From the NCBI RefSeq assembly GCF_029633865.1, contig NC_079219.1:56106682-56170681 (forward strand): a DNA stretch of 64,000 nucleotides. Reading direction: 5' to 3'. The DNA is from Lampris incognitus (lineage: Eukaryota > Chordata > Actinopteri > Lampriformes > Lampridae). This document shows positions 1 through 64,000 of the stretch, piece by piece. The translations under genes and the position numbers were made by a program. The notes below the pieces were generated by a model. That model was not told where the DNA came from and made no database searches. It saw only the letters and a list, made by a program, of their open reading frames with translations. Positions within the stretch are counted from its first letter, which is position 1. Every line of letters starts with the position of its first letter.

Positions 1-562
1 TGAAATCAGTTATATGCTAATAATGTTTGAAAAAAACATTTTTAAACCTAAAAACCACTTTTTAATGTTGAACTCGTTACAGTTGTGTTATTTATATATA
101 ACTCAAGAATTTTACTCTCTTATACTTTTATAATGAGACGTAACAAATAAAGAATCTCGAATTATAATCTTTATCCCTGTAATAAAGGTACAAAGCACTG
201 ACAATGAATAGCACTGACGTTTCTTGGAAGTCCTACTACCACGCTCAGTGAAATTCAGGTATCTGAAATATTAAATCCTGAAATAAGACCTCTTTTCATT
301 TGTTACCTTCATCGTCATCATTATTGTTTGCAAAAACATACTCGGAAGTTTTGAAAATCAGGCGTCTGTGTTTGATTCCCCTTTGACAGAACAACCGCTG
401 AACTGTTCATTATTGTTACTGTCCCTTTAAGATAATAGGTCAGCTGACCTGTGACGTGTGGAGGGGCGGGGCTACGGGGCTACTAGCTAAAATCTTGGCG
501 GAGCGTTGATGTTCATTTTTGATGCTATCGTTTAGTTATTTGAAGGCGCGTCATCTTGATAA
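1..562. other. AT-rich gene-free left edge with one promoter-like patch
   Basis: I see no coding exon here. The first 430 bases are AT-rich and unremarkable. Around 437-510 the composition changes to GC-rich, with a perfect palindrome and a GC box (listed separately). From about 563 the sequence becomes an RTE-type LINE relic. Confidence 0.6.
437..510. promoter_or_regulatory. Promoter-like cluster: nuclear-receptor-type palindrome plus GC box
   Basis: Positions 437-450 read AGGTCAGCTGACCT, two nuclear-receptor half sites in inverted orientation separated by two bases. A GC box (GGGGCGGGGC) follows at about 463-472, and a GGCGG motif lies near 497. The cluster sits in otherwise AT-rich DNA. 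No gene start can be tied to it, so promoter function is a weak inference. Confidence 0.25.
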
Positions 563-801
563 AGTGCCATAGCTGACCAGCCACAGCATGAAGACGCTAT
601 GGGAAAGAGTAATAGAAGCTGGGTTAAGAGGAGAGGCGACTGTTAGCGAGCAGCAGTATGGTTGCGTGTCAGGAAAGAGCGCTACAGACGCCATGTTTGC
701 TTTGAGAACGTCGATGGAGGAGGTCCGAAGGAGTCGCTGTGTCTTTGTGCATTTAGAAAGCGTGTGACGGGGTGCCGAGAGAGGAGGTGCGGCAGAGAAT
801 G

Positions 802-1183
802 TGCCCCTTTTCCACCACGTGCTACCGGCTCAACTCGACTCGCCCTTTTTCCGTTTTCCATTACTGGGAAGTACCGGCATTTTGGTAACTGTCGCCACTC
901 TCCCGGTGCCACCTTTGCCAAAACTCAATGCAGACCTCTGATTGGTCAGAGCAATGCGTCACTGCGTCATTTTGCGTCATGCGTCATCAACAAGCGCATG
1001 GGCTTTCGCCCGTATCGAAGCGGTCGAAGCGGAGTCATCTTAAAAGTACGTTTTGATATTGAAAACCAGGCGTCGCTATGACGACCAGCTACACCGAGAC
1101 GGGGGTACTGTTACGCTAATGGAAAACGACACAGAAGCGAGTCGAGTGGAGTTGAGCCGGTACCATGGAGTGGAAAAGGGGCA
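802..1183. mobile_element. Palindromic MITE inserted in the RTE relic
   Basis: The element begins TGCCCC and ends GGGGCA. Its arms of about 60 bases are imperfect inverted repeats, with the matching CTCAACTCGACTC region on the left and its complement on the right. It interrupts RTE reading sequence on both sides, which fixes its borders well. It has no transposase, so it is a non-autonomous DNA element; the superfamily is uncertain. Confidence 0.7.
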
Positions 1184-1237
1184 CAAGAGTGGTGACGGAT
1201 ATGTATGAGAGCAGTGGGACAGTGGTGAGGTGAGCAG

Positions 1238-1859
1238 TAGGCGCCGTGTTGGGAGGGTTACTTTTAAAATGTATTCCGCTACAGATTACAGAATACACGT
1301 CATGGAATGTAATTTGTAACGTGTTAGATTACTCGGGGCGAGTAACGTATTCTAAATACTTTGGATTACTTTAATATTTTCTTCCATTTTGTGTAACAGT
1401 ATATGTAGCATTCACACAATGCTACTTACTTGAGTAGACTGTTCTGTTTCTTCTATTGTATCAGCTGGCTGAATGCATTTGAGTCACCTTAAATATATAT
1501 TAACAAAGGGTAGAGGAGTATGGAAACACAAAAGATGTATGATTTTTTTTATCTAGTAAAAAAAAGAAAAAGAAGAGAACTTTTCCATGTCCCTTTCTTT
1601 ATTTCCATAGCTGTTAGAATGAAAAAACTGTTGAGCTAACATTTAGGTATCGCTTTCACTGCATTTTGTGTCGCAATCCTCTTAAAATAAGAATGGCACC
1701 AAAGAAAAAAAAAATAAGTAATCCATTCATTTCAAGAATGTAACTGTATTCTGAATACCATGAATTTAAATTGTAGCTGTATTTGAATACAGTTACTCAT
1801 ATTTTGTATCCTAAATACATAACGCCGTTACATGTATTCTGTTACTTCCCAAACACCGG
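1238..1859. mobile_element. Non-autonomous hAT-like element in the RTE relic
   Basis: The left end GTGTTGGGAGGGTTAC and the right end, which reads GTGTTTGGGAAGTAAC on the opposite strand, form imperfect terminal inverted repeats. The interior is AT-rich with no ORF of note. RTE sequence resumes directly at about 1860. A diverged 8-bp target duplication is possible (GCAGTAGG on the left, CGGGTAGG on the right). Borders are uncertain by a few bases. Confidence 0.6.
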
Positions 1860-2460
1860 GTAGGAATGACGGATGGGTTCAAGGTGGAGGTGGGATTACA
1901 TCAAGGATCGGCTCTGAGCCCTTTCTTGTTTGCAATGGTGATGGACAGGCTGATGGACGAGATCAGGCAGGAGTCTCCGTGGACTATTATATTTGCGGAT
2001 GACATTGTGAGCTGTAGTGAGAGTAGGGTGCAGGTTGAGGAAGGCCTGGAGAGGTGGAGGTATGCACTGGAGGGAAGAGGAATGAAAGTCAGTAGGAGCA
2101 AGATTTTCATTGGGAGTGATGAAAAAGGACAGGATTAGGAATGAGTATATTAGAGGGACAGCTCAGGTTGGACGGTTTGGAGACAAAGCAAGAGAAGCAA
2201 GATTGAGAGGGTTTGGACATGTGTGGAGGAGAGATGCTGGGTATATTGGGAGAAGGATGCTGAATATGGAGCTGCCAGGGAAGAGGAGAAGGGGAAGAGG
2301 AGGTTCATGGATGTGGTGAGGGAGGACATGCAGGTTGCTGGTGTGAATGAGGGAGATGCAGAGGACAGGAAGAGATGGAAATGGATGATCCACTGTGGTG
2401 ACCCCTAACAGGAGCAGCCAAAAGTACTAATAGTAGTAGTAGTAGTTGTTATCTTGATAA

Positions 2461-3147
2461 AGTTCCATTGTTGGACTGTAGCACCTCTGAACGCAACTCT
2501 CACTTCAATATGAAATACATGCAATAAACAGGACACCTGCTCTAACGTGTTTTGGTCTTTAGATGGGTAATTTTGTCCACATGATGAACAAAAAAGTAAA
2601 ATGTTTCATCATCTCACTGTTGGGTACAGAAGAATAATTCTGGGTAAGTAAATCAAATCTTTGGATATGTATACAACATGTCGACATGGTACACAGCTGA
2701 GGAGGTCATAAATCCTGCACCAAGTTTAATTCAGACTGAATTTGAATTGGCTCAACTGGTGCGGTGGCCCCCTATTGAGCCCCTAAGACTTGTGGGTATA
2801 AAACCAGGCAAAGATTCACTCTGAATGGGGATTACTGCCCTTGCCAACATGAACGACAGCCAAAATTTAAAGTTACAATGCATGAAATTCTGATTTTTAT
2901 TTTTTATTTGTTTGGGGTGGGGGGTCAGTCCAGTTTCGCTGGCTCTGGATCTTAGACTTGTTGCAGGCAGGGAAGATGTTGGCTTTTATATTGTTGAACC
3001 AGTGAGACTAATCTGCCTCTTTGTATTCTGCCCACACCAGCAGTTAACTGAGACATAGAGAGATGTGGACAGAAGTATAATGACTCTTGTCTTGGTGGCT
3101 TTAGTGAATTTATTCTTATTTGAAGGTCAGACATAACGAGAGAATTA
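2461..3147. other. Intergenic stretch without recognised content
   Basis: I see no exon or clear repeat in this stretch, apart from short poly-T runs and, at its right border, the GATA microsatellite tail of the neighbouring LINE. Confidence 0.5.
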
Positions 3148-5610
3148 GTTAGATAGATAGATAGATTATTTTATTAGCCACACGACCAAGGCCGGTGGAA
3201 TTTGTTTTTGGCACGCTTTACACTGCAGCACAATACATACATAGACAACAACAGACACTCCACACATATTATCACGAAAAATACAGCTACACAATAACAG
3301 AAATAAACATATCAGGCATAACAGGTGAATGATGGTATTTATGCCAATGGCGTGCGAGGAGGGACTATAGGGAGGAATTCAGAGTCCTGATGGCTAGGGG
3401 GGGAAAACTGTTTGCAAAGTGTTTAGTTTTAGTTGACAGTGACCTGTAGCACCTCCCAGAGGGAAGGAGCTGGAAGAGGTGACGAGCAGGATGTGAGGGG
3501 TCAGAGGTGATCTTCCCTGCTCGCTTTACAGTCCGGTTAGTATGTAGAGATTCAGCTGAGGGGAGGGGGTTGCCTATGATTTTGGATTCCTTGTTGACAA
3601 TCCGCTGCAGTTTTTTCCGTGTTTGACTGTCCGTGCCGCTGTACAATACTGTAACACTGTAATACTATAATAGCAGATGTTATGATGGACTCGATAATGG
3701 CTGAGTAAAACAGAATGAGAAGTTGATGTTTGATCCGGTAATTTTTGAGCTGCCTAAAGTAAAGTCGCTGTTGAGCTTTTGCAACGATGTGTTCAGTGTT
3801 AGTTTTCCACTTCAGGTTATTGCTGATGTATGTTCCAAGGAGTTAAAAAGAGTCGTTGGTGGCGATGGGGTCTCCGTTCATTTGTATGGGTGGTTTTGGG
3901 ATTCGGAATGCATCGGAAGTCAATAATGAGTTCTTGGGTTTTGGCTGTATTAAGCAGAAGATTGTTGTTTGCGCAGCAAGTGACAGCTTGGTCTACTTCA
4001 GTGCGGTACTGGGTTTCATCATTGTTGGAGATGAGGCCTAAAATGGTGTGTCGTCTGCGTATTTTATTATTTTAACAGAACTGTCTGTGGATGTGAGGTG
4101 GGTGGTGTAAAGTGGAGAAGAGCCAGGGGGAGAGAACAGAGCCCTGAGGAGCACCTGTGCTGAGGGTAAGAGGGTGTGAGGTTAGGTTATTAACCCTCAC
4201 CCTCTGTGGCCTGTTCCACAGGAAGCTCCGAATCCAGTGGCATATGGCTGGGTCAATGTTCATATCCAAGAGTATGGTAAAGAGGTTGAGTGGGTTGATG
4301 GAGTTGAAGGCGGAGCTAAAGTCTATGAACAGGATGCGTGCGTAGGTGTTTGGTGAGTCCAGGTGTTGCAGGGTATGGTGCAGGGCTATGCTAACTGCAT
4401 CCTCAACAGACCGGTTGGCTTGATAGTCGAAGTGATATGGGTCCATCATTGGGGAGGTGCAAGATTCCAAATGTGACAAAACGATGCGCTCAAATGCTTT
4501 CATGGCCACAGAAGTTAGGGCAACTGGTCTGAAGTCATTGAGGCAGGTAATCTTTGAGGTCTTTGGCACAGGAATGATGGTAGAGAGTTTGAAGCACTGT
4601 GGGACTGTACATTGACTTAAAGAGGTGTTAAATATGGTGGAAAATATTGGGGCCAGTTGTGCTGCACAGTGGCTCAACAAAGCAGGACTGATGCCGTCTG
4701 GCCCTGCTGCTTCCCTAATGTTCAGCTTTTTGAATGTTGCTCTCACCTCATCCTCCTGGATGCAGAAGGGTGGCATTGGAGAAGGAGTAGGGGGGATGGC
4801 TGGTGGAATAGGTTTTTCCAACCTTGCTAAAACATATTTAATTTATTTGGGAGGTGATGGTCATTATCTGGAGGGGAGCAGGGGTGTTTTTTGTAATCTG
4901 TCATTTCCTCAAGTTTTTTTCCTTATTGCTCTGGAGTTACTGAAGGAGAATTGTTGTTCGAGTTTTGTTGCATAGCTGGACTTTGCTTTTCTTATTGCAG
5001 CACACAACTTATACTTGGCTGCTCTGTACTGATCCCTGTTACCGTAATTGTATGTCCAGTTCTTTTCTTTGTGTAGGAGGTGTAACTCTTTAGAGAACAA
5101 GGGTTTTTTATTGCCGTAAAATGTCACGGTTTTGGTAGGGATGCACATTTCCTCGCAGAACTTGATATATGACGTCAGTGGGTTCATCCAGGGAGTTGCA
5201 AGCTGCACTAAATATATTCCAATGAGTGCATTCAAAACACCCTCGAAGCGTTTCAATGGCAACCATGGACCAGGACCTGACAGATTTGGATGTTTTCTTG
5301 ATGGAGTTAAGCATTTGTTTGTATTTGTTTTTGCCATATTTACACGTTTTATATTCTAATAAGACCGTGACGTGGTCCCCCAGTCAGAAGGCCCATAATC
5401 TGTCCCCGCGGGGGTCATCCTGTAAGCTATTCTCTCACATGGCATCCAGGGTTTGGCCATTAGCCACAACTCAGTTAAAAATTCAACCGAGTTTGTTTGA
5501 AATGCCTGTGAGGGTCGCCGCAGGACAAACAGATGCATGTATATCACGACGGTGTAGAAAAGATAAGAGTTTCTAAAATGTAAGTCAGAATTAGATTTTT
5601 CCAATATCAA
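3148..5610 (-). mobile_element. Rex1/L2-like LINE, 5'-truncated, antisense
   Basis: The - strand encodes a non-LTR reverse transcriptase. The longest open piece is 4072-4821 (249 codons), with a DGISP turn, the [10 protein letters not shown] motif, an IDFSSAFN box and GAPQGSVLSP. Upstream frames to about 5610 carry part of the endonuclease-to-RT linker, and the 3365-3646 frame carries the C-terminal end. The 3' end has a TAG/GATA microsatellite tail at about 3150-3165. Coding sequence is split over several frames, so it is a dead copy. The clade name is from motif recall; CR1-superfamily is safe, Rex1 versus L2 is not. Confidence 0.8.
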
Positions 5611-6104
5611 GCCATCAAACTGAATTAATGCTAGCTTTTATCATCACTTCTGTAAGTTTAAAAAAAATATGTAAAGGTGAAATTCTGAAGATGGTCGTTT
5701 TTGTTTACCCTGCTGACAGTTGAGGTGCTGCTGACCGTGTTGGTGTTTGGCCGATTGGCTTTGGTTTTAAATATGCTAGCAATTTCCATTTTTATTTGTA
5801 CAGCCCCATATCACAAATTACAAATTTGCCTCAGTGGGCTTAACAGCAACACAACATCCTGTCCTTAATAAAATAAAAAAGGACATTTATTTTGCATGTA
5901 TACCTTCTATATCTTTGGGATTGTCACTGTAGCTGAAGAGAAAAAAAAGCCAACCTTGAACTTTTGTGTATTTTCTCATCAGTGATACTGAGAATAGTGT
6001 TGAACTTGTCTGCTTGTCCGGGCAACCAGGCAAAAGTGCAATCTGAGATAAGATTTGTCCCTCCCAGGCGGGTGGCAATGTAGGGTCACTTGTCAGGGCT
6101 TCCA
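5611..6104. other. Intergenic DNA with a dispersed fish repeat
   Basis: There is no gene. About 5790-5870 matches a segment that recurs at 6545-6620 (CAAATTTGCCTCA followed by GCAACACAACATCC), so it is a dispersed repeat. The rest is unassigned. Confidence 0.5.
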
Positions 6105-6525
6105 GGCTCACCCGGGTTCAAAGGTCACACGGTCAAACACACAACACTTTTTATCAGGAGATGCTGCATAGGCCTCCGCCGACAGTGATCTACATAACTG
6201 TATTGGCACCGTATTTTTACAGTGACCAGGGTGTGACGGGTCTGCAGTGATGTTGCCTGCCCATTTCCTGAGTCTGGAGGTGTATAAGTCCTGAATGGAG
6301 GGCAGGTTGGTACCAGTGATGTTGTCTACAGACTTAATTGTCCATTGCTGTGTGTTGCAGTCCTGTTTGGTGGCTGAACCAAACCAGACAGTGATGGATG
6401 TGCAGAGGACAGACTGGACTATTGCAGAGTAGAACTGAATCGGCAGTTCCTGGGGCAGGTTGCATTTCTTGAGCTGGCGGAGCAAGTGCATCCTCCGCTG
6501 GGCCTTTTGTTTCTACGTCGGATGC
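6105..6525 (-). mobile_element. Rex1/L2-like LINE C-terminal fragment
   Basis: The - strand frame 6108-6491 encodes the RT C-terminal part, with the LRQLKKCNLP motif, ITVWFGSAT and ADPSHPGH. The same domain ends the LINE at 3148-5610 and the one at 37.43-38.88 kb. Only the tail of the element is present. Confidence 0.7.
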
Positions 6526-6956
6526 CCACCTTAGGCCAAGTCCGTTTTATTTGCGTAGCCCAATATCACAAATTGCAAATTTGCCTCAAGGGGCTTTACA
6601 GCAACACAACATCCCGTCCCCGGGAGATTGTGGAACCCAGAAATGTGTGGGTCCTTCCCCCTTTTAAGTCGAGAGGAAAAGAGAAACGAGGTCATCCCAA
6701 CACTTGTCTTTGGTATCACTGGCGTCAGCATTTGATACGGCATGACACGGTTTGCAGGCCTGCTATTAATACCTGGCTGTGCAACTGCTGCCCCTCTCCA
6801 TGGTCTCCCCAAAAACCCTTAAAAGTGTCCAGTTGGTTTATGCCTCATGTGGCGCAGCAGCAGGAAGCTCTAGTGGCGTGGCGTGTTAGCAAGCTTCCTC
6901 CTTTGTGTGGACATGAGGTGAATATATAACATCTAAGAATGTAGTGTAGTGTAGTG

Positions 6957-7709
6957 CAGTGTTTCTCAACCGGGGGTCCGCGGACCCCTAGTGGTCCGTG
7001 ATGTAATTCCAAGGGGTCCGTGAAAATAAAATATCTTTTAAAAAAAAAGATCCTGTGACATTTATAGAAATAGGATTATTTTACTCAAATGTGACTGAGA
7101 CCTTTATCTACCTAAACTATAAAGGGTAACAGGACTTTTTTCTCTAATTACATCTGTTTCACAAGTGTCATTTATTGTATTTTAATAAGAGATCTCGCTC
7201 CCGTTTGCATTGTTAAAAGTTACTGCATAAAAATTCTGTTGTTACATATATCTGAAAGTTACTGAATACATATTCTGTTTTGTTACATATATCTGAAAGT
7301 TACTGAATACATATTCTGTTTTGTTACATATATCTGAAAGTTACTGCATAAGAATTCTGTTTTGTTACATATATCTGAAAGTTACTGAATACATATTCTG
7401 TTTTGTTACATATATCTGAAAGTTACTGAATACATATTCTGTTTTGTTACATATATCTGAAAGTTACTGAATACATATTCTGTTTTGTTACATATATCTG
7501 AAAGTTACTGAATACATATTCTGTTTTGTTACATATATCTGAAAGTTACTGCATAAGAATTCTGTTTTGTTACATATATCTGAAAGTTACTGCATAAGAA
7601 TTCTGTTTTGTTAACTATATCTAAGTTACAACGGAAAGCTCTTATTTTTGCCCCAAAGAGTGAATAAATGCTATAATGCATTTTAAAATGCAGTTTCTAC
7701 TGTTTCTAC
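6957..7709 (+). mobile_element. hAT MITE with internal 41-bp minisatellite (copy 1)
   Basis: The element starts CAGTGTTTCTCAACC, a hAT-Charlie-type terminus shared with copies at 23108 and 35271. It contains about ten 41-bp units of the GTTACTGAATACATATTC type at 7219-7615. The right terminus seen in the other two copies is missing, so this copy is truncated where crot promoter sequence begins. Confidence 0.8.
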
Positions 7710-7925
7710 AGTGGAGCCAAGAGCAGCCTGGGCTGTGAGAGACCCGTCGCGTTGGGTTGATTCAGGCCGTCTGCCAGCTCAGTCATGCGCAGTGGCGACT
7801 TCCGGGTTGGCGGCCGTACAACTGGGGGAAAGGTAACGGAGATGGGCGCAGAGCTGCTCTCTGCGGCATCTCGGTAGGGTTGGCGGACGACGCTGCGCCT
7901 CTGCGTTTCTGGAGCGTCCCTGCAG
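7710..7925 (+). promoter_or_regulatory. Putative crot copy 1 promoter and 5' noncoding exon
   Basis: The sequence is paralogous to 22211-22668 in block 2. It carries an NRF1-like site (CATGCGCAGT, about 7784-7793) and an ETS-like site (ACTTCCGG, about 7798-7805), both kept in the same spacing in block 2. There is no TATA box. A consensus splice donor (GCAG then GTGAGC) closes the exon at 7925, and the next exon begins at 11051, eight bases before the start codon. The transcription start is not defined. Confidence 0.55.
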
Positions 7926-8283
7926 GTGAGCAACCCAGTAACGGGTGTTTGTGGTGAAACGCGGGTTTGAATGATCGAACTGGGTCAGACCTGGACTTGG
8001 GTAAACAAGCCGAACTTCGATACAGCCACCGATGGACGTAGGTTCGGATTTTCTAAAAAAAAAAGAAAACAAAGAAGAAACTAGCGATACGGTGGACTGT
8101 CAGTTAGTGAGGTGAAACGGACATTATTCCGTTCGTCTCCCCGGACGGGACGGCGGTGTCGTTCACACGTCATAAAACCCGGTTCTGGCGAGGCGGTCGG
8201 TACTTTAGACCGACCGACGGTCAGTTTACCCCGCGACGGTTTCTGGAGCTGGGCTCGCTTCTGTTGTGTGTTGTCCAGAACAG

Positions 8284-10776
8284 CCGAGCCGCGTAGAGGT
8301 ACTAATACACAGAGCCGCGTACAGGTAAAAAATATACAGAGCCGCGTAGAGGTATTAATACACAGAGCTGTAGAGGTAATAATACACAGAGCCGCCTAGA
8401 GGTACTAATACACAGAGCCGCGTAGAGGTATTAATACACAGAGCCGCGTAGAGGTATTAATACACAGAGCTGTAGAGGTATTAATACACAGAGCCGCCTA
8501 GAGGTACTAATACACAGAGCCGCGTACAGGTACTAATATACAGAGCCGCGTAGAGGTATTAATACACAGAGCTGTAGAGGTAATAATACACAGAGCCGCC
8601 TAGAGGTACTAATACACAGAGCCGCGTAGAGGTATTAATACACAGAGCCGCGTAGAGGTATTAATACACAGAGCTGTAGAGGTATTAATACACAGAGACG
8701 CGTAGAGGTATTAATACACAGAGCCGCGTAGAGGTACTAATACACAGAGCCGCGTAGAGGTACTAATACACAGAGCCGCGTACAGGTACTAATACACAGA
8801 GCCGCCTACAGGTACTAATACACAGAGCCGCCTAGAGGTATTAATACACAGAGCCGCCTAGAGGTATTTATACACAGAGCCGCGTAGAGGTATTAATATA
8901 CAGAGCCGCCTAGAGGTATTTATACACAGAGCCGCGTAGAGGTACTAATACACAGAGCTGTAGAGGTATTTATACACAGAGCCGCCTAGAGGTATTAATA
9001 CACAGAGCTACATAGAGGTATTAATACACAGAGCCGCGTAGGGGTATTTATACACAGAGCCGCGTAGAGGTGTTAATACACAGAGCCGCCTAGAGGTACT
9101 AATAAACAGAGCTGTAGAGGTACTAATACACAGAGCCGCGTACAGGTACTAATACACAGAGCTGTAGAGGTAATAATACACAGAGCCGCCTAGAGGTACT
9201 AATACACAGAGCCGCGTAGAGGTATTAATACACAGAGCCGCGTAGAGGTATTAATACACAGAGCCGCGTAGAGGTATTAATACACAGAGCTGTAGAGGTA
9301 TTAATACACAGAGACGCGTAGAGGTATTAATACACAGAGCCGCGTAGAGGTACTAATACACAGAGCCGCGTAGAGGTACTAATACACAGAGCCGCGTACA
9401 GGTACTAATACACAGAGCCGCCTACAGGTACTAATACACAGAGCCGCCTAGAGGTACTAATACACAGAGCCGCGTACAGGTACTAATACACAGAGCCGCC
9501 TAGAGGTACTAATACACATAGCCGCCTAGAGGTATTAATACACAGACCCGCCTAGAGGTATTTATACACAGAGCTGCGTAGAGGTATTAATATACAGAGC
9601 CGCCTAGAGGTATTTATACACAGAGCCGCGTAGAGGTACTAATACACAGAGCTGTAGAGGTATTTATACACAGAGCCGCCTAGAGGTATTAATACACAGA
9701 GCTACATAGAGGTATTAATACACAGAGCCGCGTAGAGGTATTTATACACAGAGCCGCGTAGAGGTATTAATACACAGAGCCGCCTAGAGGTACTAATACA
9801 CAGAGCTGTAGAGGTACTAATACACAGAGCCGCGTACAGGTACTAATACACAGAGCCGCGTAGAGGTACTAACACACAGAGCTGTAGAGGTACTAATACA
9901 CAGAGCCGCCTAGAGGTACTAATACACAGAGCCGCCTAGAGGTACTAATACACAGAGCCGCGTAGAGGTACTAATACACAGAGCCACGTACAGGTACTAA
10001 TACACAGCTGTAGAGGTACTAATACACAGAGCCGCCTAGAGGTACTAATACACAGAGCTGTAGAGGTACTAATACACAGAGCCGCGTAGAGGTACTAATA
10101 CACAGAGCCGCCTTGAGGTACTAATACACAGAGCCGCCTAGAGGTACTAATACACAGAGCTGCGTAGAGGTATTTATACACAGAGCCGCCTAGAGGTATT
10201 AATACACAGAGCTGCGTAGAGGTATTTCTACACAGAGCTGCGTAGAGGTATTTCTACACAGAGCTGTGTAGAGGTATTAATACACAGAGCTGTGTAGAGG
10301 TACTAATACACAGAGCTGCGTAGAGGTATTTCTACACAGAGCTGTGTAGAGGTATTAATACACAGAGCTGCGTAGAGGTACTAATACACAGAGCTGCGTA
10401 GAGGTATTTATACACAGAGCTGTAGAGGTATTAATACACAGAGCCGCGTAGAGGTATTTATACACAGAGGTATTGATACACAGCTGTAGAGGTATTAATA
10501 CACAGAGGTATTAATACACAGCGCTGCATAGAGGTATTAATACACAGAGCTGCGTAGAGGTATTAATACACAGAGCTGCGTAGAGGTACTAATACACAGA
10601 GCCGCGTAGAGGTATTAATACACAGAGCCGCGTAGAGGTATTAATACACAGAGCTGCGTAGAGGTATTTATACACAGAGGTATTAATACACAGAGCTGCT
10701 TAGAGGTACTAATACACAGAGCCGCGTAGAGGTATTAATACACAGAGCTGAGTAGAGGTACTAATACACAGAGCTG
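8284..10776 (+). repeat. 2.5 kb minisatellite, 26-bp unit, in crot copy 1 intron 1
   Basis: The unit is about CACAGAGCCGCGTAGAGGTA plus CTAATA, repeated roughly 95 times. Variants include a 24-bp form lacking two bases (GAGCTGTAGAGG), GCCGCC for GCCGCG, and CTAATA/TTAATA/TTTATA ends. Rare variants recur at long spacing (AGAGACG at about 8694 and 9310; GCTACAT at about 9007 and 9691), which shows that a segment of about 0.6-0.7 kb was itself duplicated inside the array. Block 2 has no such array at the equivalent point. Confidence 0.95.
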
Positions 10777-11058
10777 CTGCCGTCTCGCCGCCTCTTTGCT
10801 GCAGTGTGTTGGGAGTTTGGGTTTGTATGACATTGCAAGTGTTGTTTGGTCTACAACACGGTAGCTGACGGTCTCGTTTGTGAGGCGCCGTGTCCTTTTT
10901 TCCTCTGTCGGATGTTTTGAATATCGTCAAGAGAGCAGACTGAATAGTCTTATTGCTGTAAACAATATCCTGATTGTTCTCAACTCCTCGGAAACAGGTG
11001 GATTTACCATAAAGCTTTTTTCTCTTTTTTTATTCTACTCCATCTTAAAGGCGAAGAA

Positions 11059-14000
11059 ATGGCTAACAAAGTACCCGAGCGGACCTTTCAGTACCAAGAC
11101 AGCCTGCCACCGCTTCCTGTGCCATCACTGGAGGGCACTCTTTCCAAGTACCTGGATGCAGGTAGGGCAGCGGTCCATCTGGGCGAGGGCACCTGGCTGC
11201 AGCCTGCAGAATGGGATGGGGTTCAACGTCGATTTGGGGGAGGTTTGAACGTCTATTTCACTGGTTTTGACTTGGGTTTGGGTGGGGGTTAACCGGTTAG
11301 GGATGATGGGATAAAACGTTTGACAGTGAAACCCGCCCCATTCTGCAGGCCGTAGCCTGGTACTCGTCCATCTGAGAGCCTGCATCACTGAGATGACGTT
11401 GTTGGCTGAATTTTATGTCAGCAAAAAATACTCATTATGGGATGAGCCTTAATGGTTTAAGGAATCCATCACAGCCTTTACCACTCTCATTCCTTTTGGG
11501 TGGATATGCTAATTCTGATTTGGCAAAATTTCAAGATGGTGTTTGCAAGATGTGTAATACTGTAAGACAGTTCACTATTTCATGTTTGATATTTGTATAA
11601 AGCACTTTTATTAGTTGTGGACTTAACAAATTTAGCTAAATGCAGTGTTTCTCAAGTTGGAAATATACTTGTGATGGTGTTGTGCCTCACTAGCGGTTGC
11701 AGGGTGGTCATGACCCATTGATCCATCTTTCAAATTGTATAGCTCAAAGAGAAAATGGGTACCAATGCAAATGGCAGCACAGAACTGCTGTGGCTATGCA
11801 ACAGCATGCTGTCTTTCATAGAATTCGAAGTGACTACGAAGGTGAGCAGGAAGTGCTTGCAGAAACTCCACAAAATTGTGCAGCTCTCTCTCTGTCTCTG
11901 TGAACAAGGGACGGGATGGACAGAGTGAAGGGAGATAGTTGATATACCTTGGTGGCCGAAAATATAGAAAGTCTATGTGTGGGGAAAACACTCAAATGGA
12001 AGAATAGGAGTGTCTGAGATCTATTAACTGATCTCTTTTCAACGCATTTGCTGGATGTTTATGCCACTTTTTGAGAAATTGGGTCTGTGGAGCAAAGACA
12101 GAAAAGTTTAGATTGCCCAACTTTCTGTTTTAGCAAACCCACTTCTTCCCACAACATACTGTTAATGTATGCCATGTCTGTCTTCAGTGCGTCCCTTTGC
12201 ATCGGAGGAGGAATACCAGACTACAGTGGATATCGTGAGGAAATTTAAAGAGGGCGTAGGCCGAGACCTGCACCAGAGGCTACTGCAGAGAGCCAGAAAG
12301 AAGAGGAACTGGGTGCGTATCAAACTGTACATGTCGTATTGTGCTCTGACAGGTGTTTTTTCTCAGTCACGGACCTTCATATTGGCTGTTTGGTGTCTCC
12401 TCACCAGCTGGAGGATTGGTGGCTTGACAAAGCTTATCTGGAGGTCCGTATCCCCTCTCAGCTGAATGTGAACTTTGGGGGCCCGGCACCCTACTTGGAG
12501 CACTGCTGGCCCCCTACAGAAGGAACACAACTGGAGAGGGCCAGTGTTGGCACATGGCACACGCTGCAATACTGGAACCTGATTCGCACGTAAGACACAC
12601 ACACACACACATCACACACACAGCCTTCAGACATGAATGCAACAGGGAATGTCATAATTTTCCAGTTTTTCTCTCTTCATGTGTCAGGGAGAGGCTGACC
12701 CCTCAGACAGCTGGAAATATTGCATTTGATATGGAGCAGTACAGAATGTTGTTTAATACCTGCAAAGTACCCGGAGTTAACAAGGATGTTCTTGTCAACT
12801 ACTTTAAGACTGGTAAGATACTGTGTATCTCTCATTGTATATACATATATATCTCATAAAGCACATTCTCACACACATCTCATGTCTCTCATGCTTGCGT
12901 GTCACTATTGTATGTGTGGGTTTCATCACAGAGAGCGAGGGTCCCTGCCCCTCCCATGTGGTGGTGATGTGCCGTGGACGAATCTTCTCATTTGACGCAG
13001 TTTGTGATGGACAGATTCTGTCTCCGCCGGAGCTGCTCAGGTGTTCACGATATGCTCACCGTGCACATCACGATAAGTACTACCAACATCCGAGTACTTG
13101 TCAGGTGTACAAAGCCCCAAGTATACTTGAGTCATGTATGTTTGTGCGTGCATCTTCTATAGGCAGCTGAGGTTTGTGAGGGAGCGTTGTGAGGGAGAGC
13201 CAGAGGGAGATGGAGTCGCTGCTCTCACCACAGAGGAGAGAACCTGTTGGGCTAAGGTGAGGAGGTCAAAGAGATTAAATACACTGGTGTGTGTTTCTGA
13301 GAGCAATGGATTCAGTGGAAGACGACAAAATAGAATTTACATTTTATAACTAGACCACATCTGAAATACTGTCATGTTCTTCTCTACCCACCTTCTCTCC
13401 AGGCCAGGGAGCATCTGATAAGTATCGATTCAGCCAACAAGACGATCCTGGAGACCATCCAGAGCAGTCTGTTCGTCATATCTCTGGATGATGCCAAACC
13501 GTACTCCACCCCAGAGAACTACACCGCGGTACGACCCAAGCATATTTCATTCATCTTTAAATATGTAGATCAGTGTTTATCATGGAACCTCAGCTTTGGC
13601 AGTTTTGTAATAAGATAAGATACATTATATAAATTTAGGCATGGTGGCGCAGTGGTTAGCGCCGTTGCCACACAACAAGAAGGTCCTGGGTTCAAGCCCC
13701 ACGGTAGTCCAACCTTGGAGGTTATTGCGGGTCGTCCTCTGTGTGGAGTTTCCATGTTCTCCCCGTGTCTGCGTGGGTTTCCTCCGGGTGCTCCAGTTTC
13801 CTCCCACAGTCCAAAGACCTGTAGGTCAGGTGAATTAGCCGTACTAAATTGTCCCTAGGTGTGATTGTGTGTGTGTGTGGGCCCTGTGATGGACTGGCGG
13901 CCTGTCCAGGGTGTCTCCCTGCCTGCTGCTCAATGACTGCTGGGATAGGCTCCAGCATTCCCGCGACCCTGAGTAGGATAAGAGGTTTGGATAATGGATG

Positions 14001-17000
14001 GATGGAAGATAAATATAAGATGAGATAAGATATCCTTTATTGTCCCTGCGGGGAAACTTGACTTGGGCAATAGTGCTACACACAGCTGCAGTCAAATCAA
14101 ATTAAATACAATACATGGCCAACAAAACAGTACAGTGGTACACCAAAGACACAATAAAAAATTACATACAACAAAATAAGAAATATATTTAAAATATTGC
14201 ACATGCTTTGTGAGATAGAAGATAAAAATACATAAACAAATGAAGTAATTTCTGTCTGACCGTGTGCCCTTGACCTAGATGACCCTGGAGGCCCTTACAG
14301 GCGACCCTGCCACCCGCTGGGGGGACAAATCCTATAATTCAATCTCTTTTGCAGATGGCACTTTTGGATCAAACTGTGATGTGAGTTTGGGGCTTCTCTG
14401 CCCCCCCACACGCACACACACACACGGACACACACAGGGTGCAGGTTTTATCTACATTGTCTTTCTGTTGTTGACTTGGAGTTACAGAGGTTCCCTCATC
14501 CATTTCAAACAAACAACATAAGCTGTGTGACCTGAAGGCCCTCAGACAAGTCATACTGACCTAGATATTAGGTTTGGAAAGGATGGCCACAATATGATGG
14601 GGCCATTTTTCAACAAAATATTGCTTCACTTACTTTCTTTTTTGAATATAAGATATCTGTATTATGGTATCACCTGAAATCTTGAAAACATCAGCGGAGG
14701 AAAGATTACCAATACGCCGAAACCAGTGAACTGACTTAACAGTATATTGTTGCCTTGATGTTCAGTGTTACCTGCATGAGTTATAACAGTGATAAAGTAC
14801 ATGGTTATGTTGTAGATTATAGTATAGAGTAATTACAGTGCTAATAACCTTGTACATTGTTGCAGCATGCACCATATGATGCCATGGTGATGGTTTCTCT
14901 GTGTTATTATGTGGACCAGCAAATCAAAGCTACAGATGGCCAATGGAAGGTAAACATCCCAGCTAACTTGTTTGCTGCAATTGGATTATGATCTCTTCTG
15001 GTTTATTTTTGTTTATTCACAGCTCATTTCTGTGTTAATAGGGCCCAGACACCGTCAGACCTATGCCTCTGCCCAGGGAACTTGTGTTCACTGTGGACGA
15101 TAAGGTCAGGAGTGACATCAGCCATGCCAGAAACCAGTACCTGGAGACGGTTGGTCAACAACAACAAACGCCACACTGTTAAGCTCTTACGACTCACTAA
15201 TTACATCCGGCAAGTGTAACTGTCATGGGAAACAGCTGTTTTATCGTCTTCTCTCTCTCCCTCTCCCTCCCTGGTTTTACAGACACAGAACCTGCAGGCG
15301 GCGTGCCACGCCTTCACTTCCTTTGGAAAAGCAGACGTCAAACAGAGGAAACTGCATCCTGACACTTTTGTTCAACTGGCGATGCAGCTAGCCTACTACA
15401 GAATGCACGGCAGGTACGGCAGCTTAGATATATCACCGTGCCCTATTACGTTTCACCTCAGCACGTCATTTTGATGTTTACATGAGGCGACGTGTTCTCT
15501 TCCATCCCCTCTCAGGCCAGGTAGCTGTTACGAGACAGCGACGACTCGCAGGTTTTACCACGGCAGGACCGAGACCATGCGACCCTGCACCCCGGAGGCT
15601 GTCAGCTGGTGTCAGACAATGCTTGACCATACATGTAGTGTGAGTGTGTATGTGAGAGAGAGAGTTAAACCTGATTACTGCGTAAATCCGTCATAGCAAA
15701 ACCACATAACAGAAAGTAGTAAAGACGGCAGTGGAACGGAAATGTGAATTAGTTTAGTTTCCATCAAATCTGTTAGAGTGAATAAAACTCTGAACATAGT
15801 TTTTCTTGTCTTACATCACATCTATACTTAAACACCCACACCAAAGATGGACCGGTTAAGAAGAAAACTGTGATCATGTGTGTTTCCATCACCCGTTCAG
15901 CACATTAACTCTGAACTGACAAAAGCTAAAATCACCTGTAAGTTAGTGTAAAAACGTTGTGTTTTTGTTTTTGTTTTTTAAATCCCCCGTCCCTTTTTTT
16001 TCCTCCCCAATTGTATCCAGCCAATTACCCCCACTCTTCCGCGCTGTCCCGGTCGCTGCTCCACCCCCTCTGCCAATCCGGGGAGGGCTGCAGACTACCA
16101 CATGCCTCCTCCGATACATGTGGAGTCACCAGACGCTTCTTTTCACCTGACAGTGTGGAGTTTCACCAGGGGGATGTAGCACCTGGGGGGATCACACTAT
16201 TCCCTCCAGTTCCCCCTCCCCCCGAACAGGCGCCCCAACCGACCAGAGGAGGCGCTAGTGCAGCGACCAGGACACATACCCACATCCGGGTTCCCACCCG
16301 CGGACACGGCCAATTGTGTCTGTAGGGACGCCCGACCAAGCCGGAGGTAACACGGGGATTCGAACTGGCATAGACCGCTACGCTACCCAGACACCCTCAA
16401 TATATTTTTTAATTTGGTGTTTCCGTTTAGCCTTTTCCTATTCGAAATGTAAAACTTTAGTAAACATGCTGGATGGAAACCCCACCAGTGGCTTAACGTT
16501 AGCGTTACTCTTCTGTCAGGCTGACGCCAGGAGGAAAGCCATGCTGCTGGCCTTCGACAAGCACAACAAACTGATGGCCGAAGCCCAGAATGGAAAAGGT
16601 CTGTTTGTTTTACTTTCTGTGTAGTCGATGTGTTTGTATCGCTTCTTTCCCACCTGTTTAGATACGTGAAGGCTTCTCCTCCTCAAGGGGCTGCAGCTCA
16701 CTCGAAAAAAATCCTTTTATTTGAAATTCTGGTGTTACAAAGCTTACATACCGTTTGGAAAAAAACATGTATGGGGAGTAGTGGTGGGACCTGCATGCGC
16801 TTGCTTCTGATACTGATTCATTTTGCATGTTGTCGCGTGATATCCTACCCAGGTTTTGACAGACATCTCCTCGGCCTATATCTTATCGCCCAGGAGGAGG
16901 GACTTCCTACACCAGATCTCTTCATGGACCCTCTCTATGCTAAGAGGTACAGTAACAGCCAGTCAGTCATGTCATGAGTCAGTGACTGATAGTTGCAGAT

Positions 17001-18250
17001 GCAGAAAGATCTGAGTTTGGTCGTGCTGCCAAACACAAAATACAAAGCGTAGATTATGAATTATGAATTATTATTCATTATGAACACAAGCTGGAAGCTT
17101 TTGGGGGAAGTAAACAAATAAAACTTGAACAAACAACATCATGAACTGTTTATAAAACAAAGTCACATAGTGTCTGTCGATGTTAAGGTTTGTTTTTCTC
17201 TTTTATTTTATAGAGAAAAAAAACCCATTCAAATTACAACATACATATATTAAACCAATAGGGAAATAAAATATTTCACAAACCCATCAAAGTCTACAGA
17301 ATCAAATAGGATAAGAATTAAAAATTAAAACACAGGTAGACAAGACAGAACACAGTGAGGGAACCTGTAGGCCTCTGCATGGCTTCCAGCCTACACCCCC
17401 CCCCCATCAAATAAAAACTACACATATACCCTACACACACTACACTATTTAACCAAACTCCAACATCACCCTCCCTCCTTCCCCAATGACAATAAAAGTG
17501 CTCCCCTCCACAAATCCACTACTAGACTCTTATCTAACACAACTATACAACATATTAACATCTCTCTCCATTATACTTTTAAAAATATTCCACACCTCAG
17601 CTCTCCTCTTTTCATAACGGGCTATATTCCTCCTTGGCTTGACAGCAAACCTTCCGTGGCTCAAAACACAATTTAATAAATTAACATTACATCCCTTCAC
17701 TTTGCCAGCCACCCCAAACAACCATAATTCTCTCCGTTCCACTGTCAACAAACCACCTCTCCAGCATCTACTTATCAATCCCTTCATCTTTGTTCAGGTG
17801 GTGATTTCAGTATTGAAACTAGAAGTGCAGCAGGGGTCTTTTAGTCTGTGGTGGCTGCCTGTGTGTGACTATGAGTCGTGTCTGTCTGCAGCGGCGGGGG
17901 TGGTAACTTCGTGTTGTCATCCAGTCTGGTGGGCTACACAACCGTTCTGGGGGCTGTGGTTCCCATGGTGCACCATGGCTACGGTTTCTTCTACCGCATC
18001 AGAGACGACAGGTAGGCAGAGAAGACCGAGACATGTTCAGACGCGCCGGGCCCGGGTGCTACTGGTGTACCCAGATCCTTACTGAAGTGGTACTTGAAAA
18101 CAACCAACCTGCGTTTTTCTTCCCTCCAGGATTGTAGCTTGCATCACAGCATGGAAATCTGACCCGGAGACCGACGCAGAGGCACTTTTCCACAACCTGC
18201 GGACCTCCTTCCATGATATGCTCCAGCTGGCAACCACCTCTCAGCTGTAA
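11059..18250 (+). CDS. crot: Carnitine O-octanoyltransferase, tandem copy 1 (16 coding exons)
   Basis: Predicted peroxisomal enzyme moving medium-chain acyl groups between CoA and carnitine. Coding exons: 11059-11161, 12188-12312, 12408-12589, 12688-12812, 12932-13040, 13163-13256, 13403-13528, 14279-14380, 14866-14949, 15042-15149, 15283-15413, 15516-15639, 16520-16598, 16853-16946, 17892-18011, 18130-18250. They sum to 1827 bases, giving 608 aa with the frame open throughout; human CROT has 612. The start is the ATG right after an acceptor, opening MANKVP then ERTFQYQDS. Family marks seen: PLPVPSLE near residue 18, RWGDKSYN followed by NCD-HAPYDAM with catalytic His323 (His327 in mammals), the GRTET motif, GGGGNFVLS, and Gly549, equivalent to mammalian Gly553 that opens the acyl pocket. 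The C-terminus is SQL, a PTS1 variant. Oddities: four codons are missing after residue 6 relative to copy 2 and human, and Pro453 stands where Ser is usual (MRP instead of MRS). Exon 10 has a weak donor (GTTGGT). A poly(A) signal lies at 19573. Confidence 0.95.
11188..11370. mobile_element. Small TIR element just after crot exon 1 (block 1)
   Basis: Imperfect inverted arms face each other: CCTGGCTGCAGCCTGCAGAA on the left, and on the right a complement ending GCCGTAGCCTGG. The same element occupies the same place in block 2 (24535-24722), so it was present before the duplication. The superfamily is not assigned. Confidence 0.5.
12596..12622 (+). repeat. CA repeat directly after crot exon 3 donor
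   Basis: An (AC)n run interrupted by one ATC starts about five bases inside intron 3 in both crot copies (26027-26055 in copy 2). CA repeats near donors are known hnRNP L binding sites; an effect here is inference. Confidence 0.7.
13632..14010 (+). mobile_element. DANA-like tRNA-derived SINE in crot copy 1 intron 7
   Basis: The head GTGGCGCAGTGGTTAGCG and the GGTTCAAGCCCC box B are tRNA-like. The body has the common fish sequence GTGGAGTTTCCATGTTCTCC, and the tail ends in GGATGGATGGA. Block 2 has an empty site here (about 27060), so the insertion came after the duplication. A short AAGATA duplication flanks it. Confidence 0.85.
14020..14230 (-). repeat. LINE 3'-tail-like repeat in crot intron 7, both copies
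   Basis: The motif ATATCCTTTATTGTCCCTGC followed by GGGGAAACTTG resembles the 3' end of fish Rex1/L2-type LINEs. It is present in both blocks (27070-27290 in block 2), so it is older than the duplication. Confidence 0.5.
15960..16400 (-). mobile_element. tRNA-derived SINE (abundant local family) in crot copy 1 intron 12
   Basis: This is the minus-strand copy of a SINE of about 420 bp found about ten times in this window. Read on the minus strand, its head is tRNA-like (GGTTCGAATCCCCGTGTTAC type) and its 3' end is GAGAAAAA-rich. Inner landmarks are CAATTGTGTCTG and GCGCTAGTGCAGCGACC. Block 2 has only a 47-base head fragment near its equivalent position. Confidence 0.85.
17189..17799 (-). mobile_element. 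Tx1/L1-like LINE 3' fragment in crot copy 1 intron 14
   Basis: This segment is absent from block 2, where the flanks join directly. An imperfect duplication TGTT(A/C)AGG borders it. The - strand frame 17530-17787 encodes a short piece resembling the extreme C-terminus of Tx1-type reverse transcriptases. It is a 5'-truncated copy that arrived after the duplication. Confidence 0.6.
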
Positions 18251-19578
18251 CTTCCTGCAACCACTCAACATCAGAAAAAGGAGTGGAATATAACCCTGCT
18301 GTAGCATCTCATGGTTGGACACAGTCACAGTCCATGAAAAAGCCAAGTTAACGACTGACAGCTAGCGACAGTCATGTTTGTGTTCTGCACAGATCAATGC
18401 AAAGGCAAAGAATCAATGCAGCCGAGGATAAAATCCTGCAGCTCTGTCCTCCTTTTTTCACTTTTATTTTCATTTTTTCATCACCAGTGGTGCCTTTTCT
18501 GTGGTGATTCTCGTAAGAGATTTTGCAGGTGCTGGATTTTAACAGTATTAAACGGTATTAAACCCGGCTTTCTGACATTTGGTGAAGTCAGAGGAGTCGG
18601 CCGGGTTTTGAAGAAACCGTCGCGGGTCACAGCTCGTGGCTTGTTGAGAAGAATTTAAACACCACTTTTATCTTGGGACATTCCAAATTAAGTCATAAGC
18701 AGTAGCAACCTTGATAACAGTCAAATCAGAATAAATCATTAATATTTTTTTTTAGCTTCTGGATTGAGGGTCCCAACACAAACCGTGTGGCTTTAAAGTT
18801 GCTGCTCAACTTTTAAACTCAACTAAAGACGGATTTAAATGTTATAAAATATATAAAAGATTTGATTTTTTTTTTCATGCAAGCATCCCTTCAATGATCC
18901 ATTTATTCCCGCTTTTTACATTCAGACCGTAACGATTTTATGCTCCCGAACAAAGACAACCCCTGTCATTTGCATTCGTCTTCTTAATGAAAATAGTCAA
19001 AGCTTCGTAAAAAAATGTTGCCAAAAGAATACTTGATTGCTGCAATGGCTTGTTCAAAACAAATCACTTTTAGTAAGTTATTTGGATGTTGCACAAAAAT
19101 TACTTGAATCGTTTTGGGTCTGTTCGCTTAATTCGTGAGAACCTTCAGGTTTGTAGACCGCCCGTCTTTAGACTCCTGAAAGACTTTCCGCATGAAGTCT
19201 CAGGAACCGGAGTCCACCGTCCATCAGCGTCTTTCCTAACAAGCTAACACACTTCTGACTGCTGAACGTGGCATTACACTTCATCGTCTTCCGTCCAACA
19301 TTCTGAACTTAGGATGTGCCGGATGTCTTCGAACATTTACACAGATCAGTTAACCCTAATGATGTAAACCACAGAGGGCTGATGAATTGTAGCACGTCTT
19401 TTGTAAAGTAAAAAAAACAAAACCGAATAGATCTGCTATTCTTTCACTATTGTAGAAAGAGATGATTTAATGTTTGTTTGAATCTCAAAGCTGTACATTT
19501 TTTTTAATTGTATAAGACTGCTCTTTGTTACTCAAATATGTATTTAGCAGAACAAGTATGAATAGTTAGCCCAATAAA
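18251..19578 (+). other. Inferred crot copy 1 3' UTR
   Basis: Sequence from the stop codon to a canonical AATAAA. The first 230 bases are nearly identical to block 2, and the last part is similar but more diverged. It contains no coding exon. Confidence 0.6.
19573..19578 (+). terminator. Poly(A) signal AATAAA of crot copy 1
   Basis: A canonical hexamer in CCCAATAAAGT, matched at the paralogous position 32236 in block 2 (CTCAATAAAAT). The conserved position in both copies supports use. Confidence 0.65.
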
Positions 19579-19859
19579 GTACACACAAAAAAAAACTTCG
19601 GACATTCTTTGCTTGGTTTTTTTTCCTTATCAAGTCTAAATTGGCATTAAGAAGTTAAGTAAAATGAGTCGCTTGATTTAAAAATGAGTCAGTTGATATG
19701 CAGTTGAACGTAGTACTTTGTGTTCATGTAAAAACATTCTTATGCAAAGATTAGTCATTAGTAATTTGTAGAAACAACTTGATTCTTTGTACTTTCGTGT
19801 TTGTATGATACAAAAACGCGCACTTGCACGGTGCAGTACTTATTTAGACCATCAGAACA

Positions 19860-21590
19860 TTGTCAGGTTTTGTGGCCTGCTGCCAACAAAGAGTCAGAGT
19901 GGTGCCAGTTCAACGAAGATGTGGATGCAGCCCTTGAAGCAACAGCCAAGGGCTGTGCAGACCAGAGGCTTCAGACAATGAGCACCTCAATAATGAGCAT
20001 CACTTCGGAGAGGTTCAGCATCAAGGAACAATGGGCCACCAAAACTACTGCAAATCCAAACCGATGGGAAGTTAAGATCGCCCAGCTTAGACACTCAAGA
20101 GCCGGTACAGGAAGGCAAGTGAGGAAAAGAAGGCAGCCTTGCCAGAACTTCACAGCATGGTAAGGGAAAGGCTAGTCATCCTTTGGTGCGCTGAGGGGCA
20201 AGGAGAAGGCCCGCAAGCGCAGTGCCTTTACTGCAAATCCATTTGGATGTTCAAAGAAGCTACTGGGACAGAAATGCAGCGGTCCAGTCATGCCCCGAGG
20301 AAGAGATCAACTGCCACGTTAGAAACAGTGACAGCATGAGGGAGCGAGACCTGGGCCACTGTGCAGCCCTGATATCCCTACCCGAACCCAGCACCCTGTT
20401 CAACATCAATGAACCCACACTGACAAGAGATCAAGGAGGACATCAAGTTGACCAGAACATCTTAAGCCCCAGGCCCGAATGGAGTGCCGTACACGGTCTT
20501 CAAAAGTTGCCCCAGGCTTCTGGAATGCCTCTGGAAGATCTACAAGGGTGATCTGGAGGAGGGGAAAGGTGCCGCAGCGGTGGAGATACGCAGAAGGCAC
20601 GTGGATTCCCAAGGAGGAGAACGCCAGCAACATCGAGCAATTTAGGACGATCTCGCTGCTCAGGGTGGAACGTGAGCTCTTCAAGATCGTTGCCAAGTGC
20701 TTCATGGCATTTCCCCTTAAGAACTCCTACATAGACATCTCGGTGCAGAAGGGAGGAGTTCCTGGTGTCCCAGGATGCATAGGGTACGCAGGTGTGTTAA
20801 CCCAACGGATCAGAGACGCACAAGAAAGCAGGGGGAGACCTGGCAGTGCTGTGGCTGGACCTTGCTAATGCCTACAGACCGATCCCACACAAGCTGGTAG
20901 ATTTGGCCCTGATCAGACCACCGTGTCCCAGAGAAGATCCAAAACCTCATCCTCAACTATTACAACTTTAGCCTGAGGGTGTCCTCTGGGACCTTGACTT
21001 CAGTGTGGCATCGGTTAAAAAAAGGGTATCATTAGTGACTGCACAATTTTTGTGCTGGCCATGAATATGCTTGTGGAGTGCAGAGGTCCCCAATCCAAAT
21101 CTGGCACCCGATAACCTCCGATCAGCGCGTTCATGGATGACCTAACGGTAACAACTACATCAGTGCCCGGATGCAGGTGGCTCCTTCAAGGACTTACTCA
21201 ATTTCCCCTCGGGGATAAATAATGCGTTCTGATCTGAACAGCTCATTGCATGGGCAAGAATGAGCTTCAAGCCCATAAAGGTCTCTGGTCCTCAGGAAAG
21301 GAGGAGTAACCGACCAGTTCAGCTCCTCTTTGGGAGGCACCCAAATTCCATCTGTGACTGAAAAGCCAGTCAAGAGCCTGTGTAGGATATTCACCAGCAA
21401 TCTGAAGGACACAGTGGCGCACCAGGCAACCAGTGATGACCTCCTCAACACTCGGCTCTCCACAGTGGACCAGTCCGGGCTTCCTGGAAAATACAAGGCC
21501 TGGATTGCATAAATCAACATGGAATTCTGCCTCGACTCCTCTGCCCACTGCTAATCTACGAAGTCCCAATCGCCATCGTGTAGTGATGTG
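19860..21590 (+). mobile_element. Reverse-transcriptase relic at the duplication junction
   Basis: Broken frames over 19801-20163, 20222-20551, 20479-20868 and 21330-21512 give pieces of a non-LTR-type reverse transcriptase: KVPQRWRYAEG, EQFRTISLL, IDISVQKGGVPGVPG, a FMDDLTV catalytic box near 21132, and SVTEKPVKSL. Each frame is interrupted. I recall similar proteins in fish genomes but cannot assign a clade. It separates the two crot blocks. Confidence 0.65.
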
Positions 21591-21740
21591 GAAATAGTAA
21601 GATATTATACATTGCATTACATTGTACAAAAAATGGAAGTGTGACAGTATACGTTTCACCAACAACAGCAGAACAAGCTGTGATGTGCTATACATCCCTA
21701 ATCCTTGGAATTTCACAAGATAATTGCTTTGGTAATGTTC

Positions 21741-21810
21741 CTGCCTGCATCCAGGTACTTGGAAAGGCTGCCCTCCAGTGATGGGTCGGGGAGTGGTGGG
21801 AGGTCCACGC
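21741..21810 (-). pseudogene. crot: Inverted crot exon 1 fragment
   Basis: Read on the minus strand, this matches the second half of crot coding exon 1. It has CCATCACTGGAGGGCAG, then CCTTTCCAAGTACCTGGATG, then CAGG, corresponding to residues PSLEG(S/T)LSKYLDA. The upstream part (CCACCACTCCCCGAC) is diverged, and the donor dinucleotide is GC instead of GT. Only about 70 bases are preserved. It lies just left of block 2, in the opposite orientation to both intact genes. Confidence 0.75.
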
Positions 21811-22258
21811 TGACAAGAGACTGATACTATAGCAGCCATGTCTTTACCTTTAAGTCGAGAGCAGAAGGGAAACGAGGTCATCCCAACTCCGTCTTTTGTA
21901 TCACTGGCATCAGCATTTAACACGGCATGGCACGGTTTGCAGGCCGGCTATTAATATCTGGCTGTGCAACTGCTGCCGCTCCATTTTCTCCTCAAAAACG
22001 TGCAGGCAGCACTCCGGTGTTAGTCAAACTCACGGTTTCATATTCAAACAGTTAAAATCATAGAAAAAAAACACCTCTTTGTTTATGCAAAACTAAAGTG
22101 TCTCATGTATAGCAGCAGTTATGACGCTTGCTCCTTTGTGTCGATGTACACTGAATATATAGCATTTGAGGAGGTGTACACCTCCTCAGGGCTGTAGTCC
22201 ATAAGTACTCTGACGCTAAGAGCAGCATGGGGGCTATGAGAGACTCGTCACGTTAGGT

Positions 22259-22504
22259 CAGTGTTTCCCAACCCAGTCCTCAAGGACCCCCTATCCTGCA
22301 GATTTCCTTTGCAACCCTGAATAGGCGCCTGTTTGTAGTTATTCAACCAATCAGCAATGAATTATATCAGACGTTGCACACCTTGCATAATTAAGTGCTG
22401 CGAGATGATTGGTCGAGTAAGCACAAGCGGGGCTACCTATGCAGGGTTACAATGAAAATCTGCAGGATAGGGGGGGTCCTTGAGGACTGGGTTGGGAAAC
22501 GCTG
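22259..22504. mobile_element. 246-bp hAT MITE in crot copy 2 promoter region
   Basis: Terminal inverted repeats CAGTGTTTCCCAACCCAGTC and, on the opposite strand, CAGCGTTTCCCAACCCAGTC. An 8-bp target duplication flanks it (CGTTAGGT and CATTAGGT, one mismatch). Block 1 has the empty site (GCGTTGGGTTGATTC), so the element inserted after the duplication. It ends about 35 bases upstream of the NRF1-like site. Confidence 0.9.
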
Positions 22505-22668
22505 CATTAGGTTGATTCAGGACGGCTAATAACTCAGTCATGCGCAGTCGCGACTTCCGGGTTTGGCAGCTGAACGCACCGGGCAGGGTGACTGGCCCGT
22601 GCAGGACGGGAGCGTTTGTGCAGGATTCGCCCACGTCGTCGTTCCTCCGTGATGCGGTTCTTCTCCGG
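22505..22668 (+). promoter_or_regulatory. Putative crot copy 2 promoter and 5' noncoding exon
   Basis: Paralogous to 7710-7925. The NRF1-like CATGCGCAGT (22539-22548) and ETS-like ACTTCCGG (22553-22560) are conserved. The sequence after them diverges strongly from block 1, and a donor (CCGG then GTGAGT) closes the exon at 22668. The next exon starts at 24384. Confidence 0.55.
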
Positions 22669-23107
22669 GTGAGTCGCTGGATTTACCTTGTGTGGTAAAA
22701 CGCGGGTTTAAATGTTAAAACCTAGATCTGAGCAAAGTTCGATGCCGTTGCTGATGACGTAGGCGCGTGTTCAAAACAAAACAACAGGTGGGCTTTCAGA
22801 AAGAGTTTGGCTCAGTTACACTGAAACGGAAACTCCCCCCGCGCGGGGCAGCCGCGTCACTCACAAGTCAATAAGAACCGGTTCCGATGAGGTGTTCGGT
22901 TCTATAGGCCGGCCCATAAAGTCAGTTTACCTCACTGTTGTGTCCAGCAAAACTCGGACCACCACGTTGAATCAAACTGTGTTTATTGCTGCCACAGTAA
23001 CCGTCACATACGCGTACAGTATAGCATCAACCACGTCTTGCGTTACTGCCGTAAACCGACTGCCGTAAACCGGCTGTGGTAAAACTTAAAGCTGCAGTGC
23101 CCTAGTC

Positions 23108-23879
23108 CAGTGTTTCTCAACCGGGGGTCCGCGGACCCCTAGTGGTCCGTGGTGTAATTGCAAGGGGTGCGTGAAAATAACATATCTTTAAAAAAAAAGA
23201 TCCTATGACATTTATAGAAATAGGATTATTTTACTCAAATGTGACTGAGACCTTTATCTACCTAAACTATAAAGGGTAACAGGACTTTTTTCTCTAATTA
23301 CATCTGTTTCACAAGTGTAATTTATTGTATTTTAATAAGAGATCTCGCTCCCGTTTGCATCGTTAAAAGTTACTGCATAAAAATGCTGTTGTTACATATA
23401 GCTGAAAGTTACTGAATACATATTCTGTTTTGTTACACATATCTGAAAGTTACTGAATACATATTCTGTTTAGTTACATATATCTGAAAGTTACTGCATA
23501 CATATTCTGTTTAGTTACATATATCTAAAAGTTACTGCATAAGAATTCTGTTTAGTTACATATATCTGAAAGTTACTGAATACATATTCTGTTTTGTTAC
23601 ATATATCTGAAAGTTACTGGATACATATTCTGTTTTGTTACATATATCTAAAAGTTACTGCATAAGAATCCTGTTTTGTTAACTATATCTAAGTTACAAC
23701 TGAAAGCTCTTATTTTTGCCCCAAAGAGTGAATAAATGCTATAATGCAATTTAAAATGCAGTTTCTACTGTTTCTATCAAATTGCAACCCCCCTCCCCCG
23801 AGATCAGGTGGAGGGGTCCTCAGGGTAGATCAAAAATACGCAGGGGGTCCAGGACCCCCAAAAAGGTTGAGAACCACTG
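23108..23879 (+). mobile_element. hAT MITE with internal 41-bp minisatellite (copy 2), crot copy 2 intron 1
   Basis: Complete element with CAGTGTTTCTCAACC at the left and GGTTGAGAACCACTG at the right. An imperfect 8-bp duplication is visible (CCCTAGTC and TCCTAGAC). It has about eight 41-bp units at 23369-23685. It is an independent insertion from the one at 6957, which lies upstream of exon 1 rather than in intron 1. Confidence 0.9.
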
Positions 23880-24391
23880 TCCTAGACTACAGTCACACTG
23901 TTGTGACTTATACACAACACTCACAACCGTACAAACGACAAGAACAGCTTGTACATGCAGACGATTACTGACTTCGTACAAAATGTGTTTTTGGCCAAGA
24001 AGAGTCCCCTGCCCCTCTGTTTCAGCAGCTAAATACAAAACCAAAACCAAACCAAACCAAAACCAAACCAAACCAAGCAGTATTTGTGGTTTCTTGAGAT
24101 CACGTCACTTCCGCCTCTTTGTTGCAGTGTGTTGGGGGTGAGTTTATATTACATTAAAAGTGTTTTTTGGTCTACAACACGGTAAGCTAAAGGTCTTGCT
24201 TGTGAGGTGTTGTTTCCTTATTTTCCCTGTTGAGTCTTTTGAGCATATTCAGAGAGCAGACTGAATAGTTTCATTACTATAAACAATACTCTGTTGATGA
24301 CAGGTCGTACACAATTGTTCTCAGCTTCTTGGAAATGGATGGATTTACCGCAAAGCTTTGTTATTATTCTACCCCACCTTAAGGCAAAGAA

Positions 24392-27300
24392 ATGGCTAAT
24401 CAAGTATCCGAGTCCCTGTCCGAGCGGACCTTTCGGTACCAAGACAGCCTGCCGCCACTTCCTGTACCATCTCTGGAGGGCACTCTTTCCAAGTACCTGG
24501 ATGCAGGTAGGGCAGCGGTCCATCTGAGCATGTACACCTGGCTGCAGCCTGCAGAATCCCAGCCACTATTTGATTTGATTGGTTTAACTGTTGAATTTGG
24601 GCGAGGTTGAACGTTGATTTCATTGGTTTGGACTTGGGTTTGGGCGGGGTTAGACAGTTAGGGATGGGTGGGGTAAAATGTTTGATGTTGAAACCCGCCC
24701 CATTCTGCACGCTGCAGCCTGGTACTACTACTCCATCCGAGAGCCTGCATCACTGAAATGACGTTGTTGGCTGAATTTTGAATCAGCAAAAATACTCATT
24801 ATGTGAACCTTAAAGGTTTTAAGGAATCCATCACAGCCGTTACCACTCACTGCTGTCATGCCTTTTAGGTGAACATGCTAATTCTGATTTGGCGAAATTT
24901 CAAGATGGTGTTTGTAAGATGTGTAATGCTGTAAGACGGTTCACTGTTTCATGTTAGTACAAAGCACTTTTGTTAGTAGTGGACTTCACAAATGAACTAA
25001 GTCCAGTGTTTCCCACAAGTTGGAAATATACTTGTGATGGTGTTGTGCCTCACTAGCGGTTGCAGGGTGGTCATGACCCATCGATCCATCTTTCAAATTG
25101 TATAGCTCAAAGAGAAAATGGGTACCAATGCAAATGGCAGCGCAGAACTGCTGTGGCTATGCAACAGCATGCTGTCTTTCATAGAATTCAAAGTGACTAC
25201 CAAGGTGAGCAGGAAGTGCTTGCAGAAACTCCACAAAATTGTGCAGCTCTCTCTCTGTCTCGCTTTGTTTGCAGAGCGTGTATGATTGAGGATAACTAAC
25301 CTCTGCTCACACTTGCTTCGCATGCTACGGCAAGTGAACAGGGACGGGATGGACAGAGTGAAGGGAGATAGTTGATATACCTTGGTGGCCGAAAATATAG
25401 AAAGTCTATGTGTGGGGAAAACACTCAAATGGAAGAATAGGAGTGTCTGAGATCTATTAACTGATCTCTTTTCAATGCATTTGCTGGATGTTTATGCCAC
25501 TTTTTGAGAAATTGGGTCTGTGGAGCAAAGACAGAAAAGTTTAGATTGCCCAACTTTCTGTTTTAGCAAACCACTTCTTCCCACAACATACTGTTAATGT
25601 ATGCCATGTCTGTCTTCAGTGCGTCCCTTTGCATCGGAGGAGGAATACCAGACTACAGTGGATATTGTGAGGAAATTTAAAGAGGGCGTAGGCCGAGACC
25701 TGCACCAGAGGCTACTGCAGAGAGCCAGAAAGAAGAGGAACTGGGTGCGTATCAAACTGTACATGTCATATTGTCCTCTGACAGGTGTTTTTTCTCAGTC
25801 ACGGACCTTCATATTGGCTGTTTGGTGTCTCCTCACCAGCTGGAGGAATGGTGGCTTGACAAAGCTTATCTGGAGGTCCGTATCCCCTCTCAGCTGAATG
25901 CGAACTTTGGGGGCCCGTCGCCTTACTTGGAGCACTGCTGGTCCCCTACAGAAGGAACACAACTGGAGAGGGCCAGTGTTGGCACATGGCACACGCTGCA
26001 ATACTGGAACCTGATACGCACGTAAGACACACACACACACACATCACACACACAGCCTTCAGACATGAATGCAACAGGGAATGTCATAATTTTCCAGTTT
26101 TTCTCTCTTCATGTGTCAGGGAGAGGCTGACCCCTCAGACAGCTGGAAATATTGCATTTGATATGGAGCAGTACAGAATGTTGTTTAATACCTGCAAAGT
26201 ACCCGGAGTTAACAAGGATGTTCTTGTCAACTGCTTTAAGACTGGTAAGATACTGTGTATCTCTCATTGTGTATACATACATATGTCCTTATCTCACTCT
26301 CATAAAGCACATTCTCACACACAGCTCATGTCTCTCATGCTTGTGTGTCACTGTTGTATGTTTCATCACAGAGAGCGAGGGTCCCTGCCCCTCCCATGTG
26401 GTGGTGATGTGCCATGGCCGAATCTTCACATTTGACGCAGTTTGTGATGGACAGATTCTGTCTCCGCCGGAGCTGCTCAGGTGTTCACGATATGCTCACC
26501 GTGCACATCACGATACGTACTACCAACATCTGAGTACTTGTCAGGTGTACAAAGCCCCAAGTATACTTGAGTCATGTATGTTTGTGCGTGCATCTTCTAT
26601 AGGCAGCTGAGGTTTGTGAGGGAGCGTTGTGAGGGAGAGCCAGAGGGAGATGGAGTCGCTGCTCTCACCACAGAGGAGAGAACCTGTTGGGCTAAGGTGA
26701 GGAGGTCAAAGAGATTAAATACACTGGTGTGTGTTTCTGAGAGCAATGGATTCAGTGGAAGACGACAAAATAGCATTTACATTTTATAACTAGACCACAT
26801 CTGAAATACTGTCATGTCTTCTCTACCCACCTTCTCTCCAGGCCAGGGAGCATCTGATAAGTATCGATTCAGCCAACAAGACGATCCTGGAGACCATCCA
26901 GAGCAGTCTGTTCGTCATATCTCTGGATGATGCCAAACCGTACTCCACCCCAGAGAACTACACCGCGGTACGACCCAAGCATATTTCATTCATCTTTAAA
27001 TATGTAGATCAGTGTTTATCATGGAACCTCAGCTTTGGCAGTTTTGTAATAAGATAAGATAAATATAAGATGAGAGAAGATATGCTTTATTGTCCCTGCG
27101 GGGAAACTTGACTTGGGCAATAGTGCCACACACAGCTGCAGTCAAATCAAATTAAATACAATACATGGCCAACAAAACAGTACAGTGGTACACCAAAGAC
27201 ACAATAACAATTACATACAACAAAATAAGGAAGATATGTAAAATATTACACATGCTTTGTGAGATAAAAGATAAAAATACATAAACGAATTAAATAATTT

Positions 27301-28710
27301 CTGTCTGACCGTGTCCCCTTGACCCAGATGACCCTGGAGGCCCTTACAGGCGACCCTGCCATCCGCTGGGGGGACAAATCCTATAATTTAATCTCTTTCG
27401 CAGATGGCACTTTTGGATCAAACTGTGATGTGAGTTTGGGGCTTCTCTGCCCCCCCCACCCACACACACACAGACACACACAGGGTGCAGGTTTTATCTA
27501 CATTGTCTTTCTGTTATTGACTTGGTGGTTACAGAGGTTCCCTCATCCATTTCAAACAACCAAGTGATTCATAAGCTGTGTGACCTGAAGGCCCTCACAC
27601 AGGACATACTGACCTAGATATTAGGTTTGGAAAGGATGGCCACAAAGTTCATCAGTACTCTTTTATCAACAAAATATTACTTGACTTATTTTCTTTGTTT
27701 AATGTAAGATATCTGTATCATGGTATCACCTGAAATCTTGAAAACATCAGCGGAGGAAAGATTACCAGTTTTTTGGGGGGGGATTCCCCCCCCTTTGCCC
27801 CCCAATTGTATCCGACCAATCACCCCACTCTTCCGAGCCGTCCCGGTCTCTGCTCCACCCCCTCTGCCGATCCGGGGAGGGCTGCAGACTACCACATGCC
27901 TCCTCTGATACATGTGGAGTTGCCAGCTGCTTTTTTTCACCTAACAGTGAGGAATTTCACCAGGGGGATGTCGCGCGTGGGAGGATCACGCTATTCCCCC
28001 CAGTCCCCCCCCCCCTGAACAGGCGCCCTGACTGACCAAAGGAGGCGCTAGTGCAGTAAACAGGACACATATCCACATCCGGCTTCCTACCCACAGACAC
28101 GGCCAATTGTGTCTGTAGGGACGCCCAACCAAGCCAGAGGTAACACGGGGATTCAAAATGGGGATCCCCGTGTTGGTAGGCAACGGAATAGACCGTCATG
28201 CCACCCGGACGCCCCCCCAGTGAACTGACTTAACAGTATATTGTTGCCTTGATGTTCAGTGCATGTTCTCACTGCATGAGTTATAACAGTGATAAAGTAC
28301 ATGGTTATGTTGTAGATTATAGTATAGAGTAATTACAGTGCTAATAACCTTGTACATTGTTGCAGCATGCACCATATGATGGCATGGTGATGGTGTCTCT
28401 GTGTTATTATGTGGACCAGCAAATCAAAGCTACAGATGGCCAATGGAAGGTAAACATCCCAGCTAACATGTTTGCTGCAATTGGATTATGATCTCTTCTG
28501 GTTTATTCACAGCTCATTTCTGTGTTAATAGGGCCCAGACACCATCAGACCTATGCCTCTGCCCAGGGAACTTGTGTTCACTGTGGACGATAAGGTCAAG
28601 AGTGACATCAGCCATGCCAGAAACCAGTACCTGGAGACGGTTGGTCAACAACAACAAACACCACACTGTTAAGCTCCTATGACTCACTAATTACATCCGG
28701 CAAGTGTAAT

Positions 28711-28760
<50 letters not shown>

Positions 28761-31057
28761 TCTTTGATTGTAAGACTCTCTGTCTGTGGTTTTACAGACA
28801 CAGAACCTGCAGGTGGCGTGCTACGCCTTCACTTCCTTTGGAAAAGCAGCCGTCAAACAAAGGAAGCTGCATCCTGACACTTTTGTTCAACTGGCGATGC
28901 AGCTAGCCTACTACAGAATGCACGGCAGGTACGGTAGCTTAGATATATCACCGTGCCCTATTACGTTTCACCTCAGCACGTCATTCTGATGTTTAAATGA
29001 GGTGATGTGTTCTCTTCCATCCCCTCTCAGGCCAGGTAGCTGTTACGAGACAGCGACGACTCGCGGGTTTTACCACGGCAGGACTGAGACCATGCGATCC
29101 TGCACCCTGGAGGCTGTCAGCTGGTGTCGGACAATGCTTGACCATACATGTAGTGTGAGTGTGTATGTGAGATGGCGTTAAACCTGATTACTGTATATCG
29201 TCATGGCAAAACCACACAACGGCTGGCGTCCGAGTAGCGTGGCGGTCTGTTCCGTTGCCTACCACACTCAAAGATGGACCGGTTAAGACGAAACATTTTA
29301 TCATGTGCATTTCCATCACCTGTTCAGCACATTAACTCTGAATTGCCAAAAGCTATGATCACCTCAACTTAGTGTAAAAACTGTTTGAAACATTTGTTCT
29401 TTTGATTTGGTGTTTCCATCTAGCCTTTTCCCATTCGAAATAACAAATTTTATAAAACATGCTCGATGGAAGCCCCACCAGTGGCTTAACGTTAGTGTTA
29501 CTCTTCTGTCAGGCTGACGCCAGGAGGAAAGCCATGCTGCTGGCCTCCAACAAGCACAACAAACTGATGGCCGAAGCCCAGAATGGAAAAGGTCTGTTTG
29601 TTTTACTTTCTGTATATCTGATGTGTTTGTATCGCCTCTGGGCGGCACAGTGGCGCAGTGGTTAGCGTGGTTGCCTCACAGCAAGAAGGTCCTGGGTTCA
29701 AGCCCCGCGGTAGTCCAACCTTGGGGGTCATCCTGGGTCGTCCTCTGTGTGGAGTTTGAATGTTCTCCCTGTGTCTACGTGGGTTTCCTCCGGGTGCTCC
29801 GGTTTCCTCCCACAGTCCAACATGTAGGTCAGGTGAATCGGCCTTACTAAATTGTCCCTAAGTGTGAATGTGTGTGTGTGGGCCTTGTGATGGACTGGCG
29901 GCCTGTCCAGGGTGTCTCCCCACCTGCCGCCCAGTGACTGCTGGGATAGGCTCCAGCATCCCCCCCGACCCTGAGAGCAGGATAAGCGGTTTGGATAATG
30001 GATGGATGTATCACCTCTTTCCCACTTGTTTAAATTGGTGAAGGCTTCTCCTCCTCAAGGGGCTGCAGCTCACTTAGAAAATTAATTTTGTTTCAAATTC
30101 TGGTGTTACAAAGCTTACATGCCGTTTAGAAAAAACGTGTATGGGGAGTAGTGGTGGGACCTGCCTGCGCTTGCTTCTGATGCTGATTCATTTTGCATGT
30201 TGTCCCGTGATATCCTACCCAGGTTTTGACAGACATCTCCTCGGCCTATATCTTATCGCCCAGGAGGAGGGACTTCCTACACCAGGTCTCTTCATGGACC
30301 CTCTCTATGCTAAGAGGTACAGTAACAGCCATTAAACAAGCTAAATCATAGCCGGCACAGGATTGTTGATCATATGACCAGTTAATGACGTGACCTTTGG
30401 TATCCAGTCAGTCATGTCACGAGTCAGTGACTGATAGTTGCAGATGCAGAAAGATCTGAGTTTGGTTGTGCTGCCAAACACAAAGCGTAGACATTATGAA
30501 TATTAGCTGGAAGGTTTTGGGGGAAGAAAACAAGTAAAACCTGAATAAGTAACATAATGAACAATTGATAAAAATTAGAAGTGACATGGTGTCTGTCGAT
30601 CTTTAGGTGGTGATTTCAGTATTGAAACTAGAAGTGCAGCAGGGGTCTTTTAGTCTGTGGTGGCTGCCTGTGTGTGACTATGAGTCGTGTCTGTGCAGCG
30701 GCGGGGGTGGTAACTTCGTGTTGTCATCCAGTCTGGCGGGCTACACAACCGTCCTGGGGGCTGTGGTTCCCATGGTGCACCATGGCTACAGTTTCTTCTA
30801 CTGCATCAGAGACGACAGGTAGGCAGAGAAGACCGAAGACGTTCAGACGCGCCGGGCCCGGGCGCTACTGGTGTACCCAGATCCTTTATTGAAGTGGTAC
30901 TTGAAAACAACCAACCTGCGTTTCTCTTCCCTCCAGGATTGTAGCTTGCATCACAGCATGGAAATCTGACCCGGAGACCGACGCAGAGGCACTTTTCCAC
31001 AACCTGCGGACCTCCTTCCATGATATGCTCCAGCTGGCAACCACCTCTCAGCTGTAA
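24392..31057 (+). CDS. crot: Carnitine O-octanoyltransferase, tandem copy 2 (16 coding exons)
   Basis: Second complete peroxisomal carnitine octanoyltransferase. Coding exons: 24392-24506, 25620-25744, 25840-26021, 26120-26244, 26372-26480, 26603-26696, 26842-26967, 27328-27429, 28366-28449, 28532-28639, 28798-28928, 29031-29154, 29513-29591, 30223-30316, 30699-30818, 30937-31057. They sum to 1839 bases, giving 612 aa, the same length as human CROT, with an open frame. The N-terminus MANQVSESLS then ERTF keeps the ancestral spacing. Catalytic His327 lies in HAPYDGM (Ala to Gly in a position the family signature allows). Gly553, the acyl-pocket residue, is kept, and the C-terminus SQL is a PTS1 variant. 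Oddities: Ser564 in GYS where GYG is expected, Cys568, Ala546, and Gly for Arg/His before FYHGRTET. These suggest copy 2 is less constrained at its C-terminal half. The gene is tail to tail with the ABCB gene. Confidence 0.95.
27768..28215 (-). mobile_element. tRNA-derived SINE (abundant local family) in crot copy 2 intron 8
   Basis: Same family as 15960-16400. Block 1 reads straight through this point (about 14712), so the SINE postdates the duplication. It is full length, with poly-C/poly-G expansions at both ends. Confidence 0.85.
28712..28760 (+). repeat. (TG)n microsatellite in crot copy 2 intron 10
   Basis: A TG run of about 45 bases, 40 bases before the exon 11 acceptor. Block 1 has a CT-rich tract here instead. 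Confidence 0.85.
29221..29267 (+). mobile_element. SINE head fragment in crot copy 2 intron 12
   Basis: GGCGTCCGAGTAGCGTGGCG and the following CCGTTGCCTACCA match the 5' tRNA-like head of the abundant local SINE. The body is missing. Confidence 0.65.
29639..30008 (+). mobile_element. DANA-like SINE in crot copy 2 intron 13
   Basis: Same family as 13632-14010, with the head GGCGGCACAGTGGCGCAG and a GGATGGATG tail. Block 1 lacks it at the equivalent site (about 16640). Confidence 0.85.
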
Positions 31058-31435
31058 CTTCCTGCAACCACTCAACATCAGAAAAAAGAGTGGAATATAA
31101 CCCTGCTGTAGCATCTCATGGTTGGACACAGTCAGTCCATGAAAAAGCCAAGTTAACGACTGACAGCTAGCGACCGTCATGTTTGTGTTCTGCACAGATC
31201 AGTGCAAAGGCAAAGAATCAATGCAGCCGAGGATAAAATCCTGCAGCTCTGTCCTTCTTTTTTTTTTCCATCACCAGTGGTGCCTTTTCTGTGGTGATTC
31301 TCAGAAGAGATTTTGCAGGCGCTGGATTTTAATCTTGACAGTATTAAATCCGGCTTTAACAGAGCTTTTGTTCATGTCTTACATTTGGTGAAGTCAGAGG
31401 AGTCTGCTGGCTTTTTTGAAGAAAGAGTCGCGGGT

Positions 31436-32165
31436 CACCTCTCAATTTACCGGTCAATCTTCGTTCCAACCCTCACCTATGGTCATGAGCTTTGGGTAGT
31501 GACTGACAGGGTGAGATTGCAGATACAAGCGGCTGAAATGAGTTTCCTCCGTAGGGTGTCTGAGCTCAGGCTTAGAGATAGGGCGAGGAGCTCGGACATC
31601 TGGAGGGAGGTTGGAGTAGAGCCGCTGCTCCTTTGCATCGAAAGGAGCCTAGGACACATGGTGCCTTGGGCAGGCCTTCATGCGAGGGAACAAGGTATGG
31701 GTGTATTGTCCTGTTCACAAGAAGGGGATTTCCCCCAAGCTTCGCAGCCATTGGCAGGGGCCCGGTGAAGTCGTGGGCTGGCTGTCTGAGGTGGTGCACT
31801 GGATTTGGCAGAGTTGAAGATGATAAGATTTTCACTGGGCGTGACGAAGAAGGACAGGATTAGGAACGAACATTAGAGGGACAGCTCAGGTTGGACGGTT
31901 TGGAGACAAAGCAAGAGAGGCAAGATGGAGATGGTTTGGACATGTGTGGAGGAGAGATGCTGGGTATACAGGGAGAAGGATGGTGAATATGGAGCTGCCA
32001 GGGAAGAGGGGAAGAGGAAGGCCAAAGAGGAGGTTTATGGATGTGGTGAGGGAGGACATGCAGGAGGCTGGTGTGACAGAGGAAGATGCAGACGACAGGA
32101 AGCGATGGAAACGGATGAACCGCTGTGGCGCCCCCTAACAGCAGCAGCCGGAAGTAGTAGTAGTA
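31436..32165 (+). mobile_element. Retroelement mosaic replacing part of crot copy 2 3' UTR
   Basis: Block homology stops near 31436 and returns near 32168. Between them lie a LINE reverse-transcriptase C-terminal fragment (about 31440-31690: LTYGHELWV, AAEMSFLRRV, RDRARSS motifs), a short LTR-element fossil (listed separately) and an RTE tail (about 31806-32165) ending in TAG repeats. The equivalent part of block 1 (about 18620-19507) is missing, so the event was a replacement rather than a simple insertion. Confidence 0.75.
31690..31805 (+). mobile_element. Short Ty3/Gypsy-like fossil fragment
   Basis: About 110 bases resemble the integrase C-terminal region of a Ty3/Gypsy-type LTR element. 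It is a broken internal fragment with no LTRs, wedged between two LINE fragments. Age is unknown but postdates the crot duplication. Family assignment is by recall and tentative. Confidence 0.35.
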
Positions 32166-32235
32166 GTAGATATAAGACTGCTCTTTGTTACTCAAAAACA
32201 ATATATTTAGTGGAAAAAGTACAAGTGGTTAGCTC

Positions 32236-32241
32236 AATAAA
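32236..32241 (+). terminator. Poly(A) signal AATAAA of crot copy 2
   Basis: The canonical hexamer at the position paralogous to 19573, downstream of the retroelement mosaic, which would therefore be transcribed within the 3' UTR. Confidence 0.6.
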
Positions 32242-32550
32242 ATGGGAAAAAAGTCAGAACTCCTTCAGTTGTTTTTTTTTTCTTTCCTCTATCAAGTCTA
32301 AATCAGAATCAGAATACTTTATTCATCCCCGAGGGGAAATTGGGTTCAACAATTCCACTAAATTGGCATGAAGAAGATAAGTGAGTCGGTGGATAGTCGG
32401 TTGACCATAATACTTTAATAAGCATCCATGTAAAAACTAATTCTCACGCTAAGATTAGTAATTCAGAGCATTTGTAGAAACAGAACTTGATTCTTTGTAC
32501 TTTCAAGAGCTTGTGTGATACAAAAATGTACACCTGCACGGCGCGGCACT

Positions 32551-33282
32551 TCTCTTTGGTTTCGACACGCCTGCTGTCGTGAAGTCACACTGTACAAATG
32601 GCTAAATCTCAAAAATAAGCAGGTGCAACAAAAGGGTCCTGAACACTGGCCGAAATACATTCAATGATGAGGAAGTCCAGGTGCCAGAGGCGTGTGAGAT
32701 CCAGTGTGTGGGATGCATTAGCAAGTCGTGTGTGAAAGACAGAATGAGAGAGCGTACATATATCTTCAGGAATATAACAGCAGTGGTTAAAGAACGGCAC
32801 TTGATTGAGCTGACTATCGAGCAACTTCAGCCATGAAAAGACCTCAAGAGACATGTCAAAAAATACAGCCACAAACGAACTCCTATCACCGAGTACAGTA
32901 CAAATGAAAATGAACCAGTGGGAAGGTCGGAGGAGAGGAGCAACCATACCCCAGATGCCGGAGAAGCGGGCTTGTGAGTGAAGGATCTTCAAATCCCTCA
33001 GCTGAACAGGAAAGCCTCAGGTGGGAGAAGTGAACCAGAGAAACCTTTTCCTCTTACTCAGCAGCTACCGCCGAGGTGCCCTTGAGCCAGGATTTCAACC
33101 TCTTGTTTTCTCTAATGGAGCCGTTCAGTGTGAATGTTAACTGGGGTGTTGTAAAAAGAAGAGCCTATGTCTCAGTCAACTTTGACTGGATAAATAAAAG
33201 TAAAAACAAAAACAAAAAAAACAATCAGTGTACTGTCGGTACATCTGACTTTAGCGCTTCTCTCCGTCCTCTGCTTGCTTCC
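32551..33282. other. Tail-to-tail spacer between crot copy 2 and the ABCB gene
   Basis: No exon is seen. It should contain the ABCB 3' UTR on the minus strand. I could not fix its poly(A) signal; TTTATT near 32317 (AATAAA on the minus strand) is one candidate but lies in a LINE-tail-like repeat (TTTATTCATCCCCGAGGGG). Confidence 0.45.
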
Positions 33283-36200
33283 TCACTCCTTGCTGTAGCC
33301 CATCTGTGTGGTCACCAGTGTGTAGTAGACTCCCCTCTTGGCCAGCAGCTGCTGATGTGTCCCCTGTTCAACCACCTTCCCGCCCTGGAAGACGGCGATG
33401 CGGTCAGCATTCTGTATGGTGGACAGACGGTGGGCCACCACAATACACGTCCTGCCCTGGCTGGCCTGGTCCAGTGCGTCCTGTACCACCTAGTGGTTGG
33501 TGAGAAAATGGTAGAAAGATGTATATGCATCAAATTAAAGCTGTTAAACGTATTTTCTGCCAAATGGAGGTAGACGAAGTGGCACGCTGCTTTAGTTGGG
33601 GACTCCCCATTTGACTTTTGTTTTGTTTTTTACCCCCCCCCCTTCTCCCCAGTTGCACCCGGCCAATTACCCCACTCTTCCGAGCCGTCCCGGACTCTCG
33701 GTCGCTGCTCCACCCCCTCTGCCGATCCGGGGAGGGCTGCAGACTACCACATGCTTCCTCCGATACACGTGGAGTCGCCAGCCACTGCCTTTCACCTGAC
33801 AGTGAGGAGTTTCGCCAGGGGGAGGTAGCGCTATTACCCCCAGTTCCCCCCTCCCCCCCGAACAGGCGCCCCGACCAGGCGCCCCGACCGACCAGAGGAG
33901 GCGCTAGTGCAGCGACCAGGACACATACCCACATCCGGGTTCCCACCCGCAGACACGGCCAATTGTGTCTGTAGAGACGCCCGTCCAAGCTGGAGGCAGT
34001 ACGGGGAATTAACACATCTGATTCAATTAATCAAGGTCTTGGTCAGCAGGTCGTTAGCAGAATCAGGTGTGTTAAATTAGGGTTGGGGTGAAAAACGGCA
34101 GGATGGTAGCTCTCCAGGAGCCGGGCTGGGCACCACTGGGCAACGGAATAGAACGCCACGCTACCCAGACGCCCCGATCTCACAGTTTTTAACCCCAACC
34201 CCAACCCCGACCCTAACCTTAACCCCAACCCCAGCCCTGACCCTAACCTTAACCCCGGCCCTAACCTTAACCCCAACCCTAACCCCAACCCCGGCCCTGA
34301 CCTTAACCCTTAATTTAATGTTAGACTCCGGGTGAAATGACGTCCAAATTTGGGCTGCATCTGAAATTGCATACTAGTATCCCACAATGCACTATGATAC
34401 GTCACGACAACCACCAACTATGTTAAAGGACGATACAAAATCCAACAGGGAGAAGGGTGGAAGGGTTTAAATGTAAGTATGAGTTTTACTATGCTTTATA
34501 CCCTTTATTTTTACATTAAAAAAAAAGAGCTGTGGGTCACTACACCGGTAGAAGGAAGTGACGTGGCTCAATGATGACGTAGTACGTCCAAACAGGTGCT
34601 GGATGATAGCACACATATGTAGTGCGTAGTATGTAGTAGGGGTGTAACACACGTAATGCATCCGTGTATATGTAGTTTTTAGCCGCAGCCATAGATGGCA
34701 GTGTGCCAACAGATAGGAACGTTGCCACCGTTACCAAGTGACGCTTTTTACACATCGGAGGGAGGCTGCACTCCAGTGCTGAAATAAAGTGCCCCGTTCT
34801 CCACCGCAGAGTTGGTCCGGACTCTTTGACCCTGTTTACACTCGGTTTTAAAATGCGCTTTGGCCGATCGGATCACAAGTGGACAGCGAGACACATCGCC
34901 GTCCACACCTGTGTCTATCATGCGTCTCCAAATGCGTCCTGCTGACCACGTGTGGTCAAATTTCGTTACTCCGATGATTTCCTGTTACGTCCTAATCGGG
35001 GACGCATCAGGACGCATTAGTGTTTACGCTACAAAATATATGTGATCAAATGCGTCCCAGACCACCTCGGCAAGTGGTTTGAGTAACCGGTTCACAAAAC
35101 GTTTTGGTGGCCGTTTACGCTTGTATTTAGCGCTGTCCACTTGTGATCCGATCGCAAAAAAACGCATTTTAAAACCAAGTGTAAACGGGATCAAATGTGA
35201 CGTTTTGTTACCAGTGTAAACTACTAATAAGACACGTTAGCCCCTAGCTAACGGGTCTGACCCTTTAGCCCAGTGTTTCTCAACCGGGGGTCCGCAGACC
35301 CCTAGTGGTCCGTGGTGTAATTGCAAGGGGTGCGTGAAAATAAAATATCTTTAAAAAAAAAAGATCCTATGACATTTATAGAAATAGGATTATTTTACTC
35401 AAATGTGACTGAGACCTTTATCTACCTAAACTATAAAGGGTAACAGGACTTTTTTCTCTAATTACATCTGTTTCACAAGTGTAATTTATTGCATTTTAAT
35501 AAGAGACCTCGCTCCCGTTTGCATTGTTAAAAGTTACTGCATAAAAATCCTGTTGTTACATATATCTGAAAGTTACTGAATACATATTCTGTTTTGTTAC
35601 ACATATCTGAAAGTTACTGCATAAGAATTCTGTTTTGTTAACTATATCTAAGTTACAACTGAAAGCTCTTATTTTTGCCCCAAAGAGTGAATAAATGCTA
35701 TAATGCAATTTAAAATGCAGTTTCTACTGTTTCTATCAAATTGCAACCCCCCTCCCCCAAGATCAGGTGGAGGGTCCTCAGGGTAGATCAAAAATACGCA
35801 GGGGGTCCAGGACCCCAAAAAGGTTGAGAACCACTGCTTTAGTCGAGCGGTCAGTGATGTCGCCTTGTGGTGCAGTACACCCCGTATCGAATCCCGCACC
35901 GGGCAAGAAAATAACCGGTTACACTTGCTACGAGACAGGCTACGTTAAACAGGCTCTCCGTGTTACCTCCGGCTTGGTCGGGCGTCCCTACAGACACAAT
36001 TGGCCGTGTCTGCGGGTGGGAAGTCGAACGTAGGTATTGGTCCTGGTCGCTGCACTAGCGCCTCCTCGGGTCGGTCGGGACCTGTGTATCCCCCCCCCCC
36101 CGGATCGGCAGAGAGGGGATGGAGCAGCGACCGGGACGGCTCAAAAGTTGGCCAGATTCAATTGGGGAGAATTTAAAAAAAAAAAAAAGACATTAAACAG

Positions 36201-39200
36201 GCTAGCGAGACACCAGAGGCTTCCCACTACGGTTCGGGGCCGGGAAGCTGGAGAGGTAACGATTTAGAAAGTCAGCCGTACTTGAACTGTACTGTACTTG
36301 TCTTCACATTAGCAGCTGGCAGCTCCACATTAGGACGCCGCAGCATTAAATAGGATAATAAATAGAAATTGAACTGTGCTGGATTTCTGAGGTCCGGTTT
36401 ATCCGCGTTTGCCGTAGCTACGAGGCTACGCTGCGCCGAATAACGGCCATCTTTCTCCGCTGGGGTTGCTGAGCGGACAACATCCGGCGCTTTGCGGAAG
36501 TTGCTCGGGGGTAAACCTCGGGACGTTGAACTTTGGTTCCGCGCACACAAACGTTCCATACGTGCACCGCTGCGTTCGCTCCATACACATGCGTGCCGAA
36601 CTGAAAGGCCCATACTGAACATTTTCAGTACAAATACGTGTACCGTCACACCCCTACTATGAAGTATTCAGTTTCAGATGCAATCAGGCAGTCTTTTTTT
36701 TTTTACTACAATTCCCAAAATTCCGTTTCATGTTGCCCAGATAATTTAAGAAAACAGTCATGGATTTATTCCACATGGCTTCTAGTGTTGTGACTTTGTA
36801 TAGCTTTTTTTTCATTTGTGTACAACGAACCAAATCAAAGTAATCGATTCAAATTAAAATAGTGTAAATAGACACATTAGATGTTTGTGAGGCAGCAGGG
36901 TTATCCACTCAGCCACCATGCCACTGACTAAAGAACCTACACACACCCAGTTCACTAGCAATAAGCAAATTAGCATGTAACATTAAGACCGCTTGCCCCG
37001 ACTCCAAGTCCCTCCAATGCAGCCTGAGTGGTTGGAGGGTACATAAATGGACACTTACTTTTTCACTCTCTGTGTCAAGTGCAGAGGTGGCCTCATCCAA
37101 CAGCAGTACTTTCGGGTTGCGGAGGATGGCTCTGGCTATGGCTATCCGCTGCTTCTGGCCACCCGAAAGCTGGGTCCCCTTATCGCCTGCCTGTGTGTCA
37201 TACTTCTTCTCCCCCAAACAGGCAGGTACAATGATGGAGAAATACCACATTATTATCTTCCAGACTGCTAAATAACAGTTATAGTCCACATCGACAAAGA
37301 ACAGCGCAGTTCATTCAGTCAAAAGTCCTGCAACTCTGGACAGCTTGAAACACATGAATTAGTTATCTTTTTAGTGTGTTGTGTTAAAGTTGTTGTGTAA
37401 TCACTGGCAAACCAACAGTGACAACCTATGCCGAACATCAGGAAAGCAGCAGGAACAGACAGCATCAGTCCTGCTTTGCTGAGCCACTATGCAGCCCAGT
37501 TTGCCCCAGTATTTACCACCCTGTTTAATGTTTCACTAAGCCAATGTACAGTCCCACAGTTCTTCAAACTACCATAATACCTGTGCCAAATTCCTCAAAG
37601 ATCACCCACCTCAATGACTTCAGACCAGTTGCCCTAACATCTGTGGTCATGAAAGCATTTAAGTGCATCATTCTGTCATACTTGGAAATCCTGCAGCTCC
37701 CCAATAATGGACCCGTATCAATTTATCTATCAAGCCAACCGGGCTGTTGAGGATGCAGTAAGCATAGCACTCCTGCATGCCCTGCAACACCTGGAATCGC
37801 CAAACAGCTACACACGCATCCTGTTCATAGACTTTAGTCCCGCCTTCTCTCAGACATGAACATTGACCCAGCCATATGCCACTGGATTCAGCGCTTCCTG
37901 TGGAACAGACCACAGAGGGTGAAGGTTAATAACATAACCTCATACCCTCAGTAGAGGTGCTCCTCAGGGCTGTGTTCTTTCCCCATGGCTCTTCTCACTT
38001 TACACGACCCACTAAACATCCATGGGCAGTTCTGTGAAAATAATAAAGTATGCAGACGACACAACCATTTTAGGCCTCATCTCTAACAATGATGAAACCC
38101 AGTACTGCATTGAAGTGGACCAAGCTGTCACTTGGTTGTCAAACAACAACCTTCTGCTTAATACAGCCAAAACCCCAAAATACCTATACAAATAGATGGA
38201 GATCCCATCACCACCACAGATGCTTTTAAATTCCTCAGAACATACATCAGCAGTAACCTGAAGTGGAAATTAACACTGAATACATCACTGTAAAAGCTCA
38301 ACTACAACTTTACTTTCTTAGGCAGTTAAAAAAAATACCGGATCAAGCATCAACTTCTTGTTCTCGTCTGCTCAGCCATCATCGAGTCCATCATCACATC
38401 TTCTATTACAGTATGGTATGGCAACACAAACAGTCAAGCACGGAAAAAACTACAGCGGATTGTCAACAAGGCATCCAAAATCATAGGCAACCCACTCCCC
38501 TCAGTTGAATCTCTGCATACTCACCGGACCGTAAAGTGAGCAAAGAAGATCATCTCTGACCCCTTACATCCTGCGCATCACATCTTCCAGCTCCTTCCCT
38601 CAGGGAGGCGCTACAGGTCACGGTCCACTAAGTCTAAACACTTCACAAACAGTTTTCCCCCTAGCTATCAGGACTCTGAATTCCTCCCTCTAGTCCCCTC
38701 CTCACACATTACTGGCATATGTTATGCATATGCATACATACCATTCAGCTATTGTAAGTGGTTGTGTGTAACATGTTCTGCATCACTGTATTGTTTCGTG
38801 ATTATATGTGGTGTGTCTGTCTGCTGTGGTACTGAAAACAAATTCCACTGGCCTTGGTCATGTGGCTAACAAACAATCTTATTATTTAAAACTGTTATCT
38901 GCCAAAAGACCTTGAGATCTTATCTTATCTATAACAATCGTATTATCTATAACTGTGATCTGCCAAGGTCCTTGAGATCTTGTAGACATAACAGATTGCT
39001 GGCTATAGAATCAAACACAGGAACAAAGTAATGCCTGTGTGTTCTGAACCACTTCAGTGGTCAAATCAGAGACCCCTTTGAAATAACTGAAAAATGGACG
39101 GTGTTTCTGTGGCATTCCAACGTTCAAATCGTACCTGTGGCAGACTTTCAATGAAACTGTGAATGTTGGCTGCTTTGGCGGCTGCCTGTATTTCCTCCAT

Positions 39201-41147
39201 GGTTACAGTGCGACTGTTGTCTCCGTAGGCGATGTTCTCAGCCAGGCTGCGGTCGAACAGCACCGGCTCCTGTGAGACGATGCCCATCTGGGCTCTCAGC
39301 CAATGGATGCTCAGCAGTTTCACATCCCTCTTGTCCATCATCTGAAACAGGAAGAGGAAGATATAGAGATCAAAGACAAGTGCACAAAGGAGGTGAGAGA
39401 ATGGGGGAAACAGAGAGATATGGGGATACAAGAGGAGTGGGCAACGTTTGGACAGGAGGTCAGATTTTTTCTTTTTTTTGTGTGTTTTTTGATTTTCCCC
39501 CTTTTCTCCCCAATTGAATTTGGCCAATTACCCCACTCTTCCGAGCGGTCCCGGTCGCTGCTTCACCCCCTCTGCTGATCCGGGGAGGGCTGCAGACTAC
39601 CACATGCCTCTTTCGATACATGTGGAGTCGCCAGCCACTTCTTTTCATCTGACAGTGAGGAGTTTCACCAGGGGGATATAGCGTGTTGGAGAATCACGCT
39701 ATTCCCCCCGAGTCCCCCCCCCCAAACAGGCACCCCGACTGACCAGAGGAGGTGCTAGTGCAGCAACCAGGACACATACCCACATCCGGCTTCCCACCCG
39801 CAGACATGGCCAATTGTGTCTGTAGTGATGCCCGACCAAGCCGGAGGTAACACGGGGATTTGAACCACCGATCCCCATGTTGGAAGGCAACGGAATAGAC
39901 CGCCACACCACCCGGACGCCCAGATTTGTATTTTTCAGGGAAAATTTAGTCCAGGCACAGCGAATGGGAGTCACAGTGAAAGGAACCTACGCTTGCATGA
40001 CAGTGGTTGTGATTGTTATAACCAGCATGCATCTGGCAGCGGGGTGTTGAAATGGAGGCCTTTTGATAATATGAGAGGTCCAGAGATAACAATACATCTT
40101 TGATTCTGACAATGAACAACAAACACCACCATTCAGAAGCGTTGGTAGCAACCTGATCTGGAGACACTAAACTGGTTTGTGCAATACCCCCCCCCACACA
40201 CACACACACACATAGGGATCATAGGTGTACTGTCAAAACACAGTCAAGTCAACATCCTGGCCTGCTAATGAGTTACCAATAGCAAGTGGGCAGCAGGTAG
40301 GGGAGACACATTCTGAAGCCTCGTGAGCCAAGTGGTGCTGCAGAATGCAATTGTATGTAGTTGTATGTATGTGTGTGTGTGTGTGTATATGTTAGAGTTT
40401 GAATCGGGCCTGAAATTTCAAACCCGACCCGAATTCAGCTCCACATTCTCTTAACAATGGCATTTCCCCACAGCTGAAAAAAAAAAGAGCTTCCTCGTGA
40501 AGTCTTATAGAGGACACGGGCCAAGAACCGGAGTCATTATTCTGTTTCAAACACGCTTTATCCGTGAAAACGGCCTTGAATTTAGGCCATATAAGTTCAA
40601 ATTAGAATAATGAAAAAAATCTCGACCATGATATCGGGTACTGAGCAGGACAGACGCAGTGCATTTTCAAGTCTCATTACACGTATAGCCTAAAATAAAT
40701 ACATCTTGGAACATAGGCCTACAAAGTAAAATAAAATGAATAACTTACTGTTAGGTGTAATTGCAACATATGAATTTAAATAAATAGGATAGGCCAATGT
40801 AAGAAACTGTGAGTATGCAACAGGTCCAGGTAGGGGACTTAATCTTTTTTTTTCATCTGGCGTAACCAAAATGTGCTCGGCTGAAACCAGCTCATCTCGT
40901 CGGCACCCATTCTGCCATTTCTCTGTAATCCAGAAGAAGCAGGCCAGCCCAGTCTGATGCGGATCAGTTAACTGATCTTTCATTGGTCAGTCATCAGATC
41001 GGATGTAAGGAGGAAGCTTGTGATAGAAGTTGCTCGGACAGACTACAAATAGATAAATAAATACAACCTGAACCCGACGTGACCCGAAAATATTTGAGAA
41101 AGTAAGACTGAACCTGACAGTCGTGTTCAGGCAGGTATGTCAAGCTA

Positions 41148-41204
<57 letters not shown>

Positions 41205-44200
41205 CGTGCGTGTGTGTGTGTGTGTGTGTGTTTCTACGTCTGTCCTCACCACTGTCCCTTCTCTGGGGTCGTAGAACCTCTCCAGAAGCTGGATGGTGGT
41301 GCTCTTGCCACAGCCGCTGCTCCCCACCAGGGCCAGAGTCTCCCCCTTGCTCACCTGCAGATTCAAGCCTTGCAGGATGGGTATTTCGGGGCGCGAGGGG
41401 TAGTTAAATCCGACATCCTTGAAGCACACGTTACCGTCAAATCCATCCTGGAGGGTTCGAATTTAAAAAAAAAAAAAACAACAACAGGAGAGAGGAGCGA
41501 TGCATTTCTATGTCTGTGGTGTCTTATTCTTATATTCAGAGGTTTTTGTGTTGTTTTTGTGTAGTGAGGTGTACCGGGGACTCTCCCTCTGATGACAGAT
41601 TGTCTATGAGGGGCACGCTATTGATCAGCATCATGAGGTGAGAAGCTGAAACTTTGGCTTTAGCGTAGTTTGGAGTGAATGAGTTGGCCTCCCCGACAGC
41701 CATAGCTCCATAGAGAACAGCAGAAATCACCCTGAGAAAGAGAGAGAGTAGAGTGAGAGGAGAGGAGCGAGATGAGAGAGTGAGAAGAGAATGAGAGAGA
41801 GGAGAGAAGAGAGAGAGGGGAGCGAAAGGAGAGAGGAGAGAGGAAAGAAAGAGCGAGAGGTGAGAGAGCGGAGAGAGAGTGAGAGGAGGAAAGGGGAGAG
41901 AGAGGAGAGAGAGCGAGAGGAGGGAGAGAGAGGAGGAAAGAAGAGAGAGAGAGCGAGAGGGGAGAGAGAGAGAGGACAGAGAGCGAGAGGGAGAGAGAGG
42001 AGAGAACGAAAGAGCGAGTCATACAATAAAAAAAGCTGTTTGAACCTGAATTGCATGATGAAATTGAGTTGTACTTTCTTCGTCCATTTGTTGCAACAAA
42101 AATTTGTGGTTTTGCTGCCAGGGTCAAAATGTCACAAAAAGAGCCCTGCCTAAGGGCACATGCTACATCTGTGATCCTGACACCAGCAACCCTCTGGTTG
42201 TTAGCCAAACCCAGTTTTCCTAGCCAGACCTGGCTGGGATACCGTCTGGCGACCCGGCGGTTCTTGGCTAGCTTTTCTTTCTGGTGTCGGCCACCCACAA
42301 CTTTAGTTCCCGTGAAGCGAACATGGCGGTACAAAGTCCACTTTAAAAATTTTACCCCTTCGCCTTTCAAAGAGCTGCAAAACTGTCACGGCTCATAGCC
42401 ACTACTGTGACAGGGTTGAAAACAATAAAAGGCAACACGTGTTTGTATTTGAGTTACAGATGATAACTCCTGTACAGTACTGCCCTCCGCCCACGTAACC
42501 TTTGACCCCAGGATAAGGACCTGCTCTGTCAGCTGGCCCTACCCAACATGATTCATAATGAGACAAGAGGATGACTTGAGTGACTAAGCTGTCGCTGCAT
42601 CTAATTCTTCCATATTAAATGAAGAGATGGAGTAAAAGGGGTAAAGGGGTAAATTTCAGTCAGAATCTGGCTTGCTGATAAAGTTTCACATCATTTAATC
42701 TCAACTTTTCCTCTTTTTCTCTCATGCAAGATGATATATTACCGATGTCTATAAACGACAATGGAGAGAATTCTTTGGGGGAAAATGTTGTGTCCCTCTG
42801 TTTATAACTGTAATTATACTCTTCTTTTATTATGATCTTTGGATTCTGTGGTCTTGCAGGACCTTGACACGCCATAACCTTTGGATTTGTAAAACCACGA
42901 GAATGCAATGAGTCAGTAGCTGCACTTTCGCTGCCGTCACGGTTTGGACGTTAAAACGCTTGTGACCACTGGGCCGCCACATGTGCCAGGTTTCCTTTGT
43001 CATGGCGTGCTTATTTGGTGGACCTTTGTTGCCTGAGATACGGAGGTCGATGACTCCGTGCGGGTTCCTTGCCTGCTGCGGGGCAAGATAATGATTAAAC
43101 ATCATAGTCATCTCCCACCTGCCGCTGACTGCTGCATCCGTATGTACTCTTTGTGTAACTTAGTTGTGTGTACATTCAACTCAGCCAGCCAGGTAGTAGA
43201 TGTCAGGATGGAGCATGAAACTCTCAGCCGGACTGTTTCTTTAGGTCGGAAGAATTTTCACTCTTCATCTGAACAGCCTCTGCAGTTCTGATGGGGAAAG
43301 CCAGCATTTGTTTCTGTGGAGATGCACTCCTCCTCCTGTTGAATGAACGAGATCGTGTTTGCCCCCCTCACCCCCACCCCACCCCCACACCTGACATCTG
43401 AACACGAGAATCTATTTGGTTGAAAGGCGAAATGTCTTCAAAGCTACAAAAACGGTCCAGTCATGGGGCGTCAGGGTAGCGTGGCGGTCTATTCTGTTGA
43501 CTACCAACATGGGGATCGGCGGTTCGAATCCCCGTGTTACCTCCAGCTTGATCGGGTGTCCCTACAGACACAATTGGCCGTGGCTGCAGGTAAAAGAGCG
43601 GGGTAATTGGCCAGATATGATTGGGGGGAATCCCCCTCCCCCAATTTTTTTTCCCTTTATGATTCCATTGAAATCAGTATTTTGGAACTGGTTCTAAGTT
43701 GGAACCAGTTCTCAATGCCCAGCCCTATATGTGATGAAGCAAAAGTCAGGTAGGCTTATCAAGAAGTCATCACTACATCATGACCAGGTCAGGTCCTTAC
43801 TCACAGTAATACCCCTTCAAAATCCATCCTGCCCGCCTCAATCAGCCAGGCTCCGAAGCGGAAGCAGCCTGCATAGGCAAAGTAGATCATCGCCTGTGAA
43901 AAGGAGAAGGTAATGCCAAATACATGGGCCTTCTTCTGGGCATTACTACAGAGAGAGAGAGAGCAAGGGAGAGAGAGAGAGAGACTTTAAAAATGACTTT
44001 ATTTAACAATTAAGGATCCCTCAAAACAGGCCAAACAAACTCAGGTGTGCATAAATAGAGTATAGAAGAAAAAAACAGACAAGCAAAATCAGACACATAA
44101 TAAACTTTAAACAACCATTTCACAAATCCAAAAGAAAGCAACATTTCTCCTGCCTCCCCCAGCAGAGCACAGAACTCCTTCCACTGCCCAGACTGCGCTG

Positions 44201-47200
44201 AAGCATCCAGATGACTCACTGTCTGATAGTGAGCATTTCTCCTTCTGATGAGCATTTCTCCTTCTGGGGACTGCTGCAGCTTTTCTTGATGCAGTAACTT
44301 TTTTCTCTACCCTGAACCGTTTCTTCTCATTCAGTACTTCATGTCCAACCAGCTTCTGGAACATCATAAAAGACTGAATGAGCTTATCAGTGTTCTGAAA
44401 GTTAATCTTTCACTTTTACTGACTTACTAAAGGTCTCATCTAAAAAGTCATCGATTTCATCCAGACAATGAAGATCACTGTTCGACCCAAAAACAGCCCC
44501 AGAAAGCTGGGCAGTGTCTGAGTCATAATCCATGTGCTCCTCGTCACTCATTTCTTAACTGTTGGGTAAAACCTTTTAATCTGTAGTGCTGTCCTTCCTG
44601 ACCTGATCACTAGCAGACCAGCCCTGCCTCATCAGTGATGTCTGCATTAGTGACCCCCCCGCTCTCTGCAGACACCCTGCTCTCTGCTGCCCCAGCATAA
44701 ACACTGGCGACGGTGCCAGAGGCTGAGCAGGAGGTGGCCCCCCGCACCGGTGGCCAGGCTGGGTCGCCGGTGGCACATCAGCACCTTCAGTACCGGTGTT
44801 TCCTGCAGCCAAAACGGTGGCATTAACCTCAGTCTCTCTCTGCGTGTCTGATATTGCCACATTCATGTAAAAACTATCTCCACGCTTAACTCTGAATGAC
44901 ACATCCAGGTCTGAGTGGGCGAGTCCAGGAACATGAAGATCTGGTGGCTGAGCGCCAAAATGTGCTTCAGTTTGAGATCTTTACAGCCCAAACCAACTTG
45001 TCTTAAACCTGCTAGTAAACTTCCCAATCCTCCGCAACTCTTTCTCCAGCAGCTCGGGACACCAGACACAGTGATTCTGGTGGATGGTACCGCAAGAGGA
45101 GACACCTGGACTAACATGTCCTGTAACACCACATCGCTGTCCACCAGCTTATGAACAAACGGCTTCTCCTTAACGAATACCACCACTGCCTCGTTCACAC
45201 GAGAAGCATGGGCCAAACTATTGTGACCTGCGACCTCTCCCACAGCTAGCAACACCACCTCCATCGGCACACCGGGGCTAGGTATGAGCCTCACCCCGTG
45301 TCTGAGGGACAGGCAGCGTCTCAGCGGATGCCATCTGGCCCATATCAACACTGCTTTACAGCTCTGTTTGTAACTATAAGCACCAAGGGGAAAAAAAGGA
45401 TAAACCGTTACCTGGCCATGCAGAAACAACAGAGTCAGGAAGAGGTTTAGAAAGATCCCACAGAACAGAAAGAGGTTAAAACTCCACACTCACCCAGCAT
45501 GCAATGCAGTGCAGAGAGAGAGAGAGCGAGAGAGAGAGAAACATGGGCGTCAAAGAGAAGATCATTATGAGCCTCACTTTACTCATACAATATTACTAAC
45601 ATGAGCCCACAGTTACATTTAGAGAACATTTATCAAATCTCTGTGGGACCGTATTCCTGAAGATGAAGGAAAGAAGTGCATCGTTCATCATGACATCACA
45701 CATACTTGTAAGGCACTTGCAGATTTTCTTGGAATAAAGACTCAAACTTAGGTTCTCTGGTCAGAGATGCAACAGTCCGAATATTCTCTATGGCCTCTGT
45801 AGCAATCTGGGGAGACACATCATCAAAAAAGATTACTACAGTATTCCACTTATCAAGTCAGTATTCCCTGTTCCTACATGGACAAGTGGTACTCCATTAT
45901 AAGACGATTCGATAAATAATTTGTAAATGAATGAATTTGTAAAATCAGTTAATTTGTGAATCGTGGCTTCCCAGAAGACCGAGGCAGTAGTGACCAGCGA
46001 GGCAACTGTAAATGGCGAGGTCCCAGAATGTACCATTACTGCAGTGCAGCAAACACGTTACACATATAAGCAGTGTTACATTATCATATATCAGGCGTCC
46101 GGGTGGTGTGGTGGTCTATTCCGTTGCCTACCAACATGGGGATCACCAGTTCGAATCCCCGTGTTACCTCTGGCTTGGTCAGTTGTCTCTACAGACACAA
46201 TTGGCCGTGTCTGCGGGTGGGAAGCTGGATGTGGGTATGTGTCCTGGTCGCTGCACTAGCGCCTCCTCTGGTCGGTCAGGGGCGCCTGTTCGGGGGGGGA
46301 CTAGGGGGAATAGCGTGATCCTCCCACATGCTATGTCCCCCTTGGTGAAACTCCTCACCTGTCAGGTGAAAAGAAGCAGCTGGCGACTCCACATGTATCG
46401 GAGGAGGCACGTGGTAGTCTGCAGCCCTCCTTGGATCGGCAGAGGGGGTGAAGCAGCGACCGGGACGGCTCGAAAGAGCAGAGTGATTGGCCAAGTACAA
46501 TTGGGGAGAAAAAATCAAAAGAAAAAAACATCATATAGATCATATATAGTGTTATATTATGGTTATTATATGATAGGCACATCTTTAACATGATCAGTCT
46601 GCCATGTTATGACTGCTGGGATAGGCTCCAGCATCCCCGCAACCCTGAGCAGGATAAGCGGTGTGGCTAATGGATGGATGGATGGATGTTATACAGATAA
46701 ATGTTAAAAGTTATACAGGCAAATGAAATTCTATGACTTTGGTGGCAAAGCTGTACTATAAGCCCTCAAACATGGTCAACACATTACAACCACACAGCAT
46801 CAATGCCCAGATGCTTGGCATATTGGATGTGAAAAATCACACAATTGCCCCCCCCCCTTTTCTCCCCAGTTGCACTTGGCCAATCACCCCACTCTTCTGA
46901 ACTGTCTCGGTTGCTGCTCCACCTCCTCTGCTGATCCGGGGAGGGCTGCAGACTACCGTGTCTCCTCCGATCTAATTCCTCTCACCTGACAATGAGGGGT
47001 TTCGCCAGGGGGACTTAGCGCATGGGAGGATTACGCTATCACCACCTCCAAACAGGTGCCCCGACCGACCGGAGGAGGCACTAGTGGAGCGACCAGGACA
47101 CACACCCACATCCGCAGACAATTGTAGAGATGCCCGACCAAGCCAGAGGTAACACTTGGATTTGAACCGGCGATCCCCGTGTTGGTAGGCAACGGAATAG

Positions 47201-47536
47201 ATCGCTACACCACCCGGACGCCCTGCACATTAATTTTAACAGTGGTAATTGGCTCACAGACATGTTATGGGTGATCATGCTACGAGCACCACAACAGCTG
47301 TCGATAAGTTCGCCAAAGCCAATTGAGTGTTTTGGAGAAAGGTAAATTGGGGGGAAAAAAATTCCACGTTTTTTGGGAATTCAACATAGCATGTTAGGTT
47401 AACTTCACCTGCCTCAACAGATGCCAGAAAGTGGGCGGTCTAAAATGGAAAGGTACCATGTCTTGTTGTGTGACAATATCTGACAATGGAAATATATCCT
47501 GACGACCAGGCTGTATCTGTTTGTGTGCATGGGCAC

Positions 47537-47602
<66 letters not shown>

Positions 47603-48005
47603 CAAAAGCATCGAAACACATTCAGAATTAAACAAGAAGAAGAAGAAACACCTAACTTAATCCACATACAACGTTTACACTAGTGCGCCACGCTGACAAT
47701 GCCCCACCTTTCCAGCCTTTTCTAGTTCTTTCTTGTCCTTGGTGGCGTGTCCGCTGAGGAACTTCATCTGAATGGCTCCACCCACCGCCATGACCGGCAC
47801 CACGGCTAGGATGAGCAGTGTGAGCTCCCAGCCGTACACGAAGGAGATGATGATGCTGGTGCCCAGGTTGGCGATGTTCTGGGCCAGTGTGGCCATGCGG
47901 ACCCCCGTGGCCTGAAGGGAGGTGAAGAAGGGGGAGGAAAAGGGGACTAGGCTTCAGGAATAAAAGGTTTGCAAGAAGGAATTGTGGAGGTTGGGTGTGA
48001 CAGAG

Positions 48006-48087
<82 letters not shown>

Positions 48088-51000
48088 GCAGGCATGTGAT
48101 CCCTCGCTTTCATGACTTACCCCCTGTACTTGGGCAGCATCTGTAGCCAGTCGGGTGGTCAAAGCACCAACACTGTTCTTTGGATCATCAAACCAGGAAA
48201 GGTCCTGCAAGACAGCAGAGATCGTGTTCATCCAATGAATCATTTCTCATCCGAAAAGAACAAATGTGAAATTCAAACTGAACATGGTGAAACATGGCCG
48301 GCGTTGGGGGCGGGCCAGACTGGGCTGTTCCCGCTTATTTGAACTCCTGGCCTGCTGACGGCAGCCTCGCCCTCACATATCAACCTGTTTGTGATTGATG
48401 TCATTTTTGACCTGTCACAGCGTCGCGTCACTTGACTCGAATTTTGAATGAAGTTGGCGGCTGGAGTTAGCTAACAGTGTAGGAACAGAAGAAGGCTAAA
48501 CCGCCACTTCATTGATACGATCGCAATCAGGCTAACAAAATGAACATCAGAAATTAGTTGGAAAAAAAAAGAAGCCTATCTCAACCATCAGGGTCCTCGC
48601 TCTCCGTGCCACCAGTGCTGCCACCAGCCCGTGAGCCCTCCACCTTTCTTGGCGCTACAAGATCGCCGCTGCCACAACCAGCAACATCGGCCCCCCGCTG
48701 GAGTACAACATCGCCGGTGTCGCGGTGCCACAACCGGCAACACTGGCCTCCTCAAGCTCAGCTTCAACAGCTGCTCGCTGCAGCTGCTAACTGGATCAGA
48801 TGAGAGCAGGCACCCCCGCAGCGATCGGTAGCCCTGGATGACCTCAGTGATAATATGCCTGACCAGATAAAACTGGACACTTTCCCGTTCGAATGATTTC
48901 AGGGAAGAAACAGACTTTTGCAACTGCATGGTACCACAAGAGACAGTAGCTGCCCCCCCGTCTCTGGAACTCTCTCCCACAAGACATTCACAGTGTTGAC
49001 TCTTTCCACCTTCAAATCCCATCTCAAAACGCATCTTTTCAAACTGGCATATTCAGTCTGATCCAGACTTTAATGGTTACACCCACATTGAGTTTTGCGC
49101 AGATGATGATTTTTATACCTATCTGTTGTATTAACTTATTATTGTATACCCCTGCTTTGATTGATTTTATGATGTCTGACACAGTGCTGCTTGTTTTTAA
49201 CTGTTTTGTAGCTGTCATTGAGTGCTCTAAAAGTGTCCTTAAATAAAATGCATTATTTATTTATTTATTTATTTTTTGTTATTATTGTTAAAACCTTTAC
49301 CAAATCAAATATGCGGATAATAAATCAGATTTCCATACTAGATTGGTCCAGGCCCGGGTTGCCAACGGATGCCGCTGGTACCGTTGGCCAGCAAGGTACC
49401 GGTGGGAACTATGCTACTGTCGGGCGAAGGAGAAGAAGAGGGAGAAGGCATGTCCAGAGGCAATGGGAGAGGAGGAAGGGTAGAAGTGTGGAAGGGAAAG
49501 TTGGAACTTTGAATGTTGGCGCTATGACTGGTAAAGGGAGAGAGCTGGCTGATATGATGGAGAGAAGGAAGGTAGATATACTGTGTGTGCAAGAGACCAG
49601 GTGGAAGAGGAGTAAGGCTAGGAGCATCAGAGGTGGGTTCAAACTGTTTTACCATAATGTGGATAGAAGGAAAAATAGGGTAGGGGTAATCCTGAAAGAA
49701 GAGTATGTCAAGAGTGTATTGGAGGTGAAGAAAGTATCTGACAGTGATGAGTATGAAGCTGGATATCAAAGGTGTGTTGGTGAATGTTATCAGCGCATAT
49801 GCCCCGCAAGTTGAGTGTGAGATGGGAGAGAAAGAAGAATTCTGGAGTGAGTTGGACGAGGTAAAGGAGAGTGTACCCAAGGAGAAGAGAGTGGTGATTG
49901 GAGTGGACTTCAATGGGCATATTGGTGGAGGTGATGAAGAGGTGATGGGCAGGTATAGTGTCAAGGAGAGGAATGTGGAAGGACAGATGGTGGTGGATTT
50001 TGCAAAAAGGACAGAAATGGCTGTGGTGAATATATATTTCAAGAAGAGTGAGGACCACGGGGTGACATATAAGAGTGGAGGAAGGTGCACACAGGTGGAC
50101 TATATCATAGTCCACCTGTGGTATCAATACTGCATCAACACAGGAGGCGCGATCTGAAAGGGATTGGAGACTGCAAGGTGGTGACGGGAGAATGTAGCTA
50201 GGCAGCATCAGATGTTGGTCTGTAGGATGACTCTGGAGATCAAGAAGAGGAAGAGAGTGAAGTCAAGCCAAGGATCAAATGGTGGAAGTTGAATAAGGAA
50301 GATGTTGTGTGGCCTTCACGGAGATGTTAATACAGGCACTGGGTGGTAGTGAAGACTTGCCGGATGGCTGGGCAGCTACTGCAGAAATGGTGAGGGAGAC
50401 AGCTAGGAGGGTACTTGGTGTGTCATCTGGACAGAAGAAGGAAGGCATGGAGACTTGGTGGTGGAATGAGGATGCACAGGAAGGTATACGGAGGAAGAGG
50501 TTGGCGAAGAAGAACTGGGATCGTCAGAGAAATAAAGAAAGTAGACAGGAGTACAAGGAGATGTGGCAAAAGGCGAAGAGAAAAATGACAAAGGAAAAGG
50601 CATATGGCAAGTGGTATGAGAGGTTGGACACTAAGGAGAAAAGGTTTTGTACCAATTGGCTAGACAGAGGGACTGAGCTGGGAAGGATGTGCAGCAGGTT
50701 AGGATGATGGGAGGATAGAGATGGAAGCATGCTGACAAGCGAGGAGAGTGTGTTGAGAAGGTGAAAGGTTTACTTTGAGGAGCTGATGAATGAAGAAAAA
50801 GAGAGAGAGAAGGTTGGATGATGTGAGGATGGTGAATCAGGAAGTGCGGTGGATTAGCAAGGAGGAAGTGAGGGCAGCTATGAAGAGGATGAAGAGCGGA
50901 AAGGCGGTTGGTCCAGATGACATACCTGTGGAGGCATGGAGATGTTTAGGAGAGATGGCACTGGAGTTTTTAACTACAAACCCCAATTCCAATGAAGTTG

Positions 51001-54000
51001 GGACGTGGTGTAAAATGTGAATAAAAACAGAATATAAAAGGGGTCCGCGGTGGTGTAGCAGTCTAAGCATCGGCTTTATGTCGATGTGGTTGCCCACTGG
51101 GGACCGGGGTTCGTGCCCCGGTTTTGTCAGATCCGACTATGGCTGGACTCGAAGAAGCAGCAATAATTTGCAACGCTGTCTTCGGGAGGGGGGCGGAGTC
51201 AGCTTGTGTTAGTCACATGTATGCGTCTCTGTGTGTGTAGGGAAAAGCGGTGGTTCGGCCTGGATTCGCCTTGTCACAGAAGTGGCGAGGCGTCTCCTTC
51301 GAGACTGCCGGCCAGAGAGATGCAGTTGGCGATTGCATGCAGTACGAGGGTGGGTGTTTGAACTTAAATAGGGGATCGATTGGCCACTAAATTGGGCGAA
51401 AAAGGGAAAAATCAGAAATAACTAAGTAAGAAAAAAAACAGAATACAATGATTTGCAAATCCTTTTCGACCTATATTCAATTGAATACACTACAAAGACA
51501 AGATATTTAATGTTCAAACTGATAAACTTTATTGTTTTTTGCAAATATTCACTCATTTTGAATTTGATGCCTGCAACACGTTCCAAAGAAGCTGGGACAG
51601 GGGCAACGAAAGACTGGGAAAGTTGACAGAAACACCTGTTTGGAACATTCCACAGGTGAACAGGTTAATTGGAAACAGGTGAGTGTCATGATTGGGTATA
51701 AAAGGAGCATCTCTGAAAGGCTCAGTCGTTCACAAGCAAGGATGGGGCGAGGTTCGCCACTTTGTGAACAACTGCATTAGCAAATAGTCCAACAGTTTAA
51801 GAACAACGTTTCTCAACGTACAATTGCAAGGAATTTAGGGATTTCATCATCTCCAGTCCATAATATCACCAAAAGATTCAGAGAATCCGGAGAAATCTCT
51901 GCACGTAAGCGGCAAGGCCGAAAACCAACATGGAATGCCCGTGACCTTCGACCCCTCAGGCGGCACTGCATAAAAACCGACATCATTCTGTAAAGGATAT
52001 TACCACGTGGGCTCAGGAACACTTGGGGAAACCATCGCCAGTTAACACAGTTCGTCGCTACATCCACAAGTGCAAGTTAAAACTCTACCATGCAAAGCCA
52101 AAGCCATATATCAACACCACCCAGAAACACCGCCGGCTTCTCTGGCCCGAGCTCATCTGAGATGGACTGACGCAAAGTGGAAAAGTGTGCTGTGGTCTGA
52201 CGAGTCCACATTTCGAATTGTTTTTGGAAATCATGGACGTCGTGTCCTCCGGGCTAAAGAGGAAAAGGACCATCCAGATTGTTATCATTCAAAAGCCAGC
52301 ATCTGCGATGGTATGGGGGGGTTTTAGTGCCCATGGCATCATGGGTAGCTTGCACATCTGTGAAGGTACCATTAATGCTGAAAGGTCCATACAGGTTTTG
52401 GAGCAACATATGCTGCCATCCAAGCGACGTCTTTTTCAGGGATGTCCCTGCTTATTTCAGCGAGACAATGCCAAGCCACATTCTGCACGTGTTACAACAG
52501 CGTGGCTTCGTAGTAAAAGAGTTCTGGTACTAGACTGGCCTGCCTGCAGTCCAGACCTGTCCCCCATTGAAAATGTGTGGCACATTATGAAGCGCAAAAT
52601 ACGACAACAGAGACCCCGGATTGTTGAGCAACTGAAGTCGTACATCAAGCAAGAATGGGAAAGAATTCCACCTACAAAGCTTCAACAATTAGTGTCCTCA
52701 GTTCCCAAACGCTTATTGAGTGTTGTTAAAAGGAAAGGAGATGTAACACAGTGGTAAACATGCCCCCTGTCCCAGCTTTTTTGGAACGTGTTGTAGGCAT
52801 CAAATTCAAAATGAGTGAATATTTGCAAAAAAACAATAAAGTTTATCAGTTTGAACATTAAATATCTTGTCTTCGTAATGTATTCAATTGAATATATAGG
52901 TCGAAAAGGATTTGCAAATCATTGTATTCTGTTTTTATTTATGTTTTACACAACGTCCCAACTTCATTGGAATTGGAGTTTGTAGATTGTTTAACACAAT
53001 CTTGGAAAGTGAGAGGATGCCTGAGGAGTGGAGTAGAAGAGTACTGGTACCGATTTTCAAGATCAAGGGCGATGTGCAGAGCTGTAGCAACTACAGAGGT
53101 ATAAAGTTGATCAGCCACAGCATGAAGATTTGGGAAAGAGTAATAGAAGCTAGGTTAAGAGGAGAGGTGACGATTAGCGAGCAGCAGTATGGTTTCATGC
53201 CAGGAAAGAGCACCACAGATGTGATGTTTGCTTTGAGAATTTTGATGGAGAAGTACGGAGAAGGCCAGAAGGAGTTACATTGTGTCTTTGTAGATTTAGA
53301 GAAAGCATATGACAGGGTGCCGAGAGAGGTGTGGTATTGTATGAGGAAGTCGGGAGTGGCAAAGAAGTATGTAGGAGTGGTGCAGGGTTTGTATGAGGGC
53401 AGTGTGACAGTGGTGAGGTGTGCGGGTAGGAATGACGGATGGGTTCAAGGTGGAGGTGGGATTACATCAAGGATTGGCTCTGAGCCCTTTCTTGTTTGCA
53501 ATGGTGATGGACAGGTTGACGGATGAGATCAGGCAGGAGTCTCCATGGACGATGATGTTCGCAGATGACAGTGATCTGTAGTGAGAATAGGGAGCAGGTT
53601 GAGGAGAGCCTGGAGAGGTGGAGATATGCACTGGAGAGAAGAGGAATGAAAGTCAGTAGGAGCAAGACGGACTACCTATGTGCCAATGAGAGGGAGAACA
53701 GCGGAATGGTGAGGATGCAAGGAGTACAGGTGGCGAAGGTGGATGAGTTTAACAACAATAGAAAGAAAGAAAAAAAGCCACTTGATTTTGTCATTGTATT
53801 CTTACAGCGAATTGTATTGTATGAATTTGTTCTCTGCATTTAACCCATCCTATTGTATAGGAGCAGCGGGCGGCTGCAGTGCCGGCGGACCAACTCCAGT
53901 TCTTCTTTCCATTACCTTGCTCAGGGACACAGGCAGGAGTATAAACCCTAACATGCATGTCTTTTTGATGGCAAGGCCCTTCTTGCTGTGAGGCAACAGC

Positions 54001-54427
54001 ACTAACCACTTGGCCACCGTGACGCCCACGCTTTTTTGCAGTTGCTGTGGTCATTTTGTGTGCCCCGTCACAAAAATCAAATGCCCGCCCTGTTGATTTG
54101 CTTTAGTGCCGGGTCTGCAGCGAAACACCGATTCAGCATTTCATCTAAATAATTTTCTTCTCTCTCTCTGATTCTCGCCGTTTCTGTAAGTGACAGGAGT
54201 TGGGAATGGTACCCATGCTTTTTTTGTGTAGTCTCTGCAAGGGTGGGGGGCGTTCTGCCATCTCATTCATCTAAAGTGATTTCCTGTGTCGACACACTCA
54301 CCTGTCTCATCATGGCTGTAAAGGCTCGGAGTCTCAGCTTCATGGTCAGAATCTCGCCAGCTTTTCCGAAGCAGAAGCCCTAAGTCGAGAGTTCATATTG
54401 AGAATAAACTAGCAGATCTGTACTCTG

Positions 54428-54467
<40 letters not shown>

Positions 54468-57400
54468 CGTGCATGCATGTATCACTCATAAATGCTCTCA
54501 AAACGTCAAAGAACCCAAAGAGCACAAGCTCTCTCAAAATAAGAGCAATAAAAAATAAATGAAGGGCACACTAGACAGAGAGAGAGAGAGAGAGAATCAT
54601 TATTATTATCATTTATAGCCCGTGAAGAGAAATTTGGCAGTAAAAAAGTACACTCTGGAAACTCTCAGCAGTCAGACGGATAACTGCCATAACAACAGGT
54701 TTTATGAGGGGCGCTTTCATGGGATGAGGGTGCATGTGTACATGTGCATACCTGCAGAAACATGGTGATGAAGGATATTCCTCCGATAGCGGCAAACATG
54801 AGGGAAAACAAATTGGATCTCTCCCGGACAATGTCCTGATCTTGTTCGGCGAACACCTGAGGATCATAACAAAAACGCATATCCAAAAACTACAGTAACT
54901 ACAAGAACACACACATCCAAACTAACACATATATCCAAACTAGACAAAAAATCACTGTCCAAGGGAAGGAACCCCAGCCAGGATGACTGTCAGAACTGCC
55001 AGTCTGCATGGGCTAGCAGTTAGCTTAGCCTGCCCCGCTTCAGCATCCTGTCAGACTGCCCTCGGTGTTTCCTCTTCAGGCACAGCTCTGGGCAAGGGGC
55101 CGTGGTCCTTGGGCCCACCGAACGCAGCAGACCAGGCTCCCTCAGCTGATCCAACACCAGCTCTCCCAGCCAGACACCCTCGACACACCTCCCCATACAC
55201 CACACGACGACACCAAAAACACCAGTTAACGCCAGCTGAGGCTGCCGCCAGACCGCCCTCGGTGTTATCGGAACTGCTGGTCTACATTGGCTAGCAGTTA
55301 GCTTAGCCTGCCCTGCTTCCGCGTCCTGTCAGACTGCCCTCGGTGTTACCTCCTTGGGCGCAACTCCAGGCAGGGCTGTGGTCTCTGGGCCCACAGGACG
55401 CTGCACACCAAGCTCTCCAAGCTGATCCAGCGCCAGCTCTCCCAGCCATCAAACGAAGACAAAACTTAGACGCAGGTATGAACAAAGACACTGCATGGAC
55501 GGTACTGGGTGAGGCCACCGCAAACATGAATTCATGCCGCCATCTTCCTGCACATCTTCCCACATTTAGCTAAATGCTTGCAGGGTCATTGGTGGTCTGT
55601 GCAGCATGGCAGCTTCTAATTTAGTCTCATGTAAAGCGAATTTCCATACATATTTCTGGCAGTTTTAGCCTTTATTTGATAGTTAACACGTGGGGCAGGG
55701 GATGTATGTACTAGAACCCAGGATGCTGCATTTAAGTCTACAGGATGGTCACATTTGCAAAAATCTATGCAAAGATTTGTTTTGCTTTTGAGGTGACAGG
55801 ATATACGTTGTGTAGTGGGTGGGGATGGAGTGCTATGATACTTGACTAAATGCTGGGACTCCATAGTTGTGCACAATTTCATCCGGATGACGCCACCTTA
55901 ACCATTTCCAACCTCATTATTTTTAACCTTAACCTCCACTTGAGTCCTGTGCCTAATCTTATCCTTAACCCAAATCTCAACCTATCTTTAACCATTATCT
56001 TAATCTAATGTTAACTCCCAGGTGAAATGTCGTACAAATAGGGAGTCCCATTGAATGCTATTTAGCTAGCTAACTTGCTAGTTATTTATAACTTGCTTGC
56101 TAGAAAGCTGGAAGACAAAGTGAATAATATGAGAGCAGAAAATGGATTGTCATATGCTGGAGCTGCTCAGAGAATGGACAGAAGCAATGAGAGTGATGTG
56201 AGACAAGAAGCTGAGGAGGACAATTCAGTCCGGAAACATGCCGACTTTTGCTCTTGTAAGGATCAGATGAGGTTTTTGGCCTTTTTTGGCAAAGGTAATG
56301 AACTGTACTATTATGGTTTGGAGACAAAGCAAGAGAGGCAAGATTGAGATGTTTTGGACATGTGTGGAGGAGAGATGCTGGGTATATTGGGAGAAGGATG
56401 CTGAATATGGAGCTGCCAGGGAAGAGGAGAAGAGGAAGGCCAAAGAGGAGGTTTATGGATGTAGTGAGGGAGGACATGCAGGTGGCTGGTACGACAGAGG
56501 AAGATGCAGAGAACAGAAAGAAAGGTAAACAGATGATCCGCTGTGGCGCCCCCTAACGGGAGCAGCCAAAAGTAGTAGTAGTAGTAGTAGTAGTAGAAAG
56601 AAAATCTGAGAGAATTGACAGTAAATGGCAGTAATGCAACATTTTGGATTCCAACCGCCACTAAAAACCAATAATAATAATAAGACAAAATGGAGATCCA
56701 GCAACTCACCCTCCACAGCTTCACTGTGTTCTTTTGCGAGTGGCACAAAAGACTGCTTGAAATCCGATTTGGGGGGCCAGAGCATCAGGACTGAGATGCA
56801 TCAAGTAGAAATCCGATTAGAATCACATTTCAGACCACCTCCAAATGTGGTTTAGATCTATCCATCCATCCATCCATCCATTATCCAAACCCTTTATCCT
56901 GCTGTCAGGGTCACGGGGATGCTGGAGCCTATCCCAGCAGTCATTGGGTGGCAGACGGGGAGACGCCCTGGACAGGCTGCCAGGCCAAAATCCCATTTCA
57001 TGTGTTTTTTTGCTGTCTAGAATTTCTAAAATCAATCTGGATACCATCTGGATATGCCCAAAAGCGGATTTGAGCTGGCAGTCTGAACAAGGCCAAAAGA
57101 TATTTCTATTGGCTCATGTTGCGAATTCACGGGTCAGAGCTCAACATGGTTGAGCCTTGTGTGAAGGTGAAGTACGATATTGCAACACAACCAGAAATGA
57201 TGCAGTTTCTTCACCCTTTGCACTTTTTGAATGGAAGTGAATCATACACGAAGCAAAACTTCGCATACTTTTCTACTACTGTGACCAACCCGTAAGCCTC
57301 CTTGGTACATTTGAACCATAAAAAGAAACGCGCTTTTTGATTGATTGATTGATATCACAGTGGCGGTAACTTACAGAAGTGATCTTGGAGAAGATGATGG

Positions 57401-57737
57401 CGAAGGCAGGCTGCATCGCTCCGTTGACGGTGGCACAGATCACCCCCACCACGATGTAGGGCCACTCGGGGAGATTGAGACGCAGCACCTTGAAGAATGA
57501 CACGGGAGGAACCTTCTCATCCTACAGACAGACAGAAAGAAACATGTAATTAGACTGAGAGAGCAAGACAGGAGAAGTGGGAGATAGACAGCGAGCAAAC
57601 AAATGAGTGAGTCAGTCGGTCAGTGAGAGGACATTGCCTTTGGTGACATAGAAATTGCAACACTTCAGAGTATTTTTTTACTTTTTCCAACTTGTGCTTT
57701 TTTGGAAAGGGACACTGGAGAGTGCCACGAAATGGAG

Positions 57738-57787
<50 letters not shown>

Positions 57788-60700
57788 ATGAGATGCAACA
57801 CAAGTCCTAGGTTGGAGTCAAAACGATCCCAGACTATAAGGCACAACGACGGGAAGCCCCTCTTCAAGGTATTTTGGGGCTCAATCTGACCTAAAATGGT
57901 GGCCAAAAAAAAAACAAAAACCCCCACCCAACTCAAATTTCTATGTCTCACCTCCTCCGTCTTGTCCTTGTCACTTTCCTCCTTTCCTTTCTTGTCCTTC
58001 TCTCCCTCTGAGACAATGAAGGAGGAGCCGTTAGTGGATTTCCTTCTGTACAGAGAACATTCTGAGAAGGACATGATGGACGGGCTCTTCTCATCCACAG
58101 CCTGCTCACATGCCGCTGCATCATCCTCCTCCACGCTCTTGAAGGTCTGTTGACCAGGGAACACGCTGCAGGATGACCTTTGTGAAACCGCTACTACTGG
58201 TTTCTTCTTGAGTTAAAGTTGAGTAGACTATGTACATATGTACTGTGTGTGGTCGTGAGAATATCTGTGTGTGTGTTTATGTGTCTGTCTGTATGTCTTT
58301 GTATATGAATGTGTGTGTGAATGCGTGCCTGAGCATGCATGGACTTGCAAAATTTGTGTGTGCGTGTGCATTTGTTTATGGATGTGTTTGGACATGTACG
58401 GTTTTACCTGCATGGTGACAAGCGTGTGGTAGACTCCCTGTTTCTCCATTAGTTTGTCATGGGTGCCCTGCTCAACAATCACTCCGTTCTGGAAACTGGC
58501 GATCACATCAGCGTTTCTGATAGTGGAAAGACGGTGGGCCACCACTATGGTAGTACGACCCTTCCTGACCTGGGTAGAAACGGACATGTTTGACATATTT
58601 TTGGGAATTGGTAAATTCTTCTCTGCATTTAACCCATCCTAGCTATGTAGCTAGGAGCCAGTGTTGTAGTACTCAAGTCCGACTCGAGTCCTGATTTTCA
58701 GGACTCGTGACTTGACTTGGACTTGAGCACTGATGACCGACTCCAGTTCGTCTTGCCATGCCTCGTTCAGGGGCACAGACAGGAGTACTAACCCTAACAT
58801 GCATGTCTTTTTGATGGTGGGGGAAACCGGAGCACCTGGAGAAAACCCACCGCAGACACAGGGAGAACATGCAAACTCCACACAGAAGACGACCTGGGAT
58901 GACCCCCAAGGTTGGACAACCCCGGGGTTTGAAACCAGGACCTTCTTGCTGTGAGGCAACCGCACTAACCACTGTGCCACCGCGCCGCCCAAAGTTGATA
59001 TGATGATGATGATGAAATAATAATGATGATATAATCATCATTTTTTTTCTGTGGAGTTTTTCTTAATCCGCATTGAGGGTCTAAGGACAGGGGGTGTTGT
59101 ACAGAATATAATATGACTCTAAAATCCTCTGCAAATAAATTGATTTAGGGCTACACTTTACTTGATTATGTACTGAGGGGTTTGTCTGCAGTTCTGCGGG
59201 GGTGTTTAAAGCACTCTTCGCTTGAGATTTTGCACACATTTACCTCTCACGCCATATGACTGGTGCAGAACTAACTGCCACATCAGCCTTACTGACTGCA
59301 TGACTGTGGTTCTCAGCTGGTCTGTAAGCATCCATACACTCTATATACATTCTGCATATATAGTTCTGAGGCGACAATACTCTTGATGATAAAAACATTC
59401 AACTTTGTGTGCAAAGGTGTTATGTGAGATACAGATATTAATAAATAGACTATCAAAGTGTGTGTTCGTTAGCGTGTGTGTGTATTTGCCTTGTCCAGGG
59501 CTGCTTGCACGATGGTCTCACTCTCAGCATCGAGGGCTGAGGTGGCTTCATCGAGCAGGAGGATCTTGGGATTGCGGACCAGAGCCCGGGCGATGGCGAT
59601 CCTCTGCTTCTGCCCTCCGCTCATCTGAGTGCCTCTGTCGCCTACCAGGGTGTCAAACTTCTGCTCCAACACAAGTCTCGGAATCAGTCGATGGTGAACA
59701 GAATAAATACCAATCAAAACTTAATTCGTAAAGCAAAAGAGGTCACAGAACTCGCTAGCCTTAGCTATCAGTGTATCTTTGTTCTCACACACGTGTACAC
59801 ACCCACACAAACAAGCACAGTAAATAAAGCGTGACATACATCGGGTAAGGTCATGATGAAGTCGTACGCGTTGGCTTCCTTGGCGGCCCGGTTGATCTCT
59901 TGCTCCGTCACATCAGGTCGGCCATATCTGATGTTCTCCGTGATGGTGGTGGCAAAGAGGATGGGCTCCTGGCTCACCACCCCAATCATCTCCCTCAGGT
60001 AGCGCACATTGAGTGAACGGATGTCGTGGCCATCGACGCACACCTACACAACACAGTTAGCCAAACAAGTGAATGGACCAGGTGCATGCAGTGGGCATGA
60101 CCAAAAGTGAACAGATAGGAGACATAAAAAGGAATCGGGAACACTTATTTGTCATTTCCCCCAACCCACAGCAGTGCAACACAAAGACAAAAACTACAAT
60201 AACTACAAGAACACACATCCAAACTAACACATACATCCAAACTAAACAAATAAAAATCACTGTCCAAGAGAACCAGCCACGACGACCGTCGGGACTGCTG
60301 GTCTGCATGGGCTAGCAGTTAGCTTAGCCTGCCCTGCTTCCGCGTCCTGCCAGACCGCCCTCGGTGTTTCCTCTTCGGGCGCAGCTCCGGTCAGGGCCGT
60401 GGTCCTTGGGCCCACCAGACGCAGCAGACCAAGCTCCCTCAGCCAATCCAACGCCAGCTCTCCCAGCCAGACACCTTCGACACACCTCCCCGCACTCCAA
60501 ACGACGACACTAAAAAACACAATCAACGCTAGGCGAGGCCACTGTCAGACCACCCTCAGTGTTATCGGAACTGCCGGTCTACATGGGCTAGCAGTTAGCT
60601 TAGCCTGCCCTGCTTCCGCGTCCTGTCAGACCGCCCTCGGTGTTACCTTCTTGGGCACAACTCCAGGCAGGGCTGTGGTCCCTGGGCCCACAGGATGCAG

Positions 60701-63180
60701 CAGACCAAGCTCTCTGAGCAGATCCAGCACCAGCTCTCCCAGCCATCAAACGAAGACAAAACTTAGATGCAGGTATGAACAAAGACACTGCATGGACGGT
60801 ACTGGGTGAGGCCACCGGTGCCCTTGGTGTTTCCTCTTCAGGCACAGCTCGAGGCAGGGCCATGGTCCCTGGGCCCACAGGACGCAGCAGACCAAGCTCT
60901 GCCAGCCATCAAACGAAGACACAAACTTGAGATGCAGTAGTGGACAAAGACACTGCATGGGTGAGGTCGCTGCAAATGTGAATTCGTGCCGCCATCTTCC
61001 CACACTCCATCTTCTCCTCCACTGTTTTCTGTCGAACCTCTAAGGTTGTTACAGCGCAAATCACCCTTCCACAATGACAAAGCCCATGGAGGCATACTAT
61101 GAGGGTATGTTAGCTTAAAAAGTGCAGGAAATTTAAGATTTTTTAAAATATGATACCTGCTGTGACAAAATGATAGCCTCATGACCCAAATCAATCCTTG
61201 AATATGATCTAGCTTGTGAGACAGAGGAAAAAAAGCTGGCCAAACAAATTTAACACAAACAATGCTATGGGGGGGGGGGTGTCTGGGCTCAGCCTTAGAG
61301 ATAGGGTGAGGAGCTCGGTCATCCGGAGGGAGCTTGGAGTAGAGCCACTGCTCCTTCACATCGAAGGGAGCCAGTTGAGATGGTTCGGGCATCTGATTAG
61401 GATGCCTCCTGGGCGCCTTCCTTTGGAGGTTTACCGGGCATGGCCAACTGGGAGGAGACCCCGGGGTAGACCCAGAACTCGCTGGAGGGACTACATGTCC
61501 AATCTGGCCTGGGAACGCCTTGGGATCCCCTAGGAGGAGCTGGAGGGAGCTGGGGAGAGGGACGTCTGGAGTGCCCTACTTAGCTTGCTGCCACCGCGAC
61601 CCGACCCCGGAAAAGCGGCAGAAGATGAGATGAGATGAGATGAGATGAGATGAGATGAGACAATGCTATTGAACAGTAGCTAATCTAATTTTCTGACACT
61701 GTGACATTTTTACAGATCCGTATCTGACGCTAGATAGTGAATGGCAAACTTGACAGACTGCCAGACGAGACAAAAGGTGAATAATGCAAGGTAAAGGCTT
61801 TTGGTCCACATCGTGAATGTTGTGTCTTAGAAACAAACTACTTACACTTCCTTCCTGAGGATCATAAAACCTCTGAAGAAGCTGAACAGTGGTGCTTTTT
61901 CCGCAGCCGCTGCTGCCAACCAGGGCCATGGTCTGACCATTATGCACAGTCAGAGACATGTTATTCAACACCTACACAGGAACGTAGTTAGAAGATAAGA
62001 TGTTAGTGTCATGAGCTCAAATCCAGCCATACATTCTTTGATGCTAAATAGCTTTGTGAAAATGGTCTACGTAACTTCCTGGATATGTAAAACTTCATAA
62101 AATGTCCCTTTTGGTAGGAAAATATGCTGTACATAATATGAGAAGACTGAAATCGTGCATGCAGGATCTACTACTACTTTCGGCTGCTCCCGTTAGGGGT
62201 CGCCACAGCGGATCATCTGTTTCCATCTCTTCCTGTCCTCTGCATCTTCCTCTGTCACACCAGCCACCTGCATGTCCTCTCTCACCACATCCATAAACCT
62301 CCTCTTTGGCCTTCCTCTTTTCCTCTTCCCTGGCAGCTCCATATTCAGCATCCTTCTCCCAATATACCCAGCATCTCTCCTCCACACATGTCCAAGCCAT
62401 CTCAATCTTGACTCTCTTGCTTTGTCTCCAAACCATCCAACCTGAGCGGCCCCTCTAATATAATTGTAATAGTAGTAGTAGTTGTTTTTTCTTTTTGGAT
62501 CCCCCCCCCCTCTTTTTCTCGCCAATTGTGTCCGGCCAGTTAGACCCCCCCCCCCCCGGATTTGGACACAGTTGCATTGGTTCAAAATATCTGTGAGGTG
62601 TGATGTGTGATGTGTGCATCTTTTACGTGACTGTCAGTGAAACTACAGGAAGGTGTGGTGGGTAGGAAGTTAAATGCCCAAAGAGCAGCAAAAGCTGCCT
62701 TAGTGGGGGACCTACTTTGACGTCAGGCCTTGAGGGGTAGGAGAAATGGATGTTCTTGAACTCTACGTTTCCTTTGATGTGGTCGGGCCTGTGGCCAGAT
62801 TCTGAAAAGCTGTTGATGTTCGGTTTCTGCAGGGGTAAACACAGTAAACATTATTCATTCATTTACCTCAACTCCGTTCAACTGGGTTTATCAGACATAT
62901 GCTAGGTTGCTGTATGGCCCTATTGATGGACACGCTGTAATAATGGTGGTGTCCATATTCACCTGATTATATCACTCTCTCTCTCTCTGTCAACCCCCCT
63001 CCTTTATCCTTCAGTCTGTTTCTCACCATGACCCAAAGCCCCTCCTCTTCAAACAGACAATGGGAGGAAGAGCCCTGGCCGCCCAGGTTTAGGTTAACAC
63101 ATTTAGCAGGGCTTATGTTTATTTACACCGCCCTTTGTGTTTCACTGTGGCTCTGTGTTATACACGCACGTGCGCGCGCG

Positions 63181-63260
<80 letters not shown>

Positions 63261-63930
63261 CTGCTCCGGTTGTTCTATCCCTGGCTTTGTTAGAGAGGAA
63301 GGTTGAGGGTCTGCTGCCTGTGATCTTGTAAAACTAATTTAAGGTTCTCTCTCCATCTATCTCTCTCTCTCTCTCTATCCTTCTCTGTCTCTATCACTCT
63401 CACTATCTCTCTCTCTGTCTATCTCATCTCTCTCTGTCTATCTCTCTCCATCTCTCTCTCTGTCTCTATATATACATATACATACATACACACACACACA
63501 AACACACACATATATGTATGTATATATATATATATATGTATGTATACATATATATGTATGTAGGTATAAACCTGGCTTCTACCTCAGTCTAACGTCTGAA
63601 GGATTTTGATCTAATCCCACTAATGGTATTCGTGAGGCATCACCCTTGGAAGGCAAGTTAAACTCAACCGGCAGCAGTTGGGTGTGCAACCACTTCATCA
63701 GAGGTCTCGCAGCCGTGCAAAGTCGGCCCAATGACCTGCAAGTCCCTCATTCACACTGCAGGCGCTCCAATTAGAGCCAAATCCCCATTACCGACTCCGA
63801 ATCTGTCGGTCACATCAAAGCGAGTCCCCGGAGCGCCCGGGTGGAGCGGCGCACCTTTCGGTAATGTAAACTGACAACCGCGCAGCAGCATAGGGGATGT
63901 AAATGCTGCGATTCGGTTGCGTTTTCCTTT

Positions 63931-63964
<34 letters not shown>

Positions 63965-64000
63965 TTTTGGGAGGTTTGCCCGTTCCTTACTTACGTTGTC
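33283..64000 (-). CDS. abcb4: P-glycoprotein, ABCB1/ABCB4-type transporter (3' part, 18 exons plus a partial one)
   Basis: ATP-driven plasma-membrane exporter of lipids and hydrophobic xenobiotics. Exons, 5' to 3' on the minus strand: 64000-63995 (last 6 bases), 62826-62716, 61971-61846, 60043-59840, 59660-59490, 58569-58408, 58146-57952, 57521-57375, 54856-54752, 54379-54302, 48204-48121, 47911-47708, 45806-45706, 43945-43805, 41731-41575, 41447-41250, 39341-39135, 37205-37059, 33489-33283. They encode the last 916 residues in one frame, matching human ABCB1 from about residue 365 to its end with the same exon borders. NBD1: Walker [11 protein letters not shown]-loop VVSQEP, signature MSGGQ (usually LSGGQ), Walker [14 protein letters not shown]-loop VVAHRLS. 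A linker follows with RRKST, a kinase-type site. TMD2 runs from PPVSFFKVL to the PNYAKAK region. NBD2: [41 protein letters not shown]1 lies beyond the window. The position beside crot is that of mammalian ABCB4; fish usually have one gene here, called abcb1 or abcb4. Confidence 0.95.
33612..34176 (-). mobile_element. tRNA-derived SINE split by a hAT-like fragment
   Basis: The abundant local SINE runs 33612-34008 and resumes with its head at 34141-34176. Between them, about 34009-34140, is a fragment beginning TTAACACATCTGATTCAATT and ending CTCCAGGAGCCGGGCTGGGC, typical of a fish hAT MITE end. Confidence 0.75.
34188..34312. repeat. Degenerate telomere-like CCCTAA/CCCCAA tract
   Basis: About 125 bases of mixed AACCCC, AACCCT and AACCTT hexamer-like units. 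It is followed by TTAATGTTAGACTCC and GGTGAAATGACGT, a flank that also follows a weaker tract of the same kind at 55917-56025. The shared flank points to a dispersed repeat rather than a chance interstitial telomere. Confidence 0.65.
34828..35197. mobile_element. Palindromic MITE inside the nested stack
   Basis: Arms of about 60 bases pair with each other: GACCCTGTTTACACTCGG with GATCGGATCACAAGTGGACA on the left, and the complementary CCACTTGTGATCCGATCG and GTGTAAACGGGATC on the right. There is no coding capacity. Confidence 0.75.
35271..35836 (+). mobile_element. hAT MITE with internal 41-bp minisatellite (copy 3)
   Basis: Complete element, CAGTGTTTCTCAACC to GAACCACTG, with an 8-bp target duplication (CTTTAGCC and CTTTAGTC, one mismatch). 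It has only three 41-bp units (35531-35640), against eight and ten in the other two copies. Confidence 0.9.
35929..36192 (+). mobile_element. tRNA-derived SINE fragment
   Basis: Part of the abundant local SINE, plus orientation, from GTTACCTCCGGCTTGGTCGG to an A-rich end at 36168-36187. The central part is shortened. Confidence 0.7.
37425..38890 (+). mobile_element. Rex1/L2-like LINE in ABCB intron
   Basis: Plus-strand copy of the same LINE family as 3148-5610. Motifs in broken frames: [13 protein letters not shown] near 37460, [16 protein letters not shown] near 37612, a catalytic YADDTT near 38050, LRQLKK near 38318 and the C-terminal tail to 38690. It then has a 3' UTR ending GTGGCTAACAAACAATC near 38878. 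It lies between the last two NBD2 exons and is not open. Confidence 0.8.
39464..39921 (-). mobile_element. tRNA-derived SINE in ABCB intron
   Basis: Full-length minus-strand copy of the abundant local SINE, with box B-like TTTGAACC near 39859 and CCACACCACCCGGACGCC at the head end. Confidence 0.85.
40190..41110. other. Intronic stretch with a short paired repeat, otherwise unassigned
   Basis: Between the SINE and the TG tract I see no exon. Sequences rich in AACCCGACCCGAA at about 40423 and AACCCGACGTGACCCGAAAA at about 41070 could be the ends of one unassigned element of about 0.65 kb. Small CA and TG runs lie at 40196-40212 and 40370-40388. Confidence 0.35.
41148..41231. repeat. (TG)n microsatellite next to an NBD2 exon donor
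   Basis: An 84-base TG run (CA on the gene strand) starting about 18 bases downstream of the donor of exon 41447-41250. Confidence 0.9.
41736..42010 (+). repeat. Long purine (GA-rich) tract
   Basis: About 275 bases that are almost entirely A and G on the plus strand. On the gene strand it is a long pyrimidine tract directly upstream of the acceptor of exon 41731-41575. Such tracts can form triplex DNA. Confidence 0.85.
42011..43464. other. Intron without recognised elements
   Basis: No exon or clear repeat family was recognised. A small inverted pattern near 42210-42260 (CCAGTTTTCCTAGCCAGACC and the region after it) may be a MITE remnant. The reading frames here are not supported by any known motif. 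Confidence 0.4.
43465..43650 (+). mobile_element. tRNA-derived SINE with internal deletion
   Basis: Head GGCGTCAGGGTAGCGTGGCG and box B GGTTCGAATCCCC, then CAATTGGCCGTG, after which the middle is missing and the tail GGGGTAATTGGCC follows. Confidence 0.8.
43985..45490 (-). mobile_element. Tx1-type LINE ORF1 relic in ABCB intron
   Basis: The - strand frames 45489-44863 and 44902-44576 resemble ORF1 of Tx1-clade L1-like elements. Landmarks are [70 protein letters not shown] and [11 protein letters not shown]-like text. A frame break lies near 44880-44900, and the later part to 43985 holds only fragments. No reverse transcriptase follows, so it is a partial copy. It sits between exons 45806-45706 and 43945-43805. 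Confidence 0.65.
46093..46523 (+). mobile_element. tRNA-derived SINE, near full length
   Basis: Best plus-strand example of the abundant local SINE: GCGTCCGGGTGGTGTGGTGG head, GTTCGAATCCCCGTG box B, CAATTGGCCGTGTCTGCGGG, and a 3' end in GGGGAGAAAAAATC. Confidence 0.9.
46612..46690 (+). mobile_element. DANA-like SINE 3' end
   Basis: GACTGCTGGGATAGGCTCCA followed by AGGATAAGCGG and a GGATGGATGG tail, matching the last 75 bases of 13632-14010. Confidence 0.75.
46846..47222 (-). mobile_element. tRNA-derived SINE, minus strand
   Basis: Same family as the copy at 46093 but opposite orientation, about 320 bases away. The two form an inverted pair within one ABCB intron and could fold together in the transcript. 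Confidence 0.8.
47539..47601. repeat. (TG)n microsatellite downstream of exon 47911-47708
   Basis: A TG run of about 62 bases, CA on the gene strand, starting about 107 bases past the donor. Confidence 0.9.
48010..48081. repeat. (TG)n microsatellite downstream of exon 48204-48121
   Basis: A TG run of about 72 bases, CA on the gene strand, starting about 40 bases past the donor. Confidence 0.9.
48880..49275 (+). mobile_element. CR1/L2-type LINE C-terminal tail
   Basis: A frame gives LWNSLP-like text near 48965 followed by F-rich tail motifs, as in CR1/L2 reverse transcriptases. It ends in AATAAAATGC and a TTTA microsatellite at about 49250-49275. Only the tail is present. Confidence 0.5.
50977..52982 (+). 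mobile_element. Tc1/mariner element with long inverted repeats
   Basis: The ends read CAAACCCCAATTCCAATGAA and, on the opposite strand, CAAACTCCAATTCCAATGAA. The element is flanked by TA on both sides, and removing it restores the RTE sequence. The inverted repeats extend about 220 bases. The transposase is Tc1-like: WSDES near 52195, DNAKPHSA near 52465 and DLSPIENVW near 52556 give the D, D and E residues. The frame 52185-52757 covers the catalytic part; the N-terminal part is in other frames with stops near 51775 and 51990 and a frame change near 52290. It is a dead copy. Confidence 0.9.
51039..51432 (+). mobile_element. tRNA-derived SINE inside the Tc1 left inverted repeat
   Basis: The head GGTCCGCGGTGGTGTAGCAG and box B GGGTTCGTGCCCC mark a tRNA-derived SINE distinct from the two other families here. 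The sequence AAAAACAGAATA flanks it on both sides as a 12-base target duplication. The intact right arm of the Tc1 element confirms the empty site. Confidence 0.85.
53790..54028 (-). mobile_element. DANA-like SINE fragment
   Basis: Minus-strand fragment ending GCACTAACCACTTGGCCACC with CTTCTTGCTGTGAGGC before it. The middle is deleted. It abuts the RTE relic. Confidence 0.75.
54427..54466. repeat. (TG)n microsatellite before exon 54379-54302
   Basis: A TG run of about 36 bases in the intron upstream (on the gene strand) of the exon. Confidence 0.85.
54886..55562 (+). repeat. Unassigned dispersed repeat with about 280-bp tandem units, copy A
   Basis: Shares its start (AACTACA with CATCCAAACTAACACAT) and end (GCCGCCATCTTCC) with copy B at about 60187-61000. 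It contains two diverged units, each starting GCTAGCAGTTAGCTTAGCCT (about 55012 and 55292) and containing GCCCTCGGTGTT and GGGCCCAC. The GC-rich units give open but meaningless frames. I do not recognise the family. Confidence 0.7.
55563..56299. other. Intron with weak telomere-like tract, no gene
   Basis: No exon is seen. About 55917-56025 is an AACCTTAACC-type degenerate tract ending in TTAATGTTAACTCC and GGTGAAATGTCGT, the same flank as after 34188-34312. Confidence 0.5.
56300..56600 (+). mobile_element. RTE-type LINE 3' tail
   Basis: C-terminal RTE coding tail ([30 protein letters not shown]) followed by CGCCCCCTAACGGGAGCAGC and a TAG repeat tail at 56571-56596. Confidence 0.85.
56857..56985 (-). 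mobile_element. DANA-like SINE 3' end, minus strand
   Basis: Starts with the CCATCCATCC tail, then CTGGAGCCTATCCCAGCAGT and GCCCTGGACAGGC, the complement of the 3' half of the family. Confidence 0.75.
57738..57784. repeat. (AG)n microsatellite
   Basis: An uninterrupted AG run of about 47 bases in the intron after the linker exon 58146-57952. Confidence 0.9.
58620..58990 (-). mobile_element. DANA-like SINE, minus strand
   Basis: Near-complete copy: 3' part ATTTAACCCATCCTAGC at the left, then CCCACCGCAGACACAGGGAG, and the tRNA-like head ending GGTGGCGCGGCG as complement at the right. Confidence 0.85.
60110..61005 (+). repeat. Unassigned dispersed repeat with about 280-bp tandem units, copy B
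   Basis: Longer copy of the repeat at 54886-55562. Units start with GCTAGCAGTTAGCTTAGCCT at about 60311 and 60591, and a third, shorter unit resumes near 60820. The last part has GCATGGACGGTACTGGGTGA and ends GTGCCGCCATCTTCCC. It lies in the intron between exons 61971-61846 and 60043-59840. Confidence 0.7.
61262..61665 (+). mobile_element. LINE reverse-transcriptase C-terminal fragment with ATGAG tail
   Basis: The frame 61216-61533 gives [52 protein letters not shown] and WERLGIP. The 3' end carries an (ATGAG)n tail at about 61625-61660. It is the same family as the fragment at 31440-31690. Only the C-terminal 130 or so codons are present. Confidence 0.8.
62166..62470 (-). mobile_element. 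RTE-type LINE 3' tail, minus strand
   Basis: Complement of the tail seen at 56300-56600, with the CTACTACT end at 62166 and the GGTCGCCACAGCGG motif at 62197. It lies in the intron between the first two NBD1 exons of the window. Confidence 0.85.
62490..62575 (-). mobile_element. SINE 3' fragment
   Basis: CTCGCCAATTGTGTCCGGCC and flanking poly-C match the 3' end of the abundant local SINE. It is about 60-80 bases only. Confidence 0.5.
62827..63994. other. ABCB intron at the right edge, microsatellite-rich
   Basis: Contains (CA)n at 63177-63257, a CT-rich tract at about 63345-63470, a TA/CATA tract at 63470-63560 and (TG)n at 63937-63960. Non-repetitive sequence at 63590-63930 shows no exon. 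The donor GTAAGT (minus strand) at 63994-63989 closes the preceding exon, whose last two codons encode Asp-Asn, as in human ABCB1. Confidence 0.7.
63177..63257. repeat. (CA)n microsatellite
   Basis: An AC run of about 75 bases preceded by a GCGCGCGC stretch that could adopt Z-DNA. Confidence 0.9.

Follow-up and report, generated by a model that had tools for sequence, protein, structure and literature searches.

The window, a stretch of 64,000 nucleotides at 56.1 Mb of contig C12 in an assembly of 1.48 Gb and 537 contigs, contains two intact crot reading frames in tandem order, with shared flanks, patchy divergence between the copies and no frame-breaking indels. The crot pair is real and ordinary in kind, since tandem duplicates that undergo gene conversion are common. 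We consider it likely that a segmental tandem duplication was followed by gene conversion and that both copies are probably expressed and have been kept. The features of the locus are collected in Table 1.

Two crot genes beside an abcb gene

The gene models were built from two series of exon matches between the window and human CROT, in a query sequence that matched mouse CROT (1XL7) across all 612 residues. The first-pass annotation had described two 16-exon crot genes lying head to tail with unbroken frames, and the models agree with this, giving proteins of 608 and 612 residues. It had also described consensus splice sites except at exon 10. All 15 introns are GT-AG in each copy, in models from a search confined to GT or GC donors and AG acceptors; the AG end was thus fixed by the method, and GC donors carried a penalty. 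At exon 10 the donor, ACG/GTTGGT in both copies, is weak, yet GT. Three further features listed in that annotation are likewise present: the DHAP sequence at human positions 326-329 is conserved in both copies and includes His327, which we take to be the catalytic histidine of CROT; both proteins have the PTS1-like C-terminus SQL; and poly(A) signals (AATAAA or ATTAAA) lie downstream of both genes. Zebrafish Crot also ends in SQL, which is termed a weak PTS1 in the excerpted text of PMC8919083. The description of both copies as apparently intact is right for the coding sequence and the splice sites.

Both proteins match PF00755 (Carn_acyltransf), with 615.2 bits for copy 1 and 605.8 bits for copy 2 against a cut-off of 22.3, and both cover profile positions 1-573 of 574. 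Among solved carnitine/choline acyltransferases, mouse CROT ranks first (917 bits for copy 1 and 906 for copy 2), followed by CRAT (294.5 and 296.4 bits, respectively). Residues identical to human CROT number 376/608 in copy 1 and 370/612 in copy 2. Copy 1 is without four residues near the N terminus that are present in copy 2 and in mammals. An open frame of 1166 residues in copy 2, taken from the domain search, proved false, as the longest stop-free run there is 191 residues. The two copies are probably expressed and probably peroxisomal carnitine octanoyltransferases; we infer their expression, peroxisomal location and enzyme activity, as well as a benefit of having both.

The crot pair and the abcb1/abcb4-type gene are arranged tail to tail, and the latter runs past the searched region. 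No convincing match to TMEM243 was found as a neighbour upstream of the pair. The window contains no N letters. When human CROT was compared with the assembly, the matches of more than 50% identity among the 34 listed were at the crot pair locus, except for three short or weak ones (39-53 residues, 51-53%) on C24, C9 and C22, which are loci also found by a general family search. A 1726-bp piece of copy 1 had just two matches of more than 50 bp in the assembly, one being the piece's own position and the other copy 2 (97% identity); all remaining matches were about 50 bp or shorter, and no third crot copy was found in the 537 contigs with this 1.7-kb gene piece.

Table 1. Features of the crot locus, in coordinates of the window.
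Feature	Position	Strand	Basis
Duplicated unit 1 (span enclosing the homologous pieces; some parts not homologous)	6663..19841	+	sequence matches
Promoter-like stretch (ATGCGCA and ACTTCCGG words) and candidate donor GCAG/GTGAGC, copy 1	7780..7931	+	putative function
26-bp minisatellite, ~93 units, unit 1 only, lying after the promoter-like stretch and before the first coding exon	8286..10777	+	
crot copy 1, coding exons 1-16, 608 aa (ATG at 11059, stop codon ends at 18250)	11059..18250	+	homology-built gene model, domain match
Low-divergence block, copy 1; 27 differences in 1960 aligned sites	11653..13622	+	read as gene-conversion tract
Insertion only in copy 1, dispersed repeat	13626..14005	+	
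Insertion only in copy 1, dispersed repeat	15956..16406	+	
603 bp that copy 2 lacks (insertion or deletion)	17190..17792	+	
Dispersed repeat, 1.7 kb, between units; resembles many genomic copies at 77-83%	19845..21583	+	genome search
Inverted 64-bp fragment (first coding exon and donor) at junction	21740..21803	-	sequence match
Duplicated unit 2 (span enclosing the homologous pieces)	21849..32551	+	sequence matches
Palindromic dispersed repeat (MITE-like), ~260 bp, unit 2 only	22250..22512	.	genome search
Promoter-like stretch and candidate donor CGG/GTGAGT, copy 2	22535..22674	+	putative function
Dispersed repeat with 41-bp tandem units, unit 2	23103..23879	+	
crot copy 2, coding exons 1-16, 612 aa (ATG at 24392, stop codon ends at 31057)	24392..31057	+	homology-built gene model, domain match
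Low-divergence block, copy 2	25016..27061	+	
Insertion only in copy 2, dispersed repeat	27768..28216	+	
Insertion only in copy 2, dispersed repeat	29640..30018	+	
abcb1/abcb4-type gene, exons; span within searched part only	33286..62826	-	sequence matches

Extent of the duplicated unit and its repeats

The earlier reading of the locus as a tandem duplication is borne out by the common orientation of the copies within one sequence, their shared flanks and the unbroken reading frame of each. Homology extends beyond the genes on both sides, making the duplicated unit larger than first described. Upstream, 6663-6816 and 21849-21999 are 88% identical, and 21849-22245 has no relative in the assembly except the stretch from 6663 upstream of copy 1; more collinear pieces follow, as far as 8230 in unit 1 and 22931 in unit 2. 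Downstream, 19511-19641 and 19682-19841 match 32171-32303 and 32379-32551 at 74-76%. A genome search also pairs the two downstream flanks (with 40 of 580 candidates scored), with a query that is partly a scattered short repeat.

The upstream homology includes a promoter-like stretch. The ATGCGCA and ACTTCCGG words occur at 7780-7806 and 22535-22561 and nowhere else on the plus strand of the window; in vertebrate promoters, words of this type characterise NRF1 and ETS sites. When 7756-8290 and 22511-23110 are aligned globally, the score is 229.5, where the maximum of 100 shuffles is 39. Strong candidate donors are found at 7926 (copy 1) and 22669 (copy 2), at positions that do not align with each other, and a noncoding 5' exon is predicted in each copy. 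Because this shared stretch was found, other candidate donors near 10815, 10861, 24138 and 24182 are of doubtful meaning. The idea that the minisatellite had replaced the copy 1 promoter was dropped, since the promoter-like stretch is shared by both units and lies upstream of the minisatellite.

Between the units, the 265 bp of the junction outside the 1.7-kb dispersed repeat are unique save for the inverted 64-bp fragment, which is 86% identical to copy 1 and 84% to copy 2; one guess is that it came from a template switch during duplication. By eye, an open frame in the 1.7-kb repeat resembles a retrotransposon polymerase. The palindromic repeat of unit 2 lies between two of the collinear upstream pieces, immediately next to the promoter-like stretch, and has its empty site in unit 1 at about 7749-7757; the repeat with 41-bp tandem units has a relative at 6952-7708 in unit 1, at a non-equivalent place. 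Inside the genes there are five length differences of 379-603 bp, four of which match dispersed repeats of the window.

Divergence between the copies and probable gene conversion

The copies were compared over 6138 aligned sites, taken from collinear BLAST pieces whose overlaps were trimmed by hand, with the weak outer flanks and the insertions left out. A MAFFT alignment of both blocks misplaced exon 13 around insertions, and the values calculated in windows along it were discarded. The copies differ at 258/4311 noncoding sites and at 2.4% of coding sites, and the flanking pieces differ by 12-28%. The divergence is uneven: at noncoding sites it is 12.8% (94/732) to the left of 11653, 1.4% (19/1354) from 11653 to 14158, and 6.5% (145/2225) to the right of the low-divergence block. 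The score of this block was reached by none of 2000 shuffles, also when the diverged 5' piece was left out. Its left edge is a step inside intron 1, with differences at 59/722 sites on one side and 1/286 on the other (p = 5.5e-8), and silent differences are found at 5/27 sites in exon 1 against 11/390 elsewhere (p = 0.002). The clearest tract runs from the right part of intron 1 to intron 7.

This excess of local similarity, which has sharp edges and includes noncoding sites, appears best explained by gene conversion between the neighbouring crot copies. On this reading, a 380-bp repeat of copy 1 (13626-14005) either was inserted after the conversion or marks its edge. Unusually constrained introns, or a later second partial duplication, could in principle produce a similar block, and the comparison involves two copies only, from which the number of events and their direction (for which an outgroup is needed) are not inferable. 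We regard both as improbable, however, because the step falls within a single intron and the pieces are collinear on both sides of the block. We think it very unlikely that the pair is an artefact of assembly, in which two haplotypes of one crot gene were placed in a row or reads were mixed between copies. The 1.4% seen in the block would fit allelic variation, or a consensus mixed from near-identical copies, but the divergence of 12-28% in the flanks and 12.8% in the 5' part is far above the usual allelic difference. Each unit also has distinct repeat insertions, a separate repeat is inserted between the units, abcb is not repeated within the window, no N interrupts the window, and the 1.7-kb gene piece revealed no third crot copy in the 537 contigs. 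Uncollapsed haplotypes thus seem unlikely.

Fate of the two copies and comparison with known crot loci

Frame-breaking indels number 0 in 1827 coding sites and 66 in 4311 noncoding sites. At the noncoding rate 28 would be expected in the coding sequence, 22 of them outside the low-divergence block; these are upper figures, as indels both arise more often and are better tolerated in introns than in coding sequence. Had one copy been free since the split, about half of that number would still be expected. The single coding indel is 12 bp long and in frame. Since no frame-breaking indel is present, both copies have probably been kept by selection on the reading frame.

Substitutions give a less uniform picture. 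The values of dN/dS are 0.0202/0.0394 for the whole gene, 0.0120/0.0296 for exons 2-7 and 0.0247/0.0281 for exons 8-16. For the whole gene, 28/1407 nonsilent and 16/417 silent sites differ (p = 0.044, one among several tests); for exons 8-16 the counts are 18/742 and 6/218 (p = 0.81), so that purifying selection is not detected there by dN/dS. Silent sites in exons 8-16 are less divergent than the introns there (p = 0.026), for which conversion alone is no explanation. When the 28 amino-acid differences are compared with human and mouse, 12 are changes in copy 2, 5 are changes in copy 1 and 11 are undecided; the 12:5 ratio is not significant (p = 0.14). In copy 2, the Gly of the GYG motif (human 564) is replaced by Ser. 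In 10 related genes of this genome, this position is Gly in 7 and Ala in 1, and was not found in 2. The suggestion that the Ser kills copy 2 is weakened by the relative with Ala.

The near equality of dN and dS in exons 8-16, together with the larger number of changes in copy 2, means that equal function of the copies does not follow. One of them may be failing, either because the copy 2 protein is under relaxed constraint or because copy 1 is weakly transcribed owing to the minisatellite. Besides the dN and dS values, copy 2 scores lower by 9.4 bits against PF00755 and by 11 bits against mouse CROT, and it has non-conservative changes, among them Y to C at human position 179, F to S at 487 and G to S at 564; for copy 1, the minisatellite is found in unit 1 only, with the promoter-like stretch and the first coding exon on either side of it. 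Such a failure is conceivable, and we doubt it: neither copy has a frame-breaking indel or a lost splice dinucleotide, the excess of copy 2 changes is not significant, Ala occupies the Gly564 position in one relative, and copy 2 scores slightly above copy 1 against the CRAT and CPT2 chains. We think it very unlikely that selection keeps both genes as peroxisomal enzymes that differ in chain-length preference, with their first halves homogenised by recurrent conversion while the catalytic and acyl-binding exons 8-16 are left free to diverge.

The history that we favour would begin with the tandem duplication of a segment of about 10 kb beside abcb, comprising crot with its promoter region and 3' flank. 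The flanks would then have diverged by roughly 12-28%, while the gene bodies would have stayed closer because of gene conversion between neighbours. Both copies would have been retained by reading-frame selection, perhaps because of dosage or because they are expressed at different times or in different tissues. Should both genes be active, the animal would have doubled one step by which shortened fatty acids leave the peroxisome, and the pair would offer a natural test of conversion versus divergence in neighbouring enzyme genes. Expression studies in this species must tell apart transcripts that are near-identical over exons 2-7.

The first-pass annotation suggested that the arrangement may be new, and within the literature searched, as judged by titles or the openings of abstracts, we found no description of a crot tandem pair. 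Tandem duplicates with conversion are described in teleosts, in what the partial texts of PMC1852091, PMC3464592 and PMC7408487 present as gene families other than crot; they likewise combine recent local duplication with conversion between neighbours. According to excerpts of PMC3765700 and PMC3655950, crot adjoins abcb4 or abcb1 in zebrafish, medaka, catfish and others, which is the same neighbour order as here; the excerpted text names crot as one gene in zebrafish and other vertebrates, a statement that concerns the wording and not the copy number in the figures. Both copies resemble known CROT (mouse structure 1XL7) in their full-length match, an identity of about 62% to human CROT, the catalytic His, the SQL end and the adjoining abcb1/abcb4. 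The level of identity to human, the C-terminus shared with zebrafish Crot and the abcb neighbour are in keeping with a bony fish. The difference from known CROT is that the locus has two genes and not one.

Exon fragment at the junction

Between unit 1 and unit 2, the duplicated blocks carrying the first and second copies of crot (carnitine octanoyltransferase), lies a piece of the crot first coding exon, inverted, with its splice donor included, in otherwise unique DNA.

Repeats

A palindromic repeat is inserted in unit 2 only, and unit 1 retains the empty site; many scattered copies are 90-96% alike to it. In unit 1, a minisatellite that is absent from unit 2 separates the first coding exon of crot copy 1 from the predicted promoter-like stretch. 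A dispersed repeat, present in three copies, contains an array of 41-bp units, the length of which varies among the copies.

Positions of the exon fragment and repeats in the window
Feature	Position	Size
crot exon piece	21740-21803	64 bp
Palindromic repeat	22250-22512	~260 bp
Minisatellite	8286-10777	26-bp repeat, ~93 units
Dispersed repeat	6952-7708	
Dispersed repeat	23103-23879	
Dispersed repeat	35266-35836	
Short array	34189-34313	

Telomere-like array

The short array consists of TTAACCCCAACCC-like units and is reminiscent of degenerate telomere repeats.
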